Shown here piece after piece: positions 1 to 64,000 of a stretch of 64,000 nucleotides of DNA (positions are counted from its first letter, which is position 1; each line of letters begins with the position of its first letter). The notes below the pieces were generated by a model that searched no databases, had not been told where the DNA came from, and saw only the letters and a program-made list of their open reading frames with translations. The DNA comes from Candidatus Flavonifractor merdavium (GTDB lineage: Bacteria > Bacillota > Clostridia > Oscillospirales > Oscillospiraceae): the NCBI GenBank assembly GCA_019119335.1, contig DWXF01000044.1, positions 1 to 64,000 of the forward strand, read 5' to 3'. A program made the translations under genes and the position numbers.

Positions 1-90
1 AGGTGCAACACGTCAAGGAGATAAAATGAAATTCATGCAGACCCTTGGTAAAATAGAACTGCCACGCAAAGAGACCACGGGAGGGAACTG

Positions 91-330
91 TATGAACTAC
101 CAACATCTTAGCATGGAAGAGCGCAGTTGTATACGAAAATATTACGTAGATGGGATGAGTCACCGGCAATTGCTCAACCGACCGAAAAAATGTCAGTATG
201 GTATCGCGAGAAATTCGGCGGAATTGTACCCATATGTACGACATTCCAATCTACTACCTACACACAGCCCGGAGGAAGTACCTGCGGGCAACCTGAAAGA
301 GCCACCCTAAAATGTCTGTGGGATAGATCA
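91..330 (+). pseudogene. IS30-family transposase N-terminal remnant, frameshifted
   Basis: MNYQHLSMEERSCIRKYYVDGMSHRQ resembles the IS30 N-terminal HTH. The next expected segments (AIAQ / LLNRPK / RNS / LPTHSPEEV) are spread over two frames (ORFs 26-310 and 127-372), and no DDE domain follows. Confidence 0.6.
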
Positions 331-411
331 AACAAAATGGGAATTTTTGTTTTGGAGCTTAATTGTTTCTAGAAAATGGCGATATTATAATAAAAGGGAG
401 AGGGGATTTGT

Positions 412-1149
412 ATGGGGCTGATCATTGGGCAATTGCCGAAATTACCGGACGAACTCGTCAATAACAGCTGGGTAAAAACCATAGAGATATCCAATCAGGG
501 TGGGAGCCAGCAGGATGACGTTTTCGGTGAGAAATTGGAAGGCTTAAAGCCAGGGCAGATCCTTGATCACGTTGACATCAGCGGCGCAATACCGCTTGAT
601 CCGCTGTTTGGAAAGAATATTGAGTATGATCTGGATAGCTCCTTTGTCGTAAAAGGGCGCCAGGATTTTGTTTCATTTTCAGATGGAAATGTTTCGGAAA
701 AAGCGGAGGAACTGGCCGCACGGATGACGGAATATCCTGTGGGAGTTGCGTTTTCTCTGGATGGATTCAGTATGGAGCAGCTTGCTGAGCTTGTCGGCGG
801 TATAGGGAAGGATCTGGACAGCGCCTTTGCCACAGGGGAGATTTCGGAGCGGGAATATGACGCCTTGAACAAGGGGCTGGATGCCTATGCGGAATTTATG
901 ACCGAAAAGGCGGAAAAGGAAAAGGCTTCTTTTGCGGTTATGAAGCAGACGGCGGAAGAGACACGGGCAGCGATCCAGAGCGGCGCATCGGAGAAGGAAA
1001 TGATTGATTGTGCAGAACTGGTGCGTGAAAAATGGCAGGAGAAGATCAGCAAGTATCTGGAGGAAAACGGATGTGATCGGTCAGCCTTGGATCAAATGAT
1101 CGTTGCTATTCGTACTGGGAAGGTATCCTCTTTTCAAGCAATGGCATGA
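412..1149 (+). CDS. hypothetical protein (245 aa)
   Basis: Complete ORF preceded by a purine-rich RBS (gggagagggg); no recognisable family. Confidence 0.65.
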   Translation: MGLIIGQLPKLPDELVNNSWVKTIEISNQGGSQQDDVFGEKLEGLKPGQILDHVDISGAIPLDPLFGKNIEYDLDSSFVVKGRQDFVSFSDGNVSEKAEELAARMTEYPVGVAFSLDGFSMEQLAELVGGIGKDLDSAFATGEISEREYDALNKGLDAYAEFMTEKAEKEKASFAVMKQTAEETRAAIQSGASEKEMIDCAELVREKWQEKISKYLEENGCDRSALDQMIVAIRTGKVSSFQAMA

Positions 1150-1211
1150 GACAGGATGGTTTACAAGCAATAAGTAAATACTTAAAGTGAAATTCAAAGG
1201 TGTGAATACAA

Positions 1212-1727
1212 GTGGTAAATGGATTAAGCAATGTATATCCAGGGGCCATATACTATGCTGCGGATTTAAAGCTGCCGGAAAAGCTGTCTGCCGGAACATG
1301 CCTGCAGGATACCAGCATCCAACAGCAGCCGGCGGGACGAACGGCGCAGTATGATACCCTGGAATTGACACCGGACCAGTGTCAGGTTACGCTGGATGTT
1401 TCCAATGGGATCACCATGGAGATCCCGAGGGCGTGGACCATTGTAAGCGAAACATTTAAAAGCTTTGACGATCACCTTCAGTGGAGCCTGAATCAAGCCG
1501 ACAGCCTGAATTTGTCCTTTGGCGACCGGTTGACATTTCTGAAGGAAGAGGGCCAGAAGTGGGTGGAGGATAAGCGGCAGAACGACCCGGAGATGTTTGC
1601 CACATGGCTCAGACTCCACAAGGATTATATTCAGCGGGGCGAGGGCCATCTGGTAGGCCTGCCCTCCGACTTCACAATGGAAGATTACCATTCTTATGTA
1701 AGAGAACCTTTTTCCGCGTTGGCCTGA
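1212..1727 (+). CDS. hypothetical protein (171 aa), GTG start
   Basis: Complete ORF just downstream of 412-1149 and ending before a terminator; no recognisable family. Confidence 0.6.
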   Translation: MVNGLSNVYPGAIYYAADLKLPEKLSAGTCLQDTSIQQQPAGRTAQYDTLELTPDQCQVTLDVSNGITMEIPRAWTIVSETFKSFDDHLQWSLNQADSLNLSFGDRLTFLKEEGQKWVEDKRQNDPEMFATWLRLHKDYIQRGEGHLVGLPSDFTMEDYHSYVREPFSALA

Positions 1728-1750
1728 TAAAGGACGGCGGTTTTGGACAT

Positions 1751-1785
1751 AAAATACCCCTTATCGTTTGATAAGGGGTATTTTT
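1751..1785. terminator. bidirectional rho-independent terminator between convergent genes
   Basis: AAAATACCCCTTATC-gttt-GATAAGGGGTATTTTT stem-loop with A/T runs on both sides. Confidence 0.85.
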
Positions 1786-1789
1786 GTTC

Positions 1790-3223
1790 CTATTGGGCGA
1801 TATCCTCCAGTGCGCGGTATTTGGTTTTGCCGGACTCATTTTTCGGAATGGAGGCCAGGGCCTGGACCTGGAACACCCGGGGCGGGAAGTGCATCTGGGC
1901 GCTGAGGTAATCGGAAGCATCCTGCGTGAGGGCGGGATCCGGGCTGTCGTGGAAGATGCGCAGGCAGTCGTCCCTGCCCACACAGGCGAAGCCGGCCTGG
2001 GGAAAACGGGTGGAGAGCAGCCGCTCCACCTCGTCCAGGCTGACCCGGTTGCCGTAGAGCTTCACAAACCGCTTTTTCCGGCCCACAATGTAATAGAAGC
2101 CGTCCTCGTCCCGCTTGGCCATGTCGCCGGTATGGAGCTCGCCGTGCCACTGGTCCCCCAGGCGCAAATCGTCCGCCTGCTGGGCGTAGCCCATGGCCAC
2201 ATTGGGACCCTGGTACACCAGCTCTCCCACCGTGTCCGCCGTCTGGATCTCGCCGCCGTCCTCCTGAAGCAGCCGGAACCGGCCGCCGGGGACGGGAATA
2301 CCCATGCTGCCGCACTTGCGGATGGCCTCCTCCGGCGGCAGATAGCCCATCCGGGGGGAGGCCTCGGTCTGGCCGTACATAACACAGAACCGCCGGCCGG
2401 TCTGCTCCGCCCAGGCGGCATACTCCCGGTGCAGGGCCTCGGGCAGCTTGCCGCCCGCTTGGGTCAGGGTGCGCAGGGCGGGCAGAGCCATGCTTTGCAG
2501 CCCCGCTCGCTGGAACATGCGGTAAGTGTAGGGCACGCCGGCCAGAGAGGTAACCTGCTCCCGCTCCATCAGCTCCCAGAAGGGCCGCTCCAGCACGCTG
2601 CGGCGGGTAAGAACAATGGTTGCCCCTGCCAGCAGATGGGTATTGAGGATGGACATGCCGTAGGAGTAGCTCATGGCCAGATTGGTGACGGGACGCTCCG
2701 CCTCGGTCAGCCCCAGGTACTCCACAATGGATTTGGTGTTGGACTCCAGATTGCGGGCGCTGATGCGCACCAGCTTGGGGCTGCCGGTACTGCCGGAGGT
2801 GGTGAGCAGCAGGGCCAGCTCGGGGTGGAGTTCCGGGCCCTCCGTCCCCCGGCGGAGCAGCTGGGCATCCTCCAGGGTCAGGTGGGGCTGGTACTCTCGC
2901 AGCACCTGTCTGGTTTCCTGGGGCAGATCCTCCGGGACGCAGACGAAGGCGGGCTGGTAGGCGGCCAGCAGGCCTTCCAGCAGCTCCGGCGAGATGTGGG
3001 CGTCCAGCAGCAGGGGGACTGCCCCGGTATTCAGGCAGGAGAAATAGCTCATCAGCAGGCCGGGGGTGTTCTCGCACAGCAGAAAGACCAGCTTATGGCC
3101 TCCCACGGCCCGGCCCAGCCGCTCGGAGGCGGCGTTCAGATCCCCTAAGGTATACCGCCGCCCCTCTTCTGTTACCGCCAGCAGCCGTTCCGGCTCCCGG
3201 GCGCAGCGGTCAAACAGTTCCAT
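1790..3223 (-). CDS. AMP-dependent acyl-CoA synthetase/ligase family protein
   Basis: ANL motifs LLTTSGSTGSPKLV, YGQTEASPRM, GELHTGDMAKRDEDGFYYIVGRKKRFVKLYGNRVS and C-terminal Lys in IPKNESGKTKY. Confidence 0.88.
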   Translation of the reverse strand: MELFDRCAREPERLLAVTEEGRRYTLGDLNAASERLGRAVGGHKLVFLLCENTPGLLMSYFSCLNTGAVPLLLDAHISPELLEGLLAAYQPAFVCVPEDLPQETRQVLREYQPHLTLEDAQLLRRGTEGPELHPELALLLTTSGSTGSPKLVRISARNLESNTKSIVEYLGLTEAERPVTNLAMSYSYGMSILNTHLLAGATIVLTRRSVLERPFWELMEREQVTSLAGVPYTYRMFQRAGLQSMALPALRTLTQAGGKLPEALHREYAAWAEQTGRRFCVMYGQTEASPRMGYLPPEEAIRKCGSMGIPVPGGRFRLLQEDGGEIQTADTVGELVYQGPNVAMGYAQQADDLRLGDQWHGELHTGDMAKRDEDGFYYIVGRKKRFVKLYGNRVSLDEVERLLSTRFPQAGFACVGRDDCLRIFHDSPDPALTQDASDYLSAQMHFPPRVFQVQALASIPKNESGKTKYRALEDIAQ

Positions 3224-3224
3224 A

Positions 3225-4424
3225 TTAAACCTCCCCTCCGATCATGCGGGACAGGGCGGCGATTACGTCTTTCCCGTCCCAAATGGTGTCCAGCTCCAGG
3301 GCCTGCCCCGGAGCGACCACCCGATCCACACCCCGGGCGCCATGTTCCGCCAGCAGGGCGGCTACCTCCCGGGGCTCCACCCCGGCGCAGACGAGGGTCT
3401 GCACCTTGGGGGCGGTCAGCGGGGGCAGTTCCTCCAGGCTGGACAGCTCTCCCTGGAAAAACAGCCCAAAGCCCCCCTTAAGCTCCGGCAGGGGCGCGGT
3501 CAGCCCCGCCAGATTGACCACATACAGCAGGTTGCCGCCATACCGCTCCACCCCGGCTACTGCCGGCGCCTGCATGGTCATGGCGGCGGTACACAGCCGC
3601 TCCAACTTGCGGGCGGCCTGGAATGGGCCGAAGGGGTAGCGCTCTTCCGCCTCGGCGGCCACCGCCTCCCACCATTGCCGCCGGCAGTCCGGATCGCCGC
3701 CGTCCGCCAGCCACAGTACCAGCTGGGGGCTGGAGCAGGCGTTCTGGTCCATCTGATAGGTGTCGTTGTAGAACCGGTGGGCCAGGGCCCTTCTGGCCTC
3801 GTCATCCAAAGCGGAGAAATACCGCTGGCTGAACAGGGCCAGGGACCAGCGGTCGGGGAAGCACAGTTCCACGGCGTGGGGGGGCATGGGCATGGCCCGC
3901 AGGGCGGCCACTGTGGCGTCCCCGCCCCACACCACTCTGCCGTCGCAGCAAGCACAGAATTCCGCGGTGATGGCGTCGTCCCGCTCATAGGAGACCAGCG
4001 CGGTGCGGGCCTTGACTCCGGCGTGCTCCGGACGGTCCAGAACCCGGCCAATGGCCGCCACCAGGGGGGCCTCCTCCTCCGCCCGGCGGCTGGACAGCCG
4101 GACGAGGTTGGCATTTCCGGCCAACAGGCCCAGAGCCATGGTGTAGGCAAACATGGCCGGCACGTTGGAGGGGGCCAGGTGGAAGATCAGCCCCCGGCCC
4201 AGCCGGGGAAGGGGGGAGGCGTGGCGTCTGGACAGGGTCTCCAACCGGGGCCGGCGGCACCAGAAGCCGAAGGCGGCCGCCGCCTCCAGCCGCCGGGTCT
4301 CCGGCGCGCCCAGCACCTCTGCCGACAGGTCGGAGAGGAAGTTCAGGGCTCTGGGGTCAAAGGGCGGCCAGGGCGTGGATTCCGGTTGATCCACTCCGGC
4401 CAGCAGGGTGATATTATCCCTCAT
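3225..4424 (-). CDS. LuxC-like acyl-CoA/acyl-protein reductase
   Basis: LuxC-type architecture: LIFHLAPSNVPAMFAYTMALGLLAGNANLVRLSSR, and NDTYQMDQNACSSPQLVLW around the expected catalytic Cys. Confidence 0.82.
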   Translation of the reverse strand: MRDNITLLAGVDQPESTPWPPFDPRALNFLSDLSAEVLGAPETRRLEAAAAFGFWCRRPRLETLSRRHASPLPRLGRGLIFHLAPSNVPAMFAYTMALGLLAGNANLVRLSSRRAEEEAPLVAAIGRVLDRPEHAGVKARTALVSYERDDAITAEFCACCDGRVVWGGDATVAALRAMPMPPHAVELCFPDRWSLALFSQRYFSALDDEARRALAHRFYNDTYQMDQNACSSPQLVLWLADGGDPDCRRQWWEAVAAEAEERYPFGPFQAARKLERLCTAAMTMQAPAVAGVERYGGNLLYVVNLAGLTAPLPELKGGFGLFFQGELSSLEELPPLTAPKVQTLVCAGVEPREVAALLAEHGARGVDRVVAPGQALELDTIWDGKDVIAALSRMIGGEV

Positions 4425-5493
4425 AGGTGTCGCTGCACCCCCTTACCTCGGCCCGGGGCGCCCGCCCCGTCACCTGAAAATACTTGCCTGCCCGTCCGCA
4501 GGGGCAGTCGTCCTCTCCCAGCAGCACGCCCAGGTCCTCTGTGAGCAGAGAGTGTCCCGGATAGGAGTGGGGGAGGGGGGAGAGCACCTGGATCAGCCCC
4601 GGCTCCCCCACGTCGCAGGGGGAGTAGTCCCGCCAGCGGCGCACCACCACGTCGGACCAGATGCTGGCGTGCAGATGCCCCTGGGGACACTCCAGATAGA
4701 TGCAGCCGGTCTGTTCCGCCATACCGTAGTAATTGCGCACCTGCTCAATACCGGTGACGGCGTGGATGCGGGCCTTGAACTCCTGGGGAGAGACCGCCTC
4801 GCTGGCCAGCTTTTTCCAGCCGCCCCCATGGAGCAGGATACCCTTGGGGATGGAGAGGGTTTCCCCACGCTCCTCCAGCACCCGGATCACGTGCCGCCAG
4901 ATGATATAGGTAAAGCCAAACAAAAAGATGGGTTCCCCCTGGTGGGCCTCCAGAAAGGCCCGCACGCCGTCCAGGTCCAGCTCCATGTGCTGGTCCAGGG
5001 CGTAGCAGGTTTTGGAGCCAAAGACGGAGAAGCCCAGCACCCCCGCTCCCCGGGCGGAGAACATGGCCCGGTCCCGCAGCACCCGCTTGCTGTCCAGCAC
5101 CAGGTAGGGCAGCCGGTGCTCTCCCAGCAGGTCGGCCATGATCCCGCTCAGCGCCCGCTGCTGGACGGCGGAGGTGTCGGCGTCCAGGAAGATTTTGGAT
5201 ACCTGCTGTCCGGTGGTGCCGGAGGAGGTCACGGTTTTGAAAATCTCCTCCTCCGGTACGCTGCGCAGCTCCAGCTCCTTGAAGATGGACACCGGCAGCA
5301 TGGGGGTGTTTTCCACGGTGCACTCCATATGCTCCGGACAGCCCAGCGCCTGCAGCAGCCGGCCGTAGGCCGGGCAGTGGGTCCGGTGGAACTGGGTCAG
5401 CTGGGTGAGGAGGGAGGCGTAGATAGCCTGCTTCTCCGGGCAGGGCAGGGAGTAGGCCCGGAATTGCAGCAGGGTGTTCAGATCAATGGTCAT
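4414..5493 (-). CDS. LuxE-like acyl-protein synthetase
   Basis: TSSGTTGQQVSKIFLD, YYGMAEQTGCIYLECPQGHLH, LLTEDLGVLLGEDDCPCGRAGKYFQVTGR; Cys near the C-terminus (RGCSDTYEG). Overlaps the LuxC-like gene by 11 nt. Confidence 0.85.
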   Translation of the reverse strand: MTIDLNTLLQFRAYSLPCPEKQAIYASLLTQLTQFHRTHCPAYGRLLQALGCPEHMECTVENTPMLPVSIFKELELRSVPEEEIFKTVTSSGTTGQQVSKIFLDADTSAVQQRALSGIMADLLGEHRLPYLVLDSKRVLRDRAMFSARGAGVLGFSVFGSKTCYALDQHMELDLDGVRAFLEAHQGEPIFLFGFTYIIWRHVIRVLEERGETLSIPKGILLHGGGWKKLASEAVSPQEFKARIHAVTGIEQVRNYYGMAEQTGCIYLECPQGHLHASIWSDVVVRRWRDYSPCDVGEPGLIQVLSPLPHSYPGHSLLTEDLGVLLGEDDCPCGRAGKYFQVTGRAPRAEVRGCSDTYEG

Positions 5494-6133
5494 GTCCGCT
5501 CCTTTCTGTCAGCGTGAACGGAGCCCCGTGGCCGGGACAGATCTGCAGTCCGGGGGCCAGGTTGTCCAGGAACGGCCTGGTATGGGTGTTGTAGTCGTCG
5601 GCGCTGCCGCCGGGCAGCCGGAGGATCACCTCTTCCCCCGGGATGAGATAATCCCCGGAGAAAAAGGTGGTACCGTCCAGAAAGATACCGGCGCTGCCCG
5701 GCGTGTGGCCGGGCAGCGCCGTACACTGGAGCCGGTGCCCTCGCCACACTGTCTCCCAGGTATCCCCGTAAGTGCGGTCCGCCGGCCGGCAGACGAAGGG
5801 GGGATAGGACACGCCGGTCTTTCCCCGAAAGGTCAGATAGACCTCCATCAGCTGGGTCATGTTGAGCCGCTTGCTCTGGATGCCCGCGCTGCAGGCCTCG
5901 CTGGTTACCACCACCGCCTGGGGCCAGCACTCCCGCAGGGCTTCCAGCCCGGCCATGTGGTCGCAGTGCTCGTGGGTCAGCAGAATGAGCTCCGGTGTCC
6001 AGCCCAGCTCCTCCAGCCGGGCCGGTACGCGGACGGGATCGTTGGGGTCGATCACCACCGCGCCGCCGCCCTCCCCCAGCAGATAGCAGTTGCTCTCCGT
6101 CAGCGGATCGGTCTGTCGTTCCAGCTCCAGCAT
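5483..6133 (-). CDS. MBL-fold metallo-hydrolase
   Basis: HxHxDH motif LLTHEHCDHMAG, ALPGHTPGSAGIFL, LQICPGHGAPFT. Confidence 0.85.
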   Translation of the reverse strand: MLELERQTDPLTESNCYLLGEGGGAVVIDPNDPVRVPARLEELGWTPELILLTHEHCDHMAGLEALRECWPQAVVVTSEACSAGIQSKRLNMTQLMEVYLTFRGKTGVSYPPFVCRPADRTYGDTWETVWRGHRLQCTALPGHTPGSAGIFLDGTTFFSGDYLIPGEEVILRLPGGSADDYNTHTRPFLDNLAPGLQICPGHGAPFTLTERSGHDH

Positions 6134-6136
6134 GAC

Positions 6137-6373
6137 TTACAGCTCCACACCGTATTTGGCCAGAACTTCTTTCCCCTTTTCATAGGAGGAAAAGTCCAGC
6201 ACGTCCACGGTGCTCAGGCTGATCTGGAAGGTCTCCTCCAGATCCCCCATCAGATCCATGTGCCCCAGGGAATCCCACAGGGGAATGCCGCGGTATTTCA
6301 GGGTGGGCAGGTCCTCCGGCTTTACCCGGAAGGCCCGCAGGAACAGCTGATCGTATTTCTCCAGATTGGTCAT
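6137..6373 (-). CDS. acyl carrier protein
   Basis: MTNLEKYDQLFLRAFRV...PLWDSLGHMDLMGDLEETFQISLS: ACP-like, with Ser in a DSL motif for 4'-phosphopantetheine. Confidence 0.82.
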   Translation of the reverse strand: MTNLEKYDQLFLRAFRVKPEDLPTLKYRGIPLWDSLGHMDLMGDLEETFQISLSTVDVLDFSSYEKGKEVLAKYGVEL

Positions 6374-6403
6374 GGTGTGGTTTCCTTTCATTTGCAGCGC
6401 GAG

Positions 6404-6443
6404 AGCGGCATGGGCCGGTCCGGTGGACCGGCCCAATGCCGCT
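6404..6443. other. long intercistronic hairpin without a U-tract
   Basis: AGCGGCAT-GGGCCGGTCC / GGACCGGCCC-(A bulge)-ATGCCGCT with a 3-nt loop. On the minus strand it is followed by CTCGCGCTG, not a T-run. Confidence 0.75.
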
Positions 6444-6457
6444 GGGAGGCTGCTATA

Positions 6458-7756
6458 TTATTCGTACTTGCAGTGGAAGCGCTTCTCGTACTCGGCCTTC
6501 AGCTCGTCCCGGAAGTCGGGATGGGCGATCTCAATGAGGTTGTGAGCCCGCTGACGGAGGGTGCGGCCCTTCAGGGCGGCCACGCCGTACTCGGTCACCA
6601 CATAGTCCACGTCGTTGCGGCTGGTGGTGACGGCGGCGCCCTCGTCCAGCAGGGGGACGATCTTGGAGATCTTGCCCTTGACGGTGGCGGGCATAGCCAT
6701 GATGGACACGCCGCCCTTGCTGGCGGAGGCGCCGCGGACGAAGTCCACCTGGCCGCCCACGCCGGAAATCTGCTTGGGTCCGATGCTCTCAGAGGCCACC
6801 TGGCCCATCAGATCCACCTGCACGCAGGAGTTGATGGAGATCAGGTTGTCGTTCTGAGCGATGATGAAGGGGTTGTTGACGTAGTCCACCGGGCGCAGCT
6901 CCACGTCGGGGTTGTGGTCCACGAAGTCGTACAGCCGGCGGGTGCCCATCAGGAAGGCCACCACGAACTTGCCGGGGTGGAGGGTCTTTTTGGCGTTGGT
7001 GATCACGCCGGCCTCGGCCAGCTCCACCACGCCGTCGGAGAACATCTCGGAGTGTATGCCCAGATCCTTCTTGCCCTTCAGGAACAGGAGCACCGCGTCG
7101 GGGATGGCGCCGATGCCCAGCTGGAGCGTGGCGCCGTCGGGAATGAGGGAGGCGCAGTTCTCGCCAATGGCCTTCTCAATATCGCCGATCTTGGGGGGAT
7201 TGAGCTCAATGATGGGCGCCTCATGCTCCACGATGCAGTCCAGGTCCTCCACGGACACCAGGCTGTAAGGGCCGGTCCAGGGCATCTGGGGGTTGACCTG
7301 GGCGATGACGGTCTTGGCCTGCTTGACGGCTTCCAGGGTGTAGTCCACCGACACGCCCAGGGAGCACATGCCGTTCTCGTCAGGGGGAGTCACCATGACC
7401 ATGGCCACGTCCACCGGCATGGTGGTGCTGAACTGGCGGGGCACCTCAAAGAAGAAGCTGGGGGTGAAGTCGCCCCGGCCCTCCTCGATGGCGGCACGGG
7501 TGGAGCCGCCCACGAAGAAGGCGTTGTGGCGGAAGTTGGCGGCGTACTCGGGCTTGCAGTATTCGCCCTTGCCCATGGCTACCATGTGGACGATCTCCAC
7601 GTCCTTGTAGGCGCTGGCGTTGGCCACCATGGCGTCCAGCAGGTAGGAGGGCTCGCCGCAGGCGTGAGCCACCACTACCCGGTTGCCGGACTGGATGTGC
7701 TTCACCGCCTCCTCGGCGGACATCAGGTGCTGCTGATAATGCTCTTTCCAACTCAT
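6458..7756 (-). CDS. acetyl-CoA hydrolase/transferase family protein, probable 4-hydroxybutyrate CoA-transferase
   Basis: CoA-transferase family I-type sequence (PDGATLQLGIGAIPDAVL, HSEMFSDGVVELAEAGVITN, DYVVTEYGVAALKGRTLRQRA). The 4HB assignment comes from the abfD neighbour. Confidence 0.85.
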   Translation of the reverse strand: MSWKEHYQQHLMSAEEAVKHIQSGNRVVVAHACGEPSYLLDAMVANASAYKDVEIVHMVAMGKGEYCKPEYAANFRHNAFFVGGSTRAAIEEGRGDFTPSFFFEVPRQFSTTMPVDVAMVMVTPPDENGMCSLGVSVDYTLEAVKQAKTVIAQVNPQMPWTGPYSLVSVEDLDCIVEHEAPIIELNPPKIGDIEKAIGENCASLIPDGATLQLGIGAIPDAVLLFLKGKKDLGIHSEMFSDGVVELAEAGVITNAKKTLHPGKFVVAFLMGTRRLYDFVDHNPDVELRPVDYVNNPFIIAQNDNLISINSCVQVDLMGQVASESIGPKQISGVGGQVDFVRGASASKGGVSIMAMPATVKGKISKIVPLLDEGAAVTTSRNDVDYVVTEYGVAALKGRTLRQRAHNLIEIAHPDFRDELKAEYEKRFHCKYE

Positions 7757-7797
7757 GGTATAATCACACTTCTTCCATTTAGAATTTGGCGCGCGGA

Positions 7798-8895
7798 TCA
7801 GCGGGCCAGCCATTCCCGACCCAGACGGTCGGCCTCCAGGATGGCGTCGTACACCTCCTGAGCGGTGATATCTGCCCGCAGGTTTTTGGTGGACTGAGTG
7901 GGCACACAGGCGGCCTCCGCCACCTTGTGCAGAGTCTCGGGAACAACCTCAGTGACCCCCAGCTGAGCCAGGGTCATGGGCAGACCGGTGTCCTTCAGGA
8001 AGGAGAGGACCTGCTCCAGCTCCTCCTGGGGGGCCTTTTCCAGTACCAGCTGGGTCAGGGTGCCGAAGGCCACCTTTTCGCCATGGTACATGCCGTGGGC
8101 CTGAGGCTCCTGGGCAAAGCCGTCGTTGATGGCGTGGGCGGCGGCCAGACCGCCATTTTCAAAGCCCAGACCGCTGAGGTAAATGGTGGCCTCCACCACG
8201 TCCTCCAGTTCGGGGGTTACCTCATGCCGCTCCACCGCGCTCAGGGCGGCCCGGCCCTTTTCCATCAGCAGGTCGTAGCAGAGGTGGGCCATCATCAGAC
8301 CGGTGTTGGACACATTGCCCCGGGCCATGGTGCGGGCGCCGCTCTTGTGGCAGGCCCTGGCCTCAAACCAGGTGGACAGCGCGTCGCCCAGACCGGCGGC
8401 AAAGAGCCGCTTGGGGGCGTTGGCGATGATGTTGGTGTCCACCAGGACCAGGTCGGGGTTGCGGCGCATGAGCACCGCCTTGACTACTACCCCGGCGTCG
8501 TTATAGAGCACGGCCACGCCGGAGCAGGGGGCGTCGTTGGAGGCCACGGTGGGAAGAATGACGCAGGGCAGGCCCAGATTTTCCGCCACAGCCTTGGCGG
8601 TGTCCAGAGCCTTGCCGCCGCCCATGCCCACCACCACGTCGCAGCCCTGAGCCTTGCACTCGTCCATCTTGGCAAAGACCTCTTCCTTGGTGGCCTCTCC
8701 GTGGAAGGTGGTAAAGACCACCTGCTTCTCCTGGGCGGTCAGGCTCTCCTCCACCTGGGCGCCGAAGCGGGAACGGTTGTTGTCCGAGCAGATGATCAGG
8801 AACTTGTCGCCCAGCTTTTTGGCGCTGCGGCCCAGGTTGGCCAGTTCCCCCGCGCCCTGAGCATAGCGGGCGGGGGCCTTGATTGCGTAAGTCAT
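7798..8895 (-). CDS. iron-containing alcohol dehydrogenase, glycerol dehydrogenase (GldA)-like
   Basis: GMGGGKALDTAKAVAENLGLPCVILPTVASNDAPCSGVAVLY, LGDALSTWFEARAC, HGEKVAFGTLTQLVLE. Confidence 0.85.
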   Translation of the reverse strand: MTYAIKAPARYAQGAGELANLGRSAKKLGDKFLIICSDNNRSRFGAQVEESLTAQEKQVVFTTFHGEATKEEVFAKMDECKAQGCDVVVGMGGGKALDTAKAVAENLGLPCVILPTVASNDAPCSGVAVLYNDAGVVVKAVLMRRNPDLVLVDTNIIANAPKRLFAAGLGDALSTWFEARACHKSGARTMARGNVSNTGLMMAHLCYDLLMEKGRAALSAVERHEVTPELEDVVEATIYLSGLGFENGGLAAAHAINDGFAQEPQAHGMYHGEKVAFGTLTQLVLEKAPQEELEQVLSFLKDTGLPMTLAQLGVTEVVPETLHKVAEAACVPTQSTKNLRADITAQEVYDAILEADRLGREWLAR

Positions 8896-8920
8896 GTTTC
8901 TTGTCTCCTACTTGTTTGGA

Positions 8921-9643
8921 TTACCGAAAAGCCAGCCGGACCTCCAGGTCGGCGGCCAGAGCCCCGTCCACAAAGACCTGCCCCCGGCAGAAGGCGATGG
9001 CCCGGGAGGGTTTTTCCTCCAGGAGGGACACATGGATGTCCAGGGTCTCTCCCGGCAGGATCTTGCGGCGGAAGGTGGCCTCCCGCACCCCCATGAACAG
9101 GGGAAGGGTGCCCGCGTACCGCTGGGCGGACATCATCAGAATGTCCGCGGCCTGGGCCACCGCCTCGATGGTGTAGATGCCGGGAAGAACCGGCGAGCCG
9201 GGAAAGTGGCCGGCAAAGGCGGGCAAGTCGGGCCGGGCCAGAAAGGAGGCCACAACCTCCTCGCCGGGCACCAGGCGGCTCACCTCGTCGATGAACAGCA
9301 TGGGTGGGCGGTGGGGCAGGATCTCCAGCACCTGCTGGTGGGTCAGCGTGAGCACCTCCTGCTCCTGCAGGGCAAGGGTAAGCTTTTCCTTGGACGGCAG
9401 CAGATCCTCCCAGCCGTTGAGGGGGATGAGGCGGCCGGCCGGAACGGCCAGATCGCTGGTGTTGGCGCAGCGGGAGGGGCAGCCGCACACCACCAGCGCC
9501 GCCGGATAGGGGACGCCGGGAAGGGCGTTGACAAACTCCACCTCGGGGAAGAAGGAGCCCAGCCGCTTGACCAGGGCCACCCGGTCGTATCTGGAATTAC
9601 AGCCTCCGCAGTAGCGGACGCCTACCTGACGCTTATCCGCCAT
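8921..9643 (-). CDS. fusion of a Cys-rich N-terminal domain with a FabZ/hotdog dehydratase-like domain
   Basis: N-terminal YCGGCNSRYDR...VVCGCPSRCAN. C-terminal ILPHRPPMLFIDEV...FAGHFPGSPVLPGIYTIEAVAQAADIL matches the FabZ catalytic His/Glu context. Confidence 0.82.
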   Translation of the reverse strand: MADKRQVGVRYCGGCNSRYDRVALVKRLGSFFPEVEFVNALPGVPYPAALVVCGCPSRCANTSDLAVPAGRLIPLNGWEDLLPSKEKLTLALQEQEVLTLTHQQVLEILPHRPPMLFIDEVSRLVPGEEVVASFLARPDLPAFAGHFPGSPVLPGIYTIEAVAQAADILMMSAQRYAGTLPLFMGVREATFRRKILPGETLDIHVSLLEEKPSRAIAFCRGQVFVDGALAADLEVRLAFR

Positions 9644-9917
9644 GGCGCATTTTCAGAATGGCGCGGGCCTCGTCGAGCAGGTCCTCGCTGATGTCCTGAA
9701 CCAGGACGGCCTGTTTGATCTGGGGGAGATGCTCGGTCAGTGTGGTCTGGATCAGCTCCTCGGTGGTCAGGTCGGCGGCGGGGCAGCCGGCACATTTGCC
9801 CTTGAGCTTGAAGCGGACCACGCCGTCCTCCACCTCCACGACCTCCATGTCGCCGCCGTGGGTGCGCAGAAGGGGACGCACGTGCTCGTCCAGCACGGCT
9901 TCAATCTCCTCATACAT
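9633..9917 (-). CDS. NifU C-terminal domain-type Fe-S scaffold protein
   Basis: VRPLLRTHGGDMEVVEVEDGVVRFKLKGKCAGCPAADLTTEELIQTTL with CxxC; overlaps the next gene by 11 nt. Confidence 0.88.
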   Translation of the reverse strand: MYEEIEAVLDEHVRPLLRTHGGDMEVVEVEDGVVRFKLKGKCAGCPAADLTTEELIQTTLTEHLPQIKQAVLVQDISEDLLDEARAILKMRHGG

Positions 9918-9935
9918 AGCGGATAACCTCCTTTG

Positions 9936-9979
9936 TTAAAAAACCGGGGGGACGGCGGAACACCGCCGCCCCCCCGGTT
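9936..9979 (-). terminator. terminator-like hairpin between abfD and the nifU-like gene
   Basis: 17-position stem (one A/C mismatch) AACCGGGGGGaCGGCGG-aaca-CCGCCGcCCCCCCGGTT; on the minus strand followed by TTTTTT and then the RBS AAAGGAGG of the next gene. Confidence 0.82.
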
Positions 9980-10003
9980 ATCGGTTTTGCTGTTGGGTTG
10001 GTC

Positions 10004-11455
10004 TTACTCCTGGATATGAGCGATGGCCTTGGCCAGGGCCTTCTTCTGGGCCAGGTTGCCCTGACGGGAGATCATGATGCGCTGAGCCTGGGGAGAGCCG
10101 GCGCCGTGCATGGACTCGGTGCGGTAGCCGACAGCGGCGGTGCCCAGGGACAGGTTCTCGATGAGGCGCAGAATGCGCAGCCGGTTCTCGGTGGAGACGG
10201 TGGACACGCCGCGCAGGTACTTGTCGATGACGGGCCCCAGCTTCTCGTCGCGGAAGTCGGCCTCGCCGGGAGCGGTGACCATCAGGCCGCCGGCAATGTC
10301 CTCGGCCAGACGGACGATCTCATAGGGGAAGCGGGTGACGTTCTGCTTGCAGACGTTGGCCAGCAGCAGGTCGATCATGTAGTTGCCGCTCTCGGTGGGA
10401 GCGCCCTCGGCGGAGCAGGCGATGCCGCAGCAGTACAGGGTCTCGTTCAGGTGGGTCATCTCGATGAGCTTATCCTTGATGTGGGAGGCCTTGGCGGCGC
10501 CGTTGTAGTCGGCGGCCACGGCGGCGGCGCCGATGAGCACGTCGCCCACGCCAACCTTACAGCCGCCGTAGCTCTGGCGGTGATAGCCGGCGAAACGCTC
10601 CACCAGCATGCCGGCGAACTCGGTCTCGCCGTTCATGAAGATGCGGTCATTGGGAACGAACACATGGTCAAACACGGTAAGGGCTTCCACGCCGCCGAAC
10701 TCGGCGTTGCCCACGTCCATCTCGCTGCCTTCCAGCTTGCGGGTGTCGCAGCTCTGGCGGCCGATGATCATGAACAGACCCTTGGTGTCCAGAGGCACGG
10801 CGAAGGAGATGGCATAATCCTTGTCGTCGGGACCCATGGACTGGGTGGGCATCACGATGACCTCGTGGCTGTTGATGATGCCGGTCTGGTGGGCCTTGGC
10901 GCCGCAGACCACAACGCCGTCCTCACGGCGCTCCACCACATGCAGGAACATATCGGGATCGTCCTGGGCGTGGGGGGCCTTGGAGCGGTCGCCCTTGACG
11001 TCGGTCATGGCGCCGTCCACGGTCAGGTCGTTCTCCTGGCAGTAGAGCATGAACTTCTTGAAGTTCTCATGATAGTTGGTGCCGTACTTCTTGTCGATCT
11101 CATAGGTGGTGGAGTACTCGGCGTTGAAGGCGTCCATGCCCACGCAGCGCTGGAAGCAGGCGGCGGTCTTCTGGCCCAGCAGACGCTGCATCTTCACCTT
11201 GTTGCGCAGGTCCTCGGTGGAGCGGTGAATGTGGGTGAAGCGGTTGATGCGCTCGCCGGTCTCGGGGGAGACAGCGGTCATCAGGTCCTGATACTCGGGC
11301 ATCTGAGCCAGATCATAGGTCATGCGCACGCTGTTCAGAGAGGGGCGGAGGATGGGGTTATCGACAGGATTCTCCACCTTCTTGCCGAACATGTAGATCT
11401 CCATGGGGATCTTGCGTATGCTTTCGATGTACTGCTCACCAGTCATGAGTGCCAT
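10004..11455 (-). CDS. abfD: 4-hydroxybutyryl-CoA dehydratase / vinylacetyl-CoA delta-isomerase
   Basis: Highly characteristic: CFQRCVGMDA and HRQSYGGCKVGVGDVLIGAA preserve the Cys/Cys and His-x6-Cys [4Fe-4S] ligand pattern of AbfD; MTGEQYIESIRK N-terminus. Confidence 0.93.
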   Translation of the reverse strand: MALMTGEQYIESIRKIPMEIYMFGKKVENPVDNPILRPSLNSVRMTYDLAQMPEYQDLMTAVSPETGERINRFTHIHRSTEDLRNKVKMQRLLGQKTAACFQRCVGMDAFNAEYSTTYEIDKKYGTNYHENFKKFMLYCQENDLTVDGAMTDVKGDRSKAPHAQDDPDMFLHVVERREDGVVVCGAKAHQTGIINSHEVIVMPTQSMGPDDKDYAISFAVPLDTKGLFMIIGRQSCDTRKLEGSEMDVGNAEFGGVEALTVFDHVFVPNDRIFMNGETEFAGMLVERFAGYHRQSYGGCKVGVGDVLIGAAAVAADYNGAAKASHIKDKLIEMTHLNETLYCCGIACSAEGAPTESGNYMIDLLLANVCKQNVTRFPYEIVRLAEDIAGGLMVTAPGEADFRDEKLGPVIDKYLRGVSTVSTENRLRILRLIENLSLGTAAVGYRTESMHGAGSPQAQRIMISRQGNLAQKKALAKAIAHIQE

Positions 11456-11510
11456 AAGTCAGAACTTCCTTTCTCATTTAAATTTCAGTTATGGACTGAA
11501 AATTTCAGGA

Positions 11511-12914
11511 TTAATTTTGGTTGTTCTCGCTGGAGGCGGAAACGGCGGCCTGCTGAGGCTGCTCCTTCTTCTTGCCCTCAAACAGCAGGAAGAACAGGAT
11601 GAGACCAACGGCCAGGCCCCAGGCGGCGCCCTGGATGGCCAGCACGGCGCCCATAACGCCGCAGATACCGCGCTCAATATCGGTGCGGCACATATTCATA
11701 GCCAGCTGGGTGCAGATGAAGCCCTGAACGATCAGGGTCAGGGACAGAGCCACAGGCAGCACGGGCTGCAGCAGGGAGGAAATGGGGATCAGGGCCACGC
11801 AGATGAAGGTGGACCAGCGGAAGGTGCCGGCGCCGCTGTAGATGGACTCCATGGCCTTGGGACCCTCTTTGTATCGCTGAGACACAGCGGCGGTGACAGC
11901 CGCCCACAGGGGGCCGCAGGTCTGGGTGTAGGGGCAGCAGATGGCCATGGCCACGTTGCGGATACCGCTGATGACGTTGGAGCGGTTGGCGTTGAAGTCG
12001 ATCTTCTCGTCCTGACGGATCTCGTCAGCGCTGGCAATGAGCTCCTCAGAGGTAACGAAGTCGCCGAAGGCGATGATGTACACCACGATAGCGGTGGGGA
12101 TGGCGGCGAGCCAAGTGGTGGCGCTGGGCCAGCCGATGGCGAAGGGAGAGAGCTGGTTCCAGATGTTGCCGAACTCAGGAATCTTGAACAGGGGCCACCA
12201 CTGCACGTCGGGGATAGCCAGCTCGCCCACGATGGGGCCCAGCACGATGCCGATGATGATGGCGGGCAGCATGCCGAACTTGCCGATAACATCAATGACC
12301 TTGTTCTGTCTGCGCATCTTGGCCCAGATGGGGCTGAACAGGCAGAAGTAGGCGATCAGCACGCCCACGGTAATGGAAATGGGATAGGTCCAGTAACGGC
12401 CCGTGGCGCTGATCTCGCCGATGATGGCGGACAGACCGCCGCCCATCAGCACGCCGGCCTTCACGGAGTTGGGTACCAGATGGACCATCTTGCCGCCGAT
12501 GCCGGTGATACCGAACACCAGGAAGATGACGCCCAGAATGAGCTGCATGGCGATCAACGCCTGCGTCCGTTCCGGTCCCATGGCGTAACCGTCTTCCAGG
12601 AAGGCGGTGATGAGGGGAATAGCGGGGGTAATCCAGCCGGGGACCACCGGGTCGCCCAGCAGTACATGCAAGTTATAGAAGAAGCCGTTGATGATAACCA
12701 TGGAGAGCGCCACTTCGTAGCTGACACCCAGCACTTCGGTCAGCACGGGGATGGCGCCCAGACATGTGGCACACATAAAGACAGCCTGCACCATTTCGGG
12801 TATGGACCAGGCGTAGTGGATGAACGGAAGACGGATCTTGAAAATACCGGCTTTCCAATAGGGCTGCTCCTCGCCGTATTTGCGGTAGCGGCTGACGAAT
12901 TGTTCGTTTGCCAT
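11511..12914 (-). CDS. NCS2 (xanthine/uracil permease)-like membrane transporter
   Basis: Polytopic protein with PGWITPAIPLITAFLEDGY, GITGIGGKMVHLVPNSVKAGVLMGGGLSAI and NVISGIRNVAMAICCPYTQTCGPLWAA. Substrate unknown. Confidence 0.65.
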   Translation of the reverse strand: MANEQFVSRYRKYGEEQPYWKAGIFKIRLPFIHYAWSIPEMVQAVFMCATCLGAIPVLTEVLGVSYEVALSMVIINGFFYNLHVLLGDPVVPGWITPAIPLITAFLEDGYAMGPERTQALIAMQLILGVIFLVFGITGIGGKMVHLVPNSVKAGVLMGGGLSAIIGEISATGRYWTYPISITVGVLIAYFCLFSPIWAKMRRQNKVIDVIGKFGMLPAIIIGIVLGPIVGELAIPDVQWWPLFKIPEFGNIWNQLSPFAIGWPSATTWLAAIPTAIVVYIIAFGDFVTSEELIASADEIRQDEKIDFNANRSNVISGIRNVAMAICCPYTQTCGPLWAAVTAAVSQRYKEGPKAMESIYSGAGTFRWSTFICVALIPISSLLQPVLPVALSLTLIVQGFICTQLAMNMCRTDIERGICGVMGAVLAIQGAAWGLAVGLILFFLLFEGKKKEQPQQAAVSASSENNQN

Positions 12915-13003
12915 GTGCGTTCCCTCTTTCTCACCCCAAAGCAGGAGTTTTTTCGTTCCCGTTACGACAGTTGGCCAACTGCTTCGTGACGGTCTTTAAT
13001 TAT

Positions 13004-13020
13004 TGCATAGCGCGTGCCAA
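13004..13020 (-). promoter_or_regulatory. sigma-54 (-24/-12) promoter candidate for the permease-abfD operon
   Basis: Minus strand TTGGCACGCGCTATGCA: GG-N10-GC spacing and near-match to TTGGCACG-N4-TTGCW, adjacent to a sigma-54 enhancer-binding protein gene. Confidence 0.85.
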
Positions 13021-13027
13021 CTTATGA

Positions 13028-13070
13028 AAAAATGTCCAATCCATTGTGTCTCAATGGATTGGACATTTTT
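13028..13070. repeat. 19-bp perfect inverted repeat with 5-nt spacer
   Basis: AAAAATGTCCAATCCATTG-tgtct-CAATGGATTGGACATTTTT, between the EBP gene and the -24/-12 promoter; terminator and/or regulator site. Confidence 0.85.
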
Positions 13071-13091
13071 AGAAAAATTTGCGGATTGAGG

Positions 13092-13115
13092 GCTTGCTGC
13101 ATTTTTGCAGCAAGC
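13092..13115. promoter_or_regulatory. 10-bp inverted repeat, possible upstream activating site
   Basis: GCTTGCTGCA-tttt-TGCAGCAAGC. The core TTTTGCAGC recurs at about 13185-13193 and 13205-13213. Confidence 0.45.
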
Positions 13116-13200
13116 TTTTTGGAGAAGGAAAGGTTAGCCTAACTTAAAACCGTTGTTTCCCAACAAATTTGATAGGTGATGCGCTTTTGCAGCGCTTGTT

Positions 13201-14628
13201 TCATTTTTGCAGCATCGCTTCAAACTTGCGGCGCTTGCGCACAAAGGTGGCGCTGTCCATCCCCAGACTGGCCGCTGCGGCCCGCACCGTTCCGTATTTG
13301 GCATAGGCCCGGCAGATATATTTGTACTCAAAGCGGGCCACCTGCAGCTTGAGGTCCACAGCGCCCATATCGTCGGCGTCGTTCAGTTCCCCGCCGAAGT
13401 GGCAGGCGATAGGCAGGTCCGTGGAGGAGATCTCGTCCCCGATGCTCAGAATCACCGCCTGCTCCACCACGTTTTTCAGCTCCCGGACGTTGCCGGGCCA
13501 GGAGTACTGGTGGAGCAGCTCCATGGCTCCCTTGCTGAAGGTCTTGTGATAGCGGTATTTTCGATTCAGGTCCCGCAGGAAGGTCTCTACCAGCGGGCGG
13601 ATGTCCTCCTTGCGCTCCCGCAGGGGCGGGATGACCAGCGGCACCACGTTCAGCCGGTAGTACAGGTCCTCCCGGAAGGTCTTTTCGTGGACCATCTCCA
13701 ACAAATTCCGGTTGGTGGCGGCGATGATGCGCACGTCCACGGGGATGGAGCGTACGCCGCCCACCCGCCGCACCTGCATTTCCTGCAGCACCCGCAGCAG
13801 ATGGACCTGCATCTCCAGGGGGAGATCACCCACCTCGTCCAAAAATACTGTGCCCTTGTTGGCGCTTTCAAACACACCCATTTTGCCCTCCCGGCTGGCG
13901 CCGGTAAAGGCCCCTTTCTCATAGCCGAAGAGTTCGCTTTCAATCAGGGTGGCGGGAATGGCGCCGCAGTTGATGCCGATGAAGCTCTGCTCCGCGCGGG
14001 CGGAGTTTTCGTAGATGTAGCGGGCAAACTGCTCCTTGCCCACGCCGGTCTCGCCCAGCAGCAGGATGGTGGTGTCCAGAGCGGCCACCTTCTGGGCCTT
14101 GGCCATGACCTCCAGGGTGTGGGGATCCCTGGCCACCATGGCGGATACGAATTTCTGGTTGCGCTGCAGAAAGTCCATCTCGGAACGGCGGCGGGTTTCG
14201 CTCTCCTGGTAGCGCTCCCGCAGGCGGTAGATTTCCGTGATGTCCCGCACCATGGTGATGATCATGGTGATGTTGCCCGCCTCGTCAAAATGGGGCGTGC
14301 TGGTGATCAGCGCCCGTTTTCCCGTGCGGAAGGTCTGCTCCAGCGTGACCGGGCGGCGGCTTTTCAGCACGCACAGCGAGCCGGAACGGTCGATGAGCCC
14401 CGAGGCGATGATCTCCCGCATGTTTTTCCCCAGCACATTTTCCCGCCGCAGGCCGGAGACCTCCTCGTAGGCCTGGTTGATCAGAATGGTGTTGGCGTCT
14501 CCGTCTGTGATGTAAAGTCCGTCATAGATGCTGTTCAGAATGGCGAACAGCTGAAAGTTGATCTCCTTCTGGCTGCCTCGCAGCAGCGTGGAGCTCTCGT
14601 CCAGAAAAATACGTCCGGATTCCTGCAT
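13201..14628 (-). CDS. PAS-domain sigma-54-dependent transcriptional regulator (enhancer-binding protein)
   Basis: PAS region (DGLYITDGDANTILINQAYEEVSGLRRENVLGKN); AAA+ motifs GETGVGKEQFARYIYENS, ELFGYEKGAFTGAS (intact GAFTGA), GTVFLDEVGDLPLEMQ; C-terminal HTH-like region. Confidence 0.93.
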   Translation of the reverse strand: MQESGRIFLDESSTLLRGSQKEINFQLFAILNSIYDGLYITDGDANTILINQAYEEVSGLRRENVLGKNMREIIASGLIDRSGSLCVLKSRRPVTLEQTFRTGKRALITSTPHFDEAGNITMIITMVRDITEIYRLRERYQESETRRRSEMDFLQRNQKFVSAMVARDPHTLEVMAKAQKVAALDTTILLLGETGVGKEQFARYIYENSARAEQSFIGINCGAIPATLIESELFGYEKGAFTGASREGKMGVFESANKGTVFLDEVGDLPLEMQVHLLRVLQEMQVRRVGGVRSIPVDVRIIAATNRNLLEMVHEKTFREDLYYRLNVVPLVIPPLRERKEDIRPLVETFLRDLNRKYRYHKTFSKGAMELLHQYSWPGNVRELKNVVEQAVILSIGDEISSTDLPIACHFGGELNDADDMGAVDLKLQVARFEYKYICRAYAKYGTVRAAAASLGMDSATFVRKRRKFEAMLQK

Positions 14629-14653
14629 CAGTCATCCCTCCGTTGTCGTGCCG

Positions 14654-15226
14654 TCAGCCCTTGGGTACGTTCCCTTCCAGAATCACCAGGGGCATGCCGC
14701 ATTTTTGGGTGATGAAGCCGTCAAAACGGTCCAGCTCCTCCGCGCCGGAAAAAGCGGAGACCGGAATGATATAGGCGCCCTGGGAGAAATAGAGGAACCG
14801 CCACTGGGGCAGGGCGGCCAGATGGGTCACCTCTTTGTAGCGGGCCGTGGCCGTGGTGTCGCCCACCTTGGCCCGGATCCGGTCGCCCTGGAACAGGAAT
14901 TCCACCTGAGCGGGGTATTCGCCCTTCCGCTTGGCGTCCCGGATGGCCTTGCGGCAGGTCTTGTGCTGGGCCCGCATGGCGCCCAGGGGAATGACCGCGA
15001 ACTGCAGCACGGCGAAGGCAATGCCGCCGATGCGGACAGGCAGCGGGGAGGTATTCCAGTTGAATATCAGCAGAATTACAATGATTGCCGCAATGCTGAA
15101 CAGGGCGGGGTAGGCCATGACCTCCATCCGGTGCTTCTGAAAGAGCTTCCACGTGGCTTTGGCCATGGCCCGATAGGCCGATTCGTCATAGGTGCTTTTT
15201 ATGAGAATGTCGGTTTCCGCGTGCAT
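14654..15226 (-). CDS. YcxB-like membrane protein
   Basis: Two hydrophobic segments followed by a YcxB-like C-terminal region (GDTTATARYKEVTHLAALPQWRFLYFSQGAYIIPVSAF). Confidence 0.6.
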   Translation of the reverse strand: MHAETDILIKSTYDESAYRAMAKATWKLFQKHRMEVMAYPALFSIAAIIVILLIFNWNTSPLPVRIGGIAFAVLQFAVIPLGAMRAQHKTCRKAIRDAKRKGEYPAQVEFLFQGDRIRAKVGDTTATARYKEVTHLAALPQWRFLYFSQGAYIIPVSAFSGAEELDRFDGFITQKCGMPLVILEGNVPKG

Positions 15227-15325
15227 GGGATGATCTCCTCCGATCTGTGCATTATGAAGGCATTGTACAGCGAAACAGAAAACTTATCAAGTCCGCAAAT
15301 GAAACCCAGCGCTGACAAAAATGGG

Positions 15326-15377
15326 TTGACAATGCTGTCTACATGATATAGACTATAAATGTCTACAAGATGAAGAC
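15326..15377 (+). promoter_or_regulatory. promoter with two tandem BlaI/MecI-type operator candidates
   Basis: TTGACA at 15326-15331; GTCTACATGATATAGAC (15337-15353) and GTCTACAAGATGAAGAC (15361-15377), just upstream of a blaI-like gene. Confidence 0.75.
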
Positions 15378-15392
15378 AAGGAGGGGACGGCC

Positions 15393-15758
15393 ATGAAGGC
15401 CTATCGTTTGGGGGCGGTGGAGGCCAGGTTTGCGGACCTGATCTGGGCCAACGCCCCGCTGACCACCGGGGAGCTGGTCAAGCTGTGCCAAAAGGAGCTG
15501 CAGTGGAAGCGGACCACCACCTACACGGTGTTGAAGCGGCTGTGTGAGCGGGAGATCTTTGAGACCAGGGACAGCGTGGTGACGGCAAAGCTCTCCCGGC
15601 AGGCGTTTTACGCCTGCCAGAGCGAGGAATTTGTGGAGGAGTCCTTCGGCGGCTCCCTGCCCGCCTTTCTGGCGGCCTTTACCGCCAGAAAAAAGCTGTC
15701 CCAGGCTGATGTGGCGGAGCTTAGGAGAATGATTGAGTCCTATGAAGAGGGGGAGTGA
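15393..15758 (+). CDS. BlaI/MecI/CopY family transcriptional repressor
   Basis: Winged-helix sequence IWANAPLTTGELVKLCQKELQWKRTTTYTVLKRLCEREIFETRD. Confidence 0.9.
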   Translation: MKAYRLGAVEARFADLIWANAPLTTGELVKLCQKELQWKRTTTYTVLKRLCEREIFETRDSVVTAKLSRQAFYACQSEEFVEESFGGSLPAFLAAFTARKKLSQADVAELRRMIESYEEGE

Positions 15759-17674
15759 GCATGGCGGTCCTGTTTGAAAAGCTCCTGTCCATGAGCGCTT
15801 CCGCCGGCTGGCTGATTCTGGCGGTGGTGGTGCTGCGGCTGGCGCTGTGCCGGGCCCCCAAATGGATGCGCTGCTGGCTGTGGGCTTTGGTGGGGGTGCG
15901 GCTGGTGATGCCTGTTTCTCTGAAAAGTCCTCTGAGTCTGGTTCCTCAGTCCCCGGCTGAGATGGGGGCCGTCCTGCCGGAGCCGCCGGTTACTCTGCCC
16001 CAGCAGCTGCCGCAGGGTGTGGGCGGGTACACGGCGGCGGCAGATGTCCAGGCGGGCCCGGAGCTGATGGCGGCGCTGGGCTGGCTCTGGCTGGCCGGGG
16101 TTTTGCTGCTGCTGGGGTATGCCCTGCTCAGCATGCTCCGCCTGCGGCGGCGGGTGGCGGAGGCGGCCCTGCTGGAGGGGAAGGTCTGGCAATGCGACCG
16201 GGTGGACACCCCCTTTATCCTGGGCGTGTTCCAGCCCAAAATCTATTTGCCCTCCGACCTGCCTCCGGCGGCGCTGGAGCCGGTGCTGGCCCATGAGCGG
16301 GCCCACCTGGCCCGGAGGGACCACTGGTGGAAGCCGCTGGGCTTTCTGCTGCTGGCGGTCTACTGGTTTCACCCGCTGGTGTGGCTGGCCTACGGGCTGT
16401 TCTGCCGGGATCTGGAGCTGGCCTGCGACGAGCGGGTGGTCCGAAAACTGGATGGGGCGGGGCGGAAGGCCTATTCCCAGGCCCTGCTGACCTGCAGCGC
16501 GGACCGACATGTTTTGGCTGCTTGTCCGCTGGCGTTCGGAGAAGGAAATGTAAAGGGGCGGATCAGGGCGGCGCTGCACTACCGCAAGCCCGCCTTCTGG
16601 CTGGTGCTGGTGGCAGCGGTGGCCTGCGTCGCGGCGGCGGCTTGCTTTCTCACCGACCCGGTCCGCCATCCCACCCTGGAATGGGCCCAAAATCTGACGG
16701 CGGAGCAGGTGGCCTCTGTGGAGCTGGTGGTGATGCCCCAGAGCCAGGACAAGCAGTATAAGCGGTTCTCTTCGGAGGAGATCCCGGCGGTGGTGGCGCT
16801 GCTCAACCAGAGCCGGGGCCGCCCGGAGGGAGAGCCTGAGAGCCTGAACGGGCAGAGCATCTGGTTTTACCTCACCCTCACCGACGGCACCCGGCATGAG
16901 GTGGGCAACATGGGGAACGTCTATCTGGTGATTGACGGGGACTATTACGATGGCCCCTATGACTGGCTCTCCACCTGGGAGGACGCCTATGGCGCAGGGG
17001 ATTCCCCGCTGCCGGAGGGCTATTTTGATCCTGCCCTTACCCTGGAGGATGTGCTGAAACTCTCAGAGAAAGGGGAAGGGCTGGTCTGGGAGGACCTGGA
17101 CGGTTTCTCCTATACCGAGGCGGGCTCCGGCCTTTACATCCGGATCTACCCCATTGACAGCCGGTATACCCTGTGGGTGGGGGGTGCGGGGCCCTCCGGC
17201 TTGATTATGTACGCCAACCTGAACTGTGCGTACTTTGGAGAGGGCGTGGATATCCGTACCGGAGACGCGGCGGCCTTTGTGGAGGGGCAGGAGGAGCGGT
17301 GGAACCGGACGGCGGAGCTGTTTGCCGTCATTGCATCCACTCCCGCTGCGTCTTCCAGTCCCGAGGATTATCTGGACGCCCATCCGGAGGAACACCAGGC
17401 CCTCCTGGACGGCGGGACGGACACCCTGTGCTACATCTTTTCCCAATTCCTGGCGGGGAATCAGACCGGACTGGAGGGCCACCTGATGCGCCTGGTGCTG
17501 GACGAGCTGGCCCCGGAGGCCCGGCTCAAGCTGGAGGCCGATACCGGGCAGGAATATTTCGACGCCTGGCGGGAGACGGCGGAGGGTGTTCTGGAGGAAC
17601 AGGGGGCGGAATGGATGGAAGAAAACCAGCCCGCCATGTGGCTCATGCTGCAAATGCAAAGGGCGGAACCCTAA
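15755..17674 (+). CDS. M56-family (BlaR1-like) metallopeptidase sensor
   Basis: LAHERAHLARRDHWWKPLGFLLLAVYWFHPLVWLAYGLFCRDLELACDERVV; N-terminal TM segments; starts inside the end of the blaI-like gene. Confidence 0.87.
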   Translation: MSMAVLFEKLLSMSASAGWLILAVVVLRLALCRAPKWMRCWLWALVGVRLVMPVSLKSPLSLVPQSPAEMGAVLPEPPVTLPQQLPQGVGGYTAAADVQAGPELMAALGWLWLAGVLLLLGYALLSMLRLRRRVAEAALLEGKVWQCDRVDTPFILGVFQPKIYLPSDLPPAALEPVLAHERAHLARRDHWWKPLGFLLLAVYWFHPLVWLAYGLFCRDLELACDERVVRKLDGAGRKAYSQALLTCSADRHVLAACPLAFGEGNVKGRIRAALHYRKPAFWLVLVAAVACVAAAACFLTDPVRHPTLEWAQNLTAEQVASVELVVMPQSQDKQYKRFSSEEIPAVVALLNQSRGRPEGEPESLNGQSIWFYLTLTDGTRHEVGNMGNVYLVIDGDYYDGPYDWLSTWEDAYGAGDSPLPEGYFDPALTLEDVLKLSEKGEGLVWEDLDGFSYTEAGSGLYIRIYPIDSRYTLWVGGAGPSGLIMYANLNCAYFGEGVDIRTGDAAAFVEGQEERWNRTAELFAVIASTPAASSSPEDYLDAHPEEHQALLDGGTDTLCYIFSQFLAGNQTGLEGHLMRLVLDELAPEARLKLEADTGQEYFDAWRETAEGVLEEQGAEWMEENQPAMWLMLQMQRAEP

Positions 17675-17692
17675 GGTTCCGCCCTTTGTTTG
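17658..17692. terminator. rho-independent terminator overlapping the M56 stop codon
   Basis: AAAGGGCGGAACC-ctaa-GGTTCCGCCCTTTgttt. Confidence 0.75.
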
Positions 17693-17706
17693 TTGAAAAA
17701 GAGGGG

Positions 17707-19044
17707 TTATTCGCTTTTGATGGCCTCCAGGGCGGGAATCTGTACCGCCTTGTTGGCGGGATAGTAGCCCGAGCCCAGACCGATAAAGACGGAAAAGACA
17801 ATGGCAAAGATCAGCAGCCAGGGAGGAATCACCGACACCCGGTTGATGCCCTCGCCCCCCAGGATAGCGGCGGGAATGTTTTCCGGCGACAGGCCGATGG
17901 ATACCAGGTTGATGATCACCGAGGCGATAAAGCTGATGATGCAGCCGATGACCCCGCCGATAAGCCCGATGGCCCCCGCCTCGGACAGAAACATGATGCG
18001 CACGTCGGAGACATAGCAGCCCAGGGCCTTCATAATGCCGATCTCCCGGGTGCGCTCGGAGATGGACATGATCATGGTGTTGGTGATGCCCAGGGCGGCC
18101 ACGAACAGGGAGATGGCCCCCAGACCGCCCAGCATCATCTGCTTCTGCCGGGCCTCCTTCTCCATGGGCTTGCGGATGCTCTCCATGGACTCGGTGCCAT
18201 ACCCCATGGCCTTAATCTCCTGCTCAATGTCGGCCACCCGGTCGATGGAGCTCACCTTTACCAGCACGGAGTCGTAGGGAAGCTTCTTTTTGGCGGGCCC
18301 CTGCACCTTGTCCAGCAGCTTGCGCAGGTCGGTCAGGCTCATGATCATGCCCTCTGAAGTCTCATAGCCCTTGGAGTAGTCCTCCTTCATCACCCCGGCG
18401 GGGGTGACCGGCAGCTTGATGGTGCCGGAGGCGGTGGCAATCTCCATGGTCAGGGTGGTTTTCATGGGGTCAAAGTAGGGGGGCGGCAGCTGGGTGGGCT
18501 GGCCGTTGTCGTCCAGCTCCCCCGCCCAGCGGTCGATCATGTTCCGCCCCTCCGGGCGCAGGGTGTCCTTGAAGCTGTAAGCCAGAAACTCCCCGATGAC
18601 CACCTCGCCGTCCCGCTTGGCGGCTGAGCCGTTGAGAATACGGTAGCCCAGCCGCTCCATCTCCCCGGTGTCCATGCCCACCACCGAGGTCCAATCGGCC
18701 ACATAGCGGTTTCCGGTGCCGGCCAGCAGGCGGATGGAGTCCACCTCCAGGGTCTGCTTGGGGGAGACACCCACCACGCCGTCCATGTTGCGCAGCCGCT
18801 TCACCAGGGCGTCGTCCAGCTTGACCTTGCCCTTGCCCTTCTGGGGGGCGCTGACGGTGATGATGGTGAGATCCCCCATCTCCGAGAGCAGCTTTTCCTG
18901 GGTCTCCTTCATGCCGATGCCCAGGGACACCATGATGACGATGGAGCAGCACCCGATCAGCACCCCCAGCACCGTCAGAAAGGTGCGGGAGCGCCGCCGC
19001 ATGAGGTTTTGCAGGCAGATGCGGAGCAGGTCTTTCTTCCGCAT
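17707..19044 (-). CDS. ABC transporter permease (MacB/FtsX family)
   Basis: N-terminal LQNLMRRRSRTFLTVLGVLIGCCSIVIMVSLGIG; C-terminal ISLFVAALGITNTMIMSISERTREIGIMKALGC. Confidence 0.9.
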   Translation of the reverse strand: MRKKDLLRICLQNLMRRRSRTFLTVLGVLIGCCSIVIMVSLGIGMKETQEKLLSEMGDLTIITVSAPQKGKGKVKLDDALVKRLRNMDGVVGVSPKQTLEVDSIRLLAGTGNRYVADWTSVVGMDTGEMERLGYRILNGSAAKRDGEVVIGEFLAYSFKDTLRPEGRNMIDRWAGELDDNGQPTQLPPPYFDPMKTTLTMEIATASGTIKLPVTPAGVMKEDYSKGYETSEGMIMSLTDLRKLLDKVQGPAKKKLPYDSVLVKVSSIDRVADIEQEIKAMGYGTESMESIRKPMEKEARQKQMMLGGLGAISLFVAALGITNTMIMSISERTREIGIMKALGCYVSDVRIMFLSEAGAIGLIGGVIGCIISFIASVIINLVSIGLSPENIPAAILGGEGINRVSVIPPWLLIFAIVFSVFIGLGSGYYPANKAVQIPALEAIKSE

Positions 19045-19047
19045 GGC

Positions 19048-21531
19048 TTATTCCTCCCCGCTGCTGCCGGCGTCGTCCCAGTCGTCCCAGCTGCCGCCGG
19101 TGGTATTGAGCAGCTGAGCGGCCTTCTTTTTGCGCACAAGAATCACCACCACCAGCACGATCACCACAGCCCCCGCCGCCAGGACGATGGGCAGCACGGG
19201 GATGTGGGGGCCGGAATTCTCCTCCATGGAGCCTTCCCCGTCGTCCATGGGAGGAACATATTCCTCCGCCGTCAGCTTGATGGGAAATTCCTTGGTCTGC
19301 ACCTGCTGGTCGGCATTCTCATAGGAAATTTTCAGCACCACATTGATTTCTCCTGCCTTGTTGGGGGAGATGGCAAAGCCCACATTGCCGTTGGTCCCGG
19401 CGGTGACGTTGCCCAGATACTGGGTGCGGGCGGGAGTGTCCACATCCTCTCCCACCACAGTGGCCTCCAGGTTGGAGATGTCATCCTTCCCCTTGTTCAC
19501 ATAGGCCAGGGTGAGCTCGATTTCCTCACCCACAGTGCCGAACTCGGGGACGGTAGGGGCGTTGATCTGGAACCGGTCGGGCTGGTAGACGGGGACGGAC
19601 AGCTTGATGTCCGAGCTGGCCTGGGTCCGCTTTTCCCCGTCTTTGTACTCATATTTAAAGGAGATGCTGATGCTCTGGGCGCCGGTCTTGCTGGCGGGCA
19701 CCACCCGCATGGGGACCTGCTGAGCCTTGCTGCCCCCAGCGGCCAGGGATTTGTAAAAATAGGTGTTGGTGCTGCCGTCTATGGTGAAGCACCCCCCGCC
19801 GTCCACCGTGACCACCACGTTTTCCACCTTGGAAACGCCGGTGTTTTCAAAGGTGAAGTCCAGGGGGAACTTGGAGCCGGCGGCCACCGACTCCCCGCCG
19901 TAGCCAAAGCTGCGGATCACCAGGTTGGGGATGGAGGGATCACTCTTTACGGGCAGGTTGGCGGACAGGTTGAGCCGGTCGGTAGCGGTGGCCTGGGTGA
20001 TGGTCTCTCCGTTGTCATAGCTGTATTTCAGCTCGGTGCTGAGGGACTGGCTGGTGGAGGTCAGGTCCTTGGCGGCCTGGACGCGCACGGAGATGGCGGC
20101 GCTCTGGCCGGGCTCTATCTCGGGCAGCAGGAAGGTGGAGGTGTCGCTGAGAACGGTCAGCCCGTCGGAGGGGGTGACCGACGCCGTGGGAGAGAGCAGT
20201 TTGGTGGTTCCGGCATTCTGGAAGGTGAGGGTGATATCCGCGCTCTGGCCGGGGTCGAGGGGTTTTTCCATGGCCGAGCGGGTGACCAGTACCACCGGCT
20301 GGGGCACGCTCTCCTTGGCCAGAGTGGGGATGATCACCTTGTCGGAGGCGGTGGCCTGGGCCATGGTGGCGCCGTTGTCGTAGCTGTATTTCAGCTCGGT
20401 GCTGAGGGATTGGCTGGAGGAATTGAGGCTTTTCAGCGCCTTGACCCGCACGGAGATGGCGGCGCTCTGCCCGCCTTCCACGTCGGGCAGCAGGAAGGTG
20501 GAGGCGTCGTTGAGCACCATCAGAGACTCGGAGGGGGTGACGGTGACCGAGGGGGACACCAGCTTGTTCTTGCTGGTGTTGCGGAAAGTGATGGTGAGCT
20601 CCGCCTCCTCCCCGGGGCCGATGGGGTTAGCCAGCTGGGAGCGGGTGACCAGCACCACCGGCTGAGGCGCGCTCTCCCGGGCCAGGGCGGGGATGGAGAT
20701 TTTATCTGAAATCGTCCCCTGGGTCAGGGCGACGTTGTTATAATAGTTGAATTTCAGCTCCACGCCCAGAGATTGGGCGGGAGAGGCGATGGTGGCGTTG
20801 GCCTTGAGCTTGACGCTGACGGTGCCGGTCTTTTTGCCGCCGATATCTTTCAGCAGGAAGGAGGAGGCGCCTCCAACAATGGTCAGCCCGTCGGAAGGGG
20901 TGAAGGTGGCGACAGGGGACTTCAGCGTAGCGTTGGCCAGGTTCTGGAAGGAGACGGTGACGGTAAATTCCTGCCCGGCCTCCACCGGCTGCCTGATCTC
21001 GTTGCGGGAGACCAGTACCATGGGGGCGGGAATGGGCTCCGGCGGCGGAGGCGGGGTGGGAGCGGGGGGAGTGGGAATCTGGGAGGGGTCAAAGACCACC
21101 GCCTCGGTGACGGTGAGCTCCAGGGTCTGATAGGAGTCCGGCGAGCTGGGCAGACCCACCTGCAGCCGCAGGCTCTGCCCCGAGCCCTTGTACTGCAGGC
21201 CGGTGAGGGTGACGGCGTAGACCAGGGGCTTGCCATCCTCCGAGGTGCGCGCCACCGAGGCCGAGCCGCCGGTGAAGCTGTCCTCCAGCTTGGTCACGTC
21301 CAGGGTGCCTACATCGGTGCTGGGGGAGTTGGTGTCCTTGATGGATACGGTGATGTTTACCGTGTCGCCTTTGTTGATGGATCCCACGCTGCCGCCGGCG
21401 GCGTTGGTGAGGGTGTAGCCGGTGATGTAGAGGTTGGTGCCGTCCGCCCCCAGGGCGGCGGGCAGGGCCGCCGTCAGCAGGGCCAGAAGGAGCAGCAGGG
21501 AGAGCAGTTTTTGGGACAGATTAGGTTTCAT
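19048..21531 (-). CDS. secreted/membrane-anchored CARDB-like repeat protein
   Basis: Signal peptide at MKPNLSQKLLSLLLLLALLTAAL, four related Ig-like repeats, C-terminal TM IPVLPIVLAAGAVVIVLVVVILVRKKK. Confidence 0.8.
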   Translation of the reverse strand: MKPNLSQKLLSLLLLLALLTAALPAALGADGTNLYITGYTLTNAAGGSVGSINKGDTVNITVSIKDTNSPSTDVGTLDVTKLEDSFTGGSASVARTSEDGKPLVYAVTLTGLQYKGSGQSLRLQVGLPSSPDSYQTLELTVTEAVVFDPSQIPTPPAPTPPPPPEPIPAPMVLVSRNEIRQPVEAGQEFTVTVSFQNLANATLKSPVATFTPSDGLTIVGGASSFLLKDIGGKKTGTVSVKLKANATIASPAQSLGVELKFNYYNNVALTQGTISDKISIPALARESAPQPVVLVTRSQLANPIGPGEEAELTITFRNTSKNKLVSPSVTVTPSESLMVLNDASTFLLPDVEGGQSAAISVRVKALKSLNSSSQSLSTELKYSYDNGATMAQATASDKVIIPTLAKESVPQPVVLVTRSAMEKPLDPGQSADITLTFQNAGTTKLLSPTASVTPSDGLTVLSDTSTFLLPEIEPGQSAAISVRVQAAKDLTSTSQSLSTELKYSYDNGETITQATATDRLNLSANLPVKSDPSIPNLVIRSFGYGGESVAAGSKFPLDFTFENTGVSKVENVVVTVDGGGCFTIDGSTNTYFYKSLAAGGSKAQQVPMRVVPASKTGAQSISISFKYEYKDGEKRTQASSDIKLSVPVYQPDRFQINAPTVPEFGTVGEEIELTLAYVNKGKDDISNLEATVVGEDVDTPARTQYLGNVTAGTNGNVGFAISPNKAGEINVVLKISYENADQQVQTKEFPIKLTAEEYVPPMDDGEGSMEENSGPHIPVLPIVLAAGAVVIVLVVVILVRKKKAAQLLNTTGGSWDDWDDAGSSGEE

Positions 21532-22255
21532 GGCGTGATTTCTCCTTATGATTGACTTGGTTGCTGACGATCTCGCCGTCGATGAGAGTGACAATCCGGT
21601 GGGCGTAGGAGGCCATCTCCGGGTCGTGGGTGACCAGAATAATGGTCTGGTGGTAGTCCCGGGCGAAGGTACAGATCATGTTCATGATCTCCACCGTGGT
21701 TTTGGAGTCCAGGTTGCCGGTGGGCTCATCGGCAAAGACCACGTCGGGCCGGGCGATAAAGGCCCGGGCGATGCCCGCCCGCTGCTGCTGGCCGCCGGAC
21801 ATCTGCCGGGGGAAGTGGTCCAGCCGGTGGGACAGCCCCACCCGGCACAGCAGCTTCCGGGCGGCGGCCTCCCGCTGAGCCTTGGGTACCCCCCGGAACA
21901 GAAGGGGCATGGCCACGTTTTCCGTGGCGGTCAGGTTGGGCAGCAGGTTGTAGGACTGGAACACAAAGCCCAGGTGCCGCTGGCGGAAGGAGGCAAGCTG
22001 GTTTTCGTTCAGCCGGGAGATGGGCACGCCGCCGATGAGCACCTCTCCCCGGGTGGGCTTTTCCATACCGGCCAGCTGGTTGAGCAGGGTGGACTTGCCG
22101 GAGCCGGAGGTGCCGAAGATGCAGCAGATCTCTCCCCGCATCACATTCAGGTTGATGCGCTTGAGAGCCACCACCGTCTCGTCGCCGATGGGGTACTCCT
22201 TGCGGATATTTTTCACTTCGATGATGGGCCGGCTGCGGGCGTCGGATGGAGTCAT
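21521..22255 (-). CDS. ABC transporter ATP-binding protein (MacB/LolD-type)
   Basis: GTSGSGKSTLLNQLAG, LPNLTATENVAMPLLFRG, MSGGQQQRAGIARAFIARPDVVFADEPTGNLDSKT. Confidence 0.93.
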   Translation of the reverse strand: MTPSDARSRPIIEVKNIRKEYPIGDETVVALKRINLNVMRGEICCIFGTSGSGKSTLLNQLAGMEKPTRGEVLIGGVPISRLNENQLASFRQRHLGFVFQSYNLLPNLTATENVAMPLLFRGVPKAQREAAARKLLCRVGLSHRLDHFPRQMSGGQQQRAGIARAFIARPDVVFADEPTGNLDSKTTVEIMNMICTFARDYHQTIILVTHDPEMASYAHRIVTLIDGEIVSNQVNHKEKSRHET

Positions 22256-22341
22256 GGGCGCGGCCTCCTTTCTGGGACCATCATACCCGGCCAAACTTTA
22301 TCAGCCACCCAGCGGAAGCTAAAGTTTTCTAAAGAAAATGC

Positions 22342-22376
22342 AAAGACTCCGAACCGCTTCACGGTTCGGAGTCTTT
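22342..22376 (-). terminator. rho-independent terminator overlapping the histidine kinase 3' end
   Basis: AAAGACTCCGAACC-gcttcac-GGTTCGGAGTCTTT. Confidence 0.7.
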
Positions 22377-23957
22377 CTCAGACGGTGGGGGCGCCAGAGG
22401 CAGCTCCAGCAGAAATTCGGTGCTGCGCCCCGGTGCGGGGTGCGGGTTGAGGGCGATGACGCCTCCGTGCTTCTCCATGATCCGGCGGGTGATGGACAGG
22501 CCCAGGCCGCTGCCCTTGCCGGAGCGGGCCTCGCTGCCCACCACAAAGGGGTCAAAAATCCGTTTGGCCCGCTCCGGCGGAATGCCCGCTCCGTTGTCGC
22601 CCATGCGCAGCAGGGCAGTTTTGGACCCGGCGGAAATATCGAAAAAGAGGGCCGTACCCAGCCGGTTGTGCCGCAGGGCATTGGACAGCAGGTTGTCCAG
22701 CACCCGGCGGAACTGCATGGGATCCAGAGCACAAAAGACTGGCCGTTCCGGGATGGAGACCTCCAGAGAAAAACCGGCCAGGTCGATCTCGTCGTACTTG
22801 CCCGCCAGATATTCCCGCAAAAACTCGCACAGGTCGGTGCGCTCCGGGCGGAGCACAAATTCCGGGTGCTCCACCTTGCTGTACTCATGGAAGGCGTTCA
22901 CCAGCTCGGTGAGAGCCTCCGCCTTGCCGTGGATGGCCCGGAGGTAGCGCTCCTGCTCCTCCGGCGGCACCTTTCCGTCGCAGATGGCGTCGATGTACCC
23001 GGCGATGACGGTGATGGGGGTCTTTAAATCGTGGGAGATGTCGGCAATCAGCTTCTGCCGGTCCTGGTCCATCTGCCGCCGCTGGGCCTCGCTCTCCGCC
23101 AGCTGCAGGGAAAACCGGTCCAGGCTCTCTCCGATGCGGCGGATCTCCCGGGGACCGCTCCAGCCGCCCGGCTGCACCGGCCTGTTTTCCGACTGGGCCA
23201 CCACCGCCTCGTTGAGCCGCCGGAGGGGACGGGCAATGGTCCGCCGGAGCTGGAAGATGAACAGGGCGGTCACCCCCAGATAGAGGGGGAAAAAGAGCAG
23301 CCAGATCCTCCAGGACTCCTGATATGCGGTCTGGTAGGCCGCGTCGCTGAGCGGCGTCACCCGCAGCACTGCGGTCATGGGCCTGCCGTCCGCGGCCTGG
23401 AAGGGGGCGCGGAACAGCTCATTGCTGGAGAGCAGCTGAAACTCCCGCTGGGTATAGCCGCTTCTGCCGTCGCCAAAGCCCCCGAAAACCACCTGCAGGT
23501 TTTCATCCAGCACCATGATCTCCGGGGTGGGGTGCTGTACGTCGTCCTGGTAGACGGTGCGGACCAGCAGGTGCCGGTGGGAGCCGTCCGGCTGGGTGGT
23601 GTGGTAGATGTCCACGGCCACCGGTTCCCCATAGGGAAGGATGCAGTCCAGCTCCTCCGCCGTATAGGCCATGTCAAAGCCTCCGCCGGAGGCATAGACC
23701 TGGGCGCCTCCGCCGTCGTAAATGGCAAAGTCGCCCCGGCCGTGTTTGAGATAGCGGGTCAGCTCCTGATAGGTTCCGGCGCTCAGGGCCGGGTCCTTCA
23801 GCAGTCCGTCCCAGTCCGGCGGCTGGTAGATCTGGTCCAGCCTGCTGTTCCACAGCCAGAACAGAGCGGACGCGATCAGCAGCAGCGTCAGGGTGAAAAG
23901 CAGATAGCTGCGCACCAGCAGGCCGAACAGGCTGCCCCGCAAGAGCTTATTTTTCAA
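22359..23957 (-). CDS. sensor histidine kinase
   Basis: LIADISHDLKTPITVIAGYIDAI (H-box), NLLSNALRHN, GDNGAGIPPERAKRIFDPF, SGLGLSITRRIMEKHGG. Confidence 0.93.
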   Translation of the reverse strand: MKNKLLRGSLFGLLVRSYLLFTLTLLLIASALFWLWNSRLDQIYQPPDWDGLLKDPALSAGTYQELTRYLKHGRGDFAIYDGGGAQVYASGGGFDMAYTAEELDCILPYGEPVAVDIYHTTQPDGSHRHLLVRTVYQDDVQHPTPEIMVLDENLQVVFGGFGDGRSGYTQREFQLLSSNELFRAPFQAADGRPMTAVLRVTPLSDAAYQTAYQESWRIWLLFFPLYLGVTALFIFQLRRTIARPLRRLNEAVVAQSENRPVQPGGWSGPREIRRIGESLDRFSLQLAESEAQRRQMDQDRQKLIADISHDLKTPITVIAGYIDAICDGKVPPEEQERYLRAIHGKAEALTELVNAFHEYSKVEHPEFVLRPERTDLCEFLREYLAGKYDEIDLAGFSLEVSIPERPVFCALDPMQFRRVLDNLLSNALRHNRLGTALFFDISAGSKTALLRMGDNGAGIPPERAKRIFDPFVVGSEARSGKGSGLGLSITRRIMEKHGGVIALNPHPAPGRSTEFLLELPLAPPPSEKDSEP

Positions 23958-24621
23958 TCTTATATCCCAGTCCTCTCACGGTGATGATGTAGCGGGGGTC
24001 CTTGGGATCGTCCTCGATTTTTTCCCGGAGCTTGGAGATATGCACCATCATGGTGTTGTCGTCCCCCTCGAAGTAGTTGCCCACCGCCCCCTCGTAGAGC
24101 TGGATTTTGGTAAAAATGCGTCCGGGTGAGCGCATGAGCAGGGCCAGGATCTTGTACTCCATGGGGGTGAGGGCAATGGGCTGGCCGTTTTTGGTCAGCT
24201 GAAAGGTGGCGGTGTCCAGGGACAGCTCTCCCACCGTCAGGGTGGTGCTGTTTTCCCGGGTGGCCCGCCGGAGCTGGGCCTTGACCCGGGCCACAATCTC
24301 CACCGGGTTGAAGGGCTTTGTGATATAATCGTCCGCCCCAAGGTTCAGCCCCAGGATCTTGTCGTTGTCCTGGCTTTTGGCGGAGAGTATGAGGATGGGG
24401 ATATCGCTGAATTTCCGCAGGGCGCGGGTGAGCTCATAGCCGTTGAGCTCAGGCATCATCACGTCCAGAATGGCCATATCCGGCATATTTTCCCGGGCCA
24501 GAGCCAGGGCGGCGGCTCCGTCGGCGGCCTCCAGGACGCGGTAGCCCTCGCTCTCCAGGTAGAGCCGCAGCAGGTCGCGGATGTCGCCGTCGTCCTCGGC
24601 GATGAGAATGGAAGCGCTCAT
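23947..24621 (-). CDS. OmpR/PhoB-family response regulator
   Basis: MSASILIAEDDGDIRDLLRLYLESEGYRV...DMAILDVMMPELNGYEL...ILSAKSQDNDKILGLNLGADDYITKPFNP; winged-helix C-terminus. The listed ORF to 26184 is an upstream antisense extension. Confidence 0.93.
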   Translation of the reverse strand: MSASILIAEDDGDIRDLLRLYLESEGYRVLEAADGAAALALARENMPDMAILDVMMPELNGYELTRALRKFSDIPILILSAKSQDNDKILGLNLGADDYITKPFNPVEIVARVKAQLRRATRENSTTLTVGELSLDTATFQLTKNGQPIALTPMEYKILALLMRSPGRIFTKIQLYEGAVGNYFEGDDNTMMVHISKLREKIEDDPKDPRYIITVRGLGYKIEK

Positions 24622-24808
24622 GATGTGGGACCTCCTTTGTCTCTTGGGACTAAGGCTATTATAGGGGGCGGGGCCGGCCTGCGTCAAACAAAATACGTGT
24701 TTTTCCGGCAAAAAAGCCTGCACGGGGAAATTGCATAAAAGAGCTTGGCCGCCGCCGAGGGCCTGCTGTCCGTTGCGACAAAGTTTTTCCCTGTGATGGA
24801 GAAACGCC

Positions 24809-24837
24809 TTGACACGTAGGGGGAAAGCACGTATACT
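24809..24837 (+). promoter_or_regulatory. near-consensus sigma-A-type promoter of glnA
   Basis: TTGACA (24809-24814), 17-bp spacer, TATACT (24832-24837). Confidence 0.88.
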
Positions 24838-24852
24838 GACCCTAACAGTTGT

Positions 24853-24890
24853 GAACAAAGGCGTTCCGACCCGGCGGGCGGAGCGCCTTT
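24853..24890 (+). promoter_or_regulatory. glnA leader: A1/G4 hexaloop hairpin overlapping a terminator-like stem (candidate ANTAR antitermination element)
   Basis: GAAC-AAAGGC-GTTC (24853-24866; loop A1 and G4) is mutually exclusive with AAAGGCGTTCCG...CGGAGCGCCTTT (24857-24890). The ANTAR gene is downstream of glnA. Confidence 0.55.
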
Positions 24891-24951
24891 CTTCGTATCC
24901 GTCTTTTGCAAAAGATGGGAATTGTATGGAGAGAAAGGGGAATGCTTCGCC

Positions 24952-26283
24952 ATGCCGAGCAGTAAAGAGGATATCATCCGCCTGGTCCGGGAGGAGGGTA
25001 TCGAGTTCATCCGCCTGCAGTTCACCGATATTTTCGGCCAGCTGAAGAACGTGGCCATCACCGCCTCCCAGATTGAAAAGGCGGTGAATAACCAGTGTAT
25101 GTTTGACGGCTCCTCCATTGAGGGCTTTGTCCGCATCGACGAATCCGACCAGTATCTGTATCCCGACCTGAAGTCCTTCCGGGTGTTTCCCTGGCGGCCC
25201 AGCCACGGCAAGGTGGCCCGGCTGATCTGCGACGTCCACAATACCGACGGCTCTCCCTTTGCCGGCGACCCCCGCTATGTGCTCAAGCGGGCCATTCAGA
25301 AGGCCCACGACATGGGCTTTGAGTCCTTCAACGTGGGTCCCGAGGCGGAGTTTTTCCTGTTCCAGACCGACGACGAGGGCAAGCCCACTACCAAGACCAA
25401 CGACGAGGCGGGCTATTTCGACCTGGGCCCCCTGGACCACGGGGAATCCACCCGCCGGGAGATCTGCATGGCTCTGGAGGCCATGAAGTTTGAGATCGAG
25501 GCCTCCCATCATGAGTGCGCCCAGGGCCAGCATGAGATCGACTTCAAGTACGAGGAGGCCCTCCACGCCGCCGACAACATCATGACCTTCAAGCTGGCGG
25601 TCAAGACCCTGGCCCAGAAGAACGGCCTGCACGCCACCTTCATGCCCAAGCCCATCTTCGGTGTGGCAGGTTCGGGCATGCACACCAACATGTCCCTGTT
25701 CCGCAACGGCAAGAATGTGTTCTACGACCCCAACGGGGAGCGGGGGCTGTCCAAGGAGGCCTACTCCTTCATCGCGGGCCTTCTGGCCCATGTGAAGGGC
25801 ATGGCGGCCATCACCAACCCCCTGGTGAATTCCTACAAGCGGCTGGTGCCCGGCTATGAGGCCCCCTGCTACCTGGCCTGGTCGGCCTCCAACCGTTCCG
25901 CCCTCATCCGCATCCCCGCCTCCCGCGGTCAGTCCACCCGGGTGGAGCTGCGCTCCCCCGATCCCTCCTGCAACCCCTATCTGGCCTTTGCCGTGTGTCT
26001 GGCCGCCGGTCTGGACGGCATCGAGAAGGGGCTGACGCCCCCTGCCGAGATCACCGAGAACATTTACGCCATGGACGACGCCACCCGGAAGGCCCACGGC
26101 ATCGAGAGCCTGCCCGGCTCGCTGGAGGAGGCCATCGCCGCCCTGGAGGGCGACCAGTTGATCCTGGACACCCTGGGCGAGCATGTTGCTGCCAACTATA
26201 TTGAGGGCAAGAAGAAGGAGTGGGAGGAATACCGCACCCGGGTGTCCTCCTGGGAGCGGGAGAAGTACATCATCAACTATTGA
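24952..26283 (+). CDS. glnA: glutamine synthetase (type I)
   Basis: [88 protein letters not shown]. Confidence 0.96.
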
Positions 26284-26321
26284 TCGTGCGCCGTCAGCTC
26301 CGGGAGCGGGGGTGAGAGAGC

Positions 26322-26852
26322 TTGGATCAGGTGCTTGTGGCCTTTGAAAGTGAAAAGACCTGCCGCCGGATCAGGGAGATTCTGGAGTGCTCCGGTACGG
26401 CCAGCTGTCTGGTCTGCCGCTCGGGGGATCAGGTGCGGCGGCTGGTAAACAAGCGTCATATCGCCGCCGTGGTCTGCGGCTTCAAGCTGGCGGATGAGAC
26501 GGCGGCCGACGTGCTGGAGGATCTGCCCCCCTTCTGTGCCATGCTGGTGCTGGCCCCTCAGGACCAGCTGGATCTGCTGCGGAGAGACCGCCTGCTTCCG
26601 CTGCCCGCCCCCACCTCCCGGGGCGCGCTGCTGGAGGGAGTGGAGCGGCTGCTCCAGATGGGCCGGGAGGCGGAACGGGCCCTGTCCCGCCGGGACGGGG
26701 CGGAGCGGGCGCTGATCGAGCGGGCCAAGGCCCTGCTGATGACCCGGGATGCCATGACCGAGGAGGAGGCCCATCACTTCCTTCAGAAAAAGAGCATGGA
26801 CCAGGGGGCCAAGCTGGTCCATGTGGCCCGGCAGGTGCTGGAAACGCCCTGA
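26322..26852 (+). CDS. ANTAR-domain response regulator / RNA antiterminator
   Basis: C-terminal ALIERAKALLMTRDAMTEEEAHHFLQKKSMDQGAKLVHVARQVLE is ANTAR-like; N-terminal pseudo-receiver fold. Start codon assigned as TTG at 26322. Confidence 0.88.
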   Translation: MDQVLVAFESEKTCRRIREILECSGTASCLVCRSGDQVRRLVNKRHIAAVVCGFKLADETAADVLEDLPPFCAMLVLAPQDQLDLLRRDRLLPLPAPTSRGALLEGVERLLQMGREAERALSRRDGAERALIERAKALLMTRDAMTEEEAHHFLQKKSMDQGAKLVHVARQVLETP

Positions 26853-26940
26853 AACGCATAGGATGAATCGCACAGTGGTCCTTTGGCGGCAGTTCTGCGG
26901 GACTGCCGCCCTTCCGTATACCTGGAGGAGGGGGTCGGAT

Positions 26941-27747
26941 ATGCGATTCATCAAAATGCAGGGGCTGGGCAACGATTATATTTTTCTCAACTGTCTGGAG
27001 GGCGGGCCGGAGAGGCTGCCGGAGCTGGCGGCGGCCCTCAGCGACCGGCACTTCGGGCCGGGGGCCGACGGGCTCATCTGCCTGTTTCCCTCCCGGCGGG
27101 GGGACTTCGCCATGCGGATGTTCAACGCCGACGGCTCGGAGGGGGAGATGTGCGGCAACGGCATCCGCTGTCTGGGCAAGCTGATCCGGGACTGGGGGCT
27201 GAGCAGCCGGACCCGGCTGGTGATCGAGACCAAAGCGGGGCTGCGTCTGGTGGAGCTGCTGGATGGGACGGACCGGGAACGGACCGTCCGGGTGGATATG
27301 GGCGTGCCGGAGGTGGGGACGCCGCTGGAGCCGGAGGCGGCCGGCCGCCGCTGGCGGCTGACGCCGGTATCCATGGGCAACCCCCACGGCGTGGTTTTCC
27401 TGGAGAACATAGACGGCCTGGACCTGGAAACGGTGGGTCCCGCCCTGGAGCAGCACCCCGCCTTTCCCGGCGGAATCAATGTGGAATTTGTGCAGGTAAT
27501 CACCCGCGACTGCCTGCGGATGCGGGTTTGGGAGCGGGGCAGCGGGGAGACCCTGGCCTGCGGCACCGGGGCCTGCGCCGCCCTGGCGGCGGCGGTGTCC
27601 GCCGGACGGGCGGAGCCGGCGGCTCAGGTGGAGCTGCCCGGCGGCGTTCTGGAGGTCCGCTGGGACCGCCAGAGCGGCCATATGCAGCTCACCGGACCGG
27701 CGGTGACGGTATATGAGGGGGAATACCCCTGGAAAACGGATGAATAA
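26941..27747 (+). CDS. dapF: diaminopimelate epimerase
   Basis: [54 protein letters not shown] (both catalytic Cys motifs). Confidence 0.96.
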
Positions 27748-27760
27748 AGGAGAGAGAAAC

Positions 27761-28978
27761 ATGGTGACCATCAACGAAAACTATCAGAGGCTGCCGGGCA
27801 GCTATCTGTTCTCCGAGATCGCCCGCCGGGTGGCGGCCTATTCCGAGGCCAACCCGTCCAAGCGGCTTATCCGCCTGGGCATCGGCGACGTGACCCGGCC
27901 CCTGGCCCCGGCGGTGACCCAGGCCATGCACCAGGCGGTGGACGAGATGGCCACCGTGACGGGCTTCCACGGCTACGGTCCGGAGCAGGGCTACGCCTTC
28001 CTCCGGGAGGCCATCGCCAAAGAGGACTATCAGGCCAGAGGGGCGGACATCACCCCCGATGAGATCTTCGTCTCTGACGGCGCCAAGAGCGACTGCGGCA
28101 ACATCGGGGATATTTTCGGTGTGGACAACGTGGTGGCGGTGTGCGACCCGGTGTACCCCGTCTATGTGGACACCAACGCCATGGCGGGCCGGGCGGGCCA
28201 TTACGACGGGGACAAGGGCCGCTGGGACCGGCTGGTCTATATGCCCTGCGTGGCGGAGAACGGCTTTTCCCCCGACATCCCCAGCCAGCCGGTGGACCTG
28301 ATCTACCTGTGCTTCCCCAACAACCCCACCGGCGCGGTGGCTACCCGGGCGCAGCTGCAGGCCTGGGTAGACCACGCCAACGCCACCGGCGCGGTGATCC
28401 TGTTTGACAGCGCCTACGAGGCCTTCATCACCGACCCGGCCATCCCTCACAGTATCTTTGAGATCCCGGGGGCCAAAACCTGCGCCATCGAGTTCCGCTC
28501 CTTCTCCAAAACCGCCGGCTTTACCGGCACCCGCTGCGCCTACACTGTCATTCCCAAGGACCTGGTACGGGGGGGCGTGGCCCTCAACGGCATGTGGAAC
28601 CGCCGCCAGTGTACCAAGTTCAACGGCGCTCCCTATGTGGTGCAGCGGGGGGCCGCCGCCATTTACACCCCGGAGGGGCGGGCCCAGGTCAGGGAGACCA
28701 TCGGCTATTACCTGAATAACGCCAGGGTAATCCGGGAAGGCTTAGCGGGGGCGGGTCTTACCGTGTGCGGTGGGGAGAACTCCCCCTATGTCTGGGCCAG
28801 AACGCCGGACGGCTTGGGCTCCTGGGCGTTTTTCGACCGCCTGCTCCAGCAGGCCAACGTGGTGACCACCCCCGGCGCGGGCTTCGGCCCCAGCGGTGAG
28901 GGGTATATCCGCCTCACCGCCTTCGGCGGGGCGGAGGACACCGTGGAAGCGGTGGAGCGCATCAAGGCCATTTTGTAA
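27761..28978 (+). CDS. dapL: LL-diaminopimelate aminotransferase
   Basis: [72 protein letters not shown]. Confidence 0.96.
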
Positions 28979-29113
28979 GCATGAGGGCGTCCGGCCTATG
29001 GGTCCGGGCGCCCTCTGTTGCTCTTGCGTTTTTTTCCCCCGGCGGGTATGATAGAGAAGATCCGCCGGAGGGGCAGCGCCCCCGGCGGGAATTTCAGAAA
29101 TTGGTGATGACCC

Positions 29114-29863
29114 TTGAGACAAGTGATTCGAGTGGCGGGCAGGCTGCTGCTGGTCTGCCTGATTCTGGCGGCTGCGGCGCTGGCCGCGCTGGCGGTGCTG
29201 CGGTGGCGGGGCCTGCTGTTGCTCTCCCACGAGTCTAACCCGGACCAGTGGGAGGTGTTCGGGGTGGACGTGTCCTCCTACCAGGGGGTGGTGGACTGGC
29301 CCGTGCTGGCGGCACAGGGGGTGGACTTCGCCTTCATTAAAGCCACCGAGGGCTCCACCCTGCGGGACGGGCGGTTTGCCGACAACTGGACGGGGGCCCA
29401 GGCCGCCGGAGTGCGGGCGGGGGCCTACCACTTCCTCAGCTACGACACCCCCGGGGAGACCCAGGCGGACAACTTTATCGACCTGGTGCCGGTAACCGAG
29501 GGGGCTCTGCCTCCGGTGGTGGACATCGAATTTTACGGGGATTATCTGGAGCAGCCCCCGGAAAAGGAGCACGTGCGCTCCATTCTGGACCCGCTGCTGG
29601 AGCGGCTGGAGGCCCACTACGGGGTAAAGCCCATCCTCTATGTCACCTACCGCTCCTACTACCTCTATCTGGCGGGGAGCGGGTACGGGGAGTACCCCAT
29701 CTGGTGCTCCAGCCCCACGGTGTTTCCCCTGGTGCCGGGCTGGGACTTCTGGCAGTACTCCCATACCGCCCGGCTGGAAGGGTATGACGGCAGCCAGGAC
29801 CGCATTGACCTGAACATCTTCCGGGGCAGTCGGGAGCAGTTCCAGCGCTTTGGTCTGGCGTAA
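29114..29863 (+). CDS. GH25-family lysozyme/muramidase with N-terminal TM
   Basis: FGVDVSSYQGVVDWPVLAAQGVDFAFIKATEGSTLRD, AGAYHFLSYDTPGETQADNF, PPVVDIEFYGDY. Confidence 0.9.
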   Translation: MRQVIRVAGRLLLVCLILAAAALAALAVLRWRGLLLLSHESNPDQWEVFGVDVSSYQGVVDWPVLAAQGVDFAFIKATEGSTLRDGRFADNWTGAQAAGVRAGAYHFLSYDTPGETQADNFIDLVPVTEGALPPVVDIEFYGDYLEQPPEKEHVRSILDPLLERLEAHYGVKPILYVTYRSYYLYLAGSGYGEYPIWCSSPTVFPLVPGWDFWQYSHTARLEGYDGSQDRIDLNIFRGSREQFQRFGLA

Positions 29864-29933
29864 CGTCCCCTTCTATTTTTCCCCTTTTTCTGGTATACTC
29901 TTTATAACCTGTGATTGTGCGCGGGAGGTCAGC

Positions 29934-30848
29934 ATGGAACAGTTGGAAAGATTGGCTCAGACCCTTCGGACGCGGCTGCCGGAGCTGGAGCTGCGGGAAA
30001 ACGAGCCCATGAGCCGCCACACCACCTTCCGTATCGGCGGCCCCGCCCGCCTGATGGCCCTGCCCAGGGACCGGAAGGAGGCGGCGGCTGCGGTGCGGGC
30101 GGCGGCCGAGCTGGGCATACGGCCCTTTTTCCTGGGCAACGGCAGCAATCTGCTGGTGGCTGACGGGGGCTATGAGGGCTTTATTGTCAAGCTCACCGGC
30201 CTGGATCAGACCAGGGTGGTCAACCGCCGCCTGCGGGCGGAGAGCGGCATTTCCCTGGCCCGGCTGGCTATGGCGGCCTGGGGCCGTGGTCTCACCGGCC
30301 TGGAATTTGCCCATGGTATTCCCGGCACCCTTGGCGGCGGCGTCGCCATGAACGCCGGCGCCTACGGCGGCGAGATGTCCCAGGTACTCACCGCCGTCAC
30401 CTTCCTGGACGAGGCGGGCCAGGTGATTACCCTGCCCGCTCAGGAGTGCGCTCTCACCTACCGCCACAGTCTGTTTACCGACCACCCGGAGCGGCTCATT
30501 TTGGAGGCCGAGTTTGAACTGGCCCAGGGCGTCCCCACCCTCATCAAGATAAGAATGGATGAGTTGGCCCAGAAGAGACGCGCCAAGCAGCCCCTGGACC
30601 AGCCCAGCGCAGGCAGCACCTTCAAGCGGCCGGAGGGCCACTTTGCCGCCGCCCTCATTGAGCAGTGCGGCCTGAAGGGCCTGTCGGTGGGGGGCGCCCA
30701 GGTGTCGGAAAAGCACGCCGGCTTTGTGGTCAACCGGGGCGGAGCTACGGCGGAGGATGTGCTCCGGCTGATGGAGCAGGTGCGTGAGCGGGTGCTCCGG
30801 GACACCGGCGTGGAGCTGGAGCCGGAAGTAAAGCTTTTGGGATTTTGA
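29934..30848 (+). CDS. murB: UDP-N-acetylenolpyruvoylglucosamine reductase
   Basis: HTTFRIGGPARLMALP, LGNGSNLLVADGGYEGFIVKL, GIPGTLGGGVAMNAGAYGGEM, QPSAGSTFKRPEG. Confidence 0.95.
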   Translation: MEQLERLAQTLRTRLPELELRENEPMSRHTTFRIGGPARLMALPRDRKEAAAAVRAAAELGIRPFFLGNGSNLLVADGGYEGFIVKLTGLDQTRVVNRRLRAESGISLARLAMAAWGRGLTGLEFAHGIPGTLGGGVAMNAGAYGGEMSQVLTAVTFLDEAGQVITLPAQECALTYRHSLFTDHPERLILEAEFELAQGVPTLIKIRMDELAQKRRAKQPLDQPSAGSTFKRPEGHFAAALIEQCGLKGLSVGGAQVSEKHAGFVVNRGGATAEDVLRLMEQVRERVLRDTGVELEPEVKLLGF

Positions 30849-30859
30849 GGTGAGCGGCC

Positions 30860-31720
30860 ATGGATTTTATCATTATCTCCGGCCTGTCCGGGGCGGGCAA
30901 GAGTAAGGCGGCCTCCTTTCTGGAGGATACGGGGTTCTATGTGGTGGACAATATGCCCGCCGCCCTGATTCCCAAGTTCGCCGCCCTGTGCATGGCCCAG
31001 CCCGGCCGGTATGACCGGGTGGCCCTGGTGACCGATATCCGGGGGGGCCAGACCTTTGACGGGCTGTTTGACGCCCTCAACGAGCTCCACGAGATGGGCT
31101 GCGACTACAAGATCCTCTTTGTGGAGGCCAGCGTGGAGACCATCATCAAGCGGTACAAGGAGACCCGGCGGAGCCATCCGCTGTCCGGCTCCTCCCGCTC
31201 TCTGGACGAGGCGGTGCGCACTGAGCGGGCCATGCTCTCACCGGTGCGCCAGCGGGCGGAGTATATTATCGACACCAGCGTGCTCTCCACCGCCAAGCTG
31301 CGGGGGGAGGTGCTGCGGCTGTTCGGCCGGGACGGGGAGACCCCCGCCATGGCGGTGAACGTGATCTCCTTCGGCATCAAGTACGGCATCCCTATCGAGG
31401 CCGACCTGGTGCTGGACGTGCGCTTTCTGCCCAACCCCTATTACATAGCGGAGCTGCGCCATCAGACTGGGCTGGATGACGGGGTGTATAACTTCGTCTT
31501 TGGCTATCAGCAGACCAAGGACTTCATGACCCACCTGGAGGGGCTCATTGGTTTTCTGCTGCCCCAGTATGTGGAGGAGGGCAAAACCGTGCTGGTGATC
31601 GCCGTGGGCTGCACCGGCGGGCAGCACCGCTCGGTGGCCATCACCCGCGCCCTGGCCGAGTTCATCCGGCGCAAGGGCTATCAGGCCACGGAGAATCACC
31701 GGGACATGACCCGGTCGTAA
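30860..31720 (+). CDS. rapZ: RNase adapter RapZ / nucleotide-binding protein YvcJ
   Basis: IISGLSGAGKSKAASFLEDTGFYVVDNMP, RFLPNPYYIAELRHQTGLD, VAVGCTGGQHRSVAI-type C-terminus. Confidence 0.95.
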   Translation: MDFIIISGLSGAGKSKAASFLEDTGFYVVDNMPAALIPKFAALCMAQPGRYDRVALVTDIRGGQTFDGLFDALNELHEMGCDYKILFVEASVETIIKRYKETRRSHPLSGSSRSLDEAVRTERAMLSPVRQRAEYIIDTSVLSTAKLRGEVLRLFGRDGETPAMAVNVISFGIKYGIPIEADLVLDVRFLPNPYYIAELRHQTGLDDGVYNFVFGYQQTKDFMTHLEGLIGFLLPQYVEEGKTVLVIAVGCTGGQHRSVAITRALAEFIRRKGYQATENHRDMTRS

Positions 31721-31731
31721 GGAGGGATACC

Positions 31732-32748
31732 GTGAGCGAGAGCATCTTTGACCGGCGTTGGGAGCAGGGGCCCAAGGTGGTTGCCATCGGCGGAGGTACC
31801 GGCCTGTCCACCATGCTGCGGGGGTTGAAAAATCACACGAAAAATCTGACCGCCGTGGTCACGGTGGCCGACGACGGCGGCGGCTCTGGTATGCTGCGCC
31901 AGGACCTGGGGATGCCCCCGCCGGGGGATATCCGCCACTGTATGGAGGCCCTGGCCAACGCCGAGCCGGTGATGCAGCAGCTGCTGACCTACCGCTTTCC
32001 CGAAGGGTCGGGCAAACTCACCGGCCAGTCCTTCGGCAACCTGATCCTGGCCGCCCTCAACGGCATTTCCGGCTCCTTTGACGAGGCGGTGGCCAAGATG
32101 AGTCAGGTTCTGGCCATCACCGGCCGGGTGCTGCCGGTGACCACCGCCGACGTGACCCTGGAGGCCACCTTTGAAAACGGCACCAAGGTTCTGGGCGAGT
32201 CCAAGATCAGCGACTTCAAGAAGGCCCAGGACTGCCGCATCCAGAGCGTCCGACTGCTGCCCGAGCGCCCCCAGGCCCTGCCGGAGGCCATCCGGGCCAT
32301 TGAGGAGGCCGACCTGATCCTGCTGGGGCCGGGGAGTCTGTACACCAGCGTCATCCCCAACCTGCTGGTGGACGGTATCTCCGACGCGGTGCGCGCCGCC
32401 CAGGCCATCAAAATCTATATCTGCAACATCATGACCCAGGACGGGGAGACCGAGGGCATGACCGCCTCCGACCACGTGAAGGCCCTGCTGGACCACTCCG
32501 GCCCGGGGCTGGTGGACCTGTGCCTGTGCAACTCCGCCCCGGTGCGGCCCGGCCTGGTGGAGCGGTACAAGGAGGAGGACGCCGTCCCCATCGTGGTGGA
32601 TAAAGAGGCCATTGAGGCCCTGGGGGTGGAGCTGGTCACCCGGCCCCTGGCCTCCGAGACCCTGAACTACGCCCGCCACTCCTTCGCCCGGCTGTCCGCC
32701 GCGGTGATGGACCTGTACCGGGAGCGGGCCGACACAAGAATTTTCTGA
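31732..32748 (+). CDS. yvcK: gluconeogenesis factor YvcK/CofD family protein
   Basis: VVAIGGGTGLSTMLRGLKNHTKNLTAVVTVADDGGGSGMLRQDLGMPPPGDIR; between rapZ and whiA. Confidence 0.95.
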   Translation: MSESIFDRRWEQGPKVVAIGGGTGLSTMLRGLKNHTKNLTAVVTVADDGGGSGMLRQDLGMPPPGDIRHCMEALANAEPVMQQLLTYRFPEGSGKLTGQSFGNLILAALNGISGSFDEAVAKMSQVLAITGRVLPVTTADVTLEATFENGTKVLGESKISDFKKAQDCRIQSVRLLPERPQALPEAIRAIEEADLILLGPGSLYTSVIPNLLVDGISDAVRAAQAIKIYICNIMTQDGETEGMTASDHVKALLDHSGPGLVDLCLCNSAPVRPGLVERYKEEDAVPIVVDKEAIEALGVELVTRPLASETLNYARHSFARLSAAVMDLYRERADTRIF

Positions 32749-32789
32749 ATCCGCCGGGCGGCAGGCGCCCGGCGGGCTGGAGGGAACCC

Positions 32790-33686
32790 ATGTCCTTTTC
32801 ATCCGACGTGAAGGCCGAGCTGTGCCGGACCGCCCTCTCCCGGCGCTGCTGCGCCCAGGCGGAGGCCTACGGCGTGCTGCTCTACTGCGGGCAGTTTGAC
32901 GCCCGGCAGGTGCGCATTACCACCGAGTCCGCCGACTTTGCCGCCCGGCTGCCCGCCCTGTTCAAAAAGGCCTTTCAGATGACGTTTGACCGGGTGCCGG
33001 AGGAGGGAGCGGCCAAGCGGATTTTCACCCTGACGGCGGCGGACAAGCTGGCCGCCCTGGGGGAGTCCTTCGGTTACCACCCGGCGGAGTCCCTGGCCCA
33101 CCATATCAACTTCGCGGTGCTGGAGGAGGACCACTGCCGCACCGCCTTTTTCCGGGGGGCCTTTCTGGCGGGGGGCTCGGTGACCGACCCCGCCAAGCGC
33201 TATCACCTGGAGCTGGCCACCCCCCATCGCAGCGTCAGCCGGGAGCTGCGGGCCCTGATGCAGGAGGCGGGCTTCAGTCCCAAGGAGAGCTGCCGCAAGG
33301 CCAACTATATCACCTACTTCAAGCAGAGCGAGGCCATTGAGGACTTCCTCACCGCCATCGGCGCCCCTCTGGCCGCCATGGAGTTGATGAACGCCAAGGC
33401 GGAAAAGGATCTGCGGGGGAGCGTCAACCGCCGGGTGAACTGCGACGCCGCCAACCTGGACAAGGCGGTGGAGGCCGCCCAGGGCCAGATCGAGGCCATT
33501 TACCGCCTGGAGGAGCGGGGTATGCTGGAGGAGCTGCCCGACAAGCTGAAGGAGGCGGTGGATCTGCGGATGGCCCACCCGGAGATGACGCTCACCCAGC
33601 TGGCGGAGCTATGCCACCCGCCGGTGAGCAAATCCGCCTTCAACCACCGCCTGCGCAAGCTGATGGAGCTGTCCAGGCAGCCGTAA
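32790..33686 (+). CDS. whiA: DNA-binding protein WhiA
   Basis: MSFSSDVKAELCR, FFRGAFLAGGSVTDPAKRYHLEL, NRRVNCDAANLDKAVEAA, LCHPPVSKSAFNHRLRKL. Confidence 0.95.
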   Translation: MSFSSDVKAELCRTALSRRCCAQAEAYGVLLYCGQFDARQVRITTESADFAARLPALFKKAFQMTFDRVPEEGAAKRIFTLTAADKLAALGESFGYHPAESLAHHINFAVLEEDHCRTAFFRGAFLAGGSVTDPAKRYHLELATPHRSVSRELRALMQEAGFSPKESCRKANYITYFKQSEAIEDFLTAIGAPLAAMELMNAKAEKDLRGSVNRRVNCDAANLDKAVEAAQGQIEAIYRLEERGMLEELPDKLKEAVDLRMAHPEMTLTQLAELCHPPVSKSAFNHRLRKLMELSRQP

Positions 33687-33721
33687 CGTCCCCTTTCCCG
33701 GAGATTCAAAGGAGGTAGCTT

Positions 33722-36700
33722 ATGTCGTTTGTCCACCTGCATGTCCATACCGAGTTTTCCCTGCTGGACGGGGCCTGCCGCATTCCGCTGCTGGTCAAGC
33801 GGGTCAAGGAGCTGGGACAGCCTGCCGTCGCCATCACCGACCACGGGGTGATGTACGGCGTGGTGGACTTTTACAAGGCCTGCAAGGCGGAGGGGATCAA
33901 GCCCATCATCGGCTGCGAGGTGTACGTGGCTCCCCGGAGCCGCACCGACCGGGTCCATGAGCTGGACGCCGCCATGTACCACCTGATCCTCCTGTGCCGC
34001 AACGAGGAGGGCTACCGCAACCTGTGCTACCTGGACTCCTGCGCCTTTACCGAGGGCTTTTATATCAGGCCCCGCATCGACAAGGAGCTGCTGCGGCAGC
34101 ACGCCGGAGGGCTCATCGCCCTGTCGGCCTGCCAGTCGGGGGAGGTGCCCCGGCGGATTCTGGCGGGGGACTACGAGGGGGCCAAGGCGGCCGCCCTGGA
34201 AATGCGGGAGCTGTTCGGGGCGGACGGCTATTACCTGGAGCTCCAGGACCACAACCTGCCCAACGATCCCGCCATCAACCAGGGCCTCATCCGCATCCAC
34301 CAGGAGACCGGCATCCCCCTGGTGGTGACCAACGACGCCCACTACCTCCGCCGGGAGGACGCCCAGATGCAGGACACCCTCATGTGCATCCAGATGGGCA
34401 AGACAGTGGACGATCCCGGCCGGCTGAAGATGGAGACCAGCGAGCTCTACGTGAAGTCCACCGAGGAGATGGCCGCCCTCTTTCCCGATTACCCCGAGGC
34501 GGTGGAAAACACCCTGAAAATCGCGGAGCTGTGCAATATGGACTTCCAGTTCGGCACCTATCACTTGCCGGAATTCAAGCTGCCGGAGGGGTACGCCGAC
34601 GGGGACGCCTATTTTGAGAAGCTGTGTCAGGAGGGCTACCAGCGCCGCTACCCCGACGATCCGGAGGGCTACCGGGACCGGCTGGCCTACGAGATGGGGG
34701 TCATCCGGCAGATGGGGTTTGTGGACTACTTCCTCATCGTCTCCGACTTCATCGGCTATGCCAAGAGCCGGGGCGTCCCGGTGGGACCCGGCCGGGGCTC
34801 GGCGGCGGGATCCATGGTGGCCTACTGCATGAACATCACCGACGTGGACCCCATGAAATACTCCCTCTACTTCGAGCGGTTTTTGAACCCGGAGCGGGTG
34901 ACCATGCCGGATATCGACATCGACTTCTGCATCCGCCGCCGGCAGGAGGTCATTGAGTACGTCCAGAACAAGTATGGCGAGGACCACGTGGCCCAGATCG
35001 TCACCTTCGGCACCATGGCCGCCCGGGGGGCCATCCGGGATGTGGGCCGGGCCCTGAACATCCCCTACGCCGATGTGGACACGGTGGCCAAGCAGGTGCC
35101 CAGCGGCCCCGGCGCCCTCCACATCACCCTGGACGAGGCCCTGAAGCTGTCCAAGCCCCTGCGGGACAGCTACGAGGGGGATCCCCGGATCAGGGAACTC
35201 ATCGACACCGCCAAGGCCATCGAGGGGATGCCCCGCCACGCATCCACCCACGCCGCCGGGGTGGTGATCACCCGCCGGCCGGTGGTGGACTATGTGCCCC
35301 TGGCGAAAAACGACGAATCGGTGGTCACCCAGTACGTGATGACCACCCTGGAGGAACTGGGCCTGCTGAAGATGGACTTTCTGGGCCTGCGCAACCTGAC
35401 CATTCTGGACGACACGGTGAAGCTGGTACAGAAGCGCAATCCGGGCTTTTCCCTGGCGGATATTCCCGACGGGGACCCAGAGGTCTTTCAGATGCTGTCC
35501 GACGGCAGGACCTCCGGCGTGTTCCAGATGGAGTCCGCCGGCATGACCGGGGTGTGCGTGGGCCTGAAGCCCCACAGCATTGAGGACATCACCGCTATCA
35601 TCGCCCTCTACCGGCCCGGCCCCATGGAGTCCATTCCCCGGTTCATCGCGTGCAAGCACAACCCGGACAAGGTGAAGTACAAGCACCCGGCTCTGGAGCC
35701 CATCCTGTCGGTGACCTACGGCTGCATTGTCTACCAGGAGCAGGTCATTGAGATTTTCCGCCGCCTGGCGGGGTATACCATGGGCCAGGCCGACATGGTG
35801 CGCCGGGCCATCTCCAAGAAGAAGAAGGCCCAGATCGAGAAGGAGCGGCACACCTTTGTCCACGGCGACCCTGAGCGGAGCATTGCCGGCTGCGTGGCCA
35901 ACGGCATCCCCCAGCAGACTGCCGAGGACATCTATGACGAGATCGAGGCCTTCGCCCAGTACGCCTTCAACAAGGCCCACGCGGTGAGCTACGCCATCGT
36001 GGCCTACCACACCGCCTGGTTCAAGTGCCACTACACCAGGGAATATATGGCGGCTCTCCTCACCTCGGTGCTGGATTCCAGCGAGAAGGTGGCGGAGTAT
36101 ATCGCCGAGTGCAAGGAGTGCGGCATTCCGCTGCTGCCCCCCGACATCAACGAGTCCGGGGCGGACTTCACCGTGTCGGGGGACCACATCCGCTTTGGCC
36201 TGGTGGCAGTGAAGGGGGTGGGCCGGGGCTTCATCAACGCGGTGCTGGCCGAGCGGGAAAAGGCCGGGGTGTTCCGGGACTTTCCGGACTTCTGCCAGCG
36301 GATGTTTGACAGCGACCTGAACAAGCGGGTGCTGGAGAACCTCATCAAGTGTGGGGCCTTTGACAGCATGGGGGTGTTCCGCTCCCAGCTGCTGGACGCC
36401 TATGAGCCGCTGGTGGATACCATTGCCCAGAACAAGCGAAAGAACCTGGAGGGCCAGTTTGACCTGTTCGGCGGCGGGGGAGACGGGGGACAGACCGCCC
36501 CGGAGCTGCGTCTGAAGCGCATCCCCGAGTTCTCCCGCCGGGAGCTGATGACCATGGAGAAGGAGACCACCGGCCTGTACCTGTCCGGCCACCCCATGGA
36601 TGAGTACCGGGAGCTGGCCAAACAGTGTAAGGCGGCCTCTATCGGGGCCATTCTCAGTGATTTCGGCCAGGACGGGGGGCCCACCACCTTCCGGGACGAG

Positions 36701-37210
36701 CAGCGGGTGAAGCTGGCCGGCGTGATCACCGCCGCCCGCACCAAGACCACCCGGAACAACAGCCTGATGGCCTATGTGACGGTGGAGGACGACAGCGGCT
36801 CCATGGAAATGCTGGTGTTCTCCCGGGTGCTGGGGGAGTGCGGTCCCTATCTGAAGGAGAATATGCCCGTGCTGGCGGAAGGACGGCTCTCTGTCCGGGA
36901 TGAAAAGGCGCCCCAGCTCATGTGCGACCGGGTGACCCCCCTGGAGCAGGTGAAGGATGGCGTCCAACCGTCGCCTGCCGGAGGCGCCAGGTGCCTGTAT
37001 ATCCGCATACCCAGCCTCAACGATCCCCGGTGGGAGAAGATCCGGCTGATTCTGACCATGTTCCCCGGCACGGAGCAGATGAAGGTGCGCTGCGCCGACA
37101 CCGGCAAGCTGCTGGGGACGCCCTGCCTGGTCCACGACGCGCTGGTGGCGGAGCTGCTGGAGCTGCTGGGCGGGGAAAATGTGGTGGTCCGTCAGGGGGG
37201 CGGCGCATGA
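33722..37210 (+). CDS. dnaE: DNA polymerase III subunit alpha
   Basis: MSFVHLHVHTEFSLLDGACRI (PHP), GPGRGSAAGSMVAYCM, PDIDIDFCIRRRQEVIEYV, HASTHAAGVVITR, C-terminal OB-fold region. Confidence 0.97.
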   Translation: MSFVHLHVHTEFSLLDGACRIPLLVKRVKELGQPAVAITDHGVMYGVVDFYKACKAEGIKPIIGCEVYVAPRSRTDRVHELDAAMYHLILLCRNEEGYRNLCYLDSCAFTEGFYIRPRIDKELLRQHAGGLIALSACQSGEVPRRILAGDYEGAKAAALEMRELFGADGYYLELQDHNLPNDPAINQGLIRIHQETGIPLVVTNDAHYLRREDAQMQDTLMCIQMGKTVDDPGRLKMETSELYVKSTEEMAALFPDYPEAVENTLKIAELCNMDFQFGTYHLPEFKLPEGYADGDAYFEKLCQEGYQRRYPDDPEGYRDRLAYEMGVIRQMGFVDYFLIVSDFIGYAKSRGVPVGPGRGSAAGSMVAYCMNITDVDPMKYSLYFERFLNPERVTMPDIDIDFCIRRRQEVIEYVQNKYGEDHVAQIVTFGTMAARGAIRDVGRALNIPYADVDTVAKQVPSGPGALHITLDEALKLSKPLRDSYEGDPRIRELIDTAKAIEGMPRHASTHAAGVVITRRPVVDYVPLAKNDESVVTQYVMTTLEELGLLKMDFLGLRNLTILDDTVKLVQKRNPGFSLADIPDGDPEVFQMLSDGRTSGVFQMESAGMTGVCVGLKPHSIEDITAIIALYRPGPMESIPRFIACKHNPDKVKYKHPALEPILSVTYGCIVYQEQVIEIFRRLAGYTMGQADMVRRAISKKKKAQIEKERHTFVHGDPERSIAGCVANGIPQQTAEDIYDEIEAFAQYAFNKAHAVSYAIVAYHTAWFKCHYTREYMAALLTSVLDSSEKVAEYIAECKECGIPLLPPDINESGADFTVSGDHIRFGLVAVKGVGRGFINAVLAEREKAGVFRDFPDFCQRMFDSDLNKRVLENLIKCGAFDSMGVFRSQLLDAYEPLVDTIAQNKRKNLEGQFDLFGGGGDGGQTAPELRLKRIPEFSRRELMTMEKETTGLYLSGHPMDEYRELAKQCKAASIGAILSDFGQDGGPTTFRDEQRVKLAGVITAARTKTTRNNSLMAYVTVEDDSGSMEMLVFSRVLGECGPYLKENMPVLAEGRLSVRDEKAPQLMCDRVTPLEQVKDGVQPSPAGGARCLYIRIPSLNDPRWEKIRLILTMFPGTEQMKVRCADTGKLLGTPCLVHDALVAELLELLGGENVVVRQGGGA

Positions 37211-38751
37211 ACATCAAAAAGCTGGCGTCCATCCTCTTTCAGCGCAGGGTGATTGTGGCGCTGCTGATTCTGATTCAGTCTCTGGCCCTTCTGGCCTCCA
37301 CACTGTGGTTTTCCGGCGCGTATATTTACCTCTACTGGACCTATGTGATTCTCTCCGTGCTGGCGGTGCTGGTGATTGTCAGCCGCCAGACCGACCCGGG
37401 GTATAAGATTGCCTGGATCATCCCCATTCTGCTCTTTCCCGCCTTCGGCTGGCTGGTCTACCTGCTGTGCGGCGGCAACAAGCTGTCCGCCCGGATGCGC
37501 CGGAAAATGCAGGGCGTGGACCACACCATGGTGGAACAGCTGGAGCGGGATTACAAGGCGCAGGCGCTCTCCCCCTTCGGGGCGGACGCGGTGAATCAGG
37601 CCCGCTACCTGGAGCTGTACGCCCGCTGCCCGGTGTATACCAACACCTGGACCCGCTACTTTCCCCTGGGGGACGATGTATTTCCCGTCATGCTGGAGGA
37701 GCTGAAGCGGGCTGAGCGGTATATTTTCCTGGAGTACTTTATCATTGGTCCGGGGCTGTTCTGGGACTCCATCGTGGAGATTTTGAAGGAAAAGCACGCC
37801 GCCGGGGTGGATGTGCGCATCATCTACGACGACGTGGGCTCCCTCAACACTCTCCCCATGAACTTCGCCAAAAAGTTTGAGGCCGAGACGGGGATACCCT
37901 GCTGCTTTTTCAACCGCTTCAAGCCGGTGATCTCCATTCGCATGAACAACCGGGACCACCGGAAATTCTGCATCATCGACGGCCATACCGCCTTTACCGG
38001 CGGCATCAACCTGGCTGACGAGTATATCAACCGGGAAATGCGCTTTGGCCACTGGAAGGACAGCGCCATTTTGGTGAAGGGCGAGGCGGCCTGGAGCATG
38101 ACGGTGATGTTCCTCACCATGTGGGAGTATGTCCGGGAGGTGAAGGCGGACTATGCCGCCCTGCGGCCCGCCGGACTGCCGCCGGAGGCCCAGCTGGGCA
38201 GCGGGTATTTCGTCCAGCCCTACACCGACAACCCTCTGGACAACGAGGCGGTGGGGGAGACGGTGTACCTCAACCTAATCTCCAAGGCCGAGCGGTATGT
38301 GTATATTATGACGCCCTATCTGATCATCAGCGACTGCGTTAACACCGCCCTTTGTAACGCCGCCAAAGCCGGGGTGGATGTGCGGATCATGACCCCTCAC
38401 ATTCCGGACAAGCCCCTGGTGTTTGAGGTGACCCGGGCCCACTATGAGCAGCTGCTGGAGGCGGGCGTGCGGATTTTTGAGTACACCCCCGGCTTTGTCC
38501 ACGCCAAAAACGTGGTGGTGGACGACAGATACGCCGTGGTGGGCTCCATCAACATGGACTACCGCAGTATGTTTCTCCACTTTGAGGACGCGGTGCTGCT
38601 GTACCGTGACCCCACGGTGCTGGATGTGAAGGCGGACTTTCTCAACACACAGATCAAGTGCCAGCCGGTGACGCTGGAGCAATGTCTGGAGCGCAGCTGG
38701 GCCCGCCGGCTGTTCCGCTCTCTGCTGCGGGTGCTGAGCCCGCTGCTCTGA
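37207..38751 (+). CDS. cls: cardiolipin synthase
   Basis: Two HKD motifs: NNRDHRKFCIIDGHTAFTGGINLADEY and GFVHAKNVVVDDRYAVVGSINMDYRS; N-terminal TM helices. Confidence 0.94.
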   Translation: MNIKKLASILFQRRVIVALLILIQSLALLASTLWFSGAYIYLYWTYVILSVLAVLVIVSRQTDPGYKIAWIIPILLFPAFGWLVYLLCGGNKLSARMRRKMQGVDHTMVEQLERDYKAQALSPFGADAVNQARYLELYARCPVYTNTWTRYFPLGDDVFPVMLEELKRAERYIFLEYFIIGPGLFWDSIVEILKEKHAAGVDVRIIYDDVGSLNTLPMNFAKKFEAETGIPCCFFNRFKPVISIRMNNRDHRKFCIIDGHTAFTGGINLADEYINREMRFGHWKDSAILVKGEAAWSMTVMFLTMWEYVREVKADYAALRPAGLPPEAQLGSGYFVQPYTDNPLDNEAVGETVYLNLISKAERYVYIMTPYLIISDCVNTALCNAAKAGVDVRIMTPHIPDKPLVFEVTRAHYEQLLEAGVRIFEYTPGFVHAKNVVVDDRYAVVGSINMDYRSMFLHFEDAVLLYRDPTVLDVKADFLNTQIKCQPVTLEQCLERSWARRLFRSLLRVLSPLL

Positions 38752-38760
38752 ACCTCAAAA

Positions 38761-38795
38761 AACGGGGCCTGCCGCGTTTGACGGCAGGCCCCGTT
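38761..38795. terminator. rho-independent terminator (convergent cls/ypeB)
   Basis: AACGGGGCCTGCCG-cgtttga-CGGCAGGCCCCGTT. Confidence 0.8.
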
Positions 38796-38802
38796 GGCGT
38801 TT

Positions 38803-40164
38803 TCAGATGACCAGCGTGCCCGACTCGTCTTCCAGCAGCAGCAGGATCTTCTGCTGCTGGCCGGTCTGGGCATTGACGTAGACCAGCACATGGCCGCCGC
38901 TCTCGTTCTGGCACTTGAACTCGTGGCACAGCACCTCGTACTCCCCGCCGGTGGGGATCAGGGCCAGCTGGCTGCTGAGGATGGTCAGGCTGCCGGGCAC
39001 CTGTCCGGCGGCCTTTTGGGCGGATACGGCGGGGGCGGCCAGCTCCCGGCTGCCGTGGTTCATCAGGTAGCCGTGGGCCTCAAAACCCACCACGTCCCCG
39101 GTGTCCAGGGCCACCTGCACCTTCACCAGGTCGGGATAGCAGTAGACTCCGTCCTGCCGGGCGGCGAAGTGGATGGTGAGCAGCCCGCCCTGGTCGATGG
39201 CGTAGCTGGGGTCCATATCCTGAAAGCCCCGGCTGGCGAGAAATTCCGCCGCCGCCTCATAGCCCTCCTTCCGGGTGAGAGCGGGCTCCCCCACCCGCCG
39301 GGAGCTGAGCAGCTGGAGCACCTGGCCGCCCTGTTTGGTGACCTCGATATACAGCTCGCCGCCGTCCACCAGGGCGGTGAAGCCGTAGGTGGGCAGGGCG
39401 CCCTCTCCGGCAGAGGTGAGGGTGAAAATGTCGCTGCGCAGGCCCAGGAAGGCGGCCGCCGCCTCTTTGGCAGTGGCCTCATCCACCTGGGGCAGTCCCT
39501 CCAGCATTCTGGGGGTGCGGTTGGACAGGTGCTCCGAGAAGGGGCCGTCGTAGATCAGGGAGGGCATCTCCGGGAAATCGGCCTCCAGATCCTGAAAGGC
39601 CGAGCCGGCCTCCACCTGCTCCCCCTCCTGTCCGGCGGCGGCCAGCCTGGCCTGTACCTGCGCCAGATCCTCCGGCTCCAGAGTGCCACCCTCCAGGTCG
39701 CTTTGCAGCCCTTGCAGCAGCTGGGCCAGTTGGGAGGCGGACTGGGAGAGGGCCTGCAGGGTTGCCCGGTGCTCCTGGGAGCACACCTGTCCGCCCTCCG
39801 CCCCGCTGGCCAGGGCCAGCACATAGTCTCCCGTTTTGGCCAGGAAGGAGGCGGTCTGCTCCAGCTCAATATTGCCATAGGGCAGCTCCCCCAGAGCGGC
39901 CTGGGCGGCCATGGCCTTGGCGTAGGTCTGGGCGCACAGCACGGAGAACAGGGTGGGGGAGGTGGCATAGGTCACCTTCTGCAGGGACACGTCCAGTTCT
40001 CCCGCCGCCGTGGCCAGCTCTGCGAAGGCGTGCTGGTAGCCGTTGTCCAGCAGGTGCCGGTATCGGGCGGCCCGCACATGGCCCTGAATGGCAAAGCCGG
40101 TGGTGACGGCGAAGGCCGCCGCCAGAAAGATGATCCCCAGGACCTTCCGCTTTTTTTGATTCAT
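38803..40164 (-). CDS. ypeB: germination protein YpeB-like
   Basis: N-terminal TM, YRHLLDNGYQHAFAELATAAGELDVSLQKVTYATSP and C-terminal PepSY-like repeats (TKEAAAAFLGL, GYEAAAEFLASRGFQDM). Confidence 0.85.
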   Translation of the reverse strand: MNQKKRKVLGIIFLAAAFAVTTGFAIQGHVRAARYRHLLDNGYQHAFAELATAAGELDVSLQKVTYATSPTLFSVLCAQTYAKAMAAQAALGELPYGNIELEQTASFLAKTGDYVLALASGAEGGQVCSQEHRATLQALSQSASQLAQLLQGLQSDLEGGTLEPEDLAQVQARLAAAGQEGEQVEAGSAFQDLEADFPEMPSLIYDGPFSEHLSNRTPRMLEGLPQVDEATAKEAAAAFLGLRSDIFTLTSAGEGALPTYGFTALVDGGELYIEVTKQGGQVLQLLSSRRVGEPALTRKEGYEAAAEFLASRGFQDMDPSYAIDQGGLLTIHFAARQDGVYCYPDLVKVQVALDTGDVVGFEAHGYLMNHGSRELAAPAVSAQKAAGQVPGSLTILSSQLALIPTGGEYEVLCHEFKCQNESGGHVLVYVNAQTGQQQKILLLLEDESGTLVI

Positions 40165-40230
40165 AACAAAACGCCCCCTTTTACCGCTAGGTTGCGTAAA
40201 AGGGGGCGTTGTATGCCCGGGAGATTTTGT

Positions 40231-41718
40231 TTACCGGCCGCTGAGCTGCTCCGCGCCCAGCTTGATGCGGCGGATGGACTCGTCCTTGCCCAGAATGTGG
40301 CACAGCTCCACCGCGCCGCCGGGAGTCACCGCCTTGCCGGACAGGGCGGTGCGCACCGGCCACATGATCCGGCCGTTTTTCAGCTCCAGCTTCTCCGCCA
40401 GGCCGATGAGGGCGTCGTGAATGGCGTCGTAGGTCCAGTCGTTCAGACCCTCCAGAACCGGCAGCACCTGCCCCAGGGCCTCCAGGGAGTTCTCCTCGTT
40501 GGTCTTCATTTTCTTGTGGCAGTACAGCTCGTTGGAGTACTCCGGCAGGGCGTCGAAGAAGTCCACCTGAGGGGCGATGTCCAGCCAGGTGTCGCACCGG
40601 GGCTGCACCAGGGGAGCGATGAGCTTCAGGTCGATGCCGGGGGACTTGACCGCCTCCCTCAGATAGGGCTCGGCGCCCTCGTAGAAGGCCTCGGGGGAGA
40701 GGGAGCGGAGGTAGTTGGCGTTGAAATACTTCAGCTTTTCGATGTCGAAGATGGCGGGGGATTTGGAGATGCCGCCGATGTCGAAGATCTCCGCCAGCTC
40801 AGAGAGGGTGAAGAACTCCCGCTCGGCGTATTCTCCCCGGGGAGACCAGCCCAGCAGGGTGACGTAATTCACCACCGCCTCGGACAGATAGCCCATGGCG
40901 ATCAGGTCCTCGTAGGAGGGGTCGCCCTTGCGCTTGCTCATCTTGTTGTGCTGGTCCCGCATGACGGGGGAGCAGTGAATATAAGTGGGCACCTCCCAGC
41001 CGAAGCCCTGATACAGCAGGTTGTACTTGGGGGCGGAGGACAGGTACTCGCTGCCCCGGACCACGTGGGTAATGCCCATCAGATGGTCGTCAATGACGTT
41101 GGCGAAGTTGTAGGTGGGCAGGCCATCCCGCTTCATGAGCACCTGGTCGTCCAGGGTCTTGTTTTCCACGGTGATGTCCCCGAACACGGCGTCGGAGAAG
41201 GTGGTGGAGCCCTCAGCGGGGATTTTCTGCCGGATCACGTAGGGCTCCCCGGCGGCCACCCGGGCGCGGGCCTCCTCCAGGCTCATGTCCCGGCAGGGGT
41301 CGGCGGCCCGGTTGAAGTCGCCGGAGTCCTCCTCCGACTCGGTCTTTTCGCAGAAGCAGTAGTAGGCGTGGCCCTTCTCCACCAGCAGCTGGGCATACTT
41401 GCCGTAGAGGTCCCGGCGCTGGGTCTGGATATAGGGACCCACCGGCCCGCCCAGGTCGGGACCCTCGTCCCAGGTGAGGCCGCACTTGCGCAGGGTGGCG
41501 TAGATCACCTCGGTGGCGCCCTCCACCAGACGTCCCTGGTCGGTGTCCTCAATGCGGAGGATGAATTTGCCGCCGGCATGCCGGGCGATGAGCCAGGTGT
41601 ACAGGGCGGTGCGCAGGTTACCCACGTGCATATACCCTGTGGGAGAGGGGGCGAAGCGGGTGCGCACGCCGTCCTTGGGGATGCGGGCCTCCATCTCCTC
41701 AAACCAGTTCAGTTCCAT
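40231..41718 (-). CDS. gltX: glutamate--tRNA ligase
   Basis: VRTRFAPSPTGYMHVGNLRTALYTWLIARHAGGKFILRIEDTDQGR; KMSKRKGD. Confidence 0.97.
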   Translation of the reverse strand: MELNWFEEMEARIPKDGVRTRFAPSPTGYMHVGNLRTALYTWLIARHAGGKFILRIEDTDQGRLVEGATEVIYATLRKCGLTWDEGPDLGGPVGPYIQTQRRDLYGKYAQLLVEKGHAYYCFCEKTESEEDSGDFNRAADPCRDMSLEEARARVAAGEPYVIRQKIPAEGSTTFSDAVFGDITVENKTLDDQVLMKRDGLPTYNFANVIDDHLMGITHVVRGSEYLSSAPKYNLLYQGFGWEVPTYIHCSPVMRDQHNKMSKRKGDPSYEDLIAMGYLSEAVVNYVTLLGWSPRGEYAEREFFTLSELAEIFDIGGISKSPAIFDIEKLKYFNANYLRSLSPEAFYEGAEPYLREAVKSPGIDLKLIAPLVQPRCDTWLDIAPQVDFFDALPEYSNELYCHKKMKTNEENSLEALGQVLPVLEGLNDWTYDAIHDALIGLAEKLELKNGRIMWPVRTALSGKAVTPGGAVELCHILGKDESIRRIKLGAEQLSGR

Positions 41719-41784
41719 GGGAAAAACTCCTTTTCCACAGTATTTGCGATGTTTGTCACCTTATTCTATTTTTTCTTCTGAGGA

Positions 41785-41813
41785 TTGTCAAGGCCATTTG
41801 GATATGATATGAT
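41785..41813 (+). promoter_or_regulatory. promoter of trpS
   Basis: TTGTCA, 17-bp spacer, TATGAT. Confidence 0.75.
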
Positions 41814-41875
41814 AAACCAATATGGGGCCATGGGCCCAATTTGACAATCATCACGCATAAGAGGTGTGTTTTACC

Positions 41876-42877
41876 ATGGAAAACGAGAAAAAGGTCCTTC
41901 TGTCCGGGATTCAGCCCAGCGGGGATCTCCACCTGGGCAACTACCTGGGGGCCATCAAAAATTGGGCGGAGCTGTCCGAGCAGTTTGACTGCTACTGGTT
42001 TATGGCCGACCTGCATACCATCACCGTGCGGCAGGATCCGGCGGAGCTGCGCCGGCGCACCCTGACCCAGATCGCCACCTATATCGCCTGCGGCCTGGAC
42101 CCGGAGAAGAACACCATTTTCGTCCAGTCCCACGTCCACCAGCACGCCGAGCTGGGCTGGGTGCTGGACTGCTACACCATGTTCGGCGAGCTCTCCCGCA
42201 TGACTCAGTTCAAGGATAAGTCCGCCAAGCACGCCGACAATATCAACGCCGGCCTGTTCACCTACCCCTGCCTGATGGCGGCGGATATCCTGCTCTACCA
42301 GCCCGACTTTGTGCCGGTGGGGGAGGACCAGAAGCAGCACGTGGAGATCTGCCGGGATATCGCCAACCGCTTCAACCACGCCCACGGCGAGGTGTTCAAG
42401 GTGCCCCAGCCCTACATTCCCAAGGCGGGAGCCCGGGTGATGAGCCTGAACCAGCCCGATACCAAGATGAGCAAGTCCATTCCCGAGGGCTGCGTGTTCC
42501 TGATGGAGAAGCCGGAGGACATCATGCGCAAGTTCAAACGGGCGGTCACCGACAGCGATACCGAGCGGTGCATCCGCTTTGACCGGGAGGCCAAGCCCGG
42601 CGTGTCCAACCTGATGAACATTTATTCCGCCATCACCGGCAAGAGCTATGAGGAGATCGAGCGAGAGTTTGAGGGCAAGGGCTACGGCGCCTTCAAGCCC
42701 GTGGTGGGAGAGGCCGTGGTGGAGCTGCTCCGGCCCATCCGGGAGGAGACCCAGCGGCTGCTTGCCGACAAGGCCTACCTGGAGGGGGTATACCGAGCGG
42801 GGGCGGAGAAGGCCTCCTATGTGGCGGAAAAGACCCTGCGCAAGGTCTACAAAAAGGTGGGCTTTCTGGCCCGGTAA
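41876..42877 (+). CDS. trpS: tryptophan--tRNA ligase
   Basis: VLLSGIQPSGDLHLGNYLGAIKNW, FTYPCLMAADILLYQPDFVPVGEDQKQHVE, DTKMSKS. Confidence 0.97.
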   Translation: MENEKKVLLSGIQPSGDLHLGNYLGAIKNWAELSEQFDCYWFMADLHTITVRQDPAELRRRTLTQIATYIACGLDPEKNTIFVQSHVHQHAELGWVLDCYTMFGELSRMTQFKDKSAKHADNINAGLFTYPCLMAADILLYQPDFVPVGEDQKQHVEICRDIANRFNHAHGEVFKVPQPYIPKAGARVMSLNQPDTKMSKSIPEGCVFLMEKPEDIMRKFKRAVTDSDTERCIRFDREAKPGVSNLMNIYSAITGKSYEEIEREFEGKGYGAFKPVVGEAVVELLRPIREETQRLLADKAYLEGVYRAGAEKASYVAEKTLRKVYKKVGFLAR

Positions 42878-42896
42878 CTAAAGGAGCAATTTTCCT

Positions 42897-43997
42897 ATGG
42901 CGAGCGATCTGAATCTTCCTCTGATCGGCATCGTGGCCGCCGCGTTGGTGGTGGCCTTTCTGGTGGCGGTGATCACCACGCCGGTGGTGAAGAATCTGGC
43001 CTTTAAAATGGGCGCGGTGGACGTGCCCAAGGACAACCGCCGGATGCACGACCACCCCATCCCCCGCATGGGGGGCCTGGCTATCTTCCTGGGCTTTCTG
43101 CTCAGCGTGCTGGTGTTTCTGGATCTGAACAACCAGCTGCGGGGCATGCTGCTGGGCGCCGTCATCATTGTGGTGCTGGGTATTTTTGACGATATATACA
43201 GCCTGAAGGCCATGTTCAAGTTCTGCGTGCAGATTGCCGCCGCCCTGGTGGCGGCCCTCTCCGGCAACGTGATCGACACACTGTCCAACCCCAATGTGTT
43301 CTCCCAGAACCTGTACTGGGAGCTGGGCTGGCTGTCCATCCCGGTGACAGTGCTGTGGATTGTGGCCATCACCAACGCCGTCAACCTGATCGACGGCCTG
43401 GACGGCCTGGCCTGCGGTGTGTCCGCCATCGGCTCCATGACCCTGCTGGTGATCTCTCTGGCCATCAGCGATGGTCCGGTGGCCATCCTGATGGCCGCCC
43501 TCACCGGCGGCTGCCTGGGCTTTCTGCCCTACAACATGAACCCGGCCAAGATCTTTATGGGGGACACCGGCTCCACCTTCCTGGGCTTTATCCTGGCGGT
43601 GGTGTCCATCCAGGGCCTGTTCAAGCTCTATACCATCATTTCCTTCGCGGTGCCCTTCCTGATGCTGGGCCTGCCCATCTTTGACACCTGCTTTGCCTTC
43701 ATCCGGCGCATTGCCCACGGCCAGAGCCCCATGCACGCCGACCGCAGCCATGTGCATCACCGGCTCATCGACATGGGCCTGAACCAGAAGCAGGCGGTGG
43801 CGGTGCTCTACATGATCAGCGCCATCCTGGGCCTGTCCGCCGTGGTGCTCACCACCAGCGGACCGGTGAAGGCCATGCTGCTGCTGATGGCCCTGTGCTT
43901 TGCCGGGGCCATCGCCGGGCACATCTTTCTGAGCAACAACCGCAAGGAGCGGGAGAAAGATGCCCGGTCCGACGGAGAAGGGGAGGAGGAGCCATGA
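42897..43997 (+). CDS. MraY/WecA/TagO-family undecaprenyl-phosphate GlcNAc-1-phosphate transferase
   Basis: VPKDNRRMHDHPIPRMGGLAIFLGF, NAVNLIDGLDGLACGVS, KIFMGDTGSTFLGFILA, HADRSHVHHRLIDMGLNQKQAV. Confidence 0.93.
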   Translation: MASDLNLPLIGIVAAALVVAFLVAVITTPVVKNLAFKMGAVDVPKDNRRMHDHPIPRMGGLAIFLGFLLSVLVFLDLNNQLRGMLLGAVIIVVLGIFDDIYSLKAMFKFCVQIAAALVAALSGNVIDTLSNPNVFSQNLYWELGWLSIPVTVLWIVAITNAVNLIDGLDGLACGVSAIGSMTLLVISLAISDGPVAILMAALTGGCLGFLPYNMNPAKIFMGDTGSTFLGFILAVVSIQGLFKLYTIISFAVPFLMLGLPIFDTCFAFIRRIAHGQSPMHADRSHVHHRLIDMGLNQKQAVAVLYMISAILGLSAVVLTTSGPVKAMLLLMALCFAGAIAGHIFLSNNRKEREKDARSDGEGEEEP

Positions 43998-45142
43998 ATC
44001 CGATCCGTGTCATGACCATTTTCGGCACCCGGCCGGAGGCCATTAAAATGGCCCCCCTGGTGAAGGAGCTGCAGAGCCGGCCGGACATTCAATCTATCTG
44101 CTGTGTGACCGCCCAGCACCGGCAGATGCTGGACGCGGTGCTGGAGATCTTCCAGCTGAAGCCGGACTACGACCTGAACATCATGGAGCCCCGGCAGACC
44201 CTGTCCACCATCACCACCAAATGCCTGCTGGGCATGGAGGGGGTGCTGGAGCAGGCCAGGCCTGACCTGGTGCTGGTCCACGGGGATACCTCCACCACCT
44301 TTGCCGGGGCCCTGGCCGCCTTCTACAAGCAGATCATGGTGGGCCATGTGGAGGCCGGCCTGCGGACCTGGGACAAATACTCCCCCTTCCCGGAGGAGAT
44401 GAACCGCAAGCTGGTGGGCGATATCGCCGACCTGCACTTCTGCCCCACGGCGGCCAACCGGGACAACCTGGCCCGGGAGGGCATTACCGACGGGGTGTTC
44501 CTCACCGGCAACACGGTGATCGACGCCCTGAAGACTACGGTGCGGGCGGACTACCGGTTTTCCAACCAGCTGCTGAACGGCCTGGACTACCAGGGGAAAA
44601 AGGTCATTCTGGTCACCTGCCACCGGCGGGAGAACTATGGCCAGCCCATGACCAATATCATGACCGCTCTGCGCCGGGTGGCGGAGGCCTTTCCGGAGGT
44701 GGAGCTGGTGTATCCCGTCCACCTGTCCCCAGTGGTGCGGGAGGCGGCGGACAAGTACCTGTCCGGCCATGACCGCATCCACCTGATCGACCCTCTGGAC
44801 GTGGAGGAGATGCACAACCTGATGGCCCGGTGCTATCTGGTGATGACCGACTCCGGCGGATTGCAGGAGGAGGCGCCCGCCCTGGGCCGTCCGGTGCTTG
44901 TCCTGCGGCGGGAGACCGAGCGGCCGGAGGCGGTGGCGGCGGGTACAGTGAAGATCGCCGGCACTGAGGAGGAGACCATCTTCCAGATGGCCGCCGGGCT
45001 GCTTACGGAGGAACAGGCCTACCATGACATGGCCCACGCGGTGAACCCCTACGGCGACGGCCAGGCCTGCCGCCGGATCGTGGACGGGATTTTGTGGAAA
45101 TTTGGCCGCCGGGACCAGCCGCCGGAGCCCTTCGGCGTCTGA
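43994..45142 (+). CDS. wecB: UDP-N-acetylglucosamine 2-epimerase
   Basis: MTIFGTRPEAIKMAPLVKEL, VHGDTSTTFAGALAAFYKQIMVGHVEAGLRT, FPEEMNRKLVGDIADLHF, DSGGLQEEAPALGRPVLVLR. Confidence 0.96.
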   Translation: MNPIRVMTIFGTRPEAIKMAPLVKELQSRPDIQSICCVTAQHRQMLDAVLEIFQLKPDYDLNIMEPRQTLSTITTKCLLGMEGVLEQARPDLVLVHGDTSTTFAGALAAFYKQIMVGHVEAGLRTWDKYSPFPEEMNRKLVGDIADLHFCPTAANRDNLAREGITDGVFLTGNTVIDALKTTVRADYRFSNQLLNGLDYQGKKVILVTCHRRENYGQPMTNIMTALRRVAEAFPEVELVYPVHLSPVVREAADKYLSGHDRIHLIDPLDVEEMHNLMARCYLVMTDSGGLQEEAPALGRPVLVLRRETERPEAVAAGTVKIAGTEEETIFQMAAGLLTEEQAYHDMAHAVNPYGDGQACRRIVDGILWKFGRRDQPPEPFGV

Positions 45143-45172
45143 GTCCGGCAGGCGGGGAGAGGAGGGCGGCGG

Positions 45173-45928
45173 ATGGAACGGCGCAAGCGGAATATCGTGG
45201 TGGTGCTCATAGGCATCATCATCGTGGTGGCCATTCTTTCCAGCTTTGGGCTGGGGATGTTTGCCCCTGACACGGCGAAAATTGTGCTGCCCACCGCCGC
45301 GCCGTCCGCCTCCCCTGGCCAGGTGGAGAACGACGGGGTGGTTCGGGTGGAGGTGACTCCCCAGACGATGCAGAGCGTCATCGCCACCCTGAACCGGCCG
45401 GAGAGCTACGGACGGTCGGTCACCATTCTGGATATCTGGGGCGAGAACGCCCAGGGCACCACCCAGGCCCAGGTGTGGGTGGACGGGGGATGGACCCGTA
45501 CCAACGCCTCCCTGCCCGGGGGAGAGGTGCGCTGCTCCATTGTGGGGGACGGACAGGTCTGGATCTGGTACGAGGGGGAGCGCGAAGTGCTGAACGCCCC
45601 GGCGGACGAGTCTTCCGCCGACCTGGAGGGTCAGCGCATCCCCACCTATGAGACGGTGCTGGACCTGGAGACGGACTCCATCGCCAGGGCGGACTATGAG
45701 GAGCTCAACGGGCTGAGCTGTATTTATGTAGAGACCCAGGCCGACGAAACCGGCCATGTGGAGCGCTACTGGGTGGCGGATGACAGCGGCCTGCTGGTGC
45801 AGGCCGAGCTGCTGCAGGACGGGCAGGCGGTCTACCGCATGACCTCCGCCGCTCTGGAGCGGCCCGCGCCCTCCGACGCCTCCTTTACCCTGCCGGACGG
45901 GACGGTGCTCCATGAGACGGGCGCCTAG
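45173..45928 (+). CDS. membrane-anchored protein of unknown function
   Basis: N-terminal TM (RNIVVVLIGIIIVVAILSSFGLGMF). The following sequence has a lipoprotein-sorting (LolA/MucB)-like look; weak. Confidence 0.65.
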   Translation: MERRKRNIVVVLIGIIIVVAILSSFGLGMFAPDTAKIVLPTAAPSASPGQVENDGVVRVEVTPQTMQSVIATLNRPESYGRSVTILDIWGENAQGTTQAQVWVDGGWTRTNASLPGGEVRCSIVGDGQVWIWYEGEREVLNAPADESSADLEGQRIPTYETVLDLETDSIARADYEELNGLSCIYVETQADETGHVERYWVADDSGLLVQAELLQDGQAVYRMTSAALERPAPSDASFTLPDGTVLHETGA

Positions 45929-46206
45929 TCCGTCTGTTCTCCGCCCAATCCCAGCAGCAGGATCAGCCCCAGGGCAATGACCAGCTCCATGTCGTCCCCA
46001 TCCAGCAGCAGGAGCAGCAGAATGAGCAGCAGCAGCACGTCCCCGCTGTCCAGCTCCTCCAGCTTTAGGGATTTGAGCAATCCGGAGAGCAGGCCCTCCT
46101 TTTTCTCCGCTTTGGCCTTCCGGCGGGGCGGGGGAGGCGGGGGAGCGGGCTCCGGCTCAGAAATGCGGGTGTAGGCGGTGCCGTTGGGGATGTAGCGGTT
46201 ATACAT
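45925..46206 (-). CDS. small protein with Pro/Lys-rich centre and Leu-rich acidic C-terminus
   Basis: MYNRYIPNGTAYTRI...EPAPPPPPPRRKAKAEKKEGLLSGLLKSLKLEELDSGDVLLLLILLLLLLDGDDMELVIALGLILLLGLGG; overlaps its upstream neighbour. Confidence 0.7.
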   Translation of the reverse strand: MYNRYIPNGTAYTRISEPEPAPPPPPPRRKAKAEKKEGLLSGLLKSLKLEELDSGDVLLLLILLLLLLDGDDMELVIALGLILLLGLGGEQTD

Positions 46207-46591
46207 CCTCCATCCCCTCCTCTCTGCGCTCCTGAAAGAGCTGGAAGGCAGTGCGGATGACACGGGAGAGCCTGGCGATTTTCACGGCCTGGTCCACCTT
46301 GGCCCGGCGCTCCGGGCGGAGGAAGGGCTTGAGGGCCTCCAGCAGAGCGGTTTTCCGGTCGTCGCTGCCGGTGTACTCCGACAATAGGCGCATTCCCACC
46401 TGGAGCAGCCGGGGGTCCAGCTGCCCCAGGGCGGACAGGGGATCGCCGGCCGGCTCCTCCGGGAGCGGGGTCTCCGGGTCGGCGGGCGGGCTTTCCTCCT
46501 GTCCGGAAAGGGCCTTCGCCGCTGACAAGATCTGCCCCATGGCCTGGGGATCGTTCAGAATGGCATTCAGCTTCTCCTCAAATTCTGCCAT
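46199..46591 (-). CDS. small hypothetical protein (130 aa)
   Basis: MAEFEEKLNAILNDPQAMGQILSAAKALSG...; tightly packed with neighbours. Confidence 0.7.
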   Translation of the reverse strand: MAEFEEKLNAILNDPQAMGQILSAAKALSGQEESPPADPETPLPEEPAGDPLSALGQLDPRLLQVGMRLLSEYTGSDDRKTALLEALKPFLRPERRAKVDQAVKIARLSRVIRTAFQLFQERREEGMEDV

Positions 46592-46630
46592 ACCGATGTT
46601 CCCCTCCTCTGTGCGGCAGGACTGCCCGCG

Positions 46631-46915
46631 CTATTTTTTCTCCCCGGTCTGCTGGTTGAGCTGCTGGAGCAGCCGGGCGCCCTCCTGGCTCCCCATGACT
46701 TGCTTGGCCAGGCTGGACAGGGCCTGCCGGTCCCCGTGGACCGCGGACTGGGCGGTGTGCTGGAGTTGGTCCCCGAATTTCTGGCTGAGGGTCTCCATCA
46801 GCCGCTTGGTGTCGGGGGATTGGAGCACCCGCTGCAGCAGGGCCTGGTCCTTCAGCAGAGCGGCCGCCTTGGGGTCTTTCATCAGTTCGTCCAGATTGGA
46901 CTGGGGGATGTTCAT
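46631..46915 (-). CDS. small hypothetical protein (94 aa)
   Basis: MNIPQSNLDELMKDPKAAALLKDQALLQRVLQSPDTKRLMETLSQKFGDQL; related in style to the N-terminus of the neighbouring protein. Confidence 0.65.
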   Translation of the reverse strand: MNIPQSNLDELMKDPKAAALLKDQALLQRVLQSPDTKRLMETLSQKFGDQLQHTAQSAVHGDRQALSSLAKQVMGSQEGARLLQQLNQQTGEKK

Positions 46916-46988
46916 ACCATCAGCTCCATCTTCCTTATTTATAGTGGGTCTCGTGCCATTATATGAGCAAACCCTGAGAGGTGATCGC

Positions 46989-47456
46989 ATGAAACTGCTG
47001 ATTTTTTCCGACTCCCACGGTAATGTGGCCAATATGGAGGATGTGGTGCGCATGGAGCGCCCGGACCGGATCCTCCATCTGGGCGACCTGGTCCGTGACG
47101 CCCAGGCCCTTCAGGAGAAGTTCCCCGACATCCCGGTGACCCTGGTGCCGGGCAACTGCGACGGACGGCGGCCCGACCTGCCGGAGGAGCGGATCTTTAC
47201 GCTGGAGGACTGCAAGCTGCTGATGACCCACGGCCATATTTACCACGTGAAAATGGGCGCGGCCGCCGCCATCCGGGCAGCCCGCCAGTCGGGGGCGGGC
47301 CTGCTGTTCTTCGGCCACACCCATGAGGCTGTCTGTGAGTTCCAGCAGGGGCTTTGGGTGGTCAATCCGGGCAGCATCGGCAGCCTGGCCAACCCCACCT
47401 ACGCCGTGGCCATTCTGCAGGAGGACGGCGCGGTGTGCTATCTGAGTACCATGTAA
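46989..47456 (+). CDS. YfcE/MJ0936-type metallophosphoesterase
   Basis: MKLLIFSDSHGN, ILHLGDLVRDA, VPGNCDGR, MTHGHIY, FFGHTHEAV. Confidence 0.9.
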   Translation: MKLLIFSDSHGNVANMEDVVRMERPDRILHLGDLVRDAQALQEKFPDIPVTLVPGNCDGRRPDLPEERIFTLEDCKLLMTHGHIYHVKMGAAAAIRAARQSGAGLLFFGHTHEAVCEFQQGLWVVNPGSIGSLANPTYAVAILQEDGAVCYLSTM

Positions 47457-47474
47457 GTCAGGAGGGAAAGAACC

Positions 47475-48251
47475 ATGCTGCTTGCCATTGATGTGGGCAA
47501 TACCAATATGGTATTTGGCATTTACGAGGGGGAGGAGCTGAAGGGCAGTTTCCGGCTGCAGACCGACGCCAACCGCACTTCCGACGAGATGGGACTGCTG
47601 ATGTGCCAGTATTTCCAGCGGTTTGGGGTGTCTCTGGACCAGCTGGAGGACGTGGTGATCGGTTCGGTGGTGCCCCAGATCATGCACACCCTGTCCAACG
47701 CGGTGAAAAAGTATCTGGGCAAGGAGCCCCTGGTCATCGACGAGGACCTGGACCCCAGGCTGCCCTATATCCCCTGTGACAGCGACGAGCGGCTGGGCCC
47801 CGACCGGGCGGTGGCCGATATCGCCGCCATGGAGAAGTACGGCACGCCCCTCATCGTGCTGGACTTCGGCACCGCCACTACCCTGGACGCGGTGAGCGCT
47901 GACGGGGTGTACCTGGGAGGCTGCATCACAGCCGGGGTGCGGGTGTCCATTGACGGCCTGTTTCAGAAAACCGCCCTGCTGCCCCGGGTGGAGCTGGTGA
48001 AGCCGGATACGGTGCTGAGCACCACCGCCGTGGGGCAGATCCAGGCCGGCGCGGTGATGGGCTATATCGGCGCCATGGAATACCTGATCCGCCAGGCCAA
48101 GGCCGAGATGGGCGGGGGGGATATCAAGGTGATCGCCACCGGCGGCCTGGCCCGGATGGTGGCCGACAACACCCCTCTCATCGACGTGGTGGACCCCCAG
48201 CTGGTGCTGGACGGCCTGCGCATCGTCTATCAGCGGGAGCGGGGCAAGTAA
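47475..48251 (+). CDS. coaX: type III pantothenate kinase
   Basis: MLLAIDVGNTNMVFGIYEGEEL, GPDRAVADIAAMEKYGTPLIVLDFGTATTLDAVSADGVYLGGCITAG. Confidence 0.96.
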   Translation: MLLAIDVGNTNMVFGIYEGEELKGSFRLQTDANRTSDEMGLLMCQYFQRFGVSLDQLEDVVIGSVVPQIMHTLSNAVKKYLGKEPLVIDEDLDPRLPYIPCDSDERLGPDRAVADIAAMEKYGTPLIVLDFGTATTLDAVSADGVYLGGCITAGVRVSIDGLFQKTALLPRVELVKPDTVLSTTAVGQIQAGAVMGYIGAMEYLIRQAKAEMGGGDIKVIATGGLARMVADNTPLIDVVDPQLVLDGLRIVYQRERGK

Positions 48252-48254
48252 AGC

Positions 48255-48290
48255 AAAAAGCGTGCGGACGCAGGTCCGCACGCTTTTTTA
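48255..48290. terminator. rho-independent terminator (convergent coaX/znuB-like)
   Basis: AAAAAGCGTGCGGAC-gcag-GTCCGCACGCTTTTTT. Confidence 0.85.
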
Positions 48291-48291
48291 C

Positions 48292-49140
48292 TTACAGTCT
48301 GGACTGCCGGAACAGGAAGGTAACGGCAAACCACAGGGCCAGGTACAGGGTGATGGAGGCCCCGGCAGAGGAACTGATGTGGTAGGAGGTCATCAGTCCC
48401 GCGATACCCGCCACGATGGCGGCCAGAATGGAAATCAGATGGAACTGCCGCATATTCTGGGCCAGATTGCGCCCGGCGGCGGCGGGGAGGACCAGCAGGG
48501 AATTGATCACCAGCAGGCCCACCCAAGTCATGGACACAGTGACCACCACGGCGATGGCCATGGAGAACACCGCCTCCTGCCAGAACACCTGCACTCCCCG
48601 GCTGTCGGCCAGGGCGGGGTGGATGGAGGAGAGCATCAGGCCGTTGAAGGAGGCCAGCCACAGCAATACCACCACCAGCAGGATCACCGCCAGCAGGCCG
48701 ATCTTGGCGGGCTCCACGCTGAGGATGTCGCCGATGAGCAGACTGTTGAACTTGGTGAAGCTGCCTCCGTCCAGGGTGGCGATAAAGATGCCCAGGGCCA
48801 CGGCGGTGGAGGAAAACACCCCAATCACCGTATCGCTGGCCATGTGGGATTTCCGGCGCACATAGGTGAACAGCAGGGCGAAGGCCGCCGCCAGCAGTAC
48901 CGCCATCCACATGGGGTCGGCAAAACCGCACAGGGTGCCGATGGCGATGCCGGTAAAGGCGGAGTGACCCAGCGCGTCGGAGAAGAAGCTCATTCGGTTG
49001 GTGACCACCATGGTGCTCAGCAGGCCGAACAGGGGGGAGATCACCAGCACCGCCAGCAGGGCGTTTTTCATAAAGTACATGGAGCCGGGCTCCGCCCACT
49101 CAAAGGGCAGCAGCTCCACCAGGGAATACCACCATTCCAT
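48292..49140 (-). CDS. metal ABC transporter permease (ZnuB-like)
   Basis: ABC-3 family sequence: NRMSFFSDALGHSAFTGIAIG, VGLLVINSLLVLPAAAGRNLAQN. Confidence 0.92.
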   Translation of the reverse strand: MEWWYSLVELLPFEWAEPGSMYFMKNALLAVLVISPLFGLLSTMVVTNRMSFFSDALGHSAFTGIAIGTLCGFADPMWMAVLLAAAFALLFTYVRRKSHMASDTVIGVFSSTAVALGIFIATLDGGSFTKFNSLLIGDILSVEPAKIGLLAVILLVVVLLWLASFNGLMLSSIHPALADSRGVQVFWQEAVFSMAIAVVVTVSMTWVGLLVINSLLVLPAAAGRNLAQNMRQFHLISILAAIVAGIAGLMTSYHISSSAGASITLYLALWFAVTFLFRQSRL

Positions 49141-49910
49141 TACCCGCGCCCTCCTTTCCCCAGGTCCAGATGGAAAACCGCCTGGAATTCCGGCGAGGAG
49201 AGCACCTCGGCAGGGGTGCCTACCTTCAGAATTTCGCTTTTCAGCAATAACACCTTGTCGGCGTACTGGTCCAGGGTGGCGAAGTCGTGGGTGGAGAGGA
49301 GGATAGACAGGTCGTATCTGGTACGAATCTCGTCCAGCATGTCCAGCAGCTGCTTTTCCCCGTCGATGTCCACACCGGACAGGGGCTCGTCCAGCACCAG
49401 AATGTGGGGCAGGGGCTCCAGGGCCAGAGCCAGCAGCACCCGCTGCAGCTCGCCGCCGGACAGGGCTCCCATCCGCTTGTCGATGAGGGAGTCCCCGTGG
49501 ACCCGGGCCAGGCAGCATCTCACCCGCTCCCGCAGCTTTTTGGGGGCGGGGAGGAACACCGGCCATTTGGAGATGGCGGCGGAGAAGAAGTCGAACACGC
49601 TCACCGGGTCTCCCCGGTCAAAGCTGGGAGACTGGGGCACGTAGCCAATAAGGGGGCGGGTCCTGTCGCCCCCTGCCCGCTGGAACTCGATGTCGCCGGT
49701 GTGGGGAATCTGGCCCAGAATGGTGCGGAACAGGGAGCTTTTTCCCGCCCCGTTGGGGCCGATCAGGGCCACGATCTCCCCGCAGTGGAGGTGGAAGGAG
49801 ACGTTGTGGAGCACCTCCTCGCTGCCGAAGTTCACCCCCAGGTCGGTCACCTTCAGGCAGCAGGACCCGGCGCAGCCCGGGCCGGAATCGCCGTGTTTGT
49901 GTACGCTCAT
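49140..49910 (-). CDS. metal ABC transporter ATP-binding protein (ZnuC-like)
   Basis: ALIGPNGAGKSSLFRTILGQ, LSGGELQRVLLALALEPLPHILVLDEPLSGVD. Confidence 0.93.
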   Translation of the reverse strand: MSVHKHGDSGPGCAGSCCLKVTDLGVNFGSEEVLHNVSFHLHCGEIVALIGPNGAGKSSLFRTILGQIPHTGDIEFQRAGGDRTRPLIGYVPQSPSFDRGDPVSVFDFFSAAISKWPVFLPAPKKLRERVRCCLARVHGDSLIDKRMGALSGGELQRVLLALALEPLPHILVLDEPLSGVDIDGEKQLLDMLDEIRTRYDLSILLSTHDFATLDQYADKVLLLKSEILKVGTPAEVLSSPEFQAVFHLDLGKGGRG

Positions 49911-50800
49911 CCCAAGGCCTCCGCTATGGTATCCATATTTTTCTCCATGGCGTCGACATAGGGCTGGATGCCAGTGCCGTCGCCGCTCATGATCATGTCC
50001 AGCTGGTAGACCGCGCAGCCCGTTTCCCGGGCAATGGCCTGGGCGGTGGCGTCGGAGCCGTTGACCTCGGTAAAGATGGCGGGGATGTCATATTCCGCAA
50101 TCAGAGCCACGATCTCCTTGATTTCGGCGGCGGAGGCCTCAGCGCCTTCCTCTTCCTCAATGGTCTTCAGCAGATTGAGGCCGGTGGCCTGGGCGAAATA
50201 CTGGAAGCCGTCGTGGAAGGTGATGAGAGGCTGATCGGCCAGAGCGGCCAGTTTGTCGGGATCGTACCCCATAGCATCGTTGGCATTGCCGAAGTTGTGG
50301 TAATAATCCTCGTCATGCTCCGGATCCAACTCGCTCAGCCCATTTCCGATGTTCTCCAGCATGCGCGCAGCGTTCTCATAGCTCATCCAGATGTGGGGGT
50401 CATATTCGGTGTCGTGGTCGTGGCCCTCGTGGCCCATGGCGGGCAGCAGCTCAATGCCCTCCGAGCAGTCGATCACCGGCGCGTCGGAGGCGGCCAGGGC
50501 GTCAGCCATAAAGTCCTCCAGTCCCGCCCCGTTCATCACGATCACGTCGGCCCCTTCAATGGCCTTCATGTCGCTGACGGTGAGGGTATAGTCATGGAGG
50601 CAGGAGGTCTGCTGGTTCACCAGCAGGCTGACCTCCACACTGTCCACCCCCTCGGTTACCGCCGTGGTGAACAAGTAAACCGGATAGGTGGTGGCCAGCA
50701 CGTGGAGCTTGCCGTCGTCCTCCGGCTGAGAGGCGGTGGGCGACGAGCAGGCGGAGAGCAGGAGGCCCAGGGTGCAGGCCGCCGCGAGCAATTTTTTCAT
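49907..50800 (-). CDS. metal ABC transporter substrate-binding lipoprotein (ZnuA-like)
   Basis: Lipobox LGLLLSACSS; VLATTYPVYLFTTAVTEG; His-rich loop GHEGHDHDTEYDPHIWMS; TEVNGSDATAQAIARETG. Confidence 0.92.
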   Translation of the reverse strand: MKKLLAAACTLGLLLSACSSPTASQPEDDGKLHVLATTYPVYLFTTAVTEGVDSVEVSLLVNQQTSCLHDYTLTVSDMKAIEGADVIVMNGAGLEDFMADALAASDAPVIDCSEGIELLPAMGHEGHDHDTEYDPHIWMSYENAARMLENIGNGLSELDPEHDEDYYHNFGNANDAMGYDPDKLAALADQPLITFHDGFQYFAQATGLNLLKTIEEEEGAEASAAEIKEIVALIAEYDIPAIFTEVNGSDATAQAIARETGCAVYQLDMIMSGDGTGIQPYVDAMEKNMDTIAEALG

Positions 50801-50828
50801 AGAGATCCCCTTGTCTAACAATAAAATA

Positions 50829-50892
50829 ACGATATGCCGGGTAATTCCTACCCGGCATATCGTATTATACCGCAATTTTTCCATTCTGTAAA
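50829..50892 (-). promoter_or_regulatory. znuA-like promoter with a perfect 15-bp inverted repeat at the start site
   Basis: Minus strand TTTACA (50887-50892), 17-bp spacer, TATAAT (50864-50869), immediately followed by ACGATATGCCGGGTA-ggaat-TACCCGGCATATCGT (50829-50863). Confidence 0.8.
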
Positions 50893-50900
50893 ACAATTCT

Positions 50901-51749
50901 TTACCATCGGCCCAAAAGGAACTGGGCAATGAAGTGGAGGGGCAGGAAACCGGCGGCGTAACTGGCCGCATTGGCGCATACGGCGTACCCCACCCGTCTG
51001 CCGGGTTTCTGTTCCCGCAGCAGCAGGCCGTAGGCCACGGCCTCTGCCAGCCAGATCAGCAGCTCCACCGGGAGCAGCATCAGGTAGTAGAGATAGTGGG
51101 CGCCTACCGCCAGGATGGCTGAGCCCAACAGAATATGGAGAGCTAACTGGGTGACCAGGTTGACGATGAAAAACACTGCCACGCTCCGCCTGCTGCGGAA
51201 CCCGAACAGCCACAGCAGGACTCCTTCCACAACCAGCGTGGGGAGAAAGGTGGAGAGGAACTGGGTAAGATAGTAGCCCGCCGTGGAGGTGGAGCGGGTG
51301 ATGGTGTTTGTCTCATAGTCGTACACCAGCTCTGTGTGGAACACGGTCCGGGTAAAGGGCTCCGCCGTGGCCTGGGCTCCGCCGGCGGAGGACACGGCGA
51401 TGCGGAAGGTCTCCGGCAGGCCAAAGTAGGTGAAGTGGTGAGCGCCATCCTCGCCTGGCGCCAGATCGCCGAACAGGGGTGGATTGGTGCCGTGGACCAG
51501 GGCGGGATACCAGCCCTCATCCTCCCAGCCCTCCAGACCATCCAGCAGGGTGGGATCGTAGTCCTCCCGGTGGATGTTGGGAGACCCGTCCCCGTCCTGA
51601 TGGAGCAGGTCCAGGTAGTACACCCCCTCCGGGGCGTTGACCACCGTGATGGTGAGGGATTGCTTGGGCCCCGTGTCAGCGGAGGCGGTACCCCCGAACA
51701 GGGCCAGACAGAGCAGGAGACAGGCGGCAAGGGAAAGCACGCGTTTCAT
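50901..51749 (-). CDS. membrane protein of unknown function with secreted N-terminal domain
   Basis: Signal peptide MKRVLSLAACLLLCLALFGGTASA, soluble region, then several TM helices. Confidence 0.75.
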   Translation of the reverse strand: MKRVLSLAACLLLCLALFGGTASADTGPKQSLTITVVNAPEGVYYLDLLHQDGDGSPNIHREDYDPTLLDGLEGWEDEGWYPALVHGTNPPLFGDLAPGEDGAHHFTYFGLPETFRIAVSSAGGAQATAEPFTRTVFHTELVYDYETNTITRSTSTAGYYLTQFLSTFLPTLVVEGVLLWLFGFRSRRSVAVFFIVNLVTQLALHILLGSAILAVGAHYLYYLMLLPVELLIWLAEAVAYGLLLREQKPGRRVGYAVCANAASYAAGFLPLHFIAQFLLGRW

Positions 51750-51822
51750 GTCGGGTCCTCCTTCCTGTGTGTTCTGACCAATACACACCTGAGAGGGGAC
51801 AATGATTGCGCGGAGGCAATCT

Positions 51823-54069
51823 TTATTTTGCGTAGTAGTTGATGAGGCAGCCGGCCAGCACGATGTCCCGCTCTTCCCGGGTCATGCCGGGCAGCTTCAG
51901 GGTGACGGACTTCTCGTCCCCGTTCTGGAGCAGGGTGGCGGAAATCTCCTCCGCGCCGCTGTCCACGGCGGCGCGGATGCCGGGGATGTACAGCCTGTCG
52001 CCGGGCTGAATGTTCCAGTCCTTGACTCCCTCGGCGATAAAGGGCAGCATGCCCCAGTTCACCACGTTGGAGCGGTAGCGCTTGGTGGCGTACTCGGCGG
52101 CCAGGTTGGCCACGCCCCCCAGCACCCGCTGGCAGGAGGCGGCCTGCTCCCGGGCGGAGCCGTCGCCGGGCTTGAGGGCCATCACCAGGGAGCCCAGGCC
52201 GGTGTCCCTGCCGTCGTGGCCCATGAGAGCCGCCTTGACTTCGGGGGCCTCGGGGTCGGCGCGGCGCAGCTTCTCCACCGCCAGCACCTCCTTGGCCCGG
52301 GGGACATACTGGGGGTCCTTCCGGCTCAGGGCGAACTCGGACAGCTTGATGGGGTTGGAGCGGTAGGAGGAGGTCTCGCCGGAGGGGATCAGCTCGTCGG
52401 TGGTGGTGACGGGATCGTAAATGGCGGAGCACACGGTGAGCAGCAGGTTGTCCGGCAGGGCTACCTGCTCCGGCCAGTCGGCGATGTTGGGCCCGAACAC
52501 CAGCTCCTGGCTGGGGTCGGCCTTGCCCACGCCGAAGTACACCCGGGCCTTGTAGGGGGTGTCGTCATAGGAGAAGGGCTCCACCGCGGGGTCCACGGGG
52601 GGAGCGGGCAGCTCGTCGGCCCCGGTGAGCACGCCGCCGTTCACGGCGGTGGCGGCGATGGAGCGGGCGTCCATCAGAGCTACGTAGGACACCTGGCCGT
52701 CGGAGGGCTTGGAGCCCTCCCGGTTGGGGAAGTTGCGGGTGGAGTGGCGGATGGAGAAGCCGCCGTTGGCGGGCACGTCGCCCGCGCCGAAGCAGGGGCC
52801 GCAGAAGCAGGAGCGGATGGAGGCGCCGGCGGCCATCAGGGAGGCGATGTACCCCTTCCGGGTCAGCTCCAGGTTGACGGGCTGGCTGGTGGGGTAGACG
52901 GAGAGCCAGAACTCGTCGGCGCCGATGGCGTGGCCGTCCAGAATCTGGGCCGTCCGGACGATGTTCTGATAAGTACCGCCGGAGCAGCCGGCAATGACGC
53001 CCTGGTCCACGTGGAACTGGCCGTTTACGATCTTGTCCAGCAGGGAGGCGGGCTTGTTCTTCAGCTTGAGCTGATGCACCGTGTCCTCGTCCACCTGATG
53101 GAGCAGGTCTTTCATGTTTTCCTTGAACTCCCGGATGGTGTAGGCGTTGGAGGGGTGGAAGGGCAGGGCGATCATGGGCCGGATCTTGTCTAGCTCCACC
53201 TCGATCACCCCGTCGTAGTAAGCGCCGTCGGCGGGAGCCTGGGGCTTGAACTCGCTCCCCCGGCCCAGCGCCGCCAGATGATCTTTCAGGGTGTCGTCGG
53301 CGGGCCACACGGAGGACAGGCAGGTGGTCTCGGTGGTCATCACGTCGATGCCGGAGCGGTAGTCCATGGACAGGTTGGCCACGCCGGGACCGAAGAACTC
53401 CATGACGGCGTTTTTCACCACGCCGTCCTTGAAGGTGGAGCGGATGAGCTCCAGGGCCACGTCCTGGGGCCCCACTCCGGGGATGGGAGCGCCGGTGAGG
53501 TAAATGGCGATCACCTTGGGGTAGGCGACATTATAGGTCTTGCACAGCAGCTGCCGGGCCAGCTCAGGGCCGCCCTCGCCGATAGCCATGGTGCCGTAGG
53601 CGCCGTAGCGGGTGTGGGAGTCGGAGCCCAGGATCATCTTGCCGGGGGCGGCGTACCGCTCCCGCATATAGGAGTGGATCACGCTCTGATGGGCGGGCAC
53701 GAACTCGCCGCCGTACTTCTTGGCGGCGGACAGGCCGAACACGTGGTCGTCCTCGTTGATGGTGCCGCCCACGGCGCACAGGGAGTTGTGGCAGTTGGTA
53801 AGCACATAGGGCACGGGGAACTCCTTCATGCCGGAGGCCCGGGCAGTCTGGATGATGCCCACATAAGTAATGTCATGGGAAGCCATGGCGTCAAATTTGA
53901 TGGCCAGGCTGTCCATGGAGTCGCCGGTGTTGTGGGCTTTCAGGATGGCGTAGGCCATGGTACCTTTTTTGGCCTCCTCCGGGGCGGGCAGGCCGGCGGC
54001 GGGGCCGTCCTGAGCGGGCAGGAAGGCGCCGTTTTTATAGTACGCGCCCTGTGGAGTAATCTTCAGCAT
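51823..54069 (-). CDS. aconitate hydratase (aconitase family, 748 aa)
   Basis: VPYVLTNCHNSLCAVGG, LGSDSHTRYGAYGTMAIGEGG, ACGSSREQ-type region GDGSAREQAAS, IAGCSGGTYQNI, CFCGPCFGAGDVPANGGFSIRHSTRNFPNREGSKP. Confidence 0.93.
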   Translation of the reverse strand: MLKITPQGAYYKNGAFLPAQDGPAAGLPAPEEAKKGTMAYAILKAHNTGDSMDSLAIKFDAMASHDITYVGIIQTARASGMKEFPVPYVLTNCHNSLCAVGGTINEDDHVFGLSAAKKYGGEFVPAHQSVIHSYMRERYAAPGKMILGSDSHTRYGAYGTMAIGEGGPELARQLLCKTYNVAYPKVIAIYLTGAPIPGVGPQDVALELIRSTFKDGVVKNAVMEFFGPGVANLSMDYRSGIDVMTTETTCLSSVWPADDTLKDHLAALGRGSEFKPQAPADGAYYDGVIEVELDKIRPMIALPFHPSNAYTIREFKENMKDLLHQVDEDTVHQLKLKNKPASLLDKIVNGQFHVDQGVIAGCSGGTYQNIVRTAQILDGHAIGADEFWLSVYPTSQPVNLELTRKGYIASLMAAGASIRSCFCGPCFGAGDVPANGGFSIRHSTRNFPNREGSKPSDGQVSYVALMDARSIAATAVNGGVLTGADELPAPPVDPAVEPFSYDDTPYKARVYFGVGKADPSQELVFGPNIADWPEQVALPDNLLLTVCSAIYDPVTTTDELIPSGETSSYRSNPIKLSEFALSRKDPQYVPRAKEVLAVEKLRRADPEAPEVKAALMGHDGRDTGLGSLVMALKPGDGSAREQAASCQRVLGGVANLAAEYATKRYRSNVVNWGMLPFIAEGVKDWNIQPGDRLYIPGIRAAVDSGAEEISATLLQNGDEKSVTLKLPGMTREERDIVLAGCLINYYAK

Positions 54070-54103
54070 GGGTATCCCCTCCGTTGTGATTCAAATTATA
54101 TCT

Positions 54104-54154
54104 ATCATACCAACAATTTGCGAGAAGTGCAAGCTGTTTTGCGCGGACTTGCAA
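54104..54154 (-). promoter_or_regulatory. aconitase promoter with two TTGC-N7/8-GCAA dyads
   Basis: Minus strand TTGCAC, 17-bp spacer, TATGAT (54104-54109). Dyads at 54118-54132 (overlapping the -35) and 54139-54154. Confidence 0.65.
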
Positions 54155-54199
54155 ATCAGGAGAACCAAAAATTTATGTCAACTTTTTTGTCCTAGCGCC

Positions 54200-54228
54200 T
54201 TGACGGGGTATAGGGAATACGGTAGAAT
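54200..54228 (+). promoter_or_regulatory. promoter of the amidase gene
   Basis: TTGACG, 17-bp spacer, TAGAAT, about 30 bp before the ATG. Confidence 0.75.
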
Positions 54229-54257
54229 AAAAACATATTTTGCCGAGGAGTTCTGTT

Positions 54258-55877
54258 ATGAAAAAGGCCGTTTCCCTGCTTTTAACCCTGGTATTGCTGA
54301 TTGGAATGGTGCCCGCCATAGCCGCCGGGCCGGCGGGCGCCCTCTCTGTTTATTTTTATGAGGAATCCACCGGACGCTATGGTGGACTGGTCCAGACCGA
54401 CCGGGTGAACATCACCCTGGATGGGGCGGAACTTACCCCGGAGGATGTGCCCGCGCTGGTGCAGTATCCCGAGGGGAAAAACGGACGCACCCTGGTGCCG
54501 GTGCGCCTGATCGCCGAGGCCCTGGGGGCCACCGTGACCTGGGTGCCGGATACCCGGCAGGCCATCCTGACTCAGGGAGAGGACATCATTGTGCTCACCC
54601 TGGGCTCCGCCTCCGCTCTGGTCAACGGCCAGAGTGTGGAGCTGCCCGACGGGGTCCCCGCCGGTGTGGTAAAGTGGGACGGGAAGGAGAGCACCATGGT
54701 GCCCCTGCGCTTTGTCTCCGAGCAGCTGGGGGCGGAGGTGGCCTGGGACGGCGGAACCTTTACCGCCGTGATCACCTCTCCGGCGGGACCGGAGCCCACG
54801 CCGAGCCCCACCCCCGTGCCCACGCCTACGCCTACCCTGACGCCAACGCCCACTCCCACGCCGACGCCTGATGTGACCCCGACGCCTACCCCCACTCCTA
54901 CGCCCACGCCCACACCGCCTGCCAACGGGGACAAGGGGGCGGTGACGGAGATCTCCTTTTCGGCCAGCACCCAGGTGGTGACCATCACGGCTGACCATGT
55001 GCCGGAGTACCGGGTCATTGATCTGGGGGACCGGGTGGTGATCGACGTGCTGGGCGCAGTGTGCCCGGAGGCGGTGGAGAACACAGTGGCCATCGCCACG
55101 GACAGCGATGTGATTTCCGCCGTCCGCTATCTCCAGCACGACGACGATCTGGGCTACGGCTATCCCCACTCCCTGCGGGTGGTGCTGGACCTGAAGGGGG
55201 GCGCGTCCTACACCAAAAATATCATTGTGGAGGCGGGCCAGAATCAGATCCGGGTCACCCTGCTGCCGCTGGATATTCCCGGCCTGCCGGAAGAGCCGCT
55301 GGACCCCAACAAGTACACCATCGTGATAGACCCGGGCCATGACGGCACGACTTTGGGGGCGGTGTACCCCGATGCCAGCGGGACCAAGATTTACGAGAAG
55401 GACCTGACCCTGTCCATCTCCAACAAGCTGAAGGCGGAGCTGGAGAAGGCTGGCTTCAACGTGGTGATGACCCGAACGGGGGAGACGGCGGGGGACCTGT
55501 ACGAGCGGGCCGCCCTGGCCAACGCGGTGGAGGCCGACCTGTTTGTCAGCATCCACATTAACGCCTCGGGCACCGTGCCCACCTTCCAGGGCCTGTATAC
55601 TTACCACCATCCCGACAGCCAGCGGAGCAAGAATTTCGCCCAGGCGGTGCAGAGCGCGGTGTGCGCCGCCTCCGGGGCCATTGACCGGGGGATCGCCTCG
55701 GCCAACTTTGTGGTGCTGCGGGAGACCGATATGGCGGCGGTGCTGGTGGAGTGCGGCTTCATGTCCAATGTGGAGGAGCTGGAGCGGCTCAAGACCGATT
55801 CCTACCAGCAGAAGCTGGCGGAGGGTATTGCCCAGGGCATTACCGATTATCTCAACACCGGCGCGATTCAGAAATAA
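54258..55877 (+). CDS. secreted N-acetylmuramoyl-L-alanine amidase with copper-amine-oxidase-N-like and AMIN-like regions
   Basis: Signal peptide; VPVRLIAEALGATVTWVPDTRQAILTQG and MVPLRFVSEQLGAEVAWDGGTFTAVI; TP-rich linker; Amidase_3 IVIDPGHDGTTLGA, SIHINAS, VLVECGFMSNVEE. Confidence 0.93.
   Translation: MKKAVSLLLTLVLLIGMVPAIAAGPAGALSVYFYEESTGRYGGLVQTDRVNITLDGAELTPEDVPALVQYPEGKNGRTLVPVRLIAEALGATVTWVPDTRQAILTQGEDIIVLTLGSASALVNGQSVELPDGVPAGVVKWDGKESTMVPLRFVSEQLGAEVAWDGGTFTAVITSPAGPEPTPSPTPVPTPTPTLTPTPTPTPTPDVTPTPTPTPTPTPTPPANGDKGAVTEISFSASTQVVTITADHVPEYRVIDLGDRVVIDVLGAVCPEAVENTVAIATDSDVISAVRYLQHDDDLGYGYPHSLRVVLDLKGGASYTKNIIVEAGQNQIRVTLLPLDIPGLPEEPLDPNKYTIVIDPGHDGTTLGAVYPDASGTKIYEKDLTLSISNKLKAELEKAGFNVVMTRTGETAGDLYERAALANAVEADLFVSIHINASGTVPTFQGLYTYHHPDSQRSKNFAQAVQSAVCAASGAIDRGIASANFVVLRETDMAAVLVECGFMSNVEELERLKTDSYQQKLAEGIAQGITDYLNTGAIQK
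54791..54921 (+). repeat. low-complexity Thr-Pro-rich coding repeat (interdomain linker)
   Basis: Encodes EPTPSPTPVPTPTPTLTPTPTPTPTPDVTPTPTPTPTPTPTPP. Confidence 0.9.
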
Positions 55878-55924
55878 GCGCAACGGGGGCGCTCCACTGT
55901 GTGGAGCGCCCCTCGTATTTTGGA

Positions 55925-56695
55925 TCAGAGCCGCCGCAGACCCTCCCAGCAGGCCATGATAAAGCAGTGCGGCAGAAACTTGCTGGCCACCCGCTGCACC
56001 AGGGCGGGCAGGCCGCAGGTGGTGACGGCCAGCACCTGGCTGTCCCGCAGGGCGCGCCGGGCCACCGTCTCCGGCCGGAGAGCGAAGGGGTAGCTGCGGA
56101 CGGTGCGACCGTTTTTGGTGTCCCGGGCCACCTGCATGAATTCGGTTTTGATCCAGCCGGGGCACACCGCTGTCACCTTGATGCCCCGGGGAGCCACCTC
56201 CCACCGGAGAGCCCGGCTGTACCGCAGCAGAAAGGCCTTGGTGGCGGCGTAGACGTTGAAGCCGGGCAGGGGCTGGAAGGCGGCGGAGGAGCAGATCTCC
56301 AGGATGCGGGCGCCCCGGCTCATGTGGGGAATGGCGGCGGCGGTGAGGGCCACCGCCGCCCGGCAGTTTAGGTCGATCATGTCCGCCGTCTCCTGGAGGG
56401 TCATGTCGGCGTAAGTGCCGAACTTGCCGAACCCGGCGGAGTTGACCAGCACCCGCACGTCGGCGCCCGTTTCCCGCAGCAGGGCGCGCAGGGTCTCCAC
56501 GCTCTCGGCCTTGGTCAGATCCAGGGCCAGGGGCCGCATGGGGGTGGACAGCTGGGCGGCCAGCTCCTCCATCCGCTCCCGGCGGCGGGCCACCCCCCAG
56601 ATCTCGTCCAGGCCGCCCTGCCGGTCCAGCTGGCGGATAAAGGAGCGGCCCAGGCCGGAGGAGGCGCCGGTGACAATGGCGATGTTCATACACAA
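55925..56695 (-). CDS. short-chain dehydrogenase/reductase (SDR) family protein
   Basis: IAIVTGASSGLGRSFIRQLDRQG, VLVNSAGFGKFG, NVYAATKAFLLRYSRALRWE (YxxxK). Confidence 0.93.
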   Translation of the reverse strand: MCMNIAIVTGASSGLGRSFIRQLDRQGGLDEIWGVARRRERMEELAAQLSTPMRPLALDLTKAESVETLRALLRETGADVRVLVNSAGFGKFGTYADMTLQETADMIDLNCRAAVALTAAAIPHMSRGARILEICSSAAFQPLPGFNVYAATKAFLLRYSRALRWEVAPRGIKVTAVCPGWIKTEFMQVARDTKNGRTVRSYPFALRPETVARRALRDSQVLAVTTCGLPALVQRVASKFLPHCFIMACWEGLRRL

Positions 56696-56836
56696 TGCCC
56701 TCCCTTGGCATGATTGTTTTCCCTAGTATCCCACAAATTGCCCGGCCTTTGCAAGAGAGAAGCGAAATTGTTGACGGCGGTGGGGCGGACGGGTAAAATA
56801 GAAGCTGCTATCACTTGATGGAAAAGAGGATTTGTG

Positions 56837-57235
56837 ATGAACCATCCTATGGTATTGCTCTATAATCTGAACAACGAGAAGGGCGGCAAAATCCGGCGTA
56901 TGTGCCTGCCGCTGGGCCTGCGCACCCGGCTGGTGGAGCCGGCGGAGTACGGTCTGACCCTGAGCCAGCTGGTGGAGGGCCAAGGGCCCGAGACACCCTG
57001 GACGGGTGAGTGCTTTTCCGACGAGCTGCTGCTGCTGGTCAACTGCCCCGGTCCGCTGCTGGACCGGTTCCTCCAGGGCTTCCGCCGGAACAGGATTCCC
57101 CCGGTGGGCCTGAAGGCGGTGCTTACCCCCACCAACTCCGGCTGGACCTCCCTGGAGCTGCGGGAGGAACTGGCCAAGGAGCGGGAGGCCATCCGGCAGG
57201 GCCAGGGAGCCCATAATAAGGAGCAGGAGGGGTAA
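56837..57235 (+). CDS. DUF3783-like protein
   Basis: VLLYNLNNEKGGKIRRMCLPLGLRTRLVEPAEYGLTLSQLVEG...GLKAVLTPTNSGWTSLELREELAKE. Confidence 0.65.
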   Translation: MNHPMVLLYNLNNEKGGKIRRMCLPLGLRTRLVEPAEYGLTLSQLVEGQGPETPWTGECFSDELLLLVNCPGPLLDRFLQGFRRNRIPPVGLKAVLTPTNSGWTSLELREELAKEREAIRQGQGAHNKEQEG

Positions 57236-57267
57236 AACCGCCGTTTTGGGGCAAACTGGCTCCATCC

Positions 57268-57894
57268 TTGGAGTGTGAGGTGTTTGCTGTGGAACGGCTC
57301 ATCTGCCTTTTGACCGGATATGCGTTCGGCTGCTTTCTGACCGGGGAGCTGGTGGCCCGCCGCCGCACTGGAGCGGGGGCGGACCGGCTGGGGACGGGGA
57401 ATCCGGGCATGGCCAACCTGGCCCATGAGCTAGGGTTGGGCTGGGGGCTGCTGGTACTGCTGGGAGACGTGTTGAAAACCGCGCTGGCCTGCCTGATTGC
57501 CTGGCTGTTGTCCGGGGCGGCTCTGGGCCGCCTTGCCCTGCTGTGGACCTGCCTGGGGGCGGTCCTGGGTCACAACTTCCCGTTCTGGCAGCGCTTCCAG
57601 GGCGGGAAGGGGGTGGCGGTTACCTGCGCGGGACTGATCCTGTATGCTCCGCTGTGGGGGACGGCGGCCTGCCTCACCGGGCTGGGCGTGACCCTGGCCA
57701 CCGGCTGGCTGCCCCTGGGGGCGGTGGTGATTCCCGCCGTCTTTCTCCCCCTGGCGTGTCTGTTTCACGGCGGGGAGGCCGGGGTGCTGGCCGCCGCCCT
57801 GATGGGGCTGATGGTAAGCCGTCACTATCATGGCCTGGGCCGGATCCTGCGGGGGGAGGAGCCCCGGAAACTCCGGCCGGGCAAATCAGAGTAA
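57268..57894 (+). CDS. plsY: glycerol-3-phosphate acyltransferase PlsY-like (start uncertain)
   Basis: GYAFGCFLTGELVARRRTGAGADRLGTGNPGMANLAHELG, LGHNFPFWQRFQGGKGVAVTCAG. Confidence 0.85.
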   Translation: MECEVFAVERLICLLTGYAFGCFLTGELVARRRTGAGADRLGTGNPGMANLAHELGLGWGLLVLLGDVLKTALACLIAWLLSGAALGRLALLWTCLGAVLGHNFPFWQRFQGGKGVAVTCAGLILYAPLWGTAACLTGLGVTLATGWLPLGAVVIPAVFLPLACLFHGGEAGVLAAALMGLMVSRHYHGLGRILRGEEPRKLRPGKSE

Positions 57895-57911
57895 AGTCGA
57901 GGGATACTGCG

Positions 57912-58415
57912 ATGCATGACGAACTGACCAAAAAGGACCTGCAGATGATGAAGGAGGAGCTGGATTACCGGCGCATCCAGCTGCGTCCTCAGCTGCTGGA
58001 GGCGGTGAAGGAGGCCCGGGCCTTCGGTGACCTGAGCGAAAACTTTGAATACAAGGCGGCCAAGCAGGAGAAAAACCGCAATGAGAGCCGCATCCGCTAT
58101 CTGGAGAACATGATCCGTACCGCCCGGGTGCTGAAGGAGGAGGGACCCGCCGACGGGGTGGGCCTGTACGACAAGGTGACGGTCTACCTGGAGGATGAGG
58201 AGGACACCGAGACCTATCAGGTGGTGACCACCATGCGGCAGGACGCCCTCCACGGCCTCATCAGCAAGGAGTCTCCGGTGGGCAAGGCCCTGCTGGGCCG
58301 CAAGGTGGGGGAGACCGTACACATCCAGGTCAACGAGAAATACGGCTATGACGCCAAGATCCTCTCTATTGAAAAGGGAGAGGACGACGGCTCCGTGCCT
58401 TTGCGGGGCTTTTAA
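57912..58415 (+). CDS. GreA/GreB-family transcription elongation factor
   Basis: EARAFGDLSENFEYKAAKQEKNRNESRIRYLENMIRTARVL; C-terminal ISKESPVGKALLGRKVGETVHIQV. Confidence 0.9.
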   Translation: MHDELTKKDLQMMKEELDYRRIQLRPQLLEAVKEARAFGDLSENFEYKAAKQEKNRNESRIRYLENMIRTARVLKEEGPADGVGLYDKVTVYLEDEEDTETYQVVTTMRQDALHGLISKESPVGKALLGRKVGETVHIQVNEKYGYDAKILSIEKGEDDGSVPLRGF

Positions 58416-58416
58416 A

Positions 58417-58443
58417 AAAGCGGGAACGAAAGCCGTTCCCGCT
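58417..58443. terminator. terminator-like hairpin (convergent genes)
   Basis: AGCGGGAACG-aaagc-CGTTCCCGCT flanked by A/T runs. Confidence 0.75.
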
Positions 58444-58822
58444 AAAATATATTCTTCAGGGTGAGCTGCTCGGCCTCATAGAGCAGTTCAATCTGAGTGA
58501 CCAGCCGGGCGTTGGCGGCGGCGTATTCTCCATACTCCCGGCTGTCCAGCAGGGCCAGGGTCTCCCGGAACCCGGCGCAGATGGCGTCGGTGTCCGCGTG
58601 GCGGAGGAGCACGTGGAGATAGACGTCCCGGTCTGCCCAGACCTCCTTGGCCTGGACGGTGAGTGCCCGGGCCTGCGCCCAGTCCTCCGCCGCCGCCAGC
58701 TCGTCGGCCTGCTCCAGCAGTCTCCCCAGGGTGTCGGTAAAGCCGTGGAGAGATCGGATGTGGAGCAGCGTACCGGTGAAGATGGCCGCCAGCAGGATCA
58801 GGGCGATCCACAGCCGCTTCAT
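58442..58822 (-). CDS. DUF4363-like small membrane-anchored protein
   Basis: MKRLWIALILLAAIFTGTLLHIRSLHGFTDTLGRLLEQADELAAAEDWAQA; adjacent to the DUF421 gene. Confidence 0.75.
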   Translation of the reverse strand: MKRLWIALILLAAIFTGTLLHIRSLHGFTDTLGRLLEQADELAAAEDWAQARALTVQAKEVWADRDVYLHVLLRHADTDAICAGFRETLALLDSREYGEYAAANARLVTQIELLYEAEQLTLKNIF

Positions 58823-59499
58823 TTCTCCACCTCCTTTTTGGACAGATAGACCCGGTTTTCCTCATCCACCGTCAGCAGGAATACGTCCTGGGTCCCCTTG
58901 ACGTGGTGTTGCCTGAGCTGCTTTTCCAGCCACTCCTCATTGAGGCCCCGGCTGTGGAGGGAGCGGGTGATCAACCGCCCGTCGTTGATGATGACCATGG
59001 GCAGACCCGGCTCCTGAGGAGTCAGACCCATCTGCTGGGCGGTGACCGGCTGCTGGGCGGCGTAGGGGAGGACGGAGAGCTGCCCGTTGGTCTCCAGAAT
59101 GGCGTATTTTACGGTGGACAAATCGGTGATGCCCTGCATCCGCAGCTCCTCCATCAGCTCGTCCAGGGTGAAGCGGTTTTTCTTCATCTCGTTCTGCCGC
59201 AGCTTGCCGTTTTCCACGATGACGCTGGGCCGGCCGCAGAGTACCGCCCGGAACCGGACGCTGCGCATGGTGAGCACCGACAGGGCCATGGTGAGGCACA
59301 GCAGGGTGAGGATGGGAATGAGGCCGGTGAGTAGGGGAATGCCGAAGTCCTGCATAGGCACCGCCGCCAGATCAGCGATCAGCAGGGCCAGCACCAGCTC
59401 GGAGGGCTCCAGCTCCCCCACCTGGCGCTTGCCCATCAGGCGGATGCCGATGATGATGAACGCATATAAAATGATGGTGCGCAGAAAGGCGATGACCAT
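58819..59499 (-). CDS. DUF421 (YetF-like) membrane protein
   Basis: IILYAFIIIGIRLMGKRQVGELEPSELVLALLIADLAAVPMQD; C-terminal GLPMVIINDGRLITRSLHSRGLNEEWLEKQL. Confidence 0.9.
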   Translation of the reverse strand: MVIAFLRTIILYAFIIIGIRLMGKRQVGELEPSELVLALLIADLAAVPMQDFGIPLLTGLIPILTLLCLTMALSVLTMRSVRFRAVLCGRPSVIVENGKLRQNEMKKNRFTLDELMEELRMQGITDLSTVKYAILETNGQLSVLPYAAQQPVTAQQMGLTPQEPGLPMVIINDGRLITRSLHSRGLNEEWLEKQLRQHHVKGTQDVFLLTVDEENRVYLSKKEVEK

Positions 59500-59589
59500 A
59501 GCGGACCTCCCCAAACACAGTCTTTCTGATTCAGTATGGCCGGGGCGGCCGTCATTATGCGGCTGGAACCGGAAGGAAAGGGGAATTCC

Positions 59590-60414
59590 TTGAAAAAAAG
59601 AAGCAAAAAGCTGCTGCTGGCCGGCGGGATCGCGGCGGCGGTGCTGGTGTGGGCCGGGCTGGATACCAGTCTGACGGTGCAGACCTATACGGTGGAGAGC
59701 GGCAAGGTGGACGCTCCGGTGCGCCTGGCGCTGCTCACCGACCTCCACTCCTGCGACTACGGCGAGGGGCAGCGGGAGCTGCTGGAAGCGGTGGAGGAGC
59801 AGGATCCCGACCTGGTGCTGCTGGGCGGAGACATTGTGGACGACGGGCCGGAAATGCCGGAGGAGCGGGCCCTGGATACCGTGGAGGCGCTGGCGGAGCG
59901 GTGGCCCACCTATTATGTCACGGGAAATCATGAATACCGCACCGGCCGGGCGGAAGAGATCAAAGAGCTGATTGCCGGGCGGGGCGCGGTGGTGCTGGAA
60001 GGGACATGCGGGCTGGTGACGGTTGGGGGGCAGACCCTCCAGATCTGCGGCGTGGACGACCCGGCGGTGGGGGCGGCCGTCTGGCAGAGCCAGCTGGAGA
60101 ACGTGACCGCCGCGCTGGAGGGGGATGTGTGTTCCATCCTGCTCTCCCACCGGCCCGAGCGGGTGACGGACTACACCGGCCGGGGCTTTGACCTGGTGCT
60201 GTCCGGCCATGCCCACGGGGGCCAGTGGCGGATTCCTGTCCTGGGTGCCGGCCTGATCGCCCCCAACCAGGGGCTCTTTCCCCGGTATGCCGGCGGTACT
60301 TACGACCTGGAGGGCACCACCCTTGTGGTCAGCCGGGGCCTGGCCCGGGAGAGTACCCGGATTCCCCGGCTGTATAACCCGCCGGAGGTGGTTATCATAG
60401 AGCTGGCACCATAA
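59590..60414 (+). CDS. membrane-anchored metallophosphoesterase (YkuE-like), TTG start likely
   Basis: LALLTDLHSCDYGEG, VLLGGDIVDDG, VTGNHEYRTG, ILLSHRPE, LVLSGHAHGGQWRIP. Confidence 0.9.
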   Translation: MKKRSKKLLLAGGIAAAVLVWAGLDTSLTVQTYTVESGKVDAPVRLALLTDLHSCDYGEGQRELLEAVEEQDPDLVLLGGDIVDDGPEMPEERALDTVEALAERWPTYYVTGNHEYRTGRAEEIKELIAGRGAVVLEGTCGLVTVGGQTLQICGVDDPAVGAAVWQSQLENVTAALEGDVCSILLSHRPERVTDYTGRGFDLVLSGHAHGGQWRIPVLGAGLIAPNQGLFPRYAGGTYDLEGTTLVVSRGLARESTRIPRLYNPPEVVIIELAP

Positions 60415-60415
60415 A

Positions 60416-60446
60416 AAGCGCCCGGAGCCATGGCTCCGGGCGCTTC
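60416..60446. terminator. rho-independent terminator
   Basis: AAGCGCCCGGAGCC-atg-GCTCCGGGCGCTT. Confidence 0.8.
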
Positions 60447-60455
60447 CGTTTTGCT

Positions 60456-62387
60456 TTATGATATACTTGTGATGTTCAGGATTCCGGTCGTGCCACGGGG
60501 CACCTGTACCTGGAAGGTGTGCTCGGCGCCCTCTCCGTCGTGTTCCGGGTCCACGGAGAGCAGACCAACCTCCTGGGCGCCGTCCTCCGTCTGAAGGGTC
60601 AGCCTGGCCAGCTGGACAGGCGCCTGAACCTCCCCGTCGGTGGTGAGGGTCACCGTATAGGTGGCGAAGTCGTCCGTATAGTCCGTCAGGGCGAAGGTAA
60701 GCTGGTCCCGGAGGGTCACGCCGCCTGCGGCAGCCGTGCTGATCAGTCGAGCGCCGAACTGCCGGTCCATACTGGCCTCCGCCACTGTCAGACTGGTGTC
60801 AGGCACCAGAAAGTCCATGGTGACGCTCCCGCCGTCGGCCTCGGCGGTGACGGTGCACCGGCCTGGGGAGAGGGCGGTGACCACAAAGGAGGCGCTGCGG
60901 TCGTCGGTAAAGTCCCGGTCCACCTTCAGAACGTCCGGTCGGGAGGCGGAGTAGTTCACATCCGCCCCCACCGGGCCGTCCATACCGGCGTCAAAGTACC
61001 AGGCGTAATAGTAGGGGAAGAAAGGGTCGTAGGGCCGGCTGGGATTTTCGACACACAGGGCGTCCTGCGCCTCGTCCTCCAGACAGACCACCCAGGCCCC
61101 GTCCAGCTGGGGACAGGGATGACGGATGACATAAGAATTCCGGAAGGGTTCGGCAAAGGGCAGGCCGGCGGAAGGACGGTCCTCTGACGGGTCGTGGATA
61201 GTGACGGTGCAGGACTCCGTCCCCGCTCCGGCAATGACGGCCCGCACCGTGGCAGTGCCCGGCTCCAGGCCGGTGACGGTGCAGGACTGGTCCTCATTTA
61301 CCTGGAGGGAGGCCGCCTGGGTGCCGCCGGAGGGGAAGGTGATCTCCCAGTGCGCACCGTTGTTGCTGGCGTTGGCGGGGATGGAAGAGGCGGTAAGACG
61401 GAAGGCCTCGCCCACATCCAGGTCCAGCTGACGGATGGAGATGCCCACGCCGGTGGCGGGGATCAGCTCATTTTCCACCCGGACCAGACAGGCGGCGGAA
61501 GCGTTCTCGGTCCGGACCGTAATGGTAGCGGTGCCCGCCGTCAGGGCGGTGACTGTTCCGCTGTCGTCCACGGTGGCCACGGCGGGGTTTGAGCTGGTCC
61601 AGGTAAAGGCAGTTCCCTCCGGTTCCACAGTGGCGGAAAGCCGGGCGCTGTTCCCCGCGGTGAGGGTGAGGCTGTCACGATCCAGGGACACCCGTTCGTC
61701 TCCCTCCTGCCGTTCCAGGGTGAGGGTCTGCCGCAGGCTGGGGCGTACCAGGCGGGTGACCAGGGCGGCCACGCTGGACCGGTCGATCACGGTGTCCGGG
61801 TAGAAGGTGCCCTTCCCGTCGCTGCCGGTGAGCACACCGGCCCGGTAGAGCAGATAGATGGCGTCGTAGTGCCCCGTCCCCTCCGGCACGTCGGGAATCA
61901 TGCCGTCCTCCACCGTGTTGATGGGCTCCAGCGCCTCTGCCGGCAGAGCGCTGGCCAGGATGGCGGCGAACTGGTCCCGGTGGGCGAGGACGTTGGGACT
62001 GGCCGCGGCCTCGTCAGTGAAGATGCCGTTCTCCCCGGCATAGTCCAGATAGACCTGGTACCAGGGGGAGCCCTGGGCAAACTCCGCCGCACCGGTGTGG
62101 TAGATGCTGTGGATGCGGGCGGCCAGGGCCACCGTCTCTGCCAGGGTGATGGACATGCCCGGCTCGAACTCCCCCTTGCCGGTGCCCTGCATGAGACCCA
62201 GCTCGTAGGCCGCTCCCACGCTCTCTGCGTACCAGCTGGAGGCGGGCACATCCCGGAAGGTGCCAGAGGAATAGGCGTTGACAGGCTGGAAATGCTCCAG
62301 CCCCTCTCCCGTTGCCGCCAGGACGGGTGCGGCGGTCAGCAGTGCCGCGGCCAGAAGGGCAGCCAGCAGATGTTGCAGATACTTCAT
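60456..62387 (-). CDS. SLH-domain and BIG_2 (bacterial Ig-like) surface protein
   Basis: SLH-like segments (FRDVPASSWYAESVGAAYELGLMQGTGKGEFEPGMSITLAETVALAARI); LTLTAGNSARLSATVEPEGTAFTWTSSNPAVATVDDSGTVTALTAGTATITV. Confidence 0.88.
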   Translation of the reverse strand: MKYLQHLLAALLAAALLTAAPVLAATGEGLEHFQPVNAYSSGTFRDVPASSWYAESVGAAYELGLMQGTGKGEFEPGMSITLAETVALAARIHSIYHTGAAEFAQGSPWYQVYLDYAGENGIFTDEAAASPNVLAHRDQFAAILASALPAEALEPINTVEDGMIPDVPEGTGHYDAIYLLYRAGVLTGSDGKGTFYPDTVIDRSSVAALVTRLVRPSLRQTLTLERQEGDERVSLDRDSLTLTAGNSARLSATVEPEGTAFTWTSSNPAVATVDDSGTVTALTAGTATITVRTENASAACLVRVENELIPATGVGISIRQLDLDVGEAFRLTASSIPANASNNGAHWEITFPSGGTQAASLQVNEDQSCTVTGLEPGTATVRAVIAGAGTESCTVTIHDPSEDRPSAGLPFAEPFRNSYVIRHPCPQLDGAWVVCLEDEAQDALCVENPSRPYDPFFPYYYAWYFDAGMDGPVGADVNYSASRPDVLKVDRDFTDDRSASFVVTALSPGRCTVTAEADGGSVTMDFLVPDTSLTVAEASMDRQFGARLISTAAAGGVTLRDQLTFALTDYTDDFATYTVTLTTDGEVQAPVQLARLTLQTEDGAQEVGLLSVDPEHDGEGAEHTFQVQVPRGTTGILNITSIS

Positions 62388-62589
62388 GGAATCAACCTCC
62401 TTTTTGATACGGCCATGTTTCTGAACTCACCATACCACATTTCTGAAAGCAAAACAATAGCCTGACGGGAGGTCAATTTTTGTCCAAATTTCCGATTTTG
62501 AGTCGTGAGAGAAAAAGAGAGTTGCCGCAGGGGGAGATTTAGAGTACAATCGAACAAATACCATGGGAAAGAAAGGCGTGATACGGGAG

Positions 62590-63678
62590 ATGAAAGCGAC
62601 CTTGATTCTGGAGAGCGGCGCGGTGTTCCAGGGGGTCAGCATCGGCTCGCCCGCGGACCGGGTGTGCGAGATGGTGTTCAACACCTCCATGACCGGCTAT
62701 CAGGAGATTCTGACCGATCCCTCCTATGCCGGACAGGGCATCGTGATGAGCTATCCTCTCATTGGCAATTACGGCGTGAACCATGAGGACAACGAATCCT
62801 CCCGCCCCTGGGCGGAGGCGTTTATTGTGCGGCACCTGGCCCGGCGGGGGAGCAATTTCCGCTGCGAGGGGGAGCTGGACGCCTATCTGAAACAATATGA
62901 TATTACCGGGATCGAGGGCGTGGATACCCGGGCGCTTACCAGAATACTCCGCAGTCAGGGGACCATGAACGGCATGATCACCTGTGCGGAGCATTTTCAT
63001 GTGGAGGAGTGCCTGGAAAAAATCCGTGCCTACCGGGTGGCGGGTACCGTGGAGCAGGTGACCCGCAAGGAGCCCCAGCTCTATCCCGCCCTTGGGGAGC
63101 AAAAGCTGCGGGTGGCCCTGATGGACTATGGCGTGAAAGAGAACATGATCCGCTGTCTGCAGAAGCGGGGCTGCCAGGTCATGGTTTATCCTGCCCACAC
63201 GCCCGCGGATACCATTCTCAGCGGCGGCTATGACGGGGTGATGCTGTCCAACGGCCCCGGCGACCCGGCGGACAATGTGGAGATCATCCGGGAAGTAAAG
63301 AAGCTCTACGATTCCAGCCTGCCCCTCTTCGCCGTCTGCCTGGGCCATCAGCTGCTGGCTCTGGCCACCGGCGCCGAAACCCGGAAGATGCGCTTCGGCC
63401 ACCGGGGGGGCAACCATCCGGTGAAGGACCTGGCGGCGGGCCGGGCCTTTATCACCAGCCAGAACCACGGCTATGTGGTCACCGCCGAGAGCGTGGACCC
63501 GGCGGTGGCGGAGATCTCTCACGTCAACGTCAACGAGGGCAGCGTGGAGGGCCTGCGCTACAAGCAGCGGCCCAACTGCTTCACCGTCCAGTTCCATCCG
63601 GAGGCTTCCCCCGGCCCCATGGACACGGAATATCTCTTTGACCGATTTGTGGACAGCATGAAGGGAGGGGAGCGGTAA
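62590..63678 (+). CDS. carA: carbamoyl-phosphate synthase small subunit
   Basis: [77 protein letters not shown]. Confidence 0.96.
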
Positions 63679-64000
63679 TGCCCAAGAATCCTGATATCAA
63701 AAAGGTGCTGGTGCTGGGCTCCGGCCCCATCGTCATCGGCCAGGCCGCCGAGTTTGACTACGCCGGTACCCAGGCCTGCCGGGCTCTGAAAGAGGAAGGC
63801 GTGGAGGTGGTGCTGGTCAACTCCAACCCGGCTACCATTATGACCGACAAGGACATCGCCGACCATGTGTATATCGAGCCGCTGAACATCGCCAGCGTGG
63901 AGCAGGTGATCCAGAAGGAGCGGCCCGACTCCATCCTGCCCACCCTGGGGGGCCAGACCGGACTGAACCTGGCCATGAACCTCCACGAGCAGGGGATTCT
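63678..64000 (+). CDS. carB: carbamoyl-phosphate synthase large subunit (partial, cut by window end)
   Basis: ATG overlaps the carA stop; [69 protein letters not shown]. Confidence 0.96.

Follow-up and report, generated by a model that had tools for sequence, protein, structure and literature searches.

A predicted sigma54 operon of a Flavonifractor-genus genome combines an AbfD gene set with a putative Lux-type, ACP-dependent acyl-reduction module

The route from 4-aminobutyrate or succinate to crotonyl-CoA employs 4-hydroxybutyryl-CoA dehydratase (AbfD), 4-hydroxybutyrate CoA-transferase, 4-hydroxybutyrate dehydrogenase (4HbD) and SucD. Why would AbfD and such a CoA-transferase be encoded together with an acyl carrier protein (ACP), an acid ligase and relatives of LuxE and LuxC, which amount to an extra ACP-dependent reductase module? 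This arrangement is found in the window analyzed here, a stretch of 64,000 nucleotides from a Flavonifractor-genus metagenome-assembled genome (MAG), where eleven minus-strand genes form one operon from position 12914 to 1790 with intergenic gaps of -16 to +86 bp. An earlier examination of the letters alone (the sequence-only reading) had described the same run, and all eleven open reading frames are located where it placed them. Its family calls are backed by Pfam, NCBIfam and PDB comparisons (HpaB/AbfD, NifU, FabA/FabZ, GldA subfamily of iron alcohol dehydrogenases, acetyl-CoA hydrolase/transferase, metallo-beta-lactamase, LuxE, LuxC and AMP-binding). The arrangement is kept in many other genomes at protein identities of 36-99%, and is therefore more than chance. 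The features are as follows, in the order of transcription.

13201-14628, minus strand: PAS-domain sigma54 activator (enhancer-binding protein), likely XanR-like (Pfam Sigma54_activat 2e-69, PAS 4e-10)
13004-13019, minus strand: predicted sigma54 -24/-12 promoter, TGGCACGCGCTATGCA, 105 bp before the permease ATG, with 10 of 11 consensus bases
11511-12914, minus strand: PurT-like (NCS2-fold) permease (phmmer to 7tak_A, E 1.5e-118)
10004-11455, minus strand: AbfD, 4-hydroxybutyryl-CoA dehydratase (1u8v, E 1e-239; C100, C104, H292, C299)
9633-9917, minus strand: NifU C-terminal-domain (Nfu-like) protein (Pfam NifU 3e-23)
8921-9643, minus strand: Cys-rich domain (CGGC, CGCPSRC) fused to a FabZ-type (R)-3-hydroxyacyl dehydratase (Pfam FabA 5e-22)
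7798-8895, minus strand: GldA-type iron-containing alcohol dehydrogenase (NCBIfam glycerol dehydrogenase subfamily, 486 bits, cut-off 336)
6458-7813, minus strand: 4-hydroxybutyrate CoA-transferase-like protein (PDB 3eh7, 565 bits; 3gk7, 551 bits)
6137-6436, minus strand: dedicated ACP (phosphopantetheine serine S56; DS motif invariant in eight loci)
5483-6133, minus strand: metallo-beta-lactamase (MBL)-fold hydrolase, candidate acyl-ACP thioesterase (HxHxDH motif; Pfam Lactamase_B 7e-18)
4414-5493, minus strand: LuxE-like acyl-protein synthetase (Pfam LuxE 3.5e-51; SSGTTG and YYGMAEQ motifs)
3225-4424, minus strand: LuxC-like acyl-thioester reductase (Pfam LuxC 7.6e-25; C230)
1790-3223, minus strand: AMP-forming acid ligase (CaiC-like), presumed ACP loader (Pfam AMP-binding 9e-52)
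1751-1784, called on the plus strand: terminator-like hairpin 3' of the last gene, a 15-pair stem followed by a T-rich tail

Sequence comparison locates catalytic residues in AbfD, LuxC, LuxE, ACP, the ligase, the MBL hydrolase and the FabZ domain. Specifically, AbfD has all four ligands of its [4Fe-4S] cluster, with C100, C104, H292 and C299 at the positions aligned with C99, C103, H292 and C299 (C. aminobutyricum numbering). The nearest solved relatives of the CoA-transferase are 4-hydroxybutyrate CoA-transferases (3eh7 and 3gk7), and the protein scores below the NCBIfam cut-off for the butyryl-CoA:acetate equivalog. Because its homologues begin near residue 18-20, the true start is about 17-19 codons downstream, and the overlap with the GldA gene is a start-codon artefact. 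The permease is homologous to the purine transporter PurT (PDB 7tak) over its full length (400 bits), but departs from it in the segments surrounding the TM8 and TM10 signature regions, and thus a purine substrate cannot be assumed. A NifU-like gene adjoins AbfD also in loci that lack the Lux block. The position of GldA beside AbfD in locus L030 makes a function as 4HbD plausible, but the NCBIfam equivalog for that enzyme gives no support (41.6 bits, cut-off 500), and 4HbD is encoded elsewhere in this genome. A SucD orthologue was not found in this incomplete MAG, where the best match is 34%.

The second gene set likewise carries the residues that acyl loading and thioester reduction would require. 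The ACP falls under the Pfam cut-off, yet the serine of its DS(L/I/V) motif is invariant in eight loci; its probable start is codon 22 (MTNLEKY), the residue at which its homologues begin. LuxE has an invariant cysteine, C353, at the position of C364 in the alignment with 7xc6_E, and LuxC C230 aligns with the LuxC cysteine and is invariant across 31 sequences. The structural model of LuxC (pLDDT 94) finds its best PDB fold match in 7xc6_A, part of the solved LuxC-LuxE complex. The ligase contains TSGSTGxPK, YGQTE, HTGD and PKNESGK motifs. The residues that the loading and reduction steps put forward by the sequence-only reading would need are present in ACP, LuxE, LuxC and the ligase.

Both Lux-type proteins share family membership and aligned active cysteines with the lux fatty-acid reductase (LuxC/LuxD/LuxE), and LuxC its fold. 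In contrast to lux, this module has its own ACP and AMP-ligase, and an MBL hydrolase in place of LuxD. No luciferase (LuxAB) and no LuxD-type alpha/beta hydrolase are found among the operon genes, whereas an alpha/beta hydrolase is present in two class Ib loci and follows LuxC in two loci without an MBL gene. The lux substrate cannot be transferred to this module, since the scores of LuxC (19.4 bits, cut-off 750) and LuxE (60.2 bits, cut-off 550) fall far short of what NCBIfam requires for the long-chain Lux equivalogs. In other loci, the ACP, AMP-ligase, LuxE and LuxC set lies beside transketolase, a TPP enzyme or NeuB, which belong to aldehyde-accepting or PEP-condensing families, as expected of an aldehyde-producing module.

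Are the two blocks connected? LuxE proteins encoded in AbfD loci group in a single clade (27 rows, support 93/83) that spans Oscillospiraceae, Lachnospiraceae and Treponema vincentii, and AbfD is encoded in the same locus in 23 of the 27 cases and in the same genome in 26. This clade is nested among LuxE proteins of glycan islands, and not one of the 51 LuxE proteins outside it, which come largely from surface-glycan islands, has AbfD in its locus. The same four module proteins are known from flagellin-glycosylation islands, often with FabG or FabZ (PMC7874193, PMC4875605), but AbfD or the CoA-transferase is not reported there and glycan-type LuxE falls outside the AbfD-linked clade. The sequence-only reading had proposed that independent occurrence of the two blocks would count against a connection. 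This holds on one side only: abfD often occurs without the Lux block, as in most of the genus, whereas LuxE of this clade is almost never found in a genome that lacks abfD. Linkage across families and in one other phylum, a single LuxE clade, and parallel sigma54 promoters where the blocks are split uphold the view that the two belong together. The linkage is real and old.

4HbD is present in 12 of 20 genomes with Lux and AbfD and in none of nine without the Lux block, a count that is suggestive, but all nine Lux-less genomes belong to one genus and several have another iron alcohol dehydrogenase beside AbfD. The lack of SucD was considered as proof that LuxC makes succinic semialdehyde, and was set aside as not discriminating: SucD (at least 40% identity) is rare in either group, occurring in 3 of 20 genomes that have the Lux block and in 1 of 9 that lack it.

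Control by sigma54 is predicted for these loci. An orthologue of the activator adjoins most AbfD/Lux loci, RpoN was found in all nine genomes tested, and the predicted promoter recurs at the same position in L019, L033, L035 and L040, with a shuffle expectation of about 0.01 sites of at least nine matches per region. Six loci transcribe the AbfD and Lux blocks apart, and a predicted site precedes both blocks in every one (12/12), while 64 other LuxE loci give a background of 0.017 sites per kb. Upstream of AbfD, sites were looked for and not found in class Ib loci L152-L157, nor in Lacrimispora-type loci, in which a LysR gene lies between the two blocks. The activator and promoter are situated outside positions 1790-12914, the range that the sequence-only reading described.

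That reading knew of no named system with this combination. However, Table 1 of a 2019 sigma54 study gives abfD-nifU-hyp-ach-golB together with acp-caiC-luxEC as the predicted XanR regulon of Clostridium, filed under butyrate/butanol synthesis, and the parts of the study used here present no mechanism (PMC6615313). Of its hallmarks, an abfD-nifU-hyp-CoA-transferase set together with acp, ligase, luxE and luxC, a predicted -24/-12 promoter and a neighboring sigma54 activator are found in the window, and five class Ib loci follow the listed gene set closely. The window differs in having a single operon that also encodes an MBL hydrolase, a dehydrogenase of the GldA type and a Cys-FabZ fusion and is ordered ACP-MBL-LuxE-LuxC-ligase, and the pairing extends beyond Clostridium to include a spirochaete. 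Thus, the pairing was already known from the XanR regulon, and the window operon is a variant of it rather than a new type.

A new result of this analysis, read from sequence comparison, is the exchange of hydratase domains. The Cys-rich domain stands alone beside other AbfD genes, and is fused to FabZ or MaoC by lineage, with MaoC replacing FabZ in Lachnospiraceae. These alternative fusions argue that an (R)-hydratase step is part of the system. In the window, the FabZ part has the catalytic His and Glu in GHFPG and EAxAQ and belongs to the family, with an NCBIfam FabZ score of 110.6, just below the cut-off of 113. The model of the fusion (pLDDT 89) has a FabZ fold; among the matches listed, which include the E. 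coli AcpP-FabZ complex entry 6n3p, all are FabZ and none assigns the Cys domain. Although the sequence-only reading was right on linkage, it missed both this swap and the sigma54 control.

Gene content, catalytic residues, conserved linkage, shared predicted promoters and the domain swap are established at the level of sequence, and together they allow a working order to be proposed. We judge it nearly an even call that, under sigma54 control, the AbfD pathway operates together with a Lux-type module that spends ATP and uses the ACP to turn a short acid into an aldehyde. The AMP-ligase would load a short acid onto the ACP, and this acid probably has four carbons. The Cys-domain/(R)-hydratase could interconvert enoyl and 3-hydroxyacyl thioesters, and the MBL hydrolase would release the acid, the role of LuxD in lux. 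LuxE would adenylate the acid and hand over the acyl group, by way of its C353, to LuxC at C230; LuxC would then use NAD(P)H to form the aldehyde, the module presumably running in this direction. The hydroxyl may be made from it by an iron alcohol dehydrogenase, which is GldA in this operon and 4HbD in some relatives. GldA, which the sequence-only reading had made part of its scheme, is not core, being absent from L019, L035, L041 and L042. Starting from a C4 dicarboxylate, for example succinate, these steps would give first succinic semialdehyde and then 4-hydroxybutyrate, and the CoA-transferase and AbfD would carry the latter to crotonyl-CoA; that the module product enters AbfD in this form is rather doubtful.

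A bolder reading, held less firmly than this working order, is an unrecognized route of gut anaerobes in which an ACP-tethered, ATP-driven carboxylate reductase, recruited once from a glycan-type module, would supply or consume C4 intermediates of the AbfD pathway, with the Cys domain physically coupling the (R)-hydratase to AbfD. Several facts fit the working order poorly. ATP-driven reduction is costly for a fermenter, and a plain succinate-to-4-hydroxybutyrate route has no place for a hydratase. In Lacrimispora-type clusters a CoA-acylating aldehyde dehydrogenase resembling SucD is also encoded, and with it LuxC would not be needed for succinate. Furthermore, several loci lack GldA, and in T. 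vincentii LuxC is about 15 kb away with no AMP-ligase beside it.

Alternatively, the module might form an alcohol branch downstream of AbfD, in which the (R)-hydratase hydrates crotonyl-CoA, the ligase, LuxE and LuxC activate and reduce a C4 acid, and the iron alcohol dehydrogenase yields a C4 alcohol or diol (e.g. 1,3-butanediol or butanol). The two ways of fusing an (R)-hydratase to the AbfD-associated Cys domain, the crotonase, acyl-CoA dehydrogenase/Etf or thiolase genes that follow the ligase in several loci, and the butyrate/butanol heading of the XanR regulon in the cited study (PMC6615313) favor such a branch. We nonetheless consider it unlikely, as CoA-acylating aldehyde dehydrogenases would manage the same step without ATP and some operons have no alcohol dehydrogenase.

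A biosynthetic role is improbable; the C4 aldehyde would then be built into a surface glycan or small molecule, which is the presumed use of the module in glycan islands, and AbfD would provide or drain C4 units. Glycan islands do contain the same set, accompanied by SDRs, transketolase, a TPP enzyme or NeuB, but the window operon has no glycosyltransferase, transketolase or NeuB, and its permease, CoA-transferase and sigma54/PAS control look catabolic. Less probable still is an oxidative use, whereby GldA and LuxC would oxidize an imported alcohol, aldehyde or lactone and pass the acyl group to the 4-hydroxybutyryl-CoA route, the ligases being reversed or serving as acyl transferases. A dedicated permease, a GldA of the diol/glycerol dehydrogenase family, the MBL hydrolase and inducible control would suit this use, but the ATP-adenylation motifs of LuxE and the ligase are complete, and permease and GldA are missing from some loci. 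That two unrelated cassettes are chance neighbors, as the many AbfD genes without a Lux block might suggest, is very improbable and is rejected by the recurrence of the linkage through several gene-order changes, by AbfD in nearly all genomes of the LuxE clade and by matched sigma54 promoters on split operons.

The gene abfD is used as a marker for one gut-bacterial butyrate route, and it recruits disproportionately many reads (PMC5715108). If part of the abfD of anaerobes belongs to a different, Lux-linked pathway, marker read-outs would miscount it, and gut and oral bacteria would harbor a small aldehyde- or alcohol-forming chemistry. Such a hypothesis can be tested directly, thanks to the conserved sigma54 promoters and the fused hydratase.

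The source MAG, of the genus Flavonifractor, is 82% complete, and the window is the beginning of its contig; among named relatives, Flavonifractor sp. An306 is the closest, with a LuxE 99% identical to this one. Gene gaps (-16 to +86 bp), family searches and solved structures confirm the sequence-only reading of eleven window genes as one tight minus-strand run of the named families.

12914-1790, minus strand: operon encoding, in order, PurT-like permease; AbfD; NifU C-terminal protein; Cys-rich domain + FabZ; GldA-type dehydrogenase; 4-hydroxybutyrate CoA-transferase-like enzyme; ACP; MBL (metallo-beta-lactamase-fold) hydrolase; LuxE; LuxC; AMP-ligase
13019-13004, minus strand: predicted sigma54 site TGGCACGCGCTATGCA, between activator and permease, 105 bp ahead of the permease ATG
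13201-14628: PAS/sigma54 activator, directly upstream of the operon

AbfD matches 1u8v (E 1e-239) and keeps 4/4 cluster ligands. The solved LuxC-LuxE complex has cysteines at the positions that align with LuxC C230 and LuxE C353; in lux, these residues carry the acyl group. The top PDB match of the LuxC model (pLDDT 94) is LuxC of that complex (7xc6). Two plus-strand genes (412-1149 and 1212-1727) converge on the operon end; they have no Pfam matches and show 82-91% identity in An306. An ORF at the contig start (26-310) shows weak similarity, in its N-terminal part, to HTH_38, a helix-turn-helix of IS30-type transposases. A YcxB-like protein (14654-15226) lies directly upstream of the activator, as in several relatives, and 15393-17674 encodes a BlaI-type repressor and M56 (BlaR1-like) peptidase pair.

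LuxE loci were gathered across phyla by a genome-wide LuxE scan and family scans. Those with AbfD hold AbfD, NifU, Cys-protein, CoA-transferase, ACP, LuxE, LuxC and ligase in varying order, and occur in Flavonifractor species, other Oscillospiraceae, Lachnospiraceae, Lacrimispora, Lachnotalea glycerini, [Clostridium] aerotolerans and Treponema vincentii, the last with a separate LuxC ~15 kb off. AbfD-linked LuxE proteins form one clade of 27 rows (support 93/83; main subclade 98/96), its edge less certain at the long branches of L021 and L156. AbfD lies inside the locus in 23 of these rows and elsewhere in the genome for L043, L045 and L046; the two L043 contigs seem to end within the same operon. 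For L047, AbfD was found in neither locus nor genome. The 51 LuxE rows that belong neither to the clade nor to its sister pair all lack AbfD in the locus, and among six whole genomes searched outside the clade, only that of L055, from the sister pair, contains AbfD. The AbfD/Lux system is real and conserved. The proposal that the two blocks recur together rather than independently thus holds within this clade, but not from the AbfD side, where most abfD loci of the genus lack the Lux block. Within the genus, AbfD copies linked to Lux are set apart from the Lux-less copies; most of the latter group in a separate clade, and both types occur together in a single genome, G201.

Other LuxE relatives occupy polysaccharide-type neighbourhoods with SDRs, transketolase subunits, or FabZ with a TPP enzyme, NeuB and KAS III, and ACP/AMP-synthetase/LuxE/LuxC sets occur in flagellin glycosylation islands (PMC7874193; PMC4875605). 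On a tree whose root was not inferred, this glycan-type module seems to have been recruited just once to give the AbfD-linked clade; the module's glycan-type neighbours fit an aldehyde-producing role.

The AbfD COG is reported to be sigma54-regulated, mainly in Clostridia (PMC12316311). Comparable sigma54 sites lie 95-113 bp upstream in loci L019, L033, L035 and L040, and RpoN was found in 9/9 genomes tested. In six split loci (L041, L065, L068, L076, L142 and L156; L138 duplicates L065), AbfD is transcribed apart from a NifU- or permease-led Lux operon. Here AbfD gene and Lux operon each have a predicted site (12/12; at least 10/11 matches, 59-126 bp upstream), compared with 19 in 1,122 kb of 64 other LuxE loci. 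These matched predicted sites support the earlier expectation that both blocks would respond together rather than to unrelated conditions, and the system is probably co-regulated. No such sites were found in Lacrimispora-type loci, which have a LysR gene between the AbfD and Lux blocks. In An306 (L032, genome G206; 11979-15477), the activator lacks its C-terminal 279 residues, with transposase-like and transporter-like ORFs in place of its AAA+ and DNA-binding parts; the promoter is retained, and operon control may be lost.

Where AbfD occurs without the Lux block, and also in class Ib AbfD/Lux loci, the Cys-rich domain next to it makes up a protein of its own, 60-100 aa long. Class Ia loci carry the domain as a fusion, with FabZ in Oscillospiraceae, T. 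vincentii and L046/L047 and with MaoC in Lacrimispora, [C.] aerotolerans and L065/L068/L076; FabZ and MaoC are hot-dog (R)-hydratases of separate families. A separate FabZ gene lies nearby in three of four Lachnospiraceae-genome Ib loci (L152, L154, L157), and in two Ib loci without MBL, LuxC is directly followed by an alpha/beta hydrolase, from the same family as the lux protein LuxD. Judged from these gene arrangements, hydration/dehydration and thioester release therefore look like part of the system.

The best-supported chemistry is ATP-driven carboxylate reduction via ACP, LuxE and LuxC. It may lead out of the AbfD route, from crotonyl-CoA to a C4 alcohol, which would make use of the hydratase and agrees with the butyrate/butanol synthesis label in Table 1 of PMC6615313. 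Alternatively, reduction may feed the AbfD route, from succinate through the semialdehyde to 4-hydroxybutyrate. This would employ the reductase, dehydrogenase, CoA-transferase and AbfD, and 4-hydroxybutyrate dehydrogenase (4HbD) occurs in 12 of 20 Lux/AbfD genomes; however, the hydratase, the ATP cost and a SucD-like enzyme in Lacrimispora-type clusters count against it. L041, L042, L076 and L162 have, beside AbfD or 4HbD, a permease from a second PurT-like family (~38% identity to the one in the window), which suggests that the substrates imported number more than one. Hydrolases of the Cyclase family (PF04199) are found repeatedly close to AbfD genes (L155 5774-6592, by Pfam assignment; L022 17326-18144 and L052 20469-end, by similar sequence).

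No experimental study of the AbfD and Lux combination was found in the openly searchable full-text literature. The sequence-only reading knew of no named system combining them, yet Table 1 of PMC6615313 already lists both: 'XanR: abfD-nifU-hyp-ach-golB, acp-caiC-luxEC, butyrate/butanol synthesis, Clostridium'. That paper's section on butyrate and alcohol synthesis adds nothing to the entry. As far as this table and section go, the AbfD/Lux system is a variant of a regulon that had until now merely been listed.
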